Below, piece after piece: positions 1 to 44,329 of a stretch of 44,329 nucleotides of DNA. The stretch is from an uncultured Oscillospiraceae bacterium (GTDB taxonomy: Bacteria; Bacillota; Clostridia; Oscillospirales; Oscillospiraceae), in assembly GCA_949948775.1 (NCBI GenBank), contig CATLHC010000015.1, positions 1 to 44,329 of the forward strand. The letters are read 5' to 3'. The first letter of the stretch is position 1, and each line of letters begins with the position of its first letter. The notes beneath the pieces are model-generated. The model was given only the letters and a program-made list of their open reading frames with translations. It ran no database searches and was not told the DNA's origin. Both the position numbers and the translations under genes were made by a program.

Positions 1-54
1 CGCCAGAAACAGCAAATCGTGAACACTCTTTTTGAGCAAGGCAGTACCTGATTT

Positions 55-528
55 TTGTTACTCCCGCCGCCGAAAAATGACAAAATTTCTTCGGCGTTTT
101 CTTACAATTTCAAATCGGCGTTGACATCCACCCACTCCGTCCTGGCCAGCGACATCGGCGACCGGTCGCTGGGCTATGAGATGTTCCAGAAAGCCTGTCT
201 CATCGACCTGGACAACGCCAACCCCCACTCCTCCGACGCGGGCATCCATGCCGCCAGTTGCGGCGGGCTGTGGCAGTGTGTGGTGCAGGGCTTCGGCGGG
301 CTGCGTATGCTGGGCGGCAAGCTGAGGATCAGCCCTAATCTGCCGAAAGCGTGGAACAGATTAAACTACACCTTGCTGTGGAAGGGCCAGAGGCTGGCGG
401 TAACGGTGTCGCCGGGGATGGTGGAGATCGTCAACCAGACTGGAATAGCCCCCGTCACTTTGAAGGTGTGGGAAACGGAGTATAGCTTTGGCAAAGATCT
501 TATTGTCCTTAGAAAAGCCGCCCATTAG
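55..528 (+). pseudogene. Truncated C-terminal relic of a GH65 glycoside phosphorylase/hydrolase
   Basis: The translated product resembles the last quarter of family GH65 enzymes (maltose/kojibiose/trehalose phosphorylases). It has the T-H-S-V-L-type segment that follows the helical catalytic core, then GDRSLGYEMF, DLDN, a DAGIHAAS-like stretch and GLWQCVVQGFGGLRM, followed by the C-terminal beta-sheet domain that ends at the stop. Family members are about 750-780 residues; only about 140 are here, and the general-acid region is absent. An in-frame stop (49-51) lies just upstream, and the first 15-20 codons do not look like GH65, so the 5' part is deleted or replaced rather than cut by the window edge. 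The TTG at 55 is only the first open codon. It is inferred to be non-functional. Confidence 0.6.
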
Positions 529-557
529 TTTATGAAAGCCGTTGCGCGTAAACCCAC

Positions 558-586
558 TTGTCCTTTGCCGCAATATGACATATAAT
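558..586 (+). promoter_or_regulatory. Candidate sigma-A promoter for the small membrane protein
   Basis: TTGTCC (558-563), a 17-bp spacer and TATAAT (581-586). The predicted start near 593 would exclude the upstream ATG at 575 as the gene start and favour ATG 626. Confidence 0.45.
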
Positions 587-625
587 ATCCAAGAAAACCC
601 GTTGGTTGAAAGAATAGATGCGGCC

Positions 626-1132
626 ATGGAAAACAGCAGACCCAGAGGCAGAGAGAAAAACGCGACCGGCCCCGGCAAAAGCGTACAGAGGCGGGGCGCA
701 GGTCTGGGCACCAGACCGGTGGGGGAGGCTGGAGGTTATCAGGATCGAACCCCGCAAAGCGGCGGCATCCGTGGCCCCGGCAGCCGGGGAGGTGGGATAA
801 GGCTGATTGTTCTGCTGCTGGCCCTGCTGCTGGGCGGCTCCTTTGGGCGCATTTCCGGTCTGAATGAAAGCAACAGCGAATTCTTGAGCGACCGGGCCTT
901 GGATGATGAAGAGATGGCTCAGTATCTGGCGGAAAAACGCTTTCCCGCTGAGGCGCTGCTGTGGCAGGAGGGAGAGGACGGGGTTCCCGTCATCCGGCTG
1001 AGCGAGGAACAGTGGGGGCTGGTCCACTCCCTGGAGCTGTCCCGCGCTCAGATGTGGGAAGATAAAACGAGCGAGAACGTGGAACGGGATGCCGTTCAAA
1101 ATTGCGAACAGGATCAAATGGGCTTAATATAG
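626..1132 (+). CDS. Small single-pass membrane protein, unknown function
   Basis: Unrecognised protein of 168 residues from ATG 626 (185 from ATG 575). It has a basic, Gly/Arg-rich N-terminal part and one clear hydrophobic helix (core LIVLLLALLLGG, about residues 65-82). An acidic 80-residue C-terminal part follows, rich in Glu, Asp and Leu and ending in VQNCEQDQMGLI. By the positive-inside rule the acidic tail should lie outside the membrane. The start is uncertain: ATG 575 lies upstream of the TATAAT box, while ATG 626 lies downstream but has only a weak AG-rich ribosome site. It sits 25 bp before the nitroreductase gene on the same strand. Codon use is normal for the region. No function can be given. 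Confidence 0.5.
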   Translation: MENSRPRGREKNATGPGKSVQRRGAGLGTRPVGEAGGYQDRTPQSGGIRGPGSRGGGIRLIVLLLALLLGGSFGRISGLNESNSEFLSDRALDDEEMAQYLAEKRFPAEALLWQEGEDGVPVIRLSEEQWGLVHSLELSRAQMWEDKTSENVERDAVQNCEQDQMGLI

Positions 1133-1157
1133 CCGCTGAATGGGAGGAGCGTTCAAC

Positions 1158-1973
1158 ATGAATGAGATTTTGGCCGCGCTGCTTGCGAGGAAGTCCGTGC
1201 GCGCTTACACGGGGGAATCTGTCTCGGCGGAGAAAAAGGAACTGATTCTTAGGGCTGCTTGTGCGGCGCCCACCGCCGGCAACCAGCAGCTCTACACGAT
1301 TTTGGACATCACGGACCAGAGCGTCAAGGACCGGTTAGCGGTCTCCTGCGACGGCCAGCCGTTTATCGCGAAGGCTGAGGTGGTGCTGATCTTTTGCGCC
1401 GACTGCCAAAAATGGTATGACGCATTCGTCGATGGCGGCTGCGAACCGCGCCTTCCGAGGGCAGGGGATCTGATGCTGGCGGTGACGGACTGCGCGATTG
1501 CAGCCCAAAACGCAGTGACCGCCGCAGACAGCTTAGGGCTGGGCTCCTGCTATATTGGGGATATCATGGAGCGGTGTGCGTTCCATCGGGAGCTGCTCAA
1601 CCTTCCAGACTATGTGTTTCCGGCGGTCATGCTGGTGATTGGGGTGCCCACACAGCAGCAGCTGGAGCGGCCGAAGCCGGAGCGGTGCGGTTTAAAGCAC
1701 ATTGTCCACGAAAACGCATACCGCCGTATGGCCCCGGAAGAACTGCGGGAAATGCTTGCCCCGCAGGCCGGCCGACAGCCATACAAAGAGTGGCTGGCCG
1801 CCTTTTGCAATCGAAAATACCAGTCTGACTTTTCCAGGGAAATGTCCCGCTCCGTGGAGGAGTATCTGAGCGCCTTCCAGCCGCCCCGCCCGGAGGAAGG
1901 CGGGCGGTCCAAAGAAACCGAAGACAGTAAAAAGGGAGAAGAGCGCGCTGAAAAAGATTCTGATTCTCATTGA
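1158..1973 (+). CDS. Nitroreductase-family FMN oxidoreductase
   Basis: A predicted FMN-dependent NAD(P)H oxidoreductase of 271 residues, cytoplasmic and normally a homodimer. The N-terminal RKSVRAYTGE motif contacts the FMN phosphate in this family. APTAGNQQ at about residues 32-39, the GLGSCYIGDI segment near 130 and the Pro-rich PAVMLVIGVP strand are all typical of the NfsA/NfrA branch. The physiological substrate (nitro compounds, quinones or flavins) cannot be read from sequence. ATG 1158 is chosen because GGAGGAG lies 8-9 bases upstream; the frame opens at 1140 but without a ribosome site. The last 25 residues are a charged, Lys/Glu/Asp-rich tail beyond the normal fold. No partner gene is obvious nearby. 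Confidence 0.85.
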   Translation: MNEILAALLARKSVRAYTGESVSAEKKELILRAACAAPTAGNQQLYTILDITDQSVKDRLAVSCDGQPFIAKAEVVLIFCADCQKWYDAFVDGGCEPRLPRAGDLMLAVTDCAIAAQNAVTAADSLGLGSCYIGDIMERCAFHRELLNLPDYVFPAVMLVIGVPTQQQLERPKPERCGLKHIVHENAYRRMAPEELREMLAPQAGRQPYKEWLAAFCNRKYQSDFSREMSRSVEEYLSAFQPPRPEEGGRSKETEDSKKGEERAEKDSDSH

Positions 1974-1982
1974 TATGCAGAG

Positions 1983-2072
1983 TACTTTATTGACGGAACT
2001 TTGGGCGCGCCGGAGGCCGCAACCGTTGTGGATCGGGCGGCGGAGGAGATCAAATCTGCTTTAAAAGAGTGA
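1983..2072 (+). pseudogene. Possible C-terminal gene relic of about 29 residues
   Basis: Immediately after the nitroreductase stop, a short open stretch reads YFIDGTLGAPEAATVVDRA and continues as an amphipathic helix to a TGA. It has no start codon or ribosome site. It looks like the end of a larger redox or nucleotide-binding protein, but the family could not be identified. Confidence 0.3.
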
Positions 2073-2128
2073 TGCTAAGGCTCCTTCTAAAAACACCGTT
2101 TAAGCCGAATCACAGTTCAAAAAAAGTC

Positions 2129-2157
2129 TTGCAAAGCGGGGAAGATAGGGGTACAAT
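2129..2157 (+). promoter_or_regulatory. Sigma-A promoter of the thiamine operon
   Basis: TTGCAA (2129-2134), a 17-bp spacer and TACAAT (2152-2157). Transcription should begin near 2164, a few bases before the TPP aptamer, as expected for a riboswitch leader. Confidence 0.75.
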
Positions 2158-2171
2158 ATCCCTGACAATAG

Positions 2172-2262
2172 AACAGACGGGAGCTTGTAGTACAGGCTGA
2201 GAGGAAGGTGTGACCTTCGACCGATAACCTGATTTGGATAATGCCAACGTAGGGATGCTTTG
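2172..2262 (+). promoter_or_regulatory. TPP riboswitch (THI element)
   Basis: The conserved aptamer parts are present in order: a GGGAGC 5' strand, a short helix, CTGAGAGG (J3/2, which binds the pyrimidine of TPP), and an optional P3a hairpin GAAGGT/ACCTTC. Then come GACCGATAACCTGAT, GGATAATGCC and AACGTAGGGA, which form the pyrophosphate-binding P4/P5 arm. In this family TPP binding favours premature termination. The terminator hairpin lies 20 bases downstream and the thiW start about 280 bases downstream, so TPP should shut off the whole thi operon. Confidence 0.95.
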
Positions 2263-2282
2263 TGACAGCACGCATTTTGATG

Positions 2283-2314
2283 GAAGCCGCCAAATCGGGC
2301 GGCTTCTGTTTTTT
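2283..2314 (+). terminator. Riboswitch-controlled intrinsic terminator
   Basis: A 9-bp GC-rich stem (2283-2291 with 2298-2306, loop AAATCG) is followed by TGTTTTTT. It sits directly after the TPP aptamer and is the expected expression platform. Confidence 0.85.
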
Positions 2315-2401
2315 GTCTCCATCTTTTTTGAAAGGAAGTGAGAACTGGCGTCTCCCAATTTCATTTGGGCGGGCAGGAGGGGAGCGCCTCAGGCCTTGTA
2401 G

Positions 2402-2504
2402 AGAACAGCGATGGGAAGCCGTGTTCCGGCGTGAGAGGAAGCCAGTGAGCTTCGACCGACGATCCTTCTGCGGCGGAGGCCGCGCATTTGGGGAGCGACG
2501 CTGT
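2402..2504 (+). promoter_or_regulatory. Second TPP-aptamer-like element with an altered P4/P5 arm
   Basis: This stretch resembles the 5' half of the upstream TPP riboswitch. Both have GAACAG followed by a GGGA(A)GC strand, a small helix (here GCC/GGC), and TGAGAGG (J3/2). Both then have an optional hairpin (here GAAGC/GCTTC against GAAGGT/ACCTTC upstream, a compensated change) and CGACCGA. The CCTGAT...GGATAATGCC...CGTAGGG half that binds pyrophosphate is absent. In its place is a GCGGC/GCCGC hairpin flanked by ATCC and GGGGA. A perfect 6-bp closing helix, ACAGCG (2405-2410) with CGCTGT (2499-2504), would hold it together. Just upstream, 2347-2356 and 2379-2388 form another stem. It could be a decayed duplicate aptamer or a variant sensing a different thiamine precursor. 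Confidence 0.45.
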
Positions 2505-2543
2505 GACTGCCGTTCTCACATCATTTTCAAAGGAGATCACACC

Positions 2544-3059
2544 ATGAAGAACATGAACCGTACCCAGAAGCTGTGTCTTGCCGCTGTTTTGTGCGCCGTG
2601 GCGGTGGCGGGGAGCCTATTTTATTTCCCCATCGCCGGGAGCAAGTGCGCCCCGGTGCAGCATATGGTCAACATCCTGTGCGCCGTCCTGCTTGGCCCCG
2701 GCTACGGCGTGGGCGCTGCCTTTGTGGCCAGCCTGCTCCGCAATCTTTTGGGCCAGGGCAGTCCCATGGCCTTCCCCGGCAGCATGTGCGGGGCGCTGCT
2801 GTGCGGGTTGGCCTATTGGAAGACAAAAAACATCCCCCTTACCTTGGCGGCGGAGGTGTTCGGCACGGCGGTGCTGGGCGGGCTGTGCGCCTACCCGGTG
2901 GCCATTTTGGTCATGGGGAAGAACGCGGGCGAAATCGCTTTTTATGCTTACATCATCCCGTTTTTTATCTCCACGGCGGCGGGCGCGGTGCTGTCCGGGG
3001 TCATCCTGGGGGCGCTGAGCAAGTCCGGCGCGCTGAAGCATCCGGCAAAGGAGGGTTGA
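2544..3059 (+). CDS. thiW: ThiW, ECF-type thiamine-precursor (thiazole) transporter S component
   Basis: A 171-residue integral membrane protein with about five or six hydrophobic helices. It carries the ThiW signature: PIAGSKCAPVQHMVNILCA, then VLLGPGYGVGAAFVAS, LLRNLLGQGS and MAFPGSMCGALL. ThiW proteins are substrate-binding S components of energy-coupling-factor transporters and are associated with uptake of the thiazole moiety or related precursors. The shared ECF ATPases and T component are not in this window. ATG 2544 has AAAGGAG at the right distance; the frame stays open upstream but runs through the leader RNA. Only 3 bp separate it from thiM, the kinase for imported thiazole, which supports the substrate guess. 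It is controlled by the TPP riboswitch upstream. Confidence 0.85.
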   Translation: MKNMNRTQKLCLAAVLCAVAVAGSLFYFPIAGSKCAPVQHMVNILCAVLLGPGYGVGAAFVASLLRNLLGQGSPMAFPGSMCGALLCGLAYWKTKNIPLTLAAEVFGTAVLGGLCAYPVAILVMGKNAGEIAFYAYIIPFFISTAAGAVLSGVILGALSKSGALKHPAKEG

Positions 3060-3062
3060 GCC

Positions 3063-3884
3063 ATGCTGGGAGAATTGCTTGACAACGTGAGGCAGCGTCA
3101 TCCGCTGATCCACAACATCACCAACTATGTCACCGTCAACGACTGCGCCAACATCCTGCTGGCCTGCGGCGCCTCGCCCATCATGGCCGACGACCTGGGC
3201 GAGGTGGAGGAGATCACCGCTTTGTGCGCCGGGCTGAACATCAACATCGGGACTCTGAACGCCCGGACCATCCCCGCTATGCTGGCTGCGGGGAAAAAGG
3301 CCAACCAGCTGGGCCATCCGGCGGTGCTGGATCCGGTGGGGGCGGGGGCGTCCAGGCTGAGGACCGACACCGCCCTGCGTCTGCTGGACCAGGTGCGCTT
3401 TGCCGTCATCCGGGGGAACATCTCCGAAATCAAGACCCTGGCCCTGGGGGGCGGCTCCACCCAGGGGGTGGACGCCGACCTGGGCGACGCGGTGACGGAG
3501 GACTCCCTGGAGGAAGCGGTTCGCTTCGCCAAGGGCTTTGCTCGGAAAACCGGGGCGGTCATCGCCATCACCGGCGCCATCGACATTGTGGCCGACGGAG
3601 AGCGAGCCTTTTGCATCTTCAACGGCCACCCCATGATGAGCCGCGTCACCGGGACGGGCTGCCAGCTGTCCGCCATGACGGCGGCCTATATCACCGCCAA
3701 TCCGGACCGGCTGCTGGAGGCTGCTGCTGCGGCGGTGTGCGCTATGGGCGTATGCGGCCAGCTGGCCCATCAGCGTTTGGGTGAACTGGACGGTAATTCC
3801 ACCTACCGCAATGATATCATCGACGCGGTCTATCATTTGAATGGGGAGACCTTGGAGCAAAAGGCCAATTATCAGATATTTTGA
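3063..3884 (+). CDS. thiM: Hydroxyethylthiazole kinase
   Basis: A 273-residue cytoplasmic kinase that phosphorylates salvaged 4-methyl-5-(2-hydroxyethyl)thiazole with ATP, feeding ThiE. It shows the ThiM start HPLIHNITNYVTVNDCAN, the substrate segment ASPIMADD, LDPVGAGASRLR, VIRGNISEIK and the catalytic VTGTGCQLSAM anion-hole loop with its Cys. Length matches the family (about 265-275). ATG 3063 has GGAGG-like AAAGGAGGG overlapping the thiW stop. It is third in the leader-controlled operon and overlaps the region before thiE by translational coupling. Without thiG, thiF, thiS or thiH nearby, this kinase is the only local source of thiazole phosphate. Confidence 0.95.
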   Translation: MLGELLDNVRQRHPLIHNITNYVTVNDCANILLACGASPIMADDLGEVEEITALCAGLNINIGTLNARTIPAMLAAGKKANQLGHPAVLDPVGAGASRLRTDTALRLLDQVRFAVIRGNISEIKTLALGGGSTQGVDADLGDAVTEDSLEEAVRFAKGFARKTGAVIAITGAIDIVADGERAFCIFNGHPMMSRVTGTGCQLSAMTAAYITANPDRLLEAAAAAVCAMGVCGQLAHQRLGELDGNSTYRNDIIDAVYHLNGETLEQKANYQIF

Positions 3885-3898
3885 CAGGATGTGGGACC

Positions 3899-4540
3899 AT
3901 GAGATGTGAAAAGGAGACCATGCTGCTCTACGCCGTCACTGACCGGGCCTGGACAGGGGCTCAGACCCTGTACCAGCAGGTGGAGTGCGCTCTAAAAGGG
4001 GGCGTCACCTGCGTCCAGCTCCGGGAGAAGGACCTGCCGGAGGCGGAGTTTCTGGCGGAGGCCAGGGAGATTGGGGCCCTGTGCCGCACCTATGGTGTGC
4101 CGTTCATCATCAACGACAACGTGGAAATCGCCCTGGCCTGCGGCGCGGACGGCGTCCACGTGGGCCAGAGCGATATGGAGGCGGGCCGGGTCCGGGCCAA
4201 CCTGGGCGAGGGCATGATGATCGGCGTGTCCGCCCGGACCGTGGAGGAGGCCCTGGCGGCCCAGCGGGCTGGGGCGGACTATCTGGGGGTGGGGGCGGTG
4301 TTCTCCACCTCCACCAAGCTGGATGCCAAGGCGGTGTCCCGTCAGACGCTGAAGGACATCTGCGCCGCCGTGGACATTCCCGTCACCGCCATCGGCGGGA
4401 TCAGCAAAGACAACATTCTGGAGCTGTCCGGCACGGGCGTCGACGGCGTGGCCCTGGTGTCCGCTATCTTTGGGGCGGAGGACATCGAGGGCCGCTGCCG
4501 GGAGCTGAAGGAGCTGGCCCGCAGGGCGGCGGGCGTATGA
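3899..4540 (+). CDS. thiE: Thiamine-phosphate synthase
   Basis: A 213-residue TIM-barrel enzyme that joins HMP-PP and thiazole phosphate to give thiamine monophosphate. Visible hallmarks are LLYAVTDR at the start, VQLREKDL (pyrophosphate-binding strand), FIINDNVEIAL, ADGVHVGQSDME, IGVSART, the flexible GVGAVFSTSTK loop, and PVTAIGGIS plus GVALVSAIFG at the phosphate site. ATG 3899 is preferred (AGGA 9 bases upstream); ATG 3920 has GGAG too close, and an upstream TTG overlaps thiM. Its stop overlaps the next gene as ATGA, so the two are probably translationally coupled. Confidence 0.95.
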   Translation: MRCEKETMLLYAVTDRAWTGAQTLYQQVECALKGGVTCVQLREKDLPEAEFLAEAREIGALCRTYGVPFIINDNVEIALACGADGVHVGQSDMEAGRVRANLGEGMMIGVSARTVEEALAAQRAGADYLGVGAVFSTSTKLDAKAVSRQTLKDICAAVDIPVTAIGGISKDNILELSGTGVDGVALVSAIFGAEDIEGRCRELKELARRAAGV

Positions 4541-5196
4541 TTACCGGCGCGATTTTTGACGTGGACGGCACCCTGCTGGACTCCATGTCCGTCTGGGACA
4601 CCATCGGAGAGGACTATCTGCGCTCCATCGGGTATACCCCCCGAGAAAACCTGAATGAGACGTTCCAGACCATGAGCCTCCGGCAAGCGGCGCGGTATTA
4701 TCAGACCGAGTACGGCGTGACGCTGTCTATCGAGGAGATTGTGGACGGCGTGAACAGCCGGCTGGAACATTTTTACTGGGAGCAGGTCCCGCTGAAGCCG
4801 GGGGTAGGGGAATTTGTGCGGGAGCTGTCCCGCCGGAGGGTGAGGCTGTGCATCGCCACCGCTACAGATCGGTATCTGGTGGAGGCCGCCCTAGAGCGCT
4901 GCGGGGTGCTGCCCTATTTTGAGAGGATCTTCACCTGTACCGAGGTGGGGAAGGGCAAGGACGAGCCGGATATTTTTGAGGCGGCGCTCCGCTTCCTGGG
5001 GACCGAGAGATCAAAAACCGTGGTCTTTGAGGACGCGCTCTACGCCGCCCGGACGGCCAGGGCGGACGGGTTCCCGGTGGCCGCCGTATACGACCGCCAC
5101 GAGAAGCGGCAGGAGGAGCTGAACGCACTGGCTGATATTTACTTGGCGGATTTCTCAGAGTTTGATCTGTTTTGGAAGCTCGCCTCGGCGTTTTAG
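4537..5196 (+). CDS. HAD-family phosphatase, candidate thiamine-monophosphate phosphatase
   Basis: A 219-residue haloacid dehalogenase-like phosphatase. Motif I is FDVDGTLLDSM (nucleophile and acid Asp near residues 8 and 10), a helical cap of subclass I type follows, motif II is CIATATDRY, a KGKDEPDIF segment carries the Lys, and motif III is VVFEDALYAA. It starts on the ATGA overlapping the thiE stop and so is an integral operon member. The operon has thiN (which pyrophosphorylates free thiamine) and no thiL, so something must dephosphorylate ThiE's product. This enzyme is the best local candidate. That role is inference; HAD phosphatases are often promiscuous and it could instead act on another thiamine intermediate. 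Confidence 0.8.
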   Translation: MITGAIFDVDGTLLDSMSVWDTIGEDYLRSIGYTPRENLNETFQTMSLRQAARYYQTEYGVTLSIEEIVDGVNSRLEHFYWEQVPLKPGVGEFVRELSRRRVRLCIATATDRYLVEAALERCGVLPYFERIFTCTEVGKGKDEPDIFEAALRFLGTERSKTVVFEDALYAARTARADGFPVAAVYDRHEKRQEELNALADIYLADFSEFDLFWKLASAF

Positions 5197-5304
5197 CCGG
5201 AGACTTCAAGCGGCGGATGGATTGAGGGCGCCTCATCGGCACAAGCTCCAGATCGCTCGTTTCCGCCTGCGGCGAAAATTTGCTCATTCCGCTGCGCCTC
5301 CTCT

Positions 5305-5336
5305 CCCCACAAAGCCGGAAGTTCGGCTTTGCGGGG
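5305..5336 (+). other. Intergenic hairpin inside the thi operon
   Basis: The only sizeable gap within the operon (5197-5378, 182 bp) has no convincing coding frame. It contains a strong hairpin: CCCC-a-CAAAGCCG, loop GAAGTT, CGGCTTTG-c-GGGG. No T-tract follows, so it is not a standard terminator. It may be an RNA-processing or stability element, or a copy of a dispersed palindromic repeat. Confidence 0.4.
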
Positions 5337-5378
5337 GTCCCGCTGGCGCGCGATCAATATAATGCAAGGAGGACAGCA

Positions 5379-6176
5379 ATGAAAACAGCATTATCAATCG
5401 CTGGAACTGACCCCAGCGGAGGCGCGGGAATCCAAGCCGATCTCAAGACCATGACCGCCCACGGCGTATACGCCATGACCGCCGTCACGGCCCTGGTGGC
5501 CCAGAACACCACCGGCGTAAAGAGCATTGTGGAGTCAAGCCCGGAGTTTTTGGCCCAGCAGCTGGACTGTGTGTTCACCGATATCTTCCCCGACGCGGTG
5601 AAGACCGGCATGGTGGCCAGCGTGCCGCTGATCCAGGTCATCGCGGACAAGCTGGAGGAGTACGGGGCAAAGAATATTGTGGTGGACCCGGTGATGGTGG
5701 CCACCTCCGGCGACCGCCTTATCTCGGAGGACGCCGTCGGTGCGCTGAAACGCCGCCTGTTCCCGCTGGCGGCGGTGATTACCCCCAACATCCCAGAGGC
5801 GGAGCTGCTGGCCGGTATGTCCATTACCGACGCCGGCGGCATGGAGCGGGCCGCCCGGACCATTTACGACGCCTGCGGCTGCGCCGTGCTGTGCAAAGGG
5901 GGCCACCGGCTCAACGACGCCAGCGATTTCCTGTACGCAGGCGGGGAGGGGCGGTGGTTCCACGGCAGGCGGGTGAACAACCCCAACACCCACGGCACGG
6001 GCTGCACCCTGTCCAGCGCCATCGCCTCCAACCTGGCCTTGGGCCGGGACCTGGAAACCTCCGTGGAGCGGGCCAAGGCGTACCTGTCCGGGGCGCTGGG
6101 GGCCATGCTGGATCTGGGGAAGGGCAGCGGTCCTCTGGACCACACCTTTGCCATCAGCGGGCCATTCACCAGATAA
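5379..6176 (+). CDS. thiD: HMP/HMP-phosphate kinase
   Basis: A 265-residue ribokinase-fold enzyme that makes HMP-PP from the ThiC product HMP-P (and from salvaged HMP). Motifs are SIAGTDPSGGAGIQADLKT at the N-terminus, VVDPVMVATSGD, PNIPEAELL, CKGGH and the ATP/anion-hole signature NTHGTGCTLSSAIA near residue 210. ATG 5379 follows AAGGAGG by 6 bases; an upstream open stretch is not supported. It is not fused to ThiE as in some relatives. It lies 17 bp before thiC. Confidence 0.95.
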   Translation: MKTALSIAGTDPSGGAGIQADLKTMTAHGVYAMTAVTALVAQNTTGVKSIVESSPEFLAQQLDCVFTDIFPDAVKTGMVASVPLIQVIADKLEEYGAKNIVVDPVMVATSGDRLISEDAVGALKRRLFPLAAVITPNIPEAELLAGMSITDAGGMERAARTIYDACGCAVLCKGGHRLNDASDFLYAGGEGRWFHGRRVNNPNTHGTGCTLSSAIASNLALGRDLETSVERAKAYLSGALGAMLDLGKGSGPLDHTFAISGPFTR

Positions 6177-6193
6177 AAAGGAGGAAGACCGGA

Positions 6194-7501
6194 ATGGAAC
6201 GAACCTACGCGACACAGATGGACGCCGCCCGTCAGGGCATCATCACCCCCGAGATGGAGGCGGTAGCGAAAAAGGAGTACCGCACAACCGAGGAGATCCG
6301 GGAGTGGGTGGCCAAGGGTCAGGTGGCCATTTGCGCCAACAGACTGCACACCTGTCTGGAACCCAACGGAGTGGGCTCCATGCTGCGCACCAAGATCAAC
6401 GTGAATCTGGGGGTGTCCCGGGACTGCAAGGACTACGACGTGGAGATGAAAAAGGTCATGGCCGCGGTGGACATGGGGGCGGAGGCCATTATGGACCTGT
6501 CCTCCCACGGCAACACCCAGCCCTTCCGCCAGAAGCTGGTGCGGGAGTGCCCCGCCATGATTGGCACCGTGCCGGTGTACGACAGCGTGATCCACTACCA
6601 GCGGGACCTGGCCACGCTGACCGCCAAGGATTTCATCGACGTGGTCCGCCTCCACGCCCAGGACGGGGTGGACTTCGTCACCCTCCACTGCGGCATCACC
6701 CGCAAGACCATCGACCAAATCAGGACCCACAAGCGGAAGATGAACATCGTGTCCCGTGGCGGCTCGCTGGTGTTCGCCTGGATGAGCATGACCGGGGAGG
6801 AAAACCCGTTCTACCAGTATTTTGATGAGATCCTAGACATCTGCCGGGAGTACGACGTGACCATCTCCCTGGGGGACGCCTGCCGCCCCGGCTGTCTGGC
6901 CGACGCCAGCGACGTGTGCCAGATCGAGGAGCTGGTGCGGCTGGGTGAGCTGACCAAGCGGGCCTGGGCGAAGGATGTGCAGGTCATGGTGGAGGGCCCC
7001 GGCCACATGCCCCTGGACCAGATCGAGGCCAACATGAAGCTCCAGCAGACCATCTGCATGGGAGCGCCCTTCTACGTGCTGGGCCCCATCGTCACCGATA
7101 TCGCCCCCGGTTACGACCACATCACCTCCGCCATCGGCGGGGCGGTGGCGGCGTCCGCCGGAGCGGCCTTCCTGTGCTACGTCACCCCCGCCGAGCATTT
7201 GGCCCTGCCCAATGTGGACGACGTGAAGCAGGGCATCATCGCCTCCAAGATCGCCGCCCACGCGGCGGACATCGCCAAAAAAATCCCCCACGCCCGTGAC
7301 CTGGACGACGCCATGGCGGACGCCCGGCGGACCTTCGACTGGGAAAAGCAATGGGAATGCTCCCTGGACCCGGAGACCGCCCGCGCCATCCGGGCGGACC
7401 GCAGCCCGGAGCACGAGGACAGCTGCTCCATGTGCGGCAAGTTCTGCGCCGTGCGCAGCATGAACAAGGCGCTGAGCGGCGAGTACATCGACATCCTGTG
7501 A
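6194..7501 (+). CDS. thiC: HMP-phosphate synthase (radical SAM ThiC, short form)
   Basis: A 435-residue enzyme that rearranges aminoimidazole ribotide to HMP-P using a [4Fe-4S] cluster and S-adenosylmethionine. Strong family blocks are INVNLGVSRD, MDLSSHGN, GTVPVYDS, DFVTLHCGITRKT, SRGGSL, SLGDACRPGCLADA, EGPGHMPLDQIE, PFYVLGPIVTDIAPGYDHI and IGGAVAA. The cluster motif near residues 411-418 reads CSMCGKFC, i.e. CX2CX3C, one residue shorter than the textbook CX2CX4C. The protein also lacks the N-terminal domain of the roughly 600-residue proteobacterial forms, so it belongs to a short anaerobe-type branch. ATG 6194 has GGAGG 10 bases upstream. Confidence 0.95.
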   Translation: MERTYATQMDAARQGIITPEMEAVAKKEYRTTEEIREWVAKGQVAICANRLHTCLEPNGVGSMLRTKINVNLGVSRDCKDYDVEMKKVMAAVDMGAEAIMDLSSHGNTQPFRQKLVRECPAMIGTVPVYDSVIHYQRDLATLTAKDFIDVVRLHAQDGVDFVTLHCGITRKTIDQIRTHKRKMNIVSRGGSLVFAWMSMTGEENPFYQYFDEILDICREYDVTISLGDACRPGCLADASDVCQIEELVRLGELTKRAWAKDVQVMVEGPGHMPLDQIEANMKLQQTICMGAPFYVLGPIVTDIAPGYDHITSAIGGAVAASAGAAFLCYVTPAEHLALPNVDDVKQGIIASKIAAHAADIAKKIPHARDLDDAMADARRTFDWEKQWECSLDPETARAIRADRSPEHEDSCSMCGKFCAVRSMNKALSGEYIDIL

Positions 7502-7515
7502 CGGAGGGGAGCGGC

Positions 7516-8139
7516 ATGAAGCGGCGGTGCGTCATCATCGGCGGGGCGGGGATCAAAAACTACCAAACCCTTTGGGATTACCTGAATCCGGACGATTTCA
7601 ACATCTTCTGCGACAGCGGGCTGTCCCACCAGGAGGCGCTGGGCATTGAGCCCCATCTGATCGTGGGGGACTTCGACTCCCACGAAAACCCCCACCTGGA
7701 TGTGGAGACCATCGTACTCCCCTGCGAAAAGGACGACACCGACACGGTGTACGCTGTGAAGGAGGCCGTCAGGCGGGGCTTTGACGACTTCCTGCTCCTG
7801 GGCGCCGCGGGGGGGCGGCTGGACCACACCCTAGGCAACCTGTCCATCCTGCTCTCCCTCCACGCCCAGGGCAAGCGGGCCCTGCTGGTGGACGACTACT
7901 CGGAGATGGAGGTGGTAGGGCGGGAGCCGGTGTATATCGACGGCTGTTTCCCCTTCTTCTCCCTGCTGAACATCTCAGGGACCGCCCGGGGGGTCACCAT
8001 TGAGGACGCGAAATACTCCCTGCGGGACGCGGAGATCCCCTGTACCTACCAGTACGGCGTCAGCAATGAGGTGCTGCCCGGACGCCGGGCCAAGGTGTCC
8101 GTGGGGGAGGGGGAGCTGCTGCTGATTAAGGTGCGGTGA
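7516..8139 (+). CDS. thiN: Thiamine pyrophosphokinase
   Basis: A 207-residue enzyme that transfers pyrophosphate from ATP to free thiamine to give TPP directly. Signatures are CDSGL, the metal-binding VGDFDSHENP, CEKDDTDTVYAVKEA, LLGAAGGRLDHTLGN, and a C-terminal beta-sandwich ending in VGEGELLLIKV. ATG 7516 has GGAGGGG upstream and lies 14 bp after thiC. Its substrate is thiamine, not thiamine phosphate. A de novo operon ending in this enzyme therefore needs a TMP phosphatase or relies on imported thiamine. Confidence 0.92.
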   Translation: MKRRCVIIGGAGIKNYQTLWDYLNPDDFNIFCDSGLSHQEALGIEPHLIVGDFDSHENPHLDVETIVLPCEKDDTDTVYAVKEAVRRGFDDFLLLGAAGGRLDHTLGNLSILLSLHAQGKRALLVDDYSEMEVVGREPVYIDGCFPFFSLLNISGTARGVTIEDAKYSLRDAEIPCTYQYGVSNEVLPGRRAKVSVGEGELLLIKVR

Positions 8140-8231
8140 GGCTCTTTCTAGCCTGGCCGTCGTGCGGCGCGGTTTAAGCGGCACAGGCGAAAAGGCTGTC
8201 AATGGGGCGGAGCTTTGCGCCGCGACAGATT

Positions 8232-8267
8232 AAAGCGGGGAATGCAGCTGCATTCCCCGCTTTTTTT
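8232..8267 (+). terminator. Terminator of the thi operon
   Basis: A near-perfect palindrome (8232-8263, centre AGCT) forms a 13-16-bp GC-rich stem, followed by a run of seven T. The remaining intergenic sequence up to 8413 shows only a weak AAATTTGC/GCAAATTT stem that might end the opposing operon. Confidence 0.9.
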
Positions 8268-8413
8268 GCTGAGCTGTTTGTCAAAAAAGACCCTTGATAG
8301 GCAAAACCTGTCTCGTTGAGGACTTTTCGTTTTTGGGTGTTCCGGATGGTTCGGCCTAAGCCGGCGCTATACGCGGTTGAAATTTGCCTGAACGCGCAAA
8401 TTTTTAAAGAGGT

Positions 8414-9994
8414 TTACCGCTCCTCCTGAGCGCGGATCAGGTTTTTGTAGAAGTCTACCGCCCCGGGCAGGCAGTCCACCCCCATGGTCTCGTTGAGGCC
8501 GTGCATCCCCTTCATCTGCTCCGGCCCGGCCACCACTGGGGCAAAGCGGATGCAGTTGTCACAGATAGCCTGGTAGAAGCTGGCGTCGGTAGCCCCGGTC
8601 ATCACGTAGGGGCACACCGGCAGGCCGGGGAAGGTGTCCTCGATGACCCGCTCCACCTGGCGGAAGGCGCCGCCCTTGATGTCCACGGGCGGGGTGTAGT
8701 CGCTGGAGTGCATGATCTCCATCTCCAGGCCGTACTTGGCGGCCAGCTCCCGGATTACCTCCAAGCTCTCCCGCTCCCCCTGGTGGGGGATGAAGCGCAT
8801 GTTGGCGCTGACGCTGGCCTCCTGGGGCAGCACGTTGCAGGCGTCCGACCCGGACTGCATGGTGAAGGCGATGGTGGTCTGGAGCATGGCGGCCGCCTGG
8901 GCGGATATGGCGGGCATGACCCGCTTCATCACCGGGCCAAAGAGCCACAGGTTGCCCATCACCAGCCGCAGGTGGAAGGGGGTGTAAGGGGCCAGCCGCC
9001 CAAACATGGACTTTACCTCCGGCAGGAACTTTTTCCGGAAGGGGGGCTTGGTCTCCACCTCATGGACAAAGGCGGCCAGCCGGGCGATGGGGGTGTTTTT
9101 CCCCGGGGCGCTGGCGTGGCCGCCGGAGCTGCGGGCGGTGAAGCGCACGTCCGCCTTGCCCTTTTCAAACACGCCCACCATGGCGAAATTGCCCTTGACC
9201 CCGCCGATGGGGTCGGTGATGACGCCGCCCCCCTCGTCGATGACCAGGAAGGGGCGCACGCCCCGCCTCTGGAGCTCGGCCACCAGCTTGGGGGCCCCGT
9301 CCCCCGCCCACTCCTCGGTGCAGGAGGAGGCCAGATACACGTCGCACTGGGGCACATAGCCCTCGGAGAGCAGCTCCTCCACCCCCTGGAAGAAGGCCAT
9401 GAGGGACGCCTTGGTGTCAAAGGCCCCCCGGCCCCACACCTTGCCGTCCGCGATGGCCCCGGAGAAGGGCGGGTGGAGCCACTCCCCCTCGGCGGGCACC
9501 ACGTCCTGGTGGCTCATGAGCACGATGGGGTCCCCCTCCGTCCGGCCCTTCCAGCAAAAGAGCAGGTTGCCGTCGATGACGGTCTTCTCCAGGTCCCGGT
9601 GGACCAGGGGGAACAGCCGCTCCAGCTCCCTGTGGAAGGCCAGGAATTTCTCCGGCTCCGCCACCCCGGCGTGGGAGGTGGTGTCGCACTGCACCATGGC
9701 GGACAGCTTCTGGGCGTAGTCCATGGCCCGGCCGTCGGGAGCGGGGACGTACTCAGATCTCTTCTTCGGGATCAGGGCGGTGTGGACCAGCGCCGCCCCC
9801 AGGGCGGCCCCTGCCACAACGCCAACCCCGGCCAGGGCGGTCTTGGCCGCCTTGGCGCAGGGGCACTGCTTGGGCGGCTCGGGCTGCTTGACCGCCTTGG
9901 CCTGCGCCCTCCGGGCCGCCGCCCGGTCCAGGAACAGCCCCCCGGCCTCCTTCGTGGCCAGCATGGCCAGGGCGCGCTTATGCCGTTTCTTCAT
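8414..9994 (-). CDS. Membrane-anchored M20-family metallopeptidase (carboxypeptidase S-like)
   Basis: A 526-residue zinc-dependent M20 peptidase/amidase. A basic N-terminus and a KQCPCAK stretch precede one transmembrane helix (about residues 50-74). The peptidase domain carries LMSHQDVVPAEGEW (first metal His), VWGRGAFDTKA (bridging Asp), SSCTEEWAGDGAP (general-base Glu pair), VIDEGGG and a late MHGLNE (final metal His). The dimerisation insert GGHASAPGKNTP is intact. This branch resembles yeast Cps1/PM20D1, which cleave or form N-acyl and dipeptide amide bonds. The 4-bp overlap with the upstream membrane-protein gene shows co-translation. It is the last gene of a six-gene operon, where it could release the amino-acid-like substrate of the upstream enzymes; that link is inference. 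Confidence 0.85.
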   Translation of the reverse strand: MKKRHKRALAMLATKEAGGLFLDRAAARRAQAKAVKQPEPPKQCPCAKAAKTALAGVGVVAGAALGAALVHTALIPKKRSEYVPAPDGRAMDYAQKLSAMVQCDTTSHAGVAEPEKFLAFHRELERLFPLVHRDLEKTVIDGNLLFCWKGRTEGDPIVLMSHQDVVPAEGEWLHPPFSGAIADGKVWGRGAFDTKASLMAFFQGVEELLSEGYVPQCDVYLASSCTEEWAGDGAPKLVAELQRRGVRPFLVIDEGGGVITDPIGGVKGNFAMVGVFEKGKADVRFTARSSGGHASAPGKNTPIARLAAFVHEVETKPPFRKKFLPEVKSMFGRLAPYTPFHLRLVMGNLWLFGPVMKRVMPAISAQAAAMLQTTIAFTMQSGSDACNVLPQEASVSANMRFIPHQGERESLEVIRELAAKYGLEMEIMHSSDYTPPVDIKGGAFRQVERVIEDTFPGLPVCPYVMTGATDASFYQAICDNCIRFAPVVAGPEQMKGMHGLNETMGVDCLPGAVDFYKNLIRAQEER

Positions 9995-10683
9995 TTGTCG
10001 CTCGACTTCCTTTCATAGCGGTATAGGAGCCAGGTGATGGCGATGGCCATGGCCCCGCTGGGGATGATCATGAAGCTGGTGGACCCGGTGAGGCTGGGGA
10101 TCAGGATAAACAGCAGGCTCATGACCACCAGGGGGATGGCGGCGATCTTCATGCTCCCCCGGAAATACTTGTACGCCATGGCCCCGAACAGGGCGGGGAC
10201 CACGTTGGCGAAGGCGGGCTGGAGCACCTCGCTCTGGAGGATGGGCTGGAGGGGGACCAGCAGCAGCACCCCCAGGGCCAGCACCAGGATGGTCACCAGG
10301 GAGGAGGCCGCGATGGACAGGGTGGAGATCACCTCATTTTCCGCCGTCCCCGTCTTGGCCCCCACCATGTCCCGGGCGCTGATGGCGCAGGGGATCTTCA
10401 TGTTGATCAGGTTGCCGGTGATGAAGGCCAGGTAGCCGCCTCCGGCCCCCAGCATGGGGGTGTAGATGAGGTACTCCGCCACCCCGCTGACCATCCACAC
10501 CAGGCCCACGGACACAAAGCCCTTGGCCACCGCCCCCACGTCGGGCATGGCCCCCAGGATGGCCCCCAGCGCGAAGGGCGCGCCGATGAGCAGGATCAGG
10601 GTGGTGACGCTCACCACCCGGCCGATGGTGTGGGTGCGCTCGTTGTAGCGGTCAAAGGCCGCCTGCTTGTCTTGTTCGTTCAT
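9991..10683 (-). CDS. Integral membrane protein, likely transporter subunit
   Basis: A 230-residue protein with about six hydrophobic helices (VVSVTTLILLIGAPFALGA, FVSVGLVWMVSGVAEYLI and others) and a conserved-looking GAGGGYLAFITGNLINMKIP segment. It has no ATPase or known carrier motif. It lies 15 bp after the DUF5058-like gene and overlaps the M20 peptidase gene by 4 bp. The fixed pairing suggests that the two membrane proteins form one carrier for the operon's substrate. Function not established. Confidence 0.7.
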   Translation of the reverse strand: MNEQDKQAAFDRYNERTHTIGRVVSVTTLILLIGAPFALGAILGAMPDVGAVAKGFVSVGLVWMVSGVAEYLIYTPMLGAGGGYLAFITGNLINMKIPCAISARDMVGAKTGTAENEVISTLSIAASSLVTILVLALGVLLLVPLQPILQSEVLQPAFANVVPALFGAMAYKYFRGSMKIAAIPLVVMSLLFILIPSLTGSTSFMIIPSGAMAIAITWLLYRYERKSSDK

Positions 10684-10698
10684 GTGACGGCCCCCTTC

Positions 10699-11454
10699 CT
10701 ACACCCACAGCCGCAGCAGCACCGCCGCGGCCATGCCGACGAGCATACTGCCCGCGATGGAGAAGCTCTCCACCCAGGCCATGCCCTTTTTCTCAGAGAG
10801 ATACACGCACCCGGCCATGGTCAGGGCGGACACCCCGGCCACCGCCAGCGGGGACCAGTCGCCGTTGAAGGGGAACTGGCCGCCGGAGACGAAGGCGCCG
10901 ATATAGCTGCCCAGGTAGGCGCAGATGAGGCCGATGAACATGGCGGTCATGGCCCGGTCGCCGAAGCCCGCCGCTCCGCCGCCTTTTGTACCGCCGCCCC
11001 CGCCCAGCTTCTTGAGATACCGCTTGCTGAACAGGGTGGACAGCAGCATCCCCCACATGATGCACACGCTCATGAGCAGGGCGATGGTGGTGAAGGCCCG
11101 GGGGGTCATCTCCGCCGCAGACAGGGAGGACATGCCCACCTGCTCGGCGGCGGCCTGGGCCACCTGGGTCTCGTAGTGCAGCGCCCCCACGACCGAGAGC
11201 CGCAGCCAGGGCCAGGGGGTGCCCAAACTGCCCGACAGGGCGATGACCCCCAGCAGAATGCCCACGCTGGGCAGGACGGTGAAGGTGACGCTGGAGGTGA
11301 TGACCCGGCGCATTTTGGCCTTGTCCATGCCCAGGGCCACCCCGGCCCGCCAGGCCCGGACCATGAACACCACGCAGACCACCGCCACAAAGGCCACGAT
11401 GCCGCCGCACACGGCGTACACTGCGGGGCCGTTCAGTTGAGATAAAATCGTCAT
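10699..11454 (-). CDS. DUF5058-like integral membrane protein
   Basis: A 251-residue protein with about seven hydrophobic segments. Recognisable parts are VFMVRAWRAGVALGMDKAKMRRVITSS split over a cytoplasmic loop, VLPSVGILLGVIALSGSLGTPWPWLRLS, VVGALHYET and a Gly-rich loop (GGGGGTKGGGAAGFG) before the last helices. It resembles the uncharacterised DUF5058 family (recalled, not searched). It starts 12 bp after the AcnX small subunit and precedes a second membrane protein, so it probably imports or exports the compound handled by AcnX and the flavoenzyme. Confidence 0.65.
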   Translation of the reverse strand: MTILSQLNGPAVYAVCGGIVAFVAVVCVVFMVRAWRAGVALGMDKAKMRRVITSSVTFTVLPSVGILLGVIALSGSLGTPWPWLRLSVVGALHYETQVAQAAAEQVGMSSLSAAEMTPRAFTTIALLMSVCIMWGMLLSTLFSKRYLKKLGGGGGTKGGGAAGFGDRAMTAMFIGLICAYLGSYIGAFVSGGQFPFNGDWSPLAVAGVSALTMAGCVYLSEKKGMAWVESFSIAGSMLVGMAAAVLLRLWV

Positions 11455-11466
11455 GGGCGCCTCCCG

Positions 11467-11916
11467 TCAGATGACCTGGACCACGCCGCCGGGCAGGACG
11501 TTGACGGTCATGCCGTCCTGGACGAAGCTTAAGAATTCATCTCCCAGGCTGTCCACCACGGGCATGGCGGTGTGCTCCCCCTCCAGCCACACGTCGGCCA
11601 GCACCGCCCCGGCGGCGGCCAGGGAGTCGATGGGCTCGGAGAACAGCAGGCAGGCCGGCTGGCGGCCCATGGAGCAGGCGCAGTACAGCACCAGCCCTCC
11701 CGTGGTGGAGCCGATGGTCCGGGGCAGGCACAATGCCTTGCCCGCCATCTCCTTTCCGTACAGGTCGGGATTGTTCTGGTCGCCGCAGGTGGCCTTTTTG
11801 TCGCCGAACTGTAAAGCCTTCTGGAAGGAGGCCAGGGTGTTCAGCCCTCCGTGGGACACCAGGGCTTTGGCGGTGAGTTTGCCGGGAGACACTACCCGTC
11901 CTTGAAACTCGCGCAT
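11467..11916 (-). CDS. Aconitase X small (swivel) subunit
   Basis: A 149-residue protein of the DUF126/AcnX swivel-domain type: GRVVSPGKLTAKALVSH at the start, GGLNTLASF, LPRTIGSTTGGLVL and FSEPIDSLAAAGAVLADVW. AcnX dehydratases work as a large catalytic plus small swivel subunit. Studied bacterial members dehydrate cis-3-hydroxy-L-proline, and archaeal ones act on mevalonate 5-phosphate. One base separates it from the large-subunit gene, so the two are certainly coupled. The actual substrate here is unknown. Confidence 0.85.
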   Translation of the reverse strand: MREFQGRVVSPGKLTAKALVSHGGLNTLASFQKALQFGDKKATCGDQNNPDLYGKEMAGKALCLPRTIGSTTGGLVLYCACSMGRQPACLLFSEPIDSLAAAGAVLADVWLEGEHTAMPVVDSLGDEFLSFVQDGMTVNVLPGGVVQVI

Positions 11917-11917
11917 C

Positions 11918-13201
11918 TCAATTGCCCCCTTTCGTGATCTGGTCCAGAATCTCGCCGTCGGTGTAGTACCGGGCCGTGGTGTAGGTGCGCAGCTTGTTGC
12001 TGGAGGTGATGACGGGCATTTTCCCGCTGAGGGGGTTGTTCATGTACATCAGCGGGCAGATGTAGCTGAGCACCACCCCGGTCCGCTTCAGCCGCTCCCC
12101 ATAGGGGGTGGCCTCAAATTCCTTGATGACTGCCGGGGCGGCGGTGAACACGGTGGGAATGACCACCTTCTTGTTGCCCGCCTCCCGCAGCCCTTGCTCC
12201 ACCCGCTCCGTCCAGGTGGTGAGCTGCTCCAGGCTCATATGAGGGCAGCCCATGAAGCACAGCTTGGGCTTGGCGTTCTTGTTCTTCCACACCACCGGGT
12301 AGCTGTCGTACACCCGCTGGAGCTCCCCGTCGTCGATGACATAGGTCCGGGCCCCGTCCGCGATCAGGTCCCTGCCCAGCCGGGCTGCCTCGGGGGTGAT
12401 GCCCTCCACGTGGTACAGCCCCACCGCGCCGTTGGAAGCGGTGGCCGCGCCGAAGTCCTTCAGGTAGGTCTTGGCGGCGTCGTCTAGGGTGCCCAGCCAC
12501 TGGTCCAGCCCCACGATATAGGGCACGTCTTCCATCACCTTCATGCCGATGGCGGAGCCCAACAGCTGGGCCTCCGGCTTTTTGGTGGTCTTGACCTCCA
12601 CGATCCAGGTGGCACGGCGGCCCTCGTCGGTGAGCAGGCCGAAATAGGGCACGTACCCCACCACCGAGCCCATCAGGTCGATGATGCCCGAGTTGCGGTT
12701 ACACCGGGCCCCCAGCACCGAGTTTGCGTACACCACGGCGGAGGACTCCGACCAGGACAGGATGTCTCCCTCCCTGGGGGTGTTGCCCACCTGGTCCAGA
12801 TAGCAGGCGCAGGTGAAGGCGTCCTGGTCCATCAGGCCCAGCTTATTAAGCTGCTCCTCGTAAAAGTCCTGACGGGTATACATGAAGTTCTGGAACACGA
12901 AATTCTGCAAAAAGGAGCTGGGCACATTCTTGTCCACCGGCCGGGGGTCGGCGGAGAACTTTTGCTGAGAGGCCGCCCCCTCGGCGATCAATTTGTCCAT
13001 CAGCTCGTACACCGGCCCCAGGGCCTTCAGCCCGAAGGAGGTGACCAGGTGGTTGTATTGGCTGGTGACGGGCACCATGGACTGGGCCCCGAACAGCTGG
13101 CCGTAGCGCACCAGGGTCTCCATCACTTTGGCTAAGGTTTCGCCCTTTTCCCCGTCCAGGATGGCCTGCTGCTCCTGGGTCAGCTTCATTGTCTCACGCA
13201 T
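11918..13201 (-). CDS. Aconitase X large (catalytic) subunit
   Basis: A 427-residue Fe-S dehydratase subunit (DUF521/AcnX). Family marks are MKLTQEQQAILDGEKGE at the start, MVPVTSQYNH, CACYLDQVGNTPREGDILSWSESSAV in two blocks, the cluster-proximal GARCNRNSG, GSVVGYVPYFGLL, a MGCPHMSLEQL block with a conserved Cys, and CPLMYMNNPLSG with the final Cys. ATG 13201 is chosen because GGAGGG lies 5 bases upstream; a more distal ATG at 13216 overlaps the previous gene. The neighbours (OYE-like reductase, peptidase, carriers) suggest dehydration of a hydroxylated amino acid or hydroxy acid, followed or preceded by a C=C or C=N reduction. Confidence 0.88.
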   Translation of the reverse strand: MRETMKLTQEQQAILDGEKGETLAKVMETLVRYGQLFGAQSMVPVTSQYNHLVTSFGLKALGPVYELMDKLIAEGAASQQKFSADPRPVDKNVPSSFLQNFVFQNFMYTRQDFYEEQLNKLGLMDQDAFTCACYLDQVGNTPREGDILSWSESSAVVYANSVLGARCNRNSGIIDLMGSVVGYVPYFGLLTDEGRRATWIVEVKTTKKPEAQLLGSAIGMKVMEDVPYIVGLDQWLGTLDDAAKTYLKDFGAATASNGAVGLYHVEGITPEAARLGRDLIADGARTYVIDDGELQRVYDSYPVVWKNKNAKPKLCFMGCPHMSLEQLTTWTERVEQGLREAGNKKVVIPTVFTAAPAVIKEFEATPYGERLKRTGVVLSYICPLMYMNNPLSGKMPVITSSNKLRTYTTARYYTDGEILDQITKGGN

Positions 13202-13212
13202 AGACTCCCTCC

Positions 13213-15270
13213 TCAAATCTTCATGGCCGCCTCATAGGCGCCCCAGACCACGGTCTTCACGTTGCCCACCTGCTTGCAGTCGCCCACGAGATGGATGTTG
13301 CGGCCCTTGCCCTCCAGGGGATGGGGCAGGTAGCCCACCGAGCTGATGACGCTGTCGCAGGGGATCTCCACCGTTTTGCCGCTCTTATCCTGGCACAGCA
13401 CCTTGTCCTCATGGACTGCGGTGAGGGTGGTCTCCAGGTGGACGGGCACCCCGTGGAGGGCAAACCACTCCCGCAGGTAGGAGCTGTTGGCCAGGCACAC
13501 GCCCTTCTGGGCCACCAGGTCGTTTTTCATCTCAATGATGACGGGCTCCTTGCCCTGGAGGGCCAGCTCATAGGCGATCTCGCACCCGGTGAGCCCGCCG
13601 CCGATGACGGCCACCCGGTGGCCCACGGATTTCTCCCCATTGAGGAACTCCATGGCCTCCACCATGCGCTCGTGGCCGAAAATGCCCCGCAGGACGATGG
13701 GGGAAGCCCCGGTGGCGATGATGACCTGGTCGGTGCCGAAGCGGGTCACGTCCTTGATCTCCGTGTCGAAATGAATCTCCACATTCATCCGCTGCATCTG
13801 GCGTTCATACCAGGCCAGCAGGTCCCGCAGCCTTCCCTTGTAGGACTCCGCTCCGGCGGCGATGAACGCCCCGCCCAACCGGTCGGTCTTTTCATAGAGG
13901 ATGGGCTCGTGGCCCCGGAGCTTCAGCACCCGGGCCGCTTCCATACCGCCCAGGCCGCCGCCGATGATATGCACCCGCTTAGGGGGGAGGGCTTTCTTGA
14001 TGTAATGCCTGTCCCACTGCATGGTCTCCGCGTTGACGGCACAGCGGGACATATGGAGACTGTCATACAGATCCTGATCGTTGGGCACACCCTCGTAATG
14101 GCTCATGTTGAAACAGCCGTTGTGACACAAAATGCAGGGGCGGATGTCCTCCTCCCGGTCTTGCATCAGCTTGGTGACCCACTGCTGGTCGGCCAGGAAC
14201 TGGCGGGCGAAGCCCGCGCCGTCCAGCCGCCCCGCCGCGATGGAGTCCGCCGCCGTTCGGGGGTCCAGCCGCCCGGCGCACACCACGGGAATATCCACGA
14301 ACTGTTTGATGTGCTCCACATCGGCCAGATTGCAGTTTTCCGGCATGTAGATGGGGGGGTGGGCCCAGTACCAGGCGTCGTAGGTGCCGTTGTCGCAGTT
14401 GAGCATGTCGTACCCCGCGTCCTGGAGGTGCTTGGCCGCCCACTCCGACTCCTCTATATCCCGGCCCGCCTCCACGAAATCCTCGCCGGGGAGGGCCCCC
14501 TGCCGGAAGCCCTTGGTCTTGGACACCACGCTGTAGCGCAGGGAGACGGGGAAGTCCTGGCCGCAGGCCGCCTTAATGGCCTGGACGATCTCCACCGGGA
14601 AACGGTAGCGGTTCTCGCGGGAGCCGCCGTATTGGTCGGTGCGCTTGTTGACGTATTTCAGGGTGAACTGGTCCAGCAGGTAGCCCTCGTGGACGGCATG
14701 GACCTCCACTCCGTCCACCCCGGCGTCCTGGAGGAGTTTGGCGGTCTGGGCGAAGGCGTCTACAAACTCCCGGATCTCCTCCACCGTCATCTCCCTTGAG
14801 GGCACCTTGTCCGACCAGCGGTTGGGAGAGGGGCTGGCGGTGGCGGTGATCTTGTCCAGGTCCATGAAGGGCTTGGAGGCTGCCCGCAGGACAGGGTTGG
14901 CGTACAGCGTCTCCATCATGGAACTGATGGTGAAGGACCGCCCGAAGCCCGCGGTGAGCTGGACGAACAGCTTGGCCCCGGTCTTGTGGAACTCCGGCAT
15001 CCAGGCGGCCAGGTCCCGATACATCTTCTTGTTCTTGTGCAGCCACTGGCCGAACATGGGGTTGTACACCGGCTGGCAGCCGGGGAGCACCAGCCCCACG
15101 TTGTTTTTGGCCACCTCCAGGATGAATTGGGCGCCAGCCTTGTCAAAATGATTCTTTTCCATCCAGCCGAACAAGTCGGTGCCGCCCATGGAGGTGAGTA
15201 CCACACGGTTCTTGATCTCGCAGCTCCCAATGTGCCATGGGGTAAATAGAGGCCTCAGCTTTTCGTCCAT
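13213..15270 (-). CDS. NADH:flavin oxidoreductase / 2,4-dienoyl-CoA reductase-like (OYE-FAD) protein
   Basis: A 685-residue three-cofactor enzyme. An Old Yellow Enzyme TIM barrel with FMN (residues 1-370) begins FTPWHIGSCEIKNRVVLTSM and contains VEVHAVHEGYLLDQF and TDQYGGSRENRYRFP. A [4Fe-4S] motif follows near residue 378 (CILCHNGC plus later Cys). The C-terminal half has an FAD-binding GGGLGGMEAARV and an NAD(P)-binding GGGLTGCEIAYEL Rossmann motif. Relatives include FadH, BaiCD/BaiH and trimethylamine dehydrogenase, which reduce activated C=C bonds or demethylate amines. It is the first gene of the operon, with its own promoter, and 11 bp precede the AcnX large subunit. The substrate is unknown; a CoA ester, enamine or dehydroamino acid is possible. 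Confidence 0.88.
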   Translation of the reverse strand: MDEKLRPLFTPWHIGSCEIKNRVVLTSMGGTDLFGWMEKNHFDKAGAQFILEVAKNNVGLVLPGCQPVYNPMFGQWLHKNKKMYRDLAAWMPEFHKTGAKLFVQLTAGFGRSFTISSMMETLYANPVLRAASKPFMDLDKITATASPSPNRWSDKVPSREMTVEEIREFVDAFAQTAKLLQDAGVDGVEVHAVHEGYLLDQFTLKYVNKRTDQYGGSRENRYRFPVEIVQAIKAACGQDFPVSLRYSVVSKTKGFRQGALPGEDFVEAGRDIEESEWAAKHLQDAGYDMLNCDNGTYDAWYWAHPPIYMPENCNLADVEHIKQFVDIPVVCAGRLDPRTAADSIAAGRLDGAGFARQFLADQQWVTKLMQDREEDIRPCILCHNGCFNMSHYEGVPNDQDLYDSLHMSRCAVNAETMQWDRHYIKKALPPKRVHIIGGGLGGMEAARVLKLRGHEPILYEKTDRLGGAFIAAGAESYKGRLRDLLAWYERQMQRMNVEIHFDTEIKDVTRFGTDQVIIATGASPIVLRGIFGHERMVEAMEFLNGEKSVGHRVAVIGGGLTGCEIAYELALQGKEPVIIEMKNDLVAQKGVCLANSSYLREWFALHGVPVHLETTLTAVHEDKVLCQDKSGKTVEIPCDSVISSVGYLPHPLEGKGRNIHLVGDCKQVGNVKTVVWGAYEAAMKI

Positions 15271-15320
15271 GGTTGTTCTCCTTTCTTATATCAGCATTAC
15301 TCACAAATACTTGAGATAAC

Positions 15321-15349
15321 AGTATACCAGAAGCTGTCTAAAATAGCAA
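15321..15349 (-). promoter_or_regulatory. Sigma-A promoter of the OYE/AcnX operon
   Basis: On the minus strand: TTGCTA, a 17-bp spacer and TATACT. It lies about 50 bp upstream of the flavoenzyme start codon in an AT-rich intergenic region shared with the divergent membrane-protein gene. Confidence 0.7.
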
Positions 15350-15498
15350 TCATTCTTCTTGCATTATTCGGAAGAGGGAAAAAATATAATTAATATTTCT
15401 CTAACAATTCTCAAGCAATTCACAAACACAGCGGGTTTAGAATACGATCATCAAGCGAACCCGCGAATATCCACACCAATTTTAGGAGGTTGATCTAT

Positions 15499-15870
15499 GT
15501 GAAAAAGGAAAATTTCGTTTCGCTGATCCTGGGGACAATCGGAGGCATCCTGTTCGCCATCGGTATGTGTATGTGCCTGCTCCCTGAGTGGAACGCCTTT
15601 CAGCAGGGCGTTGTGATGGCGGCGATTGGCCTTGTGGTGCTGCTCGCCATGCTGATTGTCCGCCGCAAAATGGAGGGCAAGCCCGCTGTCAAACTCAACG
15701 CGAAAACCGTCGGCGCCGTTGCTTTGGGAATCGTTGGAGCGCTGGCTCTGGGCGTCGGTATGTGCATGACCATGGTATGGCAGAACCTGATGGTTCCCGG
15801 CATTGTAGTAGGTGTGATCGGCCTTGTCCTGCTGCTGTGCCTAATCCCGCTCTGCAAGGGGCTGAAATAA
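15499..15870 (+). CDS. Four-helix membrane protein with an internal duplication
   Basis: A 123-residue protein of unknown function made of two tandem copies of a two-helix unit. LGTIGGILFAIGMCMCLLP...GVVMAAIGLVVLLAML (residues about 10-50) is repeated as LGIVGALALGVGMCMTMVW...GIVVGVIGLVLLLCLI (about 77-118), joined by a basic linker RRKMEGK. The GMCM motif recurs at the same place in each copy. GTG 15499 is taken as the start because AGGAGG lies 10 bases upstream. It ends 21 bp before the gene for a small repeat protein, so the two are probably co-transcribed. Confidence 0.7.
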   Translation: MKKENFVSLILGTIGGILFAIGMCMCLLPEWNAFQQGVVMAAIGLVVLLAMLIVRRKMEGKPAVKLNAKTVGAVALGIVGALALGVGMCMTMVWQNLMVPGIVVGVIGLVLLLCLIPLCKGLK

Positions 15871-15891
15871 GCGTAGAAGGAGTGTATCACA

Positions 15892-16194
15892 ATGGCGGAA
15901 AACAAGTTCGTAAAAGCGAATGAGGAAATCGCGGAGACAGTCGTTAGCGGCTACAAGAAGATCGAGGACGGTGTTGTCGGCGGTTACAAGAAAATTGAGC
16001 AAGGCGTTGTCAGCGGTTTCACGAAAATGACCGACAAATTTGTTGGTGAGTTCCTGACCAGGGACGGCGAAACCGTGGAGGATGCGAAGGCCCGGCTGGC
16101 CGCAGAGCAGAAGGCCCGCGAGGAGGCCGGTAAGGCGGAGGCGGAAAAGCGCGCCGCCGAGGCGGAGGCAAGACGCCATCCACACAAACCGTAA
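15892..16194 (+). CDS. Small amphipathic 11-residue-repeat protein
   Basis: A 100-residue soluble protein with no signal peptide. Residues 16-50 contain three tandem hendecads: VVSGYKKIEDG, VVGGYKKIEQG, VVSGFTKMTDK, then FVGEFL. The remainder is a highly charged Ala/Glu/Lys/Arg helix (AEQKAREEAGKAEAEKRAAE) with heptad-like character and a His-rich end. Eleven-residue repeats usually give a long amphipathic helix lying on a lipid surface, as in LEA-like proteins or apolipoproteins. This suggests peripheral membrane binding, perhaps with the membrane protein encoded 21 bp upstream. ATG 15892 follows AGAAGGAG. No established function. Confidence 0.7.
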   Translation: MAENKFVKANEEIAETVVSGYKKIEDGVVGGYKKIEQGVVSGFTKMTDKFVGEFLTRDGETVEDAKARLAAEQKAREEAGKAEAEKRAAEAEARRHPHKP

Positions 16195-16204
16195 GAGACA
16201 AAAG

Positions 16205-16238
16205 GGCCGGTGTGCTTTCTTTGAAAAGCACACCGGCC
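16205..16238 (+). terminator. Strong hairpin after the repeat-protein gene
   Basis: A perfect 14-bp stem (16205-16218 with 16225-16238) with a 6-base loop lies 10 bases after the stop codon. It lacks a following T-tract, so termination may be incomplete or the hairpin may protect the 3' end. Confidence 0.6.
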
Positions 16239-16339
16239 TCAGCCTGTCGAAAAGCGGTCTGCCTGGGTAGGAAATGTCCAGGCGGGCCACAAAACAAAGA
16301 AGATACATACGGGCAGGAAAGAGAGATGAGATTGCCATT

Positions 16340-16641
16340 TTGCTTTCCATTTTAAGAGAGTGCCGAAAAGTATGTGAAATAGAGAACAAAAGACATCCTA
16401 ATCAGTCAAGAATCGGAGCAGCAAATTCTGGCTGAAGCTGATAGCTGATTTGGAAAGGGTCTATACCGCTGTTACAGAGGATGAAGCCCTGGAAAACCTG
16501 ATGACGTTTAAAGAGAAGTGGGGAAAGCATTACCCCTCCTGTGTGAAAAGCTGGTTGAGGATAATTGGGATATTTTTAGCGCCTTTTTCGCATACCCTCC
16601 GAGATTCGGAAAATCATATACACGACCTGACTCTGGATTAG
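16340..16641 (+). pseudogene. IS256-family transposase relic
   Basis: A degraded fragment of the C-terminal part of an IS256-type (mutator) transposase. In one frame it reads ERVYTAVTEDEALENL and FKEKWGKHYPSCVKSW. The next conserved piece, EDNWDIFSAFFAYPP, continues only after a one-base shift at about 16555. EIRKIIYTT, just before the usual N-x-I-E motif, needs another shift. Traces such as SAEKYVK appear upstream near 16350-16380. No terminal inverted repeats were found. This 525-bp stretch between the repeat-protein hairpin and the chemoreceptor holds nothing else recognisable apart from the promoter at 16654. Confidence 0.7.
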
Positions 16642-16653
16642 TCCACAAAGGAC

Positions 16654-16682
16654 TTGCGTTTTGGCGATTCACATGATATGAT
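16654..16682 (+). promoter_or_regulatory. Sigma-A promoter of the chemoreceptor gene
   Basis: TTGCGT (16654-16659), a 17-bp spacer and TATGAT (16677-16682), 85 bp before the start codon. It is a vegetative-type promoter rather than the flagellar sigma-28 form often used by chemoreceptor genes. Confidence 0.6.
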
Positions 16683-16767
16683 GTTTCAAACTGGCGCCGG
16701 TTTCCAGGGTTCGTAGAAATTTCTGTGAGCACGGCGTTGAAACCAATTTCTTGGAGGAGCTCAGGTC

Positions 16768-18777
16768 ATGAAGTTGAGAGAGAGACAAACCACCCCTTCC
16801 GCCTCATCTATAAGACGCGGTGCGGGAATCACGGGAAAACTTGTGTTTGCCACCGTGGTAAGCGCGGTGCTGGCGCTGGCAGCACTGCTGGCGGTGGTTT
16901 ATTTCCAGATGTCCGGCGCCCTGCTGGATAAGAGCGAAGACCTTTTGCGGACCACCACGGAGCGGACGCTTCAGGAGACCCGGGCATGGATGAACAGCAC
17001 TCTGACCATGCTGGAGACACAGCGTGACACCATCGAATACGAGGATATGGACATACCCGCCATGCAGGATTACATCCGCCATACAGTGGATCAGAACGAA
17101 GCCTATCCCGCCGGACTGTATGTGGCGCTTACCGACGGCTCGCTGTACCACGCCTCTTTCGTGCCGGGACCGGACTTCGACGCCCTGACCAAGAGCTGGT
17201 ATCAGGACGGCGTGGCCTCGCAGAACTTCATCCTGGGGGACGTGTATTTTGACGAGGACAGCAGATCCTACGTGGTGGGCGCGTCCGGCATGCTGAAAAA
17301 CGCGGACGGCACAGTCCGGGGTGTGGCCGCGGCGGACGTGTACCTGGACTCCATCTCCAGCATTGTCAGCGGAATCCAAATTGAGGATACCGGCGGCATT
17401 TTCCTGGTGGACACCCGGACGGACACCATCATCGGCCACAAGGACCCCCAGATCACCGGCAGCAAGCTCAGCGAACTGACCGACGGGTTGTACGCTTACG
17501 CCAGCCGACAGATCAGCGCGGGCAGGACCGGTCTGTCACTGAACGGCGGTACTTATGTCCAAGTGGCTCAGGTGCCGGGCAGCGACTGGACGGCGGTGGC
17601 CTATGTGTCCCAGGGGGAGGTGCTGGCGGAACTGCACCGGCTCACCGTTGTCATGGTGGTCATGGCGGTGCTGGCGGTGGTGCTTCTCACCGTTCTGGTA
17701 GTCATCCAGGTACGGCGCATCATCGGCCGCCCGGTGGCGGAGCTGAGCCGGGCCGCCACCCGCATCGCCGAGGGCGAGCTGGACCAGACCATTTACTATC
17801 AGTCCAAGGACGAATTGGGTGTGCTGGCGGACGACTTCAACCGGGTCACCGACCGCCTGCGGGATTATGTCACCTACATCAACGAGATCGCTGAGAAGCT
17901 GCGGGAGATCGCCGGGGGCAACCTGGCTTTTACGCTGGAGCAGGAGTATACCGGTGAATTCTCTAAGATCAAGGACTCCCTGGACGAGATCTCCTATCAG
18001 CTCAATGATGTGATGGGCCAGCTCCACGCCGCCTCCCGGGACGTGGCCGCCGGAGCGGAGCAGGTGTCCGGCGGGGCCGTGGGGCTGTCCCAGGGCTCCA
18101 CCGAGCAGGCCGCCGAGGTGGAGGTGCTGGCCAAGCACATCAGCTCGGTGTCTGAGAGCGTCCACCGCATTGCCCAGGGCGCCCAGCAGGCCAGTCAGCT
18201 TTCCCAAGAGGTCAAAAATGGGCTGACGCAGAGCAGTGACAAGATGCAGAACCTGACGGGGACGATTCAAAAAATCAGTGACAGATCCACCGAGATTCAC
18301 CGCATCGTCAAGATCATTGAGGACATTGCCTTCCAGACCAACATCCTGGCGCTGAACGCCGCCGTGGAGGCCGCCCGGGCCGGCGAGGCCGGAAAGGGTT
18401 TCGCGGTGGTGGCCGACGAGGTCCGGATGCTGGCCGGCAAGTCCTCCGAGGCCGCCAAGGAAACTACCGTGCTGTTGGGCCAGACGGTGGACTCCATGGA
18501 GGAGGGAGCGCGCGCCGCCCAGGTCACGTCGGAGTCCATGCTGGAGGTGGTGGCCCATGCGGAGGAAATGGGTAAGCTTATCGACGGCATTGCGGATTAT
18601 ACCCAGCAGCAGGCTGCCAACGCCCAGGAGATCACCCAAGGCATTGAGCAGATCTCCAGCGTGGTGCAGACCAATGTGGCCACGGCGGAGACCAGCGCGG
18701 CCGCCAGCGAGGAGTTGTCCAGTCAGGCCGCTATGCTGCGGCAGTTGGTGTCCAGATTCCGCCTGAAAAATTCATAG
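16768..18777 (+). CDS. Methyl-accepting chemotaxis protein with extracellular sensor domain
   Basis: A 669-residue chemoreceptor. TM1 is at about residues 24-46. A roughly 240-residue extracellular dCache-type domain follows, with [23 protein letters not shown], a typical PAS-like strand-helix pattern (written here in part: [22 protein letters not shown]). TM2 is at about 292-314, followed by a HAMP domain ([21 protein letters not shown]). The coiled-coil signalling domain has its conserved tip at about 513-548 ([19 protein letters not shown], then [15 protein letters not shown]). The signalling partners (CheA/CheW) are not in the window. ATG 16768 has GGAGGAG upstream. dCache domains of this type commonly bind amino acids or small carboxylates; the ligand cannot be inferred. 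Confidence 0.92.
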
Positions 18778-18970
18778 GGAAAACCACGAAATAATATAAC
18801 GCTAAATGAGCAATTTGAATTTTGTGCAACAATGTGTATGGTACGGCGGACCGAGCCGTCCCGCCCTGCGGATCACGTGTGTGCAGGGCGCGGCGAGCCG
18901 GTGCGCCGGACAGCGGAAACCAGCGCGTTGTGTATTTTTCGGATTTACCCCTTAAAGATACACAAAATCA

Positions 18971-19026
18971 AAAGCCGCACAGTGCGGAGAGGGTATGTCC
19001 CTTTCCGCACTGTGCGGCTTTCTTTT
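18971..19026. terminator. Bidirectional terminator between the chemoreceptor and DeoR genes
   Basis: A perfect 18-bp stem (18971-18988 with 19004-19021) with a 15-base loop, a T-rich stretch on the plus strand (CTTTTCC) and TTTTG on the minus strand. It can serve both convergent genes. A further GC-rich hairpin lies upstream at about 18870-18890. Confidence 0.85.
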
Positions 19027-19042
19027 CCTGCGCGGTGCTTGT

Positions 19043-19786
19043 TCAAACCACTTGGATGTCGGTATACTCCAAATATCTGCGGTCCTCCAGCCGGTCGGTG
19101 ATGATCCCGGCCCCGCCCAAGGGCAGAACCGACGCGGCGGTAATGGTGCCGAATTTGCTGGAATCGGCCAGCACCCAGGTCTCCCGGGCGTGGGCGGCGG
19201 CGGTGGATTTCACCATGGCATCCTCCGGGTCCGGGGTGGTGAAGCCGGGACCCACCGCGATCCCGTTGGCCCCCAGAAATGTTTTGGTGAAGTTATACCG
19301 CTTCAGCCCCTCTACCGCTTCACAGCCCACGATGGCCAGAGTGCCCGGCTTGATGACGCCCCCCAGCACATAGGCCCGCAGGCCCCGCCCGGGGAGCCGC
19401 TGGGCGCACTCCATGCTGTTGGTGACAAAGGTGGCGTTGGGGGCCTGGATATACTCCACCATGTGCATGACGGTGGAGCCCGCGTCCAGATAGACCACGT
19501 CGTCGTTGGTGATCAGCCCGGCGGCATACCGGGCGATGCGCATTTTTTCCGGGGTGTGGAGCTGGCGCTTCGCGTCCATGTTGGGCTCCTCCCCCCGGAA
19601 CTCCTCCCGGATGGGGAGGGCCCCGCCGTGGACCTTGTTCAGCTTGCCCCGCCGGGCCAGCTCGTTCAGATCCCGGCGGATGGTGGCCTCTGAGGCGCCG
19701 GTCAGCTGGCACAGCTGGGCCACGCTCACCGCCTGCTCCTTTTCCAGTTCCGCCAGAATGGACTCCATCCGCAGCTCCGCCAGCAT
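19043..19786 (-). CDS. DeoR-family transcriptional regulator
   Basis: A 247-residue repressor-type regulator. The N-terminal winged helix-turn-helix (VSVAQLCQLTGASEATIRRDL, shown by its QLTGASEATIRRDL core at about 25-40) is followed by GKLNKVHGGA, the DeoR signature. The sugar-phosphate sensor domain contains VYLDAGSTVMHM, TNSMECAQ, GGVIKPGT, TFLGANGI and ADSSKFG. Such proteins are inactivated by sugar phosphates and usually control neighbouring PTS and kinase genes. It lies 136 bp downstream of the SorE-like gene beyond a terminator, on the same strand, with GGAGAGGAG as ribosome site. It probably regulates the adjacent, now damaged, PTS locus. Confidence 0.9.
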   Translation of the reverse strand: MLAELRMESILAELEKEQAVSVAQLCQLTGASEATIRRDLNELARRGKLNKVHGGALPIREEFRGEEPNMDAKRQLHTPEKMRIARYAAGLITNDDVVYLDAGSTVMHMVEYIQAPNATFVTNSMECAQRLPGRGLRAYVLGGVIKPGTLAIVGCEAVEGLKRYNFTKTFLGANGIAVGPGFTTPDPEDAMVKSTAAAHARETWVLADSSKFGTITAASVLPLGGAGIITDRLEDRRYLEYTDIQVV

Positions 19787-19870
19787 ACTGAAAACTCCTC
19801 TCCGTGTTTGGATAGCTTCATCATATCATCAAAAGCGGGCAGGGTCAAGCGGACCCGTTCAATTTCCTCC

Positions 19871-19916
19871 ACAAAACAGCCCCCGCTCTCCCGCCTGAGG
19901 TGGAAAGCGGGGGCTG
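19871..19916 (-). terminator. Terminator of the PTS/SorE-like operon
   Basis: An 11-bp stem (CAGCCCCCGCT at 19878-19888 with its complement at 19906-19916), followed on the minus strand by TTTTGT. It lies 7 bp after the dehydrogenase stop. Confidence 0.8.
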
Positions 19917-19922
19917 AGTGAA

Positions 19923-21185
19923 TTACTTCACGCCGAAGTGGTCGAACAAGATCTTTTCCGCCTCCGCGTTCCACAGCCCGTCGTGGGCGTCGCAGGAGTC
20001 GGCCAGCCTGGCGAACAGCGCTTCGGTCTTGCCCTTCTCCCGGAAGTCCTCGATGGCGGTGAGGGGCAGGTCGAACTGGGTATAGGTCAGCTTCTTGCCG
20101 CCGGGGATCTTGGGCAGGTTGTCGGTGGCCTGGGCGATGGAGTCGATGCCGCCGATGTGGGTGACCATGACGGCGGGGCGGATCTTGCCCTCCGCGGCCA
20201 GGTGGATGGACTCTTTCAAGTCGTCGGTGTTGCCGCCGGTGGTGCCCATGATGTGGGTGGAGGTGTAGTGGCAGTTGTAGAGGTTGATCTCGGCGGAGAA
20301 CTGCTTGTCGGTGGGTCCGGCGAAGAAGTTCATGCACCCGTCGAAGCCCAGTAGCTTGTCGGCCATCTCTGCCAGGGGGCGGATGGGGGCATACACAAAC
20401 ACGTCGTCATAGCCCTTGCCATCAGTGAGCGCCAGCAGATCGCCCAGCTGATCCTGGCACTCGTTGGGGTTGACATACACCAGCTTGATGCCGTGCCGGG
20501 CGGCCAGCGACTCGGGGATGACCTGGCGGGCACGCTGGATGCGCTCATTAGACACGTCGGTGACCACCACCATGGCGGGCTTGCGCTCCAGGGTCATGGG
20601 GTATTCGATGGCCCCCAGGCCCATGAGTCCGCAGCCGCCCATGATGAGCACGCTGCCTCCCTCCTTGACGCCGATGGTGTGGTCGTGGTTGACCTTGTTG
20701 GTTTGGTAGTTGCCGTAGTAGCCCCCCACGATGCAGCTCATAGGCTCGCCCAGGCTGGCCTCGAAGTAGCTCTCGCCGTCGTAATGGAGCAGGCAGTTCA
20801 TCTCCATGACCTCGTTGGGCATGATGCAGTAGGTAGCCGCGCCGCCGCAGTAGCGGTAGGAATAGCCGGGGGAGTCCAGCTTTCCCTTGTAGTTGATGGC
20901 GGGCTGCTGGGCAAACTTCTCCCCGGGCTTGAACTCGTGCTGCCGCTTTTTGCCCACCTTCACAATGTCCCCGGCGAACTCGTGGCCGATGATGACCGGG
21001 TTCACGTCTACGTCCTGGGGGCAGCGCTTATGGGCCTTGCCCTGGATGAGCAGCTTATAGGTGGACATACAGATACTGTCGCTCATGACCCGGACCAGGA
21101 TCTCGTCGTCCTTGATCTCGGGCAACTCGAACTCCTCCAGCCGCAGGTCGTTGGCGCCGTACAGGCGGACTGCTTTTGTTTTCAT
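19923..21185 (-). CDS. Zinc-type dehydrogenase similar to L-sorbose-1-phosphate reductase
   Basis: A 420-residue medium-chain alcohol dehydrogenase. It matches, as recalled, the SorE pattern: start MKTKAVRLYGANDLRLEEFELP, DSICMSTYKL, NPVIIGHEFAGDIVKVGKK split around the zinc GHE, PGYSYRYCGGAATYCI, EPMSCIVGGYYGNYQ, NHDHTIGV, the cofactor loop MGGCGLMGLGAIEY, and NFFAGPTDKQFSAEINLYN. SorE reduces L-sorbose 1-phosphate to glucitol 6-phosphate; here a related ketose/hexitol phosphate is likely. ATG 21185 has AGGAAG upstream; the frame opens earlier but without support. It lies 22 bp after the EIIA-encoding reading frame, and the gene itself appears intact although the PTS genes before it are broken. 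Confidence 0.8.
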   Translation of the reverse strand: MKTKAVRLYGANDLRLEEFELPEIKDDEILVRVMSDSICMSTYKLLIQGKAHKRCPQDVDVNPVIIGHEFAGDIVKVGKKRQHEFKPGEKFAQQPAINYKGKLDSPGYSYRYCGGAATYCIMPNEVMEMNCLLHYDGESYFEASLGEPMSCIVGGYYGNYQTNKVNHDHTIGVKEGGSVLIMGGCGLMGLGAIEYPMTLERKPAMVVVTDVSNERIQRARQVIPESLAARHGIKLVYVNPNECQDQLGDLLALTDGKGYDDVFVYAPIRPLAEMADKLLGFDGCMNFFAGPTDKQFSAEINLYNCHYTSTHIMGTTGGNTDDLKESIHLAAEGKIRPAVMVTHIGGIDSIAQATDNLPKIPGGKKLTYTQFDLPLTAIEDFREKGKTEALFARLADSCDAHDGLWNAEAEKILFDHFGVK

Positions 21186-21207
21186 GGAAACTCTTCCTTT
21201 CCGGCCG

Positions 21208-22575
21208 TCAGGCCAAGCCATTCAGTTTTTGATACAGGTTTTCCGCGTCGGCCCCGGCCACCAGCGCGTCGGTGTCGTCGTCGGTGGATGCGATGCCCAC
21301 GATGCGGCCCAGCACCTCCAGATGCTCCTCGCCCTTGGCGGCAATGCCCACCACCAGCTTGACCTTGTCGCCGTTCCAGTCGATGCCGTCGGGGTAGGTC
21401 ATGACCACCACGCCGGTTTTCTTGATGAGGGGCTTCACCTCGTTGGTGCCGTGGGGGATGGCCACGGAGAAGCTGGCCTCCCGGTCCAGCATCCCCTGGA
21501 TGTAGCTCTCGTCCACATAACTGCTGTCCACCATCAGCCGCCCGCAGGCGCGGATGGCCTCCTCGGGGGTGACGGGGGTGCAGCCCAGCACGATGTTTTT
21601 GCGCTCCAGCAGGACGGGCTTCTCTTCGGCGGCGGGAGCGGGTTCTTCCGCAGCGGGGGCCGCTTCGGGAACAGGAGCGGAGCCGCCCTTCTGGGCCTGG
21701 AGCAGCTCGTCAACCAGGGTGTCGTACTCCGGCGCGCCCATGAAGTTGTGGATGGGGATGATCCGAGCCTGGGGCGCCCGCTGGGCGGCGCGGCCGGACA
21801 GCTCATGGTGGGTGACCACGATCTGGCAGTCGCCGGGGATCTCGGAGACGGGGTGGTGGATGACCTCGATGCCGGTGACGCCCGCGTCCTTGAGCTTGTT
21901 GCGCAGCATGGTGGTGCCCATGGCGGAGGAGCCCATGCCCGCGTCGCAGGCAAAGACGATCTTCTTCACGTCCTTGGCACTGACAGATGCGCCGGTGCTG
22001 GACTCCACGGCCTGACCCTTGGAGGCGGCCTTGCTGGCGGCCACCTGGGCCTGGGCGTCGGCCAGGCTGGCGTCCTTGCCGAAGAACTTCAGCAGGAACG
22101 CGGAGATGGCGAAGCTGACCGCGGCGGCGACGGCAATGCCCAGGATGTTGGCAAGGTAGCAGTCCTTTGGCGGCAGCATCATCTCGGCGATAATGCTGCC
22201 GGGGGAGGCGGGACCCTTCAAGCCGCCGCCCAGCAGGTTCAGGAGAAAGATGCCCACCGGGATGCCCGCCTCCTTGGCGGCGGTGATAACATTCCGGATG
22301 GAGCGCAGCACTGAGGGCTGGAAGGTCTTGTACAGCTTTTCCACCTTGGCATTCCCCCGGTCCACGGCCATGGTGTACTGGGTCAGGTCGTTGGTGCCGA
22401 TGGAGAAGAAGTCGCTCTCCCGGGCCAGCAGGTCGGCGATGAGGGCGGCGGAGGGGGTCTCCACCATGATGCCCACCTGGATGTCCCTGTCGTAGGGCAG
22501 GCCCTCCGCCTTTAGCTCGTCCTTGCACTGGTCCAGCAGCTCCCGGGCGGCCCGGACCTCCTCCACGCAGGTCAC
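21208..22575 (-). pseudogene. Chimeric frame: Enzyme I C-terminal piece fused to mannitol-type EIIC tail, EIIB and EIIA
   Basis: Residues 1-108 are PTS Enzyme I from TCVEEVRAARELL through VGIMVETPSAAL and FFSIGTNDLTQYTMAVDR to KEAGIPVG. At about 22251 the sequence jumps in frame to the last third of a mannitol-family EIIC (LLNLLGGGLKGPASPGS, then LPPKDCYLANILGI). EIIB follows (KKIVFACDAGMGSSAMG, with the phosphorylatable Cys), then a Pro/Ala/Glu linker and EIIA (SVAIPHGTNEVK, with the active His), ending at 21208. Lost are the C-terminal end of Enzyme I (including its MCGE-type segment) and the first roughly 300 residues of EIIC. The 5' part of Enzyme I lies in another frame just upstream. 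The EIIB and EIIA domains look intact but have no own start site, so function is doubtful. Confidence 0.85.
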
Positions 22576-23648
22576 CAGGGGAGCATGATCTTGATGTTCT
22601 TCTCCTCCGCCCCCGCCCGGAGCAGGGCCCGGAGCTGGACCTTGTACAGCTCGGGCCGGTCCAGGCAGTAGCGGATGGCCCGGTGGCCCAGGAAGGGATT
22701 GTCCTCCTTGTCCATGCCCAGGTATTCGATGGCCTTGTCTCCGCCCACGTCCAGGGTGCGGATGATGACCTCTTTGCCCGCCATGACCTTGGACACAGCC
22801 TGGTACGCCTCGTACTGCACCGTCTCGTCGGGGAGGCTGGTGCGGTTCATGAACAAAAACTCGGTGCGGAACAGTCCGATGCCCTCCGCGCCGGACTGGG
22901 CGGCGGACTCCGCCTCGGCCACGGAGCCGATGTTGGCATAGAGGTGGTATACCCTGCCGTCGGCGTCCACGGTGGCCTGGTTTCGGTAGACCTCCAGCGC
23001 CGCCCGCTTGGCCAAAAACTCCTGCTGGCGCTTGAGGTACTCGGCGCGGGTGCTCTCGTCCGGGTTCAGGATGGCCTTGCCCTCGCTGCCGTCCACAATG
23101 AGTCTGTCGCCGTCCTCAACGAGGTCCAGCGCCTTGGGGACGCTGAGCACCGCGGGCAGCTCCAGCGCCCGGGCCACCAGCACGCTCCCGGCGGGGAGCC
23201 GGGACAGGTCCACCCCCGTCACCCCCAGCAGGATGGCCAGCAGGCGGTCCCGGATGTCCCGCACGTCGGTGGCGCGCTGGCGCATGAGCTCATCCTCCAC
23301 CCCGGCGAACATATCCGCGTACATGGTGCAGATGGCGTCCACCGCCGCCTCGGCACAGGAGCCGTTGTCGATGGCCTCCTCCATCTGGGCGTGCATGAAG
23401 GGGTCGGCCAGCATGGTGATCTGGCCAATGAGGATCTCGGCCTCCTTCTCCCCCACCTGTGCCCGGATGCGCTGGGCCATGGCGTCGGTGCGGTCCTCAA
23501 ACTCCTCCAGAGCGGCCTGGAGGCGCTCCTTTTCCGACTCCTTGCCGGAGTAGGCCACGCCGGAGTAGTCCAGCTTTTTTTCCTCCCGCACGCAGACCGC
23601 CCTGCCCAGGCCCACGCCGCTAGAGGCGGCAATGCCCTGTAAGATCAT
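22572..23648 (-). pseudogene. ptsI: PTS Enzyme I, 5' part, internally deleted and frameshifted
   Basis: From ATG 23648 (AGGAGG upstream) the product begins MILQGIAASSGVGLGRA, a normal Enzyme I start, and continues through the HPr-binding helical domain. After LPAGSVLVA (about residue 159, near 23171) the text goes straight to RALELPAVLSV. The usual 35-40 residues containing GGxTSH and the phosphorylated His are missing, and the frame is kept. The rest is well conserved: VDGSEG, GIGLFRTEFLFM, IRTLDVGGDKAIEYL, NPFLGHRAIRYCL. Near 22575, CCCTGGTGACC is read as P-W-stop where CCCATGGTGACC (P-M-V-T) is expected, a one-base loss. Without the His this cannot act as Enzyme I. Confidence 0.88.
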
Positions 23649-23707
23649 CTGACATTCCTCCTGTCGGTTTTGATGGGGCGGGGGAGCGGTCCCCCGCCTG
23701 TGGGGGA

Positions 23708-23899
23708 TCAGAGGTCGCCCAGGCCGGAGTCTACCAGCTCCACGGCGCGGGCCAGGGCCTCGTTCTCCTGCTCGCCGGAGCACTGGATCTCGATCTCACA
23801 GCCCTGCTTGATGCAGGCGGCCATCAGGTTCATGATGGACTTGGCGTTGATGGTCTCGCTGCCGTTTGCCGCGTTTCGGTCACGGGTAAAAGTTTCCTG
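23708..23899 (-). pseudogene. ptsH: HPr remnant lacking its N-terminal third
   Basis: The minus strand reads TFTRDRNAANGSETINAKSIM, NLMAACIKQGCEIEIQCSG and ALARAVELVDSGLGDL to a TGA at 23708, about 60 residues that match the C-terminal two thirds of HPr (regulatory NAKSIM with the Ser-46 position). A stop codon (23900-23902) stands directly before them. The first 25-30 residues, including the G-x-H-A-R-P active-site His, are absent. No start codon is available at the proper place. It lies between the kinase and Enzyme I genes, the expected operon position. Confidence 0.8.
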
Positions 23900-23949
23900 C
23901 TATCCCCCCGCTACAGCGGAATTAAAGTTCTTTTTGGATACTTTTTCTT

Positions 23950-24855
23950 TCAAGAAATAGTATCCAGCAGGGCCATCACTTCGGCCTCGGTGGCCAGGCC
24001 GTCGGAGAAGGCGGTGGCGGACCCGGCGGCGGCGCCCATGCGGTGGGCGGCGGCATAGTCCCCGGTTTGCAGCCAGCCCGCCAGGAAACCCGCCACCATG
24101 GAGTCCCCCGCCCCCACGGAGTTGAGCACCTTGCCCTTGGGGACGCCCAGCTTGTGGACGCCGCCGGTCTCGTCCAGCAGGAGGGAGCCGTCCCCAGCCA
24201 TGGACACCAGAACATTCCGGGCGCCCTTCTCCTGGAGCTTTTTCGCGCAGTCCACAATTTCCTGGTCGGTGGTGAGGACCTTACCGAAAATCTCGCCCAG
24301 CTCGTGGTTGTTGGGCTTGATGAGGAAGGGCTTGTAGGGGAGGACGGCGCACAGCAGGTCCCGGGTGGCGTCCACCACGGCGAGGATGCCCCGGCCCTCC
24401 AGCCGGGCCAGGATATTCTGGTAGATGTCGTCCGGCAGGGAGGCGGGGATGGAGCCGGACAGGTCCAGCACGTCCCCGTTTTGGAGGCGGTCCAGCTTGC
24501 CAAACAGCTCCTCCAGGGCGGCGGCGGGGATGGCCGGGCCCCGGCCGTTGATCTCCGTCTCCTCCCCCGCCTTGATCTTCACGTTGATGCGGGTCAAGCC
24601 CTCGGGGAGCCAGATGAAATCGGTTTGGATGCCGCTGTCCCGCAGGCCGCGCTCCAGAGCCTGGCCCGTAAACCCGGCCAGAAAGCCCAGGGCCACATTT
24701 TGGATGCCCAGATTGCGAAGGACCGTGGACACGTTGATGCCCTTGCCGCCGAACTGGACCTCCTCACTCTGGGTGCGGTTGATGTCTCCGGGCTGAAATC
24801 CATCCATGCGGACCACGTAGTCCAGGGCGGGGTTGAATGTGACGGTATAAACCAT
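23950..24855 (-). CDS. 1-phosphofructokinase / tagatose-6-phosphate kinase family (PfkB)
   Basis: A 301-residue PfkB-type sugar-phosphate kinase. Signature blocks are YTVTFNPALDYVV at the start, the substrate motif VQFGGKGINVSTVLRNLG, GFLAGFTG, INVKIKAGEETEINGRGP, DLSGSIP, KPNNHELGEIFG and the catalytic/ATP motif NSVGAGDSMVAGFLAG. Length is normal for FruK/LacC. FruK makes fructose 1,6-bisphosphate from fructose 1-phosphate, and tagatose or sorbose relatives are equally possible. It heads the minus-strand PTS operon, with AGAGGAGG upstream of ATG 24855 and a promoter about 150 bp away. It appears intact although HPr, Enzyme I and EIIC downstream are broken. Confidence 0.9.
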   Translation of the reverse strand: MVYTVTFNPALDYVVRMDGFQPGDINRTQSEEVQFGGKGINVSTVLRNLGIQNVALGFLAGFTGQALERGLRDSGIQTDFIWLPEGLTRINVKIKAGEETEINGRGPAIPAAALEELFGKLDRLQNGDVLDLSGSIPASLPDDIYQNILARLEGRGILAVVDATRDLLCAVLPYKPFLIKPNNHELGEIFGKVLTTDQEIVDCAKKLQEKGARNVLVSMAGDGSLLLDETGGVHKLGVPKGKVLNSVGAGDSMVAGFLAGWLQTGDYAAAHRMGAAAGSATAFSDGLATEAEVMALLDTIS

Positions 24856-25001
24856 GGCGAAGCCTCCTCTAAATTAAAAAATGTGGATAGTGGCTGTGTC
24901 CAAAAATGACGGTGCTTTATTTGCGGGCAGCAGTATGGATGCAGGATCATACTTGGAATCGAGCGGGAGTGATTTACCGTGATTGGATTTGGTGTATTTG
25001 T

Positions 25002-25030
25002 ATATTACACTTAAGAACGATTAAAGTCAA
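25002..25030 (-). promoter_or_regulatory. Sigma-A promoter of the kinase/PTS operon
   Basis: On the minus strand: TTGACT, a 17-bp spacer and TAATAT. It predicts a leader of about 140 bases before ATG 24855. Confidence 0.65.
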
Positions 25031-25091
25031 TTATTTCTGAAAAAAATCAATCACAAAAAGAGGGGACGAATTTTAGTGATGCTGCACAAAA

Positions 25092-25119
25092 GAACAAAAA
25101 CGATCAAATTCGAACAAAA
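25092..25119 (-). promoter_or_regulatory. Candidate DeoR-type operator repeats
   Basis: GAACAAAA occurs at 25092-25099 and again at 25112-25119, exactly 20 bp apart, each followed by an AC(G) stretch. The reverse complement TTTTGTTC resembles TTCG/TTTG-rich boxes bound by DeoR-family regulators. They lie 60-90 bp upstream of the kinase promoter. No binding evidence exists; simple AT-rich repetition is possible. Confidence 0.3.
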
Positions 25120-25335
25120 CGGAAACGTATGGGCTTTCAATGGGCTTGTCACCGAAACCCGGAGGAAGAAGAGCAGCGGGTTCACAGATCAGCAACACTG
25201 GCCGAACCAGTCAACGGCAGGGCAGGGATGACGGCGCGGCGCTGAACACCCGGCTGCGGGCGCTGGCTGGCACCGCGCTGGAGGCGACTCAATACACGGG
25301 CAGGCGCATCTGAGGGTGTGGCCGGTTGACTGCAA
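25120..25335. other. Intergenic stretch without a supported gene
   Basis: Between the kinase promoter region and the Hsp20 terminator (gap 24856-25388, 533 bp) this part is GC-rich. An open frame on the plus strand ends at 25313 (reading NTRLRALAGTALEATQYTG near its end). It has no start, ribosome site or recognisable family, so it may be a gene relic. Confidence 0.3.
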
Positions 25336-25376
25336 AAAGCCCCCGACGGTGTCCAACACCGTCGGGGGCTTTCCTG
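25336..25376. terminator. Terminator downstream of the Hsp20 gene
   Basis: A perfect 17-bp stem (25336-25352 with 25356-25372, loop CCA), with TTTTTGC following on the minus strand. It lies 13 bp after the Hsp20 stop. Confidence 0.88.
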
Positions 25377-25388
25377 GGAACGCGGCCG

Positions 25389-25841
25389 TTATTCGATGGC
25401 AATGAAATTATTCTGGGGCAGCTCTTTTTTCTCTGCCTTGGGCATGGTCAGCTTCAGGATGCCGTCCTCAAACTTGGCGGAGATGTCCTCCTGCCGCAGA
25501 TCGCCCACATAGAAGCTGCGGCTGCAGGCGCCCACATACCGCTCACGGCGGATATAGCGGCCCTGCTGGTCCTGCTCGTCCTTGTCCAGCCCCTTCGCGG
25601 CGCTGATGGTCAGATTGCCGTCCTTCAGCTCCACCTGAATCTCGTCCTTTTTGAAGCCGGGCAGATCGACGTCCACCTCATAGCTGTCGCCCACCTCGCG
25701 GACGTCCGTCTTCATGATGTTCCGGGCGTGCTTGCCGTACAGCTGCTCCCGGCCATCGTGGAGCGCGGGCATGCGCATCAGATCGAACGGGTCGGAAAAG
25801 AACTCATCAAACAGATTTTCACCAAAAATACTGGGTAACAT
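25389..25841 (-). CDS. Small heat-shock protein, Hsp20 family
   Basis: A 150-residue ATP-independent chaperone that holds unfolding proteins. A short N-terminal region begins MLPSIFGENLFDEFF. The alpha-crystallin domain (about residues 38-140) contains MKTDVREVGDSYEVDVDLPG, FKKDEIQVELKDGNLTI, the flexible loop, and the terminal AKFEDGILKLTMPK with the G-I-L box. A C-terminal NNFIAIE tail gives the I-x-I anchoring motif. ATG 25841 has GGAGG 6 bases upstream. The promoter overlaps a CIRCE operator, so HrcA control is expected. Confidence 0.95.
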   Translation of the reverse strand: MLPSIFGENLFDEFFSDPFDLMRMPALHDGREQLYGKHARNIMKTDVREVGDSYEVDVDLPGFKKDEIQVELKDGNLTISAAKGLDKDEQDQQGRYIRRERYVGACSRSFYVGDLRQEDISAKFEDGILKLTMPKAEKKELPQNNFIAIE

Positions 25842-25909
25842 ATCGATTCCTCCAATCAAATTGTGGCAGGAGCGGCTGCCTTACGGCCCCTCCTCTGTCG
25901 TATGGCTGT

Positions 25910-25938
25910 ATCATACTCCACAGAATTAGCACTGTCAA
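25910..25938 (-). promoter_or_regulatory. Sigma-A promoter of the Hsp20 gene
   Basis: On the minus strand: consensus TTGACA, a 17-bp spacer and TATGAT. The -35 box lies inside the CIRCE element, so bound repressor should block polymerase. Confidence 0.85.
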
Positions 25939-25952
25939 TAGGAGAGTGCTAA
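25926..25952. promoter_or_regulatory. CIRCE operator (HrcA binding site)
   Basis: TTAGCACTG, a 9-bp spacer, then GAGTGCTAA: the CIRCE inverted repeat with a single mismatch (G for C) in one arm. HrcA, encoded elsewhere, represses through this site and releases after heat or protein-folding stress. Confidence 0.9.
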
Positions 25953-26003
25953 CGTTTACAAAGGAAGTCATATTTGTTCACAAAATATGCGATTTCTCAG
26001 ACA

Positions 26004-26047
26004 ATAAATGCCTTGGCGAGTTGAGAAAAGCCCGCCAAGGCATTTAT
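26004..26047. terminator. Terminator after the broken MATE gene
   Basis: A perfect 15-bp stem (26004-26018 with 26033-26047) directly after the MATE stop codon on the minus strand. Confidence 0.75.
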
Positions 26048-26050
26048 ACG

Positions 26051-26907
26051 CTATGATCTGCTCTCGGCGGATGGTGCTCCGCCGTACATTGCGGCAGGGA
26101 ACCGCCGCGATGGGCGGCAGCATAGCACTGCGGCCAGCATCAGCAAGGCCGTCACCGCAAGGCTGATGGGAAACACCGCCATGATGGTCTTAAAAGTCGG
26201 GCTTTTCGGAAATACCCAGTAGATCCAGCTCAGCCGTTCCCTAGGCTCCACGTGGACGATCTTCTCCGTGCGGCGCAGGCAGCGGTATAGGATGGCGGCG
26301 CTGACGGCGTTGGACAGAACTGTGGCGGCGGCCACGCCCTCCACCGTCATATGGAGGACCACCACAAAAAACAGATTCAGCGCCACGTTTAGGATACCGG
26401 AGGCCGACAGCGCGATCAAAGGGATTCGCGTCTCACCGGCGCTGCGGAAGATCGCCGCCTCGAATTATAGAGGAGGATGACCGGCAGCCCCGCGAAATAG
26501 ATGCGCAGGTACAAAAGCGCCAGCGGAAGGACGTCGTCCGGCGTGTGGAGCGCCTCCGGCAGCGGCGCGGCGGTCAGCTCACCGAGGATGGCGGCAAACA
26601 CGCCGCCCAGCAGGGACATGACGATGGCGGTGTGGACGGCCCTGCTCACGGCTCTGCCGTCATGTTGTCCGATGGCGTAGGCAATCGTCACATTCGCGCC
26701 CAGAGAGATTCCAACAAATAAATTGACAACCAAGCCGATCAGCGAACTGTTCGCGCTGACCGCAGCCACCGCCGCCGTGCGCATATCGCCGGTGAAGTTG
26801 CCGACCACAGCCATATCCGCCGCGTTGAACAGCTGGCCCAGGATGGCCGTCGCCGCCAGTGGCAGGGCAAACCGCGGAATCTTACTCCAAGTCGGCCCGT
26901 TCAGCAT
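26051..26907 (-). pseudogene. MATE-family exporter, frameshifted and internally deleted
   Basis: From ATG 26907 the product reads MLNGPTWSKIPRFALPLAA, GQLFNAADMAVVGNF and further MATE helices up to PVILLYN. Near 26462, TATAATTCGAGG stands where TATAATTTCGAGG is expected (one T lost). The normal continuation EAAIFRSAGETRIPLIALS appears only in the next frame. That frame proceeds to RRTEKIVHVEPRERLS and then jumps in frame to WIYWVFPKSPTFKTIMAVFPIS, the last helix pair of MATE proteins. About 150-180 residues in between are missing. The remains total about 285 codons against roughly 450 in the family. A second, intact MATE gene lies 870 bp upstream on the same strand. Confidence 0.85.
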
Positions 26908-27060
26908 ATCGAGCTGCCTCTTTGCCGCTGCTGCTTCCAATCTGCACCGCTTCTTTCTGATATTGCTTGTGACGCACAGTATAGCACTCTTGTCAAAAAA
27001 TGCAAGCATGGCGGCGGGCGTATCCTCCGCTCATGCCGCTGGTATTAGGTGGTCAGACGT

Positions 27061-27729
27061 CTATTTTGCGGCCGGCTGAAAATAGGGGGAGTCCTCCGGC
27101 CGGAGCCGGGGGGCACCGGAGGGGAAAAACTGCACAAAGTCCATTTTACGCTCTTGGAACCAGATCTCGCTGTCCACCTCGGCGGTCACGCCCATACCGT
27201 TGGGGCACAGCAGGAACGCCGCCACAGGCTGCTCCGACACCAGGGCCGCCTGGAACAAAAGGGAGAACACCTCGCCGTGGGCCACGATAGCCACCTTCTC
27301 GTATCCGTTCCGCTGGGCGTCCGCCACCACGTGGGTCATCCCGGCCAGGGCGCGCAGCTGGGTCTCCATCAAGGTCTCGCCGCCAGGGAATCCGAAATCA
27401 GGCGCCTGGGTCAGCCATTTCCGGTAGATGGGCGCGTCCATGAAATCGGAGGTCGGCCGGCTTTCCATCTCGCCAAAGCGGAATTCCCAAAAGTTTTCCA
27501 CCAGCTCCGGCTCCATGCCGGGGTAGAGGATCGCGGCGGTTTCCCGGCATCGAATGGCGGGACTGGCGTAGAGATGGTCCACCTCCGGATAGAGATAACG
27601 CCGCTTCAGCTCCTTCAGCTCGCTGCGGCCGCGCTCGGACACCAGCGCATCGGTGGAACCGCAGAGCAGCCCCTTCTCATTGCTTGTGGTCAGCCCGTGG
27701 CGGACAAAATATACGGTAAATTTACTCAT
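27061..27729 (-). CDS. Histidine phosphatase (phosphoglycerate mutase-like)
   Basis: A 222-residue cytoplasmic phosphatase. The catalytic VYFVRHGLTTSNEKG motif is at residues 7-21 (phosphohistidine in RHG), followed by LYASPAIRCRETA (RCRET), the acid Glu in EFRFGEME and the second His in VAIVAHGEVFSLL. Members act on small phosphoesters such as sugar phosphates, alpha-ribazole phosphate or phosphoglycerate; substrate unknown. It starts 45 bp after the intact MATE gene on the same strand and probably shares its transcript. The C-terminal 15 residues are Pro-rich. Confidence 0.88.
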   Translation of the reverse strand: MSKFTVYFVRHGLTTSNEKGLLCGSTDALVSERGRSELKELKRRYLYPEVDHLYASPAIRCRETAAILYPGMEPELVENFWEFRFGEMESRPTSDFMDAPIYRKWLTQAPDFGFPGGETLMETQLRALAGMTHVVADAQRNGYEKVAIVAHGEVFSLLFQAALVSEQPVAAFLLCPNGMGVTAEVDSEIWFQERKMDFVQFFPSGAPRLRPEDSPYFQPAAK

Positions 27730-27774
27730 AAAATGATCCTCGCCTTTCGTCGCTCAATTTTCTGCCGCCGCTTG

Positions 27775-29142
27775 TCACGCGTTCTCCTGCCGGGTGATGT
27801 TGCGAAGCCAGATGTATTTTTTATAGTGCAGGTATACTGCGGGGATCTTGACAATCTCATCCATATTCACGATGCAGTATACCGCCAGGACCGGGAGCTT
27901 CAGCCCAAACGCGGCCAAAAAGCCCATAGGTACGGAAAAGCACCACATAGCCCCCAGGTTGCCCACCATGTCGAACCTGGAGTCCCCTCCGGCGCAGAAG
28001 ATACCATCCAGCACCACGTGGTTCACCGACTGGAAGGCCATGTTCACCCCGCAGAACAGCAGCATCCCCTGGAGGTAGTGGGAGGCTGTCTCCCCATAGC
28101 CCACCAGGCGGACGATCAGGGGAGACAGGAGCATGAGCGTACCGCCGGACAGGCATCCGATGAGGATGGCCAGGCGGGTGAGCCGCCCCCCGTATTCCCG
28201 AGCCTTTTCCAGCTCTCCGGCCCCCAGCAGGTTGCCGATCAGGATGCCCGCGCCGCCGCCCACCCCCCGGATCAGGCAAGAGAGCAGACTCTTGGCGATG
28301 CTGACAATGGAGTTGGCGGCCACCGCATCGGTGCCCATGTGCCCCATGACGACGGAGTAGAGGGTGAAGGCGATGCCCCACACCATGGCGGCGGCCAGGA
28401 CGGGTCTGGTGTACTTCCAGAAGTCTCCCGTCAGAACCCGCTCCCTCTGGAGGAGCCGATCCCACCGCACCAGCACCACGCCTCTGCGGCGGGTGGCCCA
28501 GGCGCTCCAAACCAGCTCTACCCCGCGGGCGATGGCGGTGGCGCAGGCCGCGCCCCGCACCCCCAGGGCGGGGAAGCCCAGCAGGCCGAAAATGAGCACG
28601 GCGTTGAGAACAATGTTCAACACCACGGCGGAGGAACTGATCCGGGAACTGACCGCCGCCGCGCCGGTGTTCTTCAGCACAATGAGGTAGATCTGGGAGA
28701 TGGCGCACAGCAGGTAGGAGGGGGACACCACCTGCAGGTAGGCCGCGCCCAGCTCGATGAGAGGGAGCTCGTCGGTGAAAATGAGCATAAGCAGCCGAGG
28801 AGCGAAAAAGGCGCACAGGGAGAAGAGCGCGCCGCAAATCAGGTTGGCCCGGAGCGCCACAGGGATCACCCGCTCAATGGAAGCTGGGTCCCCTTTGCCC
28901 CAATATTGGGCGGCAATGATCCCGGTTCCGGCGGCAATTCCCGTGACAAAGAGGTTGAGTACAAACTGCACCTGCCCCGCCAGGGACACGGCGGACAGGG
29001 ATTCCTGGTTTACGATGCCCAGCATGGCGGCGTCGGTGGCGCTGACCAGGGCCAGCATGAAAGACTGGACCATAATGGGGAAGACCAGGGCGGTAAGCTG
29101 GCGGTAGAATGGGTCCCGTTTTTGGACGGAAAGTGATTTCAT
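27775..29142 (-). CDS. MATE-family multidrug/metabolite exporter
   Basis: A 455-residue inner-membrane antiporter with twelve predicted helices in two similar halves: ALVFPIMVQSFMLALVSATD with Asp in the first, then GAGILIGNLLGAGELEKAREYGG and CGVNMAFQSVNHVVLDGIFCAGGDS in the second. Family length is normal and no break was seen. ATG 29142 (MKSLSVQKRD) is chosen because GAGAGGG precedes it. The longer frame would start only about 9 bases after the predicted transcription start at 29190. Na+ or H+ driven export of drugs or metabolites is expected. Confidence 0.88.
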   Translation of the reverse strand: MKSLSVQKRDPFYRQLTALVFPIMVQSFMLALVSATDAAMLGIVNQESLSAVSLAGQVQFVLNLFVTGIAAGTGIIAAQYWGKGDPASIERVIPVALRANLICGALFSLCAFFAPRLLMLIFTDELPLIELGAAYLQVVSPSYLLCAISQIYLIVLKNTGAAAVSSRISSSAVVLNIVLNAVLIFGLLGFPALGVRGAACATAIARGVELVWSAWATRRRGVVLVRWDRLLQRERVLTGDFWKYTRPVLAAAMVWGIAFTLYSVVMGHMGTDAVAANSIVSIAKSLLSCLIRGVGGGAGILIGNLLGAGELEKAREYGGRLTRLAILIGCLSGGTLMLLSPLIVRLVGYGETASHYLQGMLLFCGVNMAFQSVNHVVLDGIFCAGGDSRFDMVGNLGAMWCFSVPMGFLAAFGLKLPVLAVYCIVNMDEIVKIPAVYLHYKKYIWLRNITRQENA

Positions 29143-29196
29143 AAATTGATAATCCCTCTCTGCGGCTATTTCTTTTGACATACGGCAATTGTCGCT

Positions 29197-29224
29197 ATTA
29201 TAGCACATCATTTCCAGAAAGCAA
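29197..29224 (-). promoter_or_regulatory. Sigma-A promoter of the intact MATE gene
   Basis: On the minus strand: TTGCTT, a 16-bp spacer and consensus TATAAT, about 50 bp upstream of ATG 29142. Confidence 0.7.
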
Positions 29225-29353
29225 ATCGAAGTATTCTATTTTTTGCTCCGACTGAACGGAATGAAAAAGCCGCCTGTGGTTTGTCTGAAAATCGGTTGGC
29301 CATGAGCGCGGAACCGGAGGGCCGGCTGAGGCAGGAGAGGGATGACGAAAAGG

Positions 29354-29378
29354 GCGGGCGGGGATGATCCCCGCCCGC
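29354..29378 (-). terminator. Terminator of the lacI/Gfo-Idh transcript
   Basis: A 12-bp GC-rich stem (29354-29365 with 29367-29378) followed on the minus strand by CCTTTTCG. The rest of the gap 29225-29486 shows no supported gene. Confidence 0.65.
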
Positions 29379-29486
29379 GCCGCTGTTGATCTTCTAATGA
29401 ATTGGTAGCCTCTGCGAATATTGAAAAAATCTATGAGCGCTTGAAAGACGATGGCGCTCTCGCTTTGCCCTTTCCCATACGGCGCC

Positions 29487-30635
29487 TCAGCGGCGGTCAG
29501 GGACGACCTCCAGCCAGCGCTGCTCCTGTGCGGAGCGCGCAATTGCCTCACAGACCTCCATCTCCCGGCGTCCGTCCTGGAAGGTGGCAAAGGCGCCTGC
29601 CTCGCCGGTTTGAATCGCCCGGTAAAACGCGCCGAAACTTTGGACGAACGCGTCCGGAAAGCCCTCCACATGGCCGCCGGGGTACCGGCACAGAGCGGCG
29701 GAGCCGGAGCAGAGCAGAGCGGGATCCTTCACGATGGTGTGGTTGTAGGCGGTGCGCTCCCCCATCCAGAGCTCGTTGAGGGACTCGCTGTCCCAGTGCA
29801 GCGCCCGCTGGGAGCCGGCCACCGAGAGAATCATCTGGTTTTTGCGCCCCGCGTAGGCCTGGGAGACGATCATGCTGCCCTTTGCGCCGCTGCTCATCTG
29901 GAACAAGACCTGAGCGTAGTCCTCCGTATCTACGGGGAACTCCTCATACTGCCCGGCCTGGACGCGCTTGTTCTCAAACGAAGCGACCTGTTGGACGGGG
30001 CGTTTCCTCGTCTGGTGGAAGGTGGCGAAGTCGGCCAGCACACGGGTGATCCGCTGGCCGGTGACGAATTCCACCGCGTCGATCCAATGGGAGCCGATGT
30101 CCGCCACGGCGCGGGTGGATCCGGTGCAGGCGCGCTCTAGCCGCCAGCTATAGTCGGTGTCCAGCAGGAGCCAGTCTTGGAAGTAGCCGCCATGGACGGA
30201 GAAAATTCTCCCCAGGTCTCCGCGCTGAATGAGTTCCTTCATCTCGCGCACCATGGGATAGAAGCGGCAGTGGAGGTTTACGCCGTGGACAAGCCCGGAG
30301 GCTTCCGCCAGCCGGACCAGCTCATCGGCCTCCTCCTGGGTGTAGGACAGGGGCTTTTCGCACAGAACGTGGATGCCGTGCTCCAGGGCATATTTGGCGA
30401 TGGGAAAGTGGGTGACGTTCGGGGTGCAGATATGGACCGCGTCAGGCCGCTCTTGATCCAACATCTCTTCATAGCTGGCATAGGCCTTGGGAACGTGCAG
30501 CTGCTGGGCCAGCGCCGCGCTGTTTCTGCTGTCGCACAGCGCCGTGACGTCTACATAGCCCAATCTGCGCAGCGCTTCGATGTGGGCCGCGCCGATGAAG
30601 CCTACGCCGACGACGCAGGTTCGGATTTGACTCAT
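29487..30635 (-). CDS. Gfo/Idh/MocA-family NAD(P)-dependent oxidoreductase
   Basis: A 382-residue sugar/polyol dehydrogenase-like enzyme. The N-terminal Rossmann motif is TCVVGVGFIGAAHIEAL; PDAVHICTPNVTHFPIA and the catalytic-Lys motif HVLCEKPLSYTQEEADEL follow. The C-terminal alpha/beta domain contains HCRFYPMV, GGYFQDWLLL, DIGSHWIDAVEFVTG (substrate-side Asp/His pair D-x-x-x-H-W) and SQAYAGRKNQM. Such enzymes oxidise or reduce a ring hydroxyl of sugars, inositols or glycosides, often giving 3-keto sugars. ATG 30635 has AAAGGAG 8 bases upstream; the ATG at 30641 is too close. It follows lacI by 53 bp on the same strand and is thus under the repressor's own promoter. Confidence 0.9.
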   Translation of the reverse strand: MSQIRTCVVGVGFIGAAHIEALRRLGYVDVTALCDSRNSAALAQQLHVPKAYASYEEMLDQERPDAVHICTPNVTHFPIAKYALEHGIHVLCEKPLSYTQEEADELVRLAEASGLVHGVNLHCRFYPMVREMKELIQRGDLGRIFSVHGGYFQDWLLLDTDYSWRLERACTGSTRAVADIGSHWIDAVEFVTGQRITRVLADFATFHQTRKRPVQQVASFENKRVQAGQYEEFPVDTEDYAQVLFQMSSGAKGSMIVSQAYAGRKNQMILSVAGSQRALHWDSESLNELWMGERTAYNHTIVKDPALLCSGSAALCRYPGGHVEGFPDAFVQSFGAFYRAIQTGEAGAFATFQDGRREMEVCEAIARSAQEQRWLEVVPDRR

Positions 30636-30688
30636 TTGCATAACTCCTTTTCTGGGGGCGCCGCGCGGACACGCGCAGGCGCACGGGT

Positions 30689-31687
30689 TTATCCTCCCAG
30701 GCAGGGATGGGAGGAGCCGCGTATGACAAGCTCGTGGGGAAGGATCAGCCGCCTGTTGGGGGCGTGGATGTCCTGGATTTTTTCCAGCAGCAGCTGTACG
30801 CTCTGCTGCCCCAGCTCATATTTTGGCTGGTTGACCGTGGAAATGCCGTTGAAAAAATATTCGCTCTCCTGCACGTTGTCGAAGCCCATCACCGACACCT
30901 GCTTGTCCAGCCCGTGGTCCATCAGATAACGCACCGCGCCGATGGCCATGGAGTCGGCCGAGCAGAAGATGGCCGAGGGGGGATCTTTGCGGGTCATCAG
31001 CTTTTTGGCCGCGCTGTATCCGCCCTTGAAATTGTAGTCCGCCCGGACGATTTGAGTGGGGTCATAGGTGAGCCCCGCCTGCTCTAAGGCCATGCGGTAA
31101 CCGTTTTCACGGTCGATGGAGAGGCTTCGGTAGTAGTAGCCGTTTACCATGCTGATCCGCCTGTGGCCCAGGGAGATCAGATGCTCGGTGGCCTCCTTGG
31201 CGGCGGCCACGTTGTCGATGGTGACGCAGGATAAATCGGCTCCCTCCACAATGTCGGACAGCAGCGAGACCGGATAGGACCCGGCCAAACGGTTCAAATC
31301 AAATTTGTCCAAAATAGTGTTGGTCAGCACCATGCCGTCCACCTGACAGGAGCGGAGCATGGAAATGTAGCTCTCCTCCACCTCCGCCTTTTTATTGGTG
31401 ACGCCCACCACAATTTGATACCCCGCGGCCATGGCCGCGTCTCCGGCGCCCCGCAAGACGTCGGAGAAAAATGTGTTGTCCAGTGTGGGCAGCAGCATCA
31501 AAATCTTCATGGACGCGGAGGAACGGAGGTTGCGGCCGATGAAATTCGGGTGGTAGTCGGTGGAGCGGATGACCTCCTCCACGCGGCGGCGGGTCTCCTC
31601 GGAGACCTTGGGGCTTTGATTGATGACGCGCGATACCGTGGCGACGGAGTATCCTGTCAACGCGGCGATGTCTTTGATTGATACCAT
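30689..31687 (-). CDS. LacI-family transcriptional repressor
   Basis: A 332-residue regulator. The DNA-binding head reads MVSIKDIAALTGYSVATVSRV and INQSPKVSEETRRRVEEVI, with the minor-groove hinge at about 45-60. The periplasmic-binding-like effector domain contains ILMLLPTLDNTFFSDVLRG, VDGMVLTNT, TIDNVAAAKEATEHLISLGH, AIFCSADSMAIGAVRYL and VMGFDNVQESEYFFNGIST. ATG 31687 has AGGTGA upstream. Palindromes of LacI type lie at its own start of transcription and in the leader of the divergent operon, so it probably represses both directions until a sugar-like inducer binds. Confidence 0.93.
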   Translation of the reverse strand: MVSIKDIAALTGYSVATVSRVINQSPKVSEETRRRVEEVIRSTDYHPNFIGRNLRSSASMKILMLLPTLDNTFFSDVLRGAGDAAMAAGYQIVVGVTNKKAEVEESYISMLRSCQVDGMVLTNTILDKFDLNRLAGSYPVSLLSDIVEGADLSCVTIDNVAAAKEATEHLISLGHRRISMVNGYYYRSLSIDRENGYRMALEQAGLTYDPTQIVRADYNFKGGYSAAKKLMTRKDPPSAIFCSADSMAIGAVRYLMDHGLDKQVSVMGFDNVQESEYFFNGISTVNQPKYELGQQSVQLLLEKIQDIHAPNRRLILPHELVIRGSSHPCLGG

Positions 31688-31712
31688 GTTATCACCTGTT
31701 CTGCAGCTTAGA

Positions 31713-31727
31713 TGTAAAACGTTTACA
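31713..31727. promoter_or_regulatory. LacI-type operator at the lacI promoter
   Basis: TGTAAA-ACG-TTTACA, overlapping the predicted transcription start of the leftward lacI transcript. It is one base longer at the centre than the second site at 31887. Confidence 0.75.
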
Positions 31728-31732
31728 CACGG

Positions 31733-31761
31733 ATTATACGCTTTGCGGCAGGAAAAAGCAA
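31733..31761 (-). promoter_or_regulatory. Sigma-A promoter of lacI and the Gfo/Idh gene
   Basis: On the minus strand: TTGCTT, a 17-bp spacer and consensus TATAAT. Confidence 0.75.
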
Positions 31762-31841
31762 TAAGATTCGCCAAAAAAATTTGAAATTTTGGTTGATCAT
31801 CCCAGCTGGGAAAAATTTCTGAGAATTTTTCGACAAAACTA

Positions 31842-31870
31842 TTGATTTTTTTCTCCAGGTATTGTATAAT
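31842..31870 (+). promoter_or_regulatory. Sigma-A promoter of the isomerase/ABC/Mo-enzyme operon
   Basis: TTGATT (31842-31847), a 17-bp spacer and consensus TATAAT (31865-31870). The start near 31877 is 10 bases before the LacI-type operator. Confidence 0.8.
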
Positions 31871-31886
31871 TTCGCTCAAGCAAGGA

Positions 31887-31900
31887 TGTAAACGTTTACA
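31887..31900. promoter_or_regulatory. LacI-type operator in the leader of the rightward operon
   Basis: A perfect 14-bp palindrome, TGTAAACGTTTACA, between the promoter and the AGGAGG ribosome site of the first gene. It is the classic CG-centred LacI-family half-site arrangement and a roadblock position for repression. The sequence is also close to catabolite-control (CcpA cre) sites, so CcpA input cannot be excluded. Confidence 0.82.
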
Positions 31901-31918
31901 ATTTAGGAGGTGCCAAAC

Positions 31919-32836
31919 ATGCTGCAACTTGGTCTCGTCAGCGCGATCCTGCCCGGCTACACCTTTCACCAGATCATCGACCTAGCCGCAGAAAAAGGGC
32001 TGTCCTGTGTGGAGATGATGTGCTGGCCCAGGGGAAAGGCGCTGCGCCGCTACGCGGGAGTGACCCACATTGATGTGAACGATCTGCCGGAGGGCGGGGA
32101 GGAGGCGCTGCTCGCCTACGCTGCGGGCAAGGGGGTATCGATCTCCGCCCTGGGCTATTATCCGAACCCGCTGGACAGAGATCTGGAAAAACGGGAACAC
32201 TATATCGCGCACATTTACCGCCTGATCGATACCGCCCAGAGGATGGGCATCAATCTGGTCAGCACGTTCATCGGCCGGGATCTGGGCAAAACGCCTGAGG
32301 AAAACATCGAGGAGATGGTGCGCGTGTGGACGCCCATCGTTCAATACGCCCACGAGAGGGGGGTGCGGATCGCCATTGAAAACTGCCCCATGTACTACAC
32401 CCGGGACGAGTGGCCTGGGGGGACCAATCTCGCCTGCTCACCCCACGTGTGGCGCACGATGTTTGAGCGGATTCCCTATGACAACCTGGGACTGAATTAT
32501 GATCCGTCCCACATGCTGCTCCAGGGCGCGGACTACATTCGGCCGATCTATGAGTTCAAGGACCGCATCTTCCACGCCCACATCAAGGACATCAAAATGT
32601 ATCCGGACAAGATTTACGAATACGGGATGTTCTGGTACCCCTCGCAGTTCCACTCCCCCAAAACGCCGGGCCTGGGCGACATCGACTGGGGCCGGTTCCT
32701 GTCCGCGCTGTACGACATCCGCTTCGAGGGCGGCGTGTGCATTGAGATCGAGGACAAGGCCTTTGAAAGCTGCGAGGCGGACATACTGCGCTCCATTGAC
32801 ATCGGCGTAACCCACATCCGCCAATTCTGTGTGTAA
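31919..32836 (+). CDS. Sugar phosphate isomerase/epimerase-like TIM-barrel protein
   Basis: A 305-residue xylose-isomerase-like TIM barrel (AP endonuclease family 2 fold). It starts MLQLGLVSAILPGYTFHQI. The metal-binding pattern is visible: the Glu in RIAIENCPM, Asp/His in GLNYDPSHMLL, the HAHIKDIKM His pair, and the final Glu in GVCIEIEDKAFE. Enzymes of this fold isomerise or epimerise keto sugars, cleave inosose-type rings or eliminate 3-keto glycosides; the reaction here is not known. ATG 31919 follows AGGAGG; a GTG at 31910 falls inside the ribosome site. It is the first gene of the LacI-regulated rightward operon and pairs naturally with the divergent Gfo/Idh enzyme. Confidence 0.88.
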   Translation: MLQLGLVSAILPGYTFHQIIDLAAEKGLSCVEMMCWPRGKALRRYAGVTHIDVNDLPEGGEEALLAYAAGKGVSISALGYYPNPLDRDLEKREHYIAHIYRLIDTAQRMGINLVSTFIGRDLGKTPEENIEEMVRVWTPIVQYAHERGVRIAIENCPMYYTRDEWPGGTNLACSPHVWRTMFERIPYDNLGLNYDPSHMLLQGADYIRPIYEFKDRIFHAHIKDIKMYPDKIYEYGMFWYPSQFHSPKTPGLGDIDWGRFLSALYDIRFEGGVCIEIEDKAFESCEADILRSIDIGVTHIRQFCV

Positions 32837-32924
32837 GCGAGGTCTCAGCCCCGCCGTGTTTTTCCGTCATGACCCATCAAGGCTTGGTAAGAATGATACC
32901 TATCGGACATTAAGGAGGAAAATG

Positions 32925-34067
32925 ATGAAAAACAAATTGCAAAAGATGCTTGCTCTTGTCCTCGCGCTGGCCATGACCCTTGCCATGGCGGGCTGCGCGT
33001 CCAACGACGGCCCGCAGACCGGCACGCAGTCCCCGGACCGCAGCCAGGCGCCCAGCAGCGCCCCCTCCGACAGCGGCGAGCCGGCCAGCGGTGAGCCGGC
33101 CAAGCGCGGGCTGGTGGTGGCGTCCCACAATCCGTCGGTGGATTCCACCTTCCGCGCCCTCTATGAGGAGAGCCTGAGCGCCGCGGTGGCCCAGTACAAA
33201 GAGGACGGCGTCATCTCTGAGTACTACTCCTACTGTTCCAACGGCGATACCGCGACGCAGTCCCAGCAGATCCAGCAGTGCATCAACGATGGCGTGGACA
33301 TCATCATCGTCAACCCCATCTCCGGCACGGGCATCGACGCGGAGATTGAAAAGGCGCTGGACGCGGGCATCACCATCATCTGCGCCGACTGCGTCTATGA
33401 GTCGGACAAGGTCATCAGCATCGTGAACGACCAGTACAGCTGGGCGGCGCAGCAGGCCCAGTTCATGGTGGACACCCTGGGCGCCGGGGCCAAGGTGGTC
33501 ATGTTCAACGGTAAGGAGGGCAACTCCGCCTCCCAGCTCCGGGAGAGCGCCTACCGCAAGGTGCTGGAGGAGGGCGGAATTGAGATCGTCTACGAGGGCT
33601 ATAACGACTGGAACGACGCCACCTCTTACCAGAAGATGAGCGAGGTGATCTCCAGCGGCATTGAGTATGACGGCATCCTCAGCCAGATTGCCATCAACGG
33701 CATCCTCAATGCCCTGGAGGACAACAACGTGCCCTATCCCAAGGCCATTTCCGGCGATATCGCCGCGGGCGCCATCCGCCGCCTTTGCCAGATCAACAAG
33801 GATGGGAACGATCTGCCTTTCTTCTGCGTGGCCAATTCCCCCGGCATCGGCGTGACCGCGCTGTCCGTAGCCATCAACATGGCCATGGGCAACGAGCTGG
33901 ACGAGAGTGTTTTGGACGCGGACGGCAACATCTCCGTCACCCCCTTCTGGACCATCACCAACGCGGACATGGACGAGAAGCTGAAGGATCTGGAGGGCAT
34001 GGAGGACACCTCGATGGTCTCCGCTTGGATGAACGTGGAGGAGGCAAAAGAGGCTTTCTTCCGGTGA
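32925..34067 (+). CDS. ABC sugar importer, substrate-binding lipoprotein
   Basis: A 380-residue RbsB-like binding protein. A signal peptide with lipobox LAMAGC (Cys at about residue 23) is followed by a Ser/Pro/Gly-rich linker to about residue 60, then two Rossmann-like lobes: VVASHNPSVDSTFRALYEE, IIIVNPISGTGIDAEIEKAL, GITIICADCVYES, VVMFNGKEGNSASQLRE and YDGILSQIAINGIL. Family 1 periplasmic binding proteins carry pentoses, hexoses, autoinducer-2 or purine nucleosides. Of two adjacent ATGs the second (32925) has the better spacing to AGGAGG. It is 88 bp after the isomerase gene and 84 bp before the ATPase gene. Confidence 0.92.
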   Translation: MKNKLQKMLALVLALAMTLAMAGCASNDGPQTGTQSPDRSQAPSSAPSDSGEPASGEPAKRGLVVASHNPSVDSTFRALYEESLSAAVAQYKEDGVISEYYSYCSNGDTATQSQQIQQCINDGVDIIIVNPISGTGIDAEIEKALDAGITIICADCVYESDKVISIVNDQYSWAAQQAQFMVDTLGAGAKVVMFNGKEGNSASQLRESAYRKVLEEGGIEIVYEGYNDWNDATSYQKMSEVISSGIEYDGILSQIAINGILNALEDNNVPYPKAISGDIAAGAIRRLCQINKDGNDLPFFCVANSPGIGVTALSVAINMAMGNELDESVLDADGNISVTPFWTITNADMDEKLKDLEGMEDTSMVSAWMNVEEAKEAFFR

Positions 34068-34151
34068 CCGGCCGTAACCCTATGTGCCGCGCGGCCCTGC
34101 TTTGGCCGGACCGCGCGGCACGCCGCTATCTGTGGAAGGGAGGGATGCCCG

Positions 34152-35666
34152 GTGTTTGAAATGCGGAGCATCGTCAAGCATTTTGGCAGCGTGAAAGCGC
34201 TGAACGGAGCCTGCCTGAGCGTGAAGCCGGGAGAGATTCGCGCTCTGCTGGGCTCAAACGGCTCTGGAAAATCGACCATTGTAAAGATCATGGGGGGCAT
34301 TGTCCGCGCCAACGCGGGAGAACTGCTGATGGACGGCGTGCCGATTCGGATTGAGTCCGCTGCGGATTCCCGGTCCTTCGGCTTTGCGGTGGCCTATCAG
34401 GAGCTGAGCCTCCTGCCCCAGATGAGCGTGATCGACAATATCATGCTGGGGCATGAATACACCCGCCGGGGCGGCCTTCTGGACGAAAAACGCAGGCGCG
34501 AGTCGGTGAGAGGGCTGCTGGAGCGCCTCGAAATCAAATGCAGTCCGGACGCGCTGGTGCAGAATATCTCCCCCTCCGAGCAGAGCATGGTGGAGGTGGC
34601 CAAGGCCCTGTCCAGAGAACCGAAATTTCTGCTCTTGGACGAGGTGACCGCCTCGCTGCACCACGATGAGGTGGAGTCCCTCTTCCGCGTTCTGCGGGAG
34701 GAAAAGGCGAAGGGGGTCAGCATACTCATCGTCACCCACCGGATGAACGAGATCTATCAGGTGTGCGACAGCGCCACCATCTTCCGAAACGGCGCCACTG
34801 CGGCGGAAGGGCCCATGTCCCGGTTCCCCTTAAACGAGGTGATCTACCACATGACGGGCACCCGGGTGAAGGAGGAGGCCGCCGCCGCGCCCCGGAGTAC
34901 GGCGAAGGGACAGGACGCGCTGCTGCGGGTGGAGCACTTGACGATGAAGCCCAAGGTATCCGACATCTCCCTGCATGTGGACAAGGGGGAGATTGTGGGC
35001 ATCGGCGGCTTGGAGGGCCAGGGTCAGGCGGAATATATGAAGGCGATCTTCGGCGACCTGACGCCGGATGCCGGGGAGATGTGGTTTGAGGGGCGGCAGC
35101 TCCGTCTGAAGGACACCTCGCAGGCCGTCAAGCGCGGTATCTCCTACATCTCAGGGGACCGGACCAAGGAATCCGTATTTTCTCTGCGGACCATTGAGGA
35201 AAATCTCACCGCGGGCGACGCGGCGTTGGGCGGGGTATGGAGCTGGGTTTCCGCCAAAAAGATTCGCAAAATGGCCGGCGACGCGGTGGAACGGTATCAG
35301 ATCAAGATCGGCGCCATCACAGACAGCGCCAGCTCTCTGTCCGGCGGAAACCAGCAGAAGCTGGCCATTGCCCGGGGAATCGCGGTGGGACCGAAGCTGC
35401 TGCTGCTCAACGATCCCACCAAGGGTGTGGACATCAACTCCCGCAATGAGATTCACAAAATTCTGCGGGACAGCAGCGCCGAGGGCATGGGTGTGCTGCT
35501 GGTATCCAGCGACACCGAGGAGCTGCTGGGTATCTGCAGCCGGATTTATGTCTTCTATGAGGGAAGGGTGGTCGCCGAGCTGAGCGGAGACCAGCGCACC
35601 GAGGAAAACATTGTGCGCGCCATGATCGGCGGGGCGCCGGAGGGAAGGGAGGAGGCCGGAACATGA
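34152..35666 (+). CDS. ABC sugar importer, double ATP-binding subunit (RbsA-like)
   Basis: A 504-residue ATPase with two nucleotide-binding domains. The first has Walker A GSNGSGKST (about 35-43), Q-loop VAYQELSLLP, a degenerate signature ISPSEQSMVEVAKAL, Walker B LLLDEVTASL and switch THRMNEI. The second (from about 255) lacks a true Walker A (GGLEGQGQAEYMKAIFG), as usual for RbsA/MglA, but has LSGGNQQKLAIARGI and LLLLNDPTKGVD, where D-E is replaced by N-D. GTG 34152 is the start, with GGGAGGG upstream. Its stop overlaps the permease start as ATGA, so ATPase and permease are coupled. Confidence 0.93.
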   Translation: MFEMRSIVKHFGSVKALNGACLSVKPGEIRALLGSNGSGKSTIVKIMGGIVRANAGELLMDGVPIRIESAADSRSFGFAVAYQELSLLPQMSVIDNIMLGHEYTRRGGLLDEKRRRESVRGLLERLEIKCSPDALVQNISPSEQSMVEVAKALSREPKFLLLDEVTASLHHDEVESLFRVLREEKAKGVSILIVTHRMNEIYQVCDSATIFRNGATAAEGPMSRFPLNEVIYHMTGTRVKEEAAAAPRSTAKGQDALLRVEHLTMKPKVSDISLHVDKGEIVGIGGLEGQGQAEYMKAIFGDLTPDAGEMWFEGRQLRLKDTSQAVKRGISYISGDRTKESVFSLRTIEENLTAGDAALGGVWSWVSAKKIRKMAGDAVERYQIKIGAITDSASSLSGGNQQKLAIARGIAVGPKLLLLNDPTKGVDINSRNEIHKILRDSSAEGMGVLLVSSDTEELLGICSRIYVFYEGRVVAELSGDQRTEENIVRAMIGGAPEGREEAGT

Positions 35667-36706
35667 AGCGCTTGCTCTATCGGTTGAAGACAGCCCCCTA
35701 TTTTACCGGGCTCATCCTGTTTTTGACGATTCTGGCGCTGAACGTGGTGATCCAGACGCCGGCGCGGTTTTTCTCCGCCGCGAACATCAACTCGCTGGTG
35801 GCCAAAAACCTGCCGCTCATCCTCATCACAATGTCCCAAGGCCTGCTGATGATGAGCGGTGTCATCGATTTCTCCGTGGGTGTGCAGGTCTCTTTGAGCA
35901 ATGTCATCGCCATTATGATCCCCCAGTCCTTGGGCCTGCCCATCTGGGTGGGCTGGCTGTGCGCGGTGGCGGGCTGCGTGGCGGTCTCCGCCTTCAACGG
36001 CTTCATCACCACCTATCTGCGCATACCGGTGCTGCTGTCCTGCTATTCCATGGTTTTTGTGGTGAAGGGGCTGAACGTGCTCATTATGCCCAAGCCTCAG
36101 GGCAGCGTGCCTCCGGTCATTTATAAAACCTATGACTCGGTGCTGCTGGGCTTTCTGCCCTTTTCCGCGCTGATTTTGGCGGCGGTTCTGCTGTTCTGGC
36201 TCTACCTCAAGCGCACCGCTTTTGCCAAGGCGCTCTATGCCACCGGCGGGAATCTGCGCCACGCCTATTCCTCCGGCATCAACACCTCCGCCGTGCGCAT
36301 GAAGGTCTATCTGATCGCCGGCGTCATCAACGGCATCGCCGGGCTGTGCATGACGGCCATGACGGCCTCCGGGGACCCCAACGCCGGAGAGGTCTACGGG
36401 CTGAAGACCGTGGCCGCCTGTATTCTGGGCGGTATCTCCATGAGCGGGGGCTGGGGGACGCTGTCCTGCGCGCTGTACGGCGCGCTGCTGCTCATCTTGA
36501 CCCAGAACGGCGTGTCCAATCTGTTCAATTTCTTGAGCCGGGCGATCCCGGGCTTCTCTGTCACCAATTACTGGCAGAATTTTGCCTCCGATCTGATCAT
36601 CCTTCTGGCGCTGATTCTGACCGTCTTTACCAACAAGGCGATGATGGGGTCCATCAAAAAACAAGCGGACTATCTGGCATTGGGGGGTAAGAGGAATGAA
36701 GCATAA
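35663..36706 (+). CDS. ABC sugar importer, permease (RbsC-like) 1
   Basis: A 347-residue inner-membrane permease with about ten helices. Family marks are NINSLVAKNLPLILITMSQGL, LMMSGVIDFSVGVQVSLS, the ATPase-contacting KALYATGGNLRHAYSSGIN loop and CILGGISMSGGWGTLSCALYG. It overlaps the ATPase gene by 4 bp and the second permease gene by 11 bp, so this importer uses a heterodimeric membrane pore. Confidence 0.93.
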   Translation: MKRLLYRLKTAPYFTGLILFLTILALNVVIQTPARFFSAANINSLVAKNLPLILITMSQGLLMMSGVIDFSVGVQVSLSNVIAIMIPQSLGLPIWVGWLCAVAGCVAVSAFNGFITTYLRIPVLLSCYSMVFVVKGLNVLIMPKPQGSVPPVIYKTYDSVLLGFLPFSALILAAVLLFWLYLKRTAFAKALYATGGNLRHAYSSGINTSAVRMKVYLIAGVINGIAGLCMTAMTASGDPNAGEVYGLKTVAACILGGISMSGGWGTLSCALYGALLLILTQNGVSNLFNFLSRAIPGFSVTNYWQNFASDLIILLALILTVFTNKAMMGSIKKQADYLALGGKRNEA

Positions 36707-37670
36707 AAACTTTGCCGGCTCGCTTCAGCGCTTTGTGCAGGGCCATGTGGTGTTTATGGCCTTTCTCATGGCCCTGGCGGTGTTCTGCGTCAATATCATT
36801 CTCAACCCCAGGTCCCTGAATCGAAACGCTTTCGGTTCCATCCTGGCGCTGACCTCCCTGCTGGCCCTGTCCGGCGCGGGGCAGACCATGGTGGTGATCA
36901 CCGGCTCGGGCATCGATCTGTCCGCCGGGTCCATTATGTCGCTCACCGCTATCCTCAGCGTACAGCTCATGAACGGAGCGAATCAGCATATCGGCCTGTG
37001 CATTGTCATCAGCGTCGCTCTGGGCGCGCTGCTGGGCCTGTGCAACGGGATCGGCGTCACAAAAATCAAGCTGCCCTCCATGATCATCACGTATGCCATG
37101 TCCAATGTGATCACGCGGCTGCAGTTTATCGTCACGGAGGGGAAACCCACAGGCTCCGCCGCGCCTGCGCTGAGCGCCGCGCTGTCCTACCGGGTGCTGG
37201 GCCTGTTCCCGGCCATCCTGTTTTACTGTGTCGTGCTGTCGGTGCTGCTGTTTGTGCTTCTGCGGCACATGAAATACGGAAAGCGGCTCTATTTGCTGGG
37301 GGACAGCCACTCCGTGGCCCATTATACCGGAATTGCCAACGACCGCATGGTGCTGCTGACCTATGTGCTGGCGGGTATCCTCTACGGCGTGGCGGGTCTG
37401 ATCGGCGCGGGGTACTTCGCCTATGTGACCTGCGGGATGCTGGATGTGTACACCATGCGCAGCATTGTGGCCGTGGTCATTGGCGGCGCCGTGCTCACGG
37501 GGGGCAAGGGCACCTATTTCGGTACCATTGCCGGCGCGCTGTTTATGGTGGTGCTGAGCAACTGCCTGGCGGTGCTCAGTGTGCGGGACTGCGTGCAGAA
37601 TATCATCATGGGCCTGGTGATCATTGGGGTGCTCACCCTGTACAACCGGGATAAGAGCGTGCGCCAGTAA
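36696..37670 (+). CDS. ABC sugar importer, permease (RbsC-like) 2
   Basis: A 324-residue permease of the same family: LTSLLALSGAGQTMVVITGSGIDLSAGSIM (seen as GAGQTMVVITGSGIDLS), GRRLYL-like GKRLYLLGDSHSVAHYTGI coupling loop and VVIGGAVLTGGKGTYFGTIAGAL. It overlaps the preceding permease by 11 bp. It ends 32 bp before the molybdoenzyme gene, without a terminator in between, so importer and redox enzyme share one transcript. Confidence 0.93.
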   Translation: MKHKNFAGSLQRFVQGHVVFMAFLMALAVFCVNIILNPRSLNRNAFGSILALTSLLALSGAGQTMVVITGSGIDLSAGSIMSLTAILSVQLMNGANQHIGLCIVISVALGALLGLCNGIGVTKIKLPSMIITYAMSNVITRLQFIVTEGKPTGSAAPALSAALSYRVLGLFPAILFYCVVLSVLLFVLLRHMKYGKRLYLLGDSHSVAHYTGIANDRMVLLTYVLAGILYGVAGLIGAGYFAYVTCGMLDVYTMRSIVAVVIGGAVLTGGKGTYFGTIAGALFMVVLSNCLAVLSVRDCVQNIIMGLVIIGVLTLYNRDKSVRQ

Positions 37671-37702
37671 AACACAATTTGGGTCGAGATGGGGGGATCA
37701 GT

Positions 37703-39835
37703 ATGACCAGTAAAGTGCCTCAGGCGGGAAACGGAATTGAAATTGCCCACACCACCTGCGACATCTGCTCGCCGCAGCACCACTGCGGCATGAACGCCTA
37801 TGTGCGCGGCGGCAGGGTGATCAAGGTGGAGGGCTGGGCGGAGCACCCGTACAGCCGGGGGAGCATCTGTACCAAGGGCGCGGCGTACCGGGACTATCTG
37901 TACCGGGAGGACCGCATTCTGCATCCGCTGAAGCGGGTCGGGCCGAGGGGCAGCGGCCGGTTCCAGGAGATCTCCTGGGAGGAGGCCATCGAGACCGTAG
38001 CCCATCGGCTGAATCGGATCAAGCGAGAGTATGCGGCGGACGAGGTCATGTTCATGAACGGCTACGGGAAGTGGCAGAAGACCTTTTTGAACCGCCTGGC
38101 CTACTCTTTTGGCTCCCCCAATCTGGTGGGGGACGGCTGCACCTGCCAGACGGCCACCCACCTGGCCTGGGACGCCAATGTGGGGACGCTGTCCTGGCCG
38201 GATACGGACCACGCGCAGGTGCTGCTGGGGTGGGGGCTTAACCCGTACTACTCCAATTCGCCCAACGTGCCCTACTTCCTGCGGCGCAAGGCGGAGGGCA
38301 TGAAGATCGTGATCATTGACACCCGGAGGACTGCGGCCGCCGACCAGCTGGCGGACCTGTTTTTGCAGGTGCGTCCGGGTACGGACGGCGCGCTGGCGCT
38401 GGGCATGACCAATTTAATCCTGGAGCGGCACTGGGAAGACCGGGACTACTTGGACAAGCACACGGTGGGATTTGAGGAATACGCCGCGTATGTCAAGCAG
38501 TTCGACCTGCGCAGGGTCAGTGAGATCACCGGCGTGCCGGAGGAGCTGATTGTGGAGGCCACGCGGCTGTACGCCACAGCGGACTGCGCCGCCATTTCCG
38601 AGACGGCGGGCACGCTGACCCAGAAATATAACGGCTTTCAGACCTACCGGGCCATCAACTGCCTGCAGGCGGTGACGGGGAATTACGATCGGAAGGGGGG
38701 ATGCCTGCCCATCTTCTATACGTACAATCACCGCTATGCGGGATACCGCACCCATGAGCACGAGTTCATGCTTTCCCGCTACCCCCATGGAAGCCGCAAG
38801 ATCGGCAACGAGCGTTTCCCGCTGTGGAATACCTACAATGAGGCCCAGGCCAATGAACTGCCGGACTATATCAGCGGAAAAAAGGACTTCCCCATCCGGG
38901 CCATTTTCGGCATGGGGATGAACTACCGAATGTTCCCCCGGCCCGAGGCGGTCCGCAGGGCAATCGTGGAAAAGCTGGACTTTTTTGCCCTGAGCGAGCT
39001 GTTTTTGACCGACACCGCAAAGCTGGCCGATATCGTTCTGCCCGCCTGCTCCAGCTTCGAGCGGGAGGAGTTCCGCTGCTATCCCAACGGGTACGGCTAT
39101 TATACCGCGCCTGTGGTGGAGCCGCTGGGGGAGTCCAAGTCCGATTTGGATATTTTGGCGCTCTTGGCGCCGTTGCTGGACATGGATGATCCGCTGCTCC
39201 AGCGCGGCACGCCCAGGGACTGGGTAAATTATATCATCCAGGACACCGGCTGGACGGTGGAGGAGCTGCAAAAACAGGGCAAGCCCGTGGTGATGCACAA
39301 TTATGAACCCTATGTTCCCGGCACCTATACAGCGCAGGGATATCACACGCCCAGCGGGAAGTTTGAGATCGCCTCCGGCCTGGTCAAGCGGTTCTCCCAG
39401 GGAAAGAATTACAGCCTGATCCCAACCTGGGAGCCGCCGGAGGCCGGGGCCAGGCCGGAGGAGTATCCGCTGAACCTAATTTCGGGCGTGCGGTTTCCCA
39501 CGGCGCTGAATTCCCGCCTGCACCACGTGGCGGCGTTGCGGGATTTCCGCCCCGAGCCTTTGGTGGAGCTGCACCCGGAGACCGCCGAAAAGCTGGGAAT
39601 CCGGGACGGCATGCAGGCGGCCATCGAAAACGAGCTGGGCCGGGTGGTCATGCGGGTAAAGTGCACCGCGCGTGTGTCTCCGGGAGATGTCTACGCGTTC
39701 CATGGCTATGAGGAGGCGGATGTGAACGACCTGTTCAGCAGCGAGGCTCTGGACCCATATACGGGGTTCCCCGCCTTCCGCCTGACCCACTGCCGGGTGA
39801 CGCCGGCGAACAGAGAGGAAGCTGCTCATGGATGA
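37703..39835 (+). CDS. Molybdopterin (bis-MGD, Mo/W) oxidoreductase, catalytic subunit
   Basis: A 710-residue DMSO-reductase-superfamily enzyme. The N-terminal [4Fe-4S] motif is Cys19-x2-Cys22-x5-Cys28 ... Cys56 (CDICSPQHHCG, GSICTKG); the x5 spacing is wider than the common x3. LVGDGCTCQTATHLAW follows, where Cys148 aligns with the metal ligand of Cys-ligated members. Cofactor segments are LLGWGLNPYYSNSP, VIIDTRRTAAADQLADLFLQ, VRPGTDGALALGM, ETAGTLTQKYNG, a GMGMNYRMFP stretch and a C-terminal ten-stranded domain (LHPETAEKLGIRDGM). There is no Tat signal, so it should be cytoplasmic. ATG 37703 has GGGGGG-rich spacing upstream. The substrate is unknown; the sugar-uptake context is unusual for this family. 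Confidence 0.92.
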   Translation: MTSKVPQAGNGIEIAHTTCDICSPQHHCGMNAYVRGGRVIKVEGWAEHPYSRGSICTKGAAYRDYLYREDRILHPLKRVGPRGSGRFQEISWEEAIETVAHRLNRIKREYAADEVMFMNGYGKWQKTFLNRLAYSFGSPNLVGDGCTCQTATHLAWDANVGTLSWPDTDHAQVLLGWGLNPYYSNSPNVPYFLRRKAEGMKIVIIDTRRTAAADQLADLFLQVRPGTDGALALGMTNLILERHWEDRDYLDKHTVGFEEYAAYVKQFDLRRVSEITGVPEELIVEATRLYATADCAAISETAGTLTQKYNGFQTYRAINCLQAVTGNYDRKGGCLPIFYTYNHRYAGYRTHEHEFMLSRYPHGSRKIGNERFPLWNTYNEAQANELPDYISGKKDFPIRAIFGMGMNYRMFPRPEAVRRAIVEKLDFFALSELFLTDTAKLADIVLPACSSFEREEFRCYPNGYGYYTAPVVEPLGESKSDLDILALLAPLLDMDDPLLQRGTPRDWVNYIIQDTGWTVEELQKQGKPVVMHNYEPYVPGTYTAQGYHTPSGKFEIASGLVKRFSQGKNYSLIPTWEPPEAGARPEEYPLNLISGVRFPTALNSRLHHVAALRDFRPEPLVELHPETAEKLGIRDGMQAAIENELGRVVMRVKCTARVSPGDVYAFHGYEEADVNDLFSSEALDPYTGFPAFRLTHCRVTPANREEAAHG

Positions 39836-40277
39836 TATGGTTCTTTATGACGCCCAGGCATGCAGCGTATGTCAGGCGTGTTCGGTGGCGTGCATTGATG
39901 AAAAGGATCTGCCCCGCGGGGACGGGCGCGTCTGCGCCTACCGCACGGTGACGGAGGAGGAGACGCGCACACCTGAAGGCGGATTCCGCTTCGTGCGGCG
40001 GATGGACGGCTGCATGCACTGCGCTCAGGCGCCGTGCATCACGGCCTGTCCCAAGGGATGCTTTGTCCGGGACCGGGAAACGGGCCTGGTGCTTTTGGAC
40101 GAGCGCGCGTGCGTCGGCTGCGGCGCCTGCGCAAAGAGCTGCCCCCACCGCGCGATCCGCTTCAACGACTGCGGGAAGGCGGAAAAGTGCGATGGATGCA
40201 TCGACCGGGTTCGGCATGGACTGCGTCCTGCCTGCGAGATGATTTGCCCGCCCGGGGCCCTCCATTTCCACCTGTAA
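39828..40277 (+). CDS. Ferredoxin-like electron-transfer subunit with four [4Fe-4S] motifs
   Basis: A 149-residue polyferredoxin partner of the molybdoenzyme. Cysteine groups are CSVCQACSVAC (12-22), CMHCAQAPCITACPKGC, CVGCGACAKSCP and the late CDGC...C...C-P group, enough for four cubane clusters in the DmsB/NrfC arrangement. There is no transmembrane helix or signal. The start overlaps the catalytic-subunit gene by 8 bp, so a 1:1 complex is likely. No membrane-anchor subunit follows, so electrons must come from or go to a soluble carrier such as ferredoxin or NADH enzymes. Confidence 0.93.
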   Translation: MDDMVLYDAQACSVCQACSVACIDEKDLPRGDGRVCAYRTVTEEETRTPEGGFRFVRRMDGCMHCAQAPCITACPKGCFVRDRETGLVLLDERACVGCGACAKSCPHRAIRFNDCGKAEKCDGCIDRVRHGLRPACEMICPPGALHFHL

Positions 40278-40355
40278 CCGCCGGGCTGAGTTCTGAGCGC
40301 GCTCAGAGGCGCCCGGGATTTGATCGTATAGAGCTCCGCGTCCAAAATAGACGCG

Positions 40356-40391
40356 CAAAGTCCCCGGAGGAGCAAACCTCCGGGGACTTTG
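40356..40391. terminator. Terminator between the Mo-enzyme operon and the secreted-protein gene
   Basis: A perfect 15-bp stem (40356-40370 with 40377-40391, loop AGCAAA) between two converging genes. T-tracts are short on both strands. Confidence 0.7.
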
Positions 40392-40400
40392 TGTGGAATA

Positions 40401-41666
40401 TTACTCGCCGTCTTTCTCGCCAAAAAACTCGTCCAGAACGTCGTCCGAATTCATGACGAGGTCGTCGTCTTTTCCGGTGAGGGTGGTCAGCTCGGGCATG
40501 ACCATATCCGCGTAGGCGGCAAAGCCGGTCAGGTACTCCCGGGCCAGGCCCACGGTCAGCAGTGCCTCGGCGTCAAAGCCGTCCATGGGCACGATCCCGG
40601 CGGACGCCGCCCAGGTGATCGCGGGGGCAAACTCGTGGTCATCGTCCACGGCCGCGGGCAGGCCGCGGTCATCCAGAGGCTCGGGTTCGCCGTCCAGCAC
40701 CCACATCTTGTAGATGAATTCAGCGCAGGAGACCGGACCCTCCGCCAGCGGCACGTCGGGGTCGGCGATTTCCACCTCGGTGTCTCCCCCGTCATACTCG
40801 GTGTCTCCCCCGCCATTGTCCCCGGTGGTGGGATTGGCCCACTTCAGACCGAGAGCGTTATCGGAGGTCACGATCCCATTCTTATCGGTGCTAACAGGAT
40901 TACCGGAGCTGTCAACCCAGGAGCCGCCTTCGGGCGTATTGATGCTGGCACCGTCATTTTCACCGCTCTCCACATAAAAGCCAGTATCGCCGTAATCAAG
41001 GTAGACATCGTCCCCGCCTTCATTGGAAACTGTGGCGCCATTCGTAAGAATGACATCCGCACCGGGCCCAGCATAGATACCACTTTCTGTATCCGCGCCG
41101 CCGATCACATCGGTGTTGTCCAGCGTCAGCTCGGCGTTCTTCCCCACGTGGATGACGCTGTTCTTTGAAGAGGTAGAATCTGTCCCCCCATCAGCGTTCT
41201 CGCCAGAGCCCTCTTGAGGCACATTGGTAATTTTGCCGCCAGTGATAGTCACATCGGGGGCAGGAGAACTGCTACCATCGGGGTCGCCGCCACCGATTTC
41301 AATGACACTGGCATCCTCTGTGCCGGTAACGGTGTTTCCGCCCAAATCCAGGTTAACATCTCTCCCGATATAAATGCTGGTATCGGAATCGGCATCTGTT
41401 TTGGAATTATAGGTGACATCCTCGTTCAGTTGGACGTGCCGGGTGTCGCCATCGTTCCAAGCGTGGATACCATAGCTGCCATCCTCATTTTTGGCATAAC
41501 CGAATTTATCATTCGTTCCGGTGATTGGCTCACCACCAGTATTTTCCGTATCATTGATGGCACTATTCAAATCCTCGAACGTAGCGTCCGCAAACGCCGG
41601 TATGACCATGCTCCCACACAGTACAAGAGACAGCAGGACAGACAATCCCTTTTTCAAGCTTTTCAT
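40401..41666 (-). CDS. Secreted acidic repeat protein with SLH-like C-terminal region
   Basis: A 421-residue exported protein. A signal peptide (MKSLKKGLSVLLSLVLCGS, then MVIPAFADA, cleavage after AFA) is followed by a strongly acidic region of beta-helix-like turns: VQLNEDVTYNS, SIYIGRDVNLDLGGNTVTG, VIEIGGGD, VTITGGKITN, VIHVGKNAELTLDNTDVIGG, VILTNGATVSN. A Gly/Asp/Thr linker (about 285-300) leads to a region with PVSCAEFIYKMWVLDGEPEP and ITWAASAGIV. These recall one or two degenerate S-layer homology modules that bind cell-wall polymers. It is probably displayed on the surface. ATG 41666 has AAAGGGG 8 bases upstream. It is divergent from a LytTR/GHKL two-component system, which could control it. 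Confidence 0.75.
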   Translation of the reverse strand: MKSLKKGLSVLLSLVLCGSMVIPAFADATFEDLNSAINDTENTGGEPITGTNDKFGYAKNEDGSYGIHAWNDGDTRHVQLNEDVTYNSKTDADSDTSIYIGRDVNLDLGGNTVTGTEDASVIEIGGGDPDGSSSPAPDVTITGGKITNVPQEGSGENADGGTDSTSSKNSVIHVGKNAELTLDNTDVIGGADTESGIYAGPGADVILTNGATVSNEGGDDVYLDYGDTGFYVESGENDGASINTPEGGSWVDSSGNPVSTDKNGIVTSDNALGLKWANPTTGDNGGGDTEYDGGDTEVEIADPDVPLAEGPVSCAEFIYKMWVLDGEPEPLDDRGLPAAVDDDHEFAPAITWAASAGIVPMDGFDAEALLTVGLAREYLTGFAAYADMVMPELTTLTGKDDDLVMNSDDVLDEFFGEKDGE

Positions 41667-41714
41667 AGGCATTACCCCTTTTCTACATAGAACATATTTT
41701 GCTTGCGCAATTGG

Positions 41715-41743
41715 AGTATATCATTTGTCCATTCCAGCTTCAA
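41715..41743 (-). promoter_or_regulatory. Sigma-A promoter of the secreted-protein gene
   Basis: On the minus strand: TTGAAG, a 17-bp spacer and TATACT, about 50 bp before the start codon. Confidence 0.65.
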
Positions 41744-41802
41744 CCAAAGTGTCCTAAATTGTGGTTTTGCGTCCCGAATCCTATGGCGGGATGGGGGCGG
41801 AT

Positions 41803-41820
41803 ATGGTATGATGATACCAT
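41803..41820. promoter_or_regulatory. Palindrome upstream of the response-regulator gene
   Basis: ATGGTAT-GATG-ATACCAT, a perfect 7-bp inverted repeat overlapping a possible TATGAT -10 box (41807-41812) and lying 28 bp before the GTG start. A candidate operator; the binding protein is unknown, and LytTR proteins normally prefer direct repeats. Confidence 0.45.
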
Positions 41821-41848
41821 CTGCGGATAGAAGAGGGGAGAGAGCACA

Positions 41849-42583
41849 GTGCGCATCGCCATTGTGGACGACAACGCCGACGACCGCCGCTGGCTGGCCC
41901 GCCGGGTGGAGCGGCTGCTGGCCCGCCGGAGCATGGAAGGGGCCGCGCACCTCTTTGAAAGCGGGGAGAGCTTTCTGGCTGCCGCCCGGCAGGAGCGGTT
42001 TGAGCTGGCGTTTCTAGATATCTACATGGACGGGCTGGACGGCGTGTCCACCGCCAAAGAGCTGCGCGCCTTTGACCGGGACTGTGTGCTGGTCTTCTCC
42101 ACTTCCTCCCGGGACCACGCGCTGGAGGGATTCCAGGTGCGGGCGGCGCAATATCTGGTCAAGCCTTATGGGGCGGAGGAGCTGGCCCGATTGGAGCGGC
42201 TTTTTGACGACCTGCTCCGGCTGCTTCCCGCGCCGGAGAAATATGTGGAGCTTCGCTCCGAACGCCGGGATATCCGGGTCAGGCTGCGGGATATCCTGTG
42301 GGCGGAGCACTTTCAGCATCAGATGCACATCCACACCGCAAAGGGCAAGGAGATATCCACCCGGCTCACCTTCCGGGAGTTTTCCGCACAGCTCACCTCC
42401 GACCCCCGGTTTTTCGTGTGCGGGCGGGGCCTGATGGTGAACTTAGACCACGCCGCCGATTTTGACGGCACCCAGTTCCTGCTGGCCGACGGGACGCGCC
42501 TGCCCGTCAGCCGGGATCTGGCCCCCGCCGCCAAGGCCGCCTTTGCCGACCGGCTATTCCGCTCAGATAGGGGGCAAGAATGA
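41849..42583 (+). CDS. LytTR-family response regulator
   Basis: A 244-residue AgrA/VirR-type regulator. The receiver domain (1-120) has the acidic pair Asp7-Asp8, phosphoacceptor Asp57 in AFLDIYMDGLDGV, STSSRDHALEGF and the Lys of YLVKPYG. The LytTR DNA-binding domain (about 130-235) contains YVELRSERRDIRVRLRDILWAE, a THRLTF-like TRLTFREFSAQL, FFVCGRGLMVNLDH and LADGTRLPVSRDL. GTG 41849 is preceded by AGGGGAGAGAG. It overlaps the kinase gene by 4 bp. The target is unknown; the divergent secreted-protein gene is the obvious candidate. Confidence 0.9.
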   Translation: MRIAIVDDNADDRRWLARRVERLLARRSMEGAAHLFESGESFLAAARQERFELAFLDIYMDGLDGVSTAKELRAFDRDCVLVFSTSSRDHALEGFQVRAAQYLVKPYGAEELARLERLFDDLLRLLPAPEKYVELRSERRDIRVRLRDILWAEHFQHQMHIHTAKGKEISTRLTFREFSAQLTSDPRFFVCGRGLMVNLDHAADFDGTQFLLADGTRLPVSRDLAPAAKAAFADRLFRSDRGQE

Positions 42584-43893
42584 TGATGATCCAGCCTATT
42601 CTGGAGTTTGCCATCCTGTTCCCCGCCGCCTTCCTCTGCTTTCTGGCCACGGCGGAGCATTTGAAGATCAGGGTGCGTACGCTGGTGCTGCTCACCGTCC
42701 CGCTCCTGACGCTGGTGTGCGTGGCGGGCGGCGCCACCTGCTGGTATATGTGGTGGCCCGTCCGCTACCTGCTCCCGCCTATGCTGATCCCGGCAGCGGT
42801 GGCCTTCTGCCGCCTGGTGGATTTACCCGCGTGGAAGTCCGTCAGCGTCTTTCTGGCGGTGTGCGCCGCCTTGTCTTGCCTCTCCCTGTCGGTCATTCTG
42901 GACGCGGTGCTGTCCCCCGCCAACACGACCCCGTGGCTGTCCCCTGTGGGCGGGCTGATCGACTTTGCCCAAGGCTGGGTGCTGGTGGCGCTGGTGTGGT
43001 ACCCCGCCACCCACGCCGCCCGCTCCCTGCTGCGGACAGAGGACGTGGAGCGCAGCTATTATGTGTTCTGGATCCTGCCCGCCGTTTTTGTCCTGGTCAA
43101 CCTGTATCTTCTCTCTCTCAGGGACACCCTGCTTCTCAATGAACAGCTTATGAGATTATATGCCCTGCTGTGCCTGGTGCTGAGCGGGCTTTTGATGCTG
43201 TTCTACCTGCTGTTCTACCTGGTGGCCCGGGAGCTGGGCCAGAATACCCGGCTTCGGCAGGAGAACCAGCTCCTCCACATACAGACCGCCCAATATGAGG
43301 TGTTACGCACCGCCATTGAGGAGACCCGCCGGGCCCGGCACGACATGCGCCACCAGTTCAACGCCCTGTCCGCGCTGGCGGACAGGGGGGCGTGGGAAGA
43401 GCTGAAGCGCTATCTGGCGGAGGTGTCGGCCAGCGTCCCCGACGCGGAGCTGGGCCTTTGTGAAAACCAGGCGGTGGACGGGGTGGCCGGGCGCTACGCC
43501 GCCCTGAGCCGCCAAAGCGGTATCCCCTTCCAGTGTCAGCTGGATCTGCCCGCTGCCTTACCCGTGCGTGAGATGGACGTGTGCGTTGTTCTGCAAAACT
43601 TGCTGGAGAACGCGCTGGAAGCCAGCCGAAACGTCCAGGGGAAACGGTATATCCACCTGAGCGCCTCCCTTCATGGAGACAGGTTGTTGCTGCTTACGGT
43701 GGAAAATCTGTACAGCGGCGAACTCGTGCAGCAAAACAACGTGCTACAGTCCACCAAGCCTGGCGGAGCGGGCATCGGGCTGCAATCCGTGGCCCATATC
43801 GCAGAGAAAAACGGGGGCTATTGCAAGTTTGTTTATGGGGATGGCGTTTTTACCGCCAACGTTATGCTGCGCGGCGGAGCTGGCCCAAATTAG
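42580..43893 (+). CDS. GHKL-family sensor histidine kinase (AgrC-like)
   Basis: A 437-residue membrane kinase. Six hydrophobic helices (residues about 5-215) form the sensor, like AgrC/ComD receptors. A coiled coil (NTRLRQENQLLHIQTAQYE) leads to the phosphoacceptor motif RARHDMRHQFNAL with His254. An N-box NLLENALEAS and a G-box GGAGIGLQSVAHIAEKNGG complete the ATPase domain. It is co-translated with the LytTR regulator through an ATGA-type overlap. No AgrD-like peptide gene or AgrB protease was found nearby, so the ligand is unknown. Confidence 0.9.
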   Translation: MMMIQPILEFAILFPAAFLCFLATAEHLKIRVRTLVLLTVPLLTLVCVAGGATCWYMWWPVRYLLPPMLIPAAVAFCRLVDLPAWKSVSVFLAVCAALSCLSLSVILDAVLSPANTTPWLSPVGGLIDFAQGWVLVALVWYPATHAARSLLRTEDVERSYYVFWILPAVFVLVNLYLLSLRDTLLLNEQLMRLYALLCLVLSGLLMLFYLLFYLVARELGQNTRLRQENQLLHIQTAQYEVLRTAIEETRRARHDMRHQFNALSALADRGAWEELKRYLAEVSASVPDAELGLCENQAVDGVAGRYAALSRQSGIPFQCQLDLPAALPVREMDVCVVLQNLLENALEASRNVQGKRYIHLSASLHGDRLLLLTVENLYSGELVQQNNVLQSTKPGGAGIGLQSVAHIAEKNGGYCKFVYGDGVFTANVMLRGGAGPN

Positions 43894-43972
43894 GGTGCCG
43901 GAGTAGTGGTACGGTGATGAGAGCAACCAGTTTTTAGGGCGCCCAAGACCTGTTGAACCATGCACAGCCTTG

Positions 43973-44095
43973 TTCGCTCTGAACGTCTACGTCCACGCCA
44001 GCAAGCAGATGATGAAGAACACGATGGCACGGCTGCAGAGTACCATGACGGGCTGGCTGCGAACGCGAAAGGGTAAAATAATCTGTAAAGGGTAA
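43973..44095 (+). pseudogene. Possible tyrosine-recombinase C-terminal relic
   Basis: A short open stretch reads LNVYVHASKQMMKNTMARLQ and ends at a TAA. It resembles the end of tyrosine integrases, where a V-Y-x-H segment with the active Tyr is followed by a charged helix. It has no start, ribosome site or upstream catalytic residues. The rest of the right-hand gap (43894-44329) holds no supported gene. Confidence 0.3.
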
Positions 44096-44169
44096 ATGAA
44101 AGGATCAAGCCGATAGAGCAGGGGCAAGTATGGAACCGTTGTGCTCAAATGCGGCATATGCATAGCAAA

Positions 44170-44206
44170 AATCCCCGTATCTATCACAGATACGGGGATT
44201 CCTTTT
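44170..44206 (+). terminator. Terminator hairpin near the right edge
   Basis: A perfect 13-bp stem (44170-44182 with 44188-44200, loop ATCAC) followed by CCTTTT. It could end the two-component transcript or the relic. Confidence 0.75.
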
Positions 44207-44329
44207 GAAGTGTACCCCAAGTCAAGGACAAGGAGAGTTTTTTGTCTTCGATGGAAATAGGGTGAAAAAGTTATCTGTTGGTTTTAGGCGGTGGGACGCT
44301 GAGGGGATACTCGCCAGTCATGAGATAGC

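Follow-up and report, generated by a model that had tools for sequence, protein, structure and literature searches.

The window, that is, the whole stretch of 44,329 nucleotides analysed here, carries a gene cluster that we tentatively interpret, mainly by analogy with relatives of its products, as a catabolic operon under LacI control whose substrate would be a sugar, polyol or glycoside and in which a 3-keto-sugar pathway may include a reductive step performed by a molybdenum/tungsten enzyme, of a family as yet uncharacterised, and its iron-sulfur partner (MO-FES).

Gene content and regulation of the locus

The organism harbouring the locus belongs to the same family (Oscillospiraceae) as the anaerobe Pseudoflavonifractor. 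Gene calls together with Pfam and NCBIfam searches confirm the content and layout reported in the earlier note, with lacI and a Gfo/Idh/MocA dehydrogenase gene transcribed leftward, and genes for a TIM barrel protein, an RbsABC-type importer, a Mo/W enzyme and its 4x[4Fe-4S] partner transcribed rightward:

29487-30635, minus strand: Gfo/Idh/MocA dehydrogenase (Gfo; gene calls, Pfam/NCBIfam)
30689-31687, minus strand: LacI-family regulator (gene calls, Pfam/NCBIfam)
31714-31727, no strand: imperfect LacI-type palindrome on the lacI side (three mismatches to the 14-mer, one extra base)
31842-31870, plus strand: sigma-70-like promoter, TTGATT-17-TATAAT, 10/12 matches (promoter scan)
31887-31900, no strand: LacI-type operator, perfect palindrome TGTAAACGTTTACA (motif search)
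31919-32836, plus strand: AP_endonuc_2 TIM barrel of the 2-hydroxy-3-keto-glucal hydratase / IolE type (TIM; Pfam/NCBIfam, profile)
32922-34067, plus strand: Peripla_BP_4 CUT2-type sugar-binding protein, lipobox by eye (SBP; Pfam)
34152-35666, plus strand: RbsA-type double-ABC ATPase (ABC; Pfam/NCBIfam)
35663-36706, plus strand: BPD_transp_2 permease 1 (P1; Pfam)
36696-37670, plus strand: BPD_transp_2 permease 2 (P2; Pfam)
37703-39835, plus strand: bis-MGD Mo/W catalytic subunit, Cys148 the predicted metal ligand (MO; Pfam, alignment, tree)
39828-40277, plus strand: DmsB-like 4x[4Fe-4S] electron-transfer subunit (FES; Pfam/NCBIfam)
40356-40391, no strand: perfect 15-bp hairpin between FES and a convergent gene, probable operon end (hairpin search)

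The CUT2 (RbsABC-type) importer is complete, its Peripla_BP_4, double ABC ATPase and BPD_transp_2 domains all exceeding the Pfam cut-offs. A 426-aa open reading frame at lacI results from a start extended too far upstream, and MO has an alternative start, TTG at 37679. The overlaps and short gaps previously described hold for ABC/P1 (4 bp overlap), P1/P2 (11 bp), MO/FES (8 bp) and the P2-MO gap (32 bp); TIM-SBP and SBP-ABC are separated by 85 and 84 bp, and the junctions are therefore not all tight. LacI palindromes had likewise been placed at both promoters: the right-hand one, TGTAAACGTTTACA, is perfect and lies directly 3' of the promoter-like site, whereas the lacI-side one is imperfect. 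At up to three mismatches, the 14-mer has four sites in the whole window against 0.27 expected, two of them elsewhere in the window; a search at the same stringency in the related locus described below gave no match. The hairpin, which a scan demanding a T run did not call as a terminator, probably marks the end of the operon.

The gene set recurs in a second genus

Pseudoflavonifractor phocaeensis An507, a member of another genus of the family, has the same eight structural genes in the order SBP-ABC-P1-P2-TIM-MO-FES-Gfo and with 56-77% identity to their counterparts in the window (77% for P1, 56-58% for Gfo); the LacI proteins are only 29-31% identical. There TIM lies immediately 5' of MO and Gfo immediately 3' of FES, the contig ending 218 bp past Gfo, up to which point its gene content was read. 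Since the same gene set is kept in another order in a second genus, its association is unlikely to be due to chance, and the combination of importer, keto-sugar and Mo-enzyme genes singled out by the earlier note is thus real. As to the conserved gene order that had been envisaged, the set is retained and the order differs.

The full set is known from these two genomes only. The absence of MO from the same operon in close relatives had been named as evidence against the link, a test that these genomes do not answer cleanly: among the 42 genomes of the window's own genus (its own included) no other has an MO above 46% identity, so that the operon is sporadic rather than present without MO. G073, which is more loosely related, combines a similar importer with a Gfo/TIM pair, MO adjoining neither. 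No relative was found in the viral contigs searched, and all 1290 plasmid records matching MO do so at less than 60% identity (27.6-30.1% for the best 20 of the 1290).

MO and FES

Judged by its sequence, MO is a member of the DMSO reductase (bis-MGD) superfamily, with all three domains above the Pfam cut-offs (Molybdop_Fe4S4 45.5 against 22.7, Molybdopterin 132.3 against 24 and Molydop_binding 73.3 against 26.8 bits). The protein ligand to the metal in this superfamily is Ser, Cys, Sec or Asp, and by alignment Cys148 of MO falls in the ligand column of acetylene hydratase and FdhF. Of 38 other MO proteins, 36 have a Cys there (the remaining two, with S and Q, may be misaligned), as do all eight of a separate smaller alignment. 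The closest solved relative by profile is acetylene hydratase (332 bits), formate dehydrogenases scoring 304.8 and 304.5 bits and PsrA, which has a Cys at the same ligand column, 290.5 bits. MO was rejected as a formate dehydrogenase alpha subunit (300.3 of the 666.25 bits required by NCBIfam); formate dehydrogenases have Cys/Sec-His at the metal site, that His being important, and MO has Cys-Gln against the Cys-His of the FdhF rows. Acetylene hydratase, in which a catalytic Asp adjoins the second cluster Cys and which has no FeS partner, was rejected too: MO has Ser at that Asp column and its gene overlaps that of FES.

The 16 Cys of FES, arranged as four sets of four, are all present in the An507 protein as well; by NCBIfam, FES comes closest to DmsB-type subunits (101.5 of 214.1 bits). 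None of the operon's products was recognised as a membrane anchor in Pfam searches, and no signal peptide was seen by eye at the MO N-terminus. In the same genome, Moco-synthesis genes adjoin an MO paralogue. An AlphaFold2 model of MO from a three-row alignment (window, L033 and L034) had a mean pLDDT of 36.6.

Phylogeny and neighbours of MO relatives

MO has 53 matches outside the window; the neighbourhoods of 40 were analysed (one being the An507 contig) and 13 left out. Adding L034 and ten neighbourhoods from later searches, and dropping the chance-level L035, brought the number of loci other than the window and An507 to 50. These loci are 8-22 kb long, several of them running up to the end of a contig, and absence here therefore means absence from the stretch read; L033 lies wholly within L037, and the two therefore represent one contig. 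Gene calling, with a caller trained on these same genes, left most genes undetected at some loci (L113, L115, L168 and L169 among them); neighbour counts therefore rest on tblastn, and the CGDB count given below is a lower bound. The tree includes 41 MO proteins, out of 42 obtained by gene calling at 43 loci: the short protein called at L070 was omitted, and L071 yielded none. The ten later loci stand outside the tree.

MO falls in one well-supported clade, represented in 42 of 300 genomes of the family and apart from all reference enzymes placed. The earlier note had considered a grouping with a known respiratory reductase; none appears with the references used, the clade being separate from the 10 other rows of a tree whose deep branches are weakly supported and whose rows do not include catechol dehydroxylases. 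The window and An507 proteins form a branch with support of 100/100 on a long stem (0.63). Where the 38 other MO proteins are at least 85% uniform, these two share a different residue at 16 positions (e.g. H603N and D627T (both 38/38), R126K (37/38) and H307Q (36/38)); 12 other related MO pairs, taken as a control, have 0 to 13 such positions, which makes the window/An507 pair the highest of 13, though not by far.

None of the 50 other MO loci matches TIM, Gfo, SBP, P1 or P2 (tblastn, E 1e-10, 40% of the query); the sugar genes are thus a feature of this MO branch. A FAD/NAD subunit resembling PadH, a subunit of phenylglyoxylate dehydrogenase (192.5 of 475 bits), was found by tblastn near MO in 36 of the 50 loci, and is absent by the same search from the window and the An507 contig. 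FES had no match in L072, and in L039 it lies about 5.4 kb from MO. The catabolic genes next to MO relatives are of quite another kind (MmgE/PrpD, AMDase-like, MalY-like, enolase superfamily) and give no pointer to sugars in general.

TIM, Gfo and the C-glycoside connection

TIM matches the 2-hydroxy-3-keto-glucal hydratase and IolE structures by profile over partial length only. The best named NCBIfam family for Gfo is levoglucosan dehydrogenase, an equivalog assignment that was rejected at 156.4 of 650 bits, far under the cut-off; the nearest named enzymes, after three uncharacterised structures, are levoglucosan-type (6a3f, a levoglucosan dehydrogenase) and inositol/L-glucose dehydrogenases. 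The inositol pathway was rejected as well (IolG 110.4 of 355 and IolE 35.1 of 290 bits, far under the cut-offs).

TIM has 27 matches outside the window and An507, and 26 of their neighbourhoods were analysed. At least seven of the 26 adjoin the C-glycoside-cleaving CGDB pair, Gfo relatives likewise occur with TIM relatives in operons holding this pair, and one of the 26 has MO nearby in convergent orientation. Thirteen CGDB/alpha queries (tblastn, 1e-3), which as a positive control matched L118 and L119, had no match in the window or in L033 and L037 (the An507 contig). A DgpBC-type C-glycoside lyase system was therefore rejected, its CGDB beta and TIM alpha subunits not being found by tblastn in the operon, and a C-glycoside as such gains no support as the substrate. 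Of the link to C-glycoside cleavage drawn in the earlier note, what stands is the company kept by TIM and Gfo relatives, but not a CGDB gene in either operon.

A possible pathway and its alternatives

In the pathway we tentatively favour, the CUT2 importer would take up the compound, a step strongly suggested by its family. Gfo, to judge from its relatives, would oxidize a hydroxyl on the ring, C3 being the likeliest position, to yield an alpha-hydroxy keto-sugar and NADH. MO-FES, as a two-subunit bis-MGD reductase without an operon-encoded membrane anchor, might then strip the oxygen substituent adjoining the new ketone by two-electron reduction, which would also dispose of electrons. The model for this step is Mo-dependent corticoid 21-dehydroxylation, in which, according to PMC11574389, the hydroxyl that is lost stands alpha to a ketone. 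TIM would finally hydrate or isomerize the keto-sugar or its elimination product towards central metabolism. Against this pathway, one TIM and one Gfo fall short of the four enzymes (oxidation, elimination, hydration, reduction) of the known 3-keto route, as given in PMC10628242. Against it, too, stand the restriction of the full set to two genomes, the Gfo/TIM pair of G073 without adjoining MO, the absence of the FAD/NAD subunit from the window and the An507 contig, and the non-sugar neighbours of MO relatives. A bolder reading, which we consider doubtful, would make MO-FES the first bis-MGD sugar enzyme, a keto-sugar reductive dehydroxylase (or alpha-deglycosylase) taking the place of the beta-eliminase of known 3-keto-glycoside pathways, and one branch of a large undescribed Mo/W clade attached by Clostridia to many catabolic operons; this clade (MO-FES, often with the PadH-like FAD subunit) would then occur above all in Oscillospiraceae.

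It is also conceivable, if unlikely, that MO-FES acts on a released aglycone or side group, for example by aromatic dehydroxylation, with Gfo and TIM processing the sugar half. The solved protein to which MO is most closely related, acetylene hydratase, is also the one nearest to which the catechol dehydroxylases lie according to PMC7028382, and TIM relatives share operons with CGDB, which frees aglycones; tblastn with the eliminases already described, CGDB and its TIM partner, however gave no match in the window or the An507 contig, which leaves no aglycone-freeing enzyme identified in the operon, and the MO tree was built without catechol dehydroxylase sequences. MO could instead be an oxidase, and we regard as distinctly unlikely a dehydrogenase- or hydratase-type MO-FES that oxidizes the product derived from the sugar and passes electrons to ferredoxin or NAD. 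The profile scores of MO with formate dehydrogenases, close to that with acetylene hydratase, and the PadH-like subunit of MO relatives would fit such a role, but MO is not a formate dehydrogenase, lacking the His after the ligand, and there is no further positive sign of oxidation. Quite improbable, finally, is a reductase of an S-oxide, N-oxide or sulfur group carried by the imported compound, or a plain respiratory sink sharing the promoter by accident: the DmsB-type affinity of FES and the ligand-column Cys of PsrA agree with it, whereas the missing anchor and signal peptide do not, and recurrence with sugar genes in two genera speaks against an accident.

Known roles of the DMSO reductase family include respiration, formate chemistry and the removal of hydroxyls from catechols and corticoids; to our knowledge, its Mo enzymes are not known for sugar catabolism. 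A Mo enzyme tied to keto-sugar chemistry in two genera would represent a new route by which an anaerobe could draw carbon from a sugar and also pass electrons to it, and the wider MO clade offers many genes with substrate-hinting neighbours, making its chemistry directly testable. A literature search covering few subscription papers and no preprints found no description of this gene combination, in agreement with the earlier note, which had not recognized it as described.

Comparison with known systems

The operon resembles the C- and O-glycoside 3-keto operons of PMC10628242 (dgp of strain PUE, Agrobacterium OGE and the Bacillus smithii levoglucosan operon) in combining Gfo/Idh with an AP_endonuc_2 TIM whose profile matches the hydratase of that pathway; it differs from them in that neither CGDB nor its TIM partner finds a match, that Gfo and TIM are present only once each, and that a bis-MGD enzyme with an FeS partner is added. 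With IolG/IolE inositol catabolism it shares a Gfo/Idh, an IolE-like TIM and an importer, but Gfo and TIM score far under the IolG/IolE cut-offs and the remaining genes are not of iol families (Pfam/NCBIfam). MO has acetylene hydratase as its closest relative of solved structure and is like it in the Cys at the metal-ligand column, and unlike it in the Ser replacing Asp, the 4x[4Fe-4S] partner and a clade of its own; the likeness to catechol dehydroxylases is one of neighbourhood, through acetylene hydratase, and not of direct sequence comparison. Although substrate class, phylum and operon all differ, and the likeness is one of proposed chemistry and not of sequence, the proposed MO-FES step may have its counterpart in the Mo-dependent corticoid dehydroxylase of Eggerthella and Gordonibacter (PMC11574389), whose substrate likewise loses a hydroxyl positioned alpha to a ketone.

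Organization of the operon

The contig (C15) belongs to a source genome of 2.8 Mb in 174 contigs. Gene calls and Pfam/NCBIfam searches bear out the nine-gene set claimed in the earlier note, which had read it as a LacI-controlled sugar-type importer joined to a soluble Mo/W oxidoreductase. The features are as follows.

29487-40277, leftward genes: Gfo/Idh/MocA dehydrogenase (Gfo) and LacI
29487-40277, rightward genes: TIM barrel (TIM), CUT2 binding protein (SBP), double ATPase (ABC), two permeases (P1, P2), bis-MGD catalytic subunit (MO) and its 4x[4Fe-4S] partner (FES)
31842-31870: promoter-like site, upstream of a LacI-type palindrome
31887-31900: perfect LacI-type palindrome, directly after the promoter-like site
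40356-40391: perfect hairpin, preceding a convergent gene (40401-41672)

Overlaps join ABC to P1 (4 bp), P1 to P2 (11 bp) and MO to FES (8 bp). FES is a ferredoxin-like subunit with 16 conserved cysteines, and the palindrome at lacI carries one extra base. The convergent gene has no Pfam or NCBIfam match; the segment 40401-43893 encodes a secreted-looking 423-aa protein without family match, followed by a LytTR response regulator and GHKL sensor pair.

Elsewhere in the window, PTS enzyme I (21208-23648, minus strand) is split within its PEP-binding domain over two frames with a 4-base overlap, the second ORF continuing into PTS_IIB and EIIA_2 domains; this may be a frameshift, an assembly error or a real split. 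An apparent MATE transporter (26051-26907, minus strand) likewise occupies two ORFs, with a MatE match in the first only. A candidate second catabolic cluster lies at 8414-15270 (minus strand), where Aconitase X and its swivel subunit stand beside a 685-aa NADH:flavin oxidoreductase, an M20 peptidase and a DUF5058 protein.

A rare gene set recurring in a second genus

A scan of the species-genome collection with MO, which detects close relatives only, returned a single one, at 70% identity, in Pseudoflavonifractor phocaeensis An507; other matches were at 44% (L034) and at chance level (L035). The An507 locus (L033) is part of G271 contig C266, G271 being a genome that shares the family of the window and differs in genus. 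P. phocaeensis is classified in Oscillospiraceae, class Clostridia. Its genes follow the order SBP-ABC-P1-P2-TIM-MO-FES-Gfo on a single strand, whereas in the window TIM comes first and Gfo is divergent; the An507 contig ends 218 bp beyond Gfo. Identities between the two loci are 56-58% for Gfo, 64% for TIM, 68-77% for SBP (by method), 64% for ABC, 77% for P1, 68-70% for P2, 70% for MO and 63-64% for FES. The LacI proteins, in contrast, are only 29-31% alike. Beside a sugar-kinase-like gene (named by eye; 23950-24855), which is 65% identical in G271, the operon identities look ordinary, this gene being a weak yardstick because searches of two genomes from the window's own genus did not recover it.

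The operon is rare. No further MO above 49% identity was found in overlapping sets of genomes from the own genus (n=42), the genus of G271 (n=20), the family (n=300), the order (n=394) and the class (n=391). A search with P1 among 199 relatives of G271 recovered G271 itself (77%) and two others, at 46% and 40%.

The MO clade and its gene company

MO relatives at 33-49% identity are common. Counting the own genome each time, they occur in 42 of 300 family genomes (E up to 1e-100), 11 of 394 order genomes (1e-150) and 5 of 391 class genomes (1e-100). Besides MO, the own genome encodes a 45% paralogue (contig C7) and a more distantly related enzyme (C59). The paralogue (L036, C7, 1-18800) sits in a run of MalY-like, amino-acid permease, FAD subunit, MO, FES and RidA-like genes, adjoining Moco-synthesis genes and an ABC transporter resembling a molybdate importer (MalY, permease, RidA and molybdate names given by eye).

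A tree was built from 41 MO rows (two being the same An507 protein) and ten others. All MO rows form one clade (100/100); within it the window and An507 proteins group together (100/100), and this pair has a long stem and L038 as its sister. Outside the MO clade fall acetylene hydratase, HDCR FdhF, E. coli FdhF, PsrA, DmsA, NapA, BisC, YdeP, NarG and the C59 enzyme; support for the deep forks is weak (92/70), and several of the reference sequences have long branches. Among solved structures the MO profile matches acetylene hydratase best (332 bits), followed by HDCR FdhF (304.8), F420 formate dehydrogenase (304.5) and PsrA (290.5). For three MO proteins, no cut-off was reached by the NCBIfam families listed.

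By tblastn, FES is present in 49 of 50 other MO loci, and Gfo, TIM, SBP, P1 and P2 match in none of the 50. A pyridine-nucleotide oxidoreductase of about 425 aa, nearest to PadH (192.5 of 475 bits), accompanies MO in 36 of them; tblastn found it neither in the window nor on the contig of An507. Further neighbours are MmgE/PrpD pairs, arylmalonate-decarboxylase-like proteins, and MalY-like and amino-acid-permease-like genes (both named by eye), with enolase-superfamily sugar-acid dehydratases in L068 and L069. Given the missing sugar genes, the near-constant FES and the varied neighbours, the MO family looks like a redox module joined to differing catabolic operons, the sugar operon being one branch. 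L068 and L069 are another MO branch near sugar-acid chemistry: there MO-FES is accompanied by an NMT1-type ABC importer and by an enolase-superfamily protein related to gluconate/galactonate dehydratases, the family tests being confined to L069.

Relatives of the sugar enzymes

At 1e-40, 28 of 400 family genomes, counting the own genome and G271, contain TIM relatives; An507 aside, these are 49-58% identical. Genes resembling the C-glycoside-cleaving protein CGDB are separate in 5 of 26 fetched TIM loci (L118, L119, L121, L122, L127) and fused in two (L135, L136); Pfam confirmed one (105.7 bits). A Gfo-family gene is present in all seven. Twelve of the 26 loci, including two of these seven, have an RbsA-type ATPase match (31-36%). 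The order in L119 is divergent LacI, putative SBP, ABC, permease, two small genes, Gfo (48%), TIM (53%), CGDB and its TIM partner, the alpha subunit. Neither the window nor the An507 contig has a match to CGDB or this partner.

Of the 26 TIM loci, only L132 (genome G269) contains MO. There a LacI/CUT2/Gfo/TIM run stops some 290 bp short of a convergent FES-MO-FAD run, in which MO has an FAD-type subunit gene of its own. Genome G073 has a related importer (36-53%) with a Gfo (55%)/TIM (57%) pair about 20 kb off; no MO occurs within the 40 kb read around them, and a 35% MO relative lies on a different contig.

Against structures, the TIM profile matches 2zds ('putative DNA-binding protein', 6.5e-20), 2-hydroxy-3-keto-glucal hydratase (8ro4, 1.1e-9) and IolE (3cny, 3.5e-9). 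The hydratase type is a member of an oxidation-elimination-hydration-reduction pathway, according to PMC10628242.

Possible function and comparison with known systems

In the alignment, Cys148 of MO falls in the column where acetylene hydratase and FdhF carry their metal ligands. MO lacks both the catalytic Asp that adjoins the second cluster Cys of acetylene hydratase and the functionally important His that follows the ligand in FdhF. At 16 columns that vary little among 38 relatives, the window and An507 have a different residue in common, as with H603N, D627T, R126K and H307Q. Twelve other related pairs were counted in the same way and gave between 0 and 13 columns; the window-An507 pair thus ranks first of 13, which lends only mild support to a possibly changed substrate.

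The gene set is explained most simply by a 3-keto-sugar pathway, where MO-FES would act on the keto-sugar or on a product derived from it; MO may oxidise that compound instead of removing a group. Among the literature matches listed, with subscription papers and preprints outside the search, titles and abstract starts named no Gfo/TIM/CUT2 sugar operon with a bis-MGD enzyme, and the word start 'molybd' is absent from the main text of two C-glycoside papers queried. The parts are known, and we could not find a description of the combination or of the MO enzyme clade. The positions alpha to the ketone of a 3-keto-sugar are C2 and C4, and corticoid dehydroxylation, as described in PMC11574389, is a precedent for Mo-dependent removal of an alpha-hydroxyl from a ketone.
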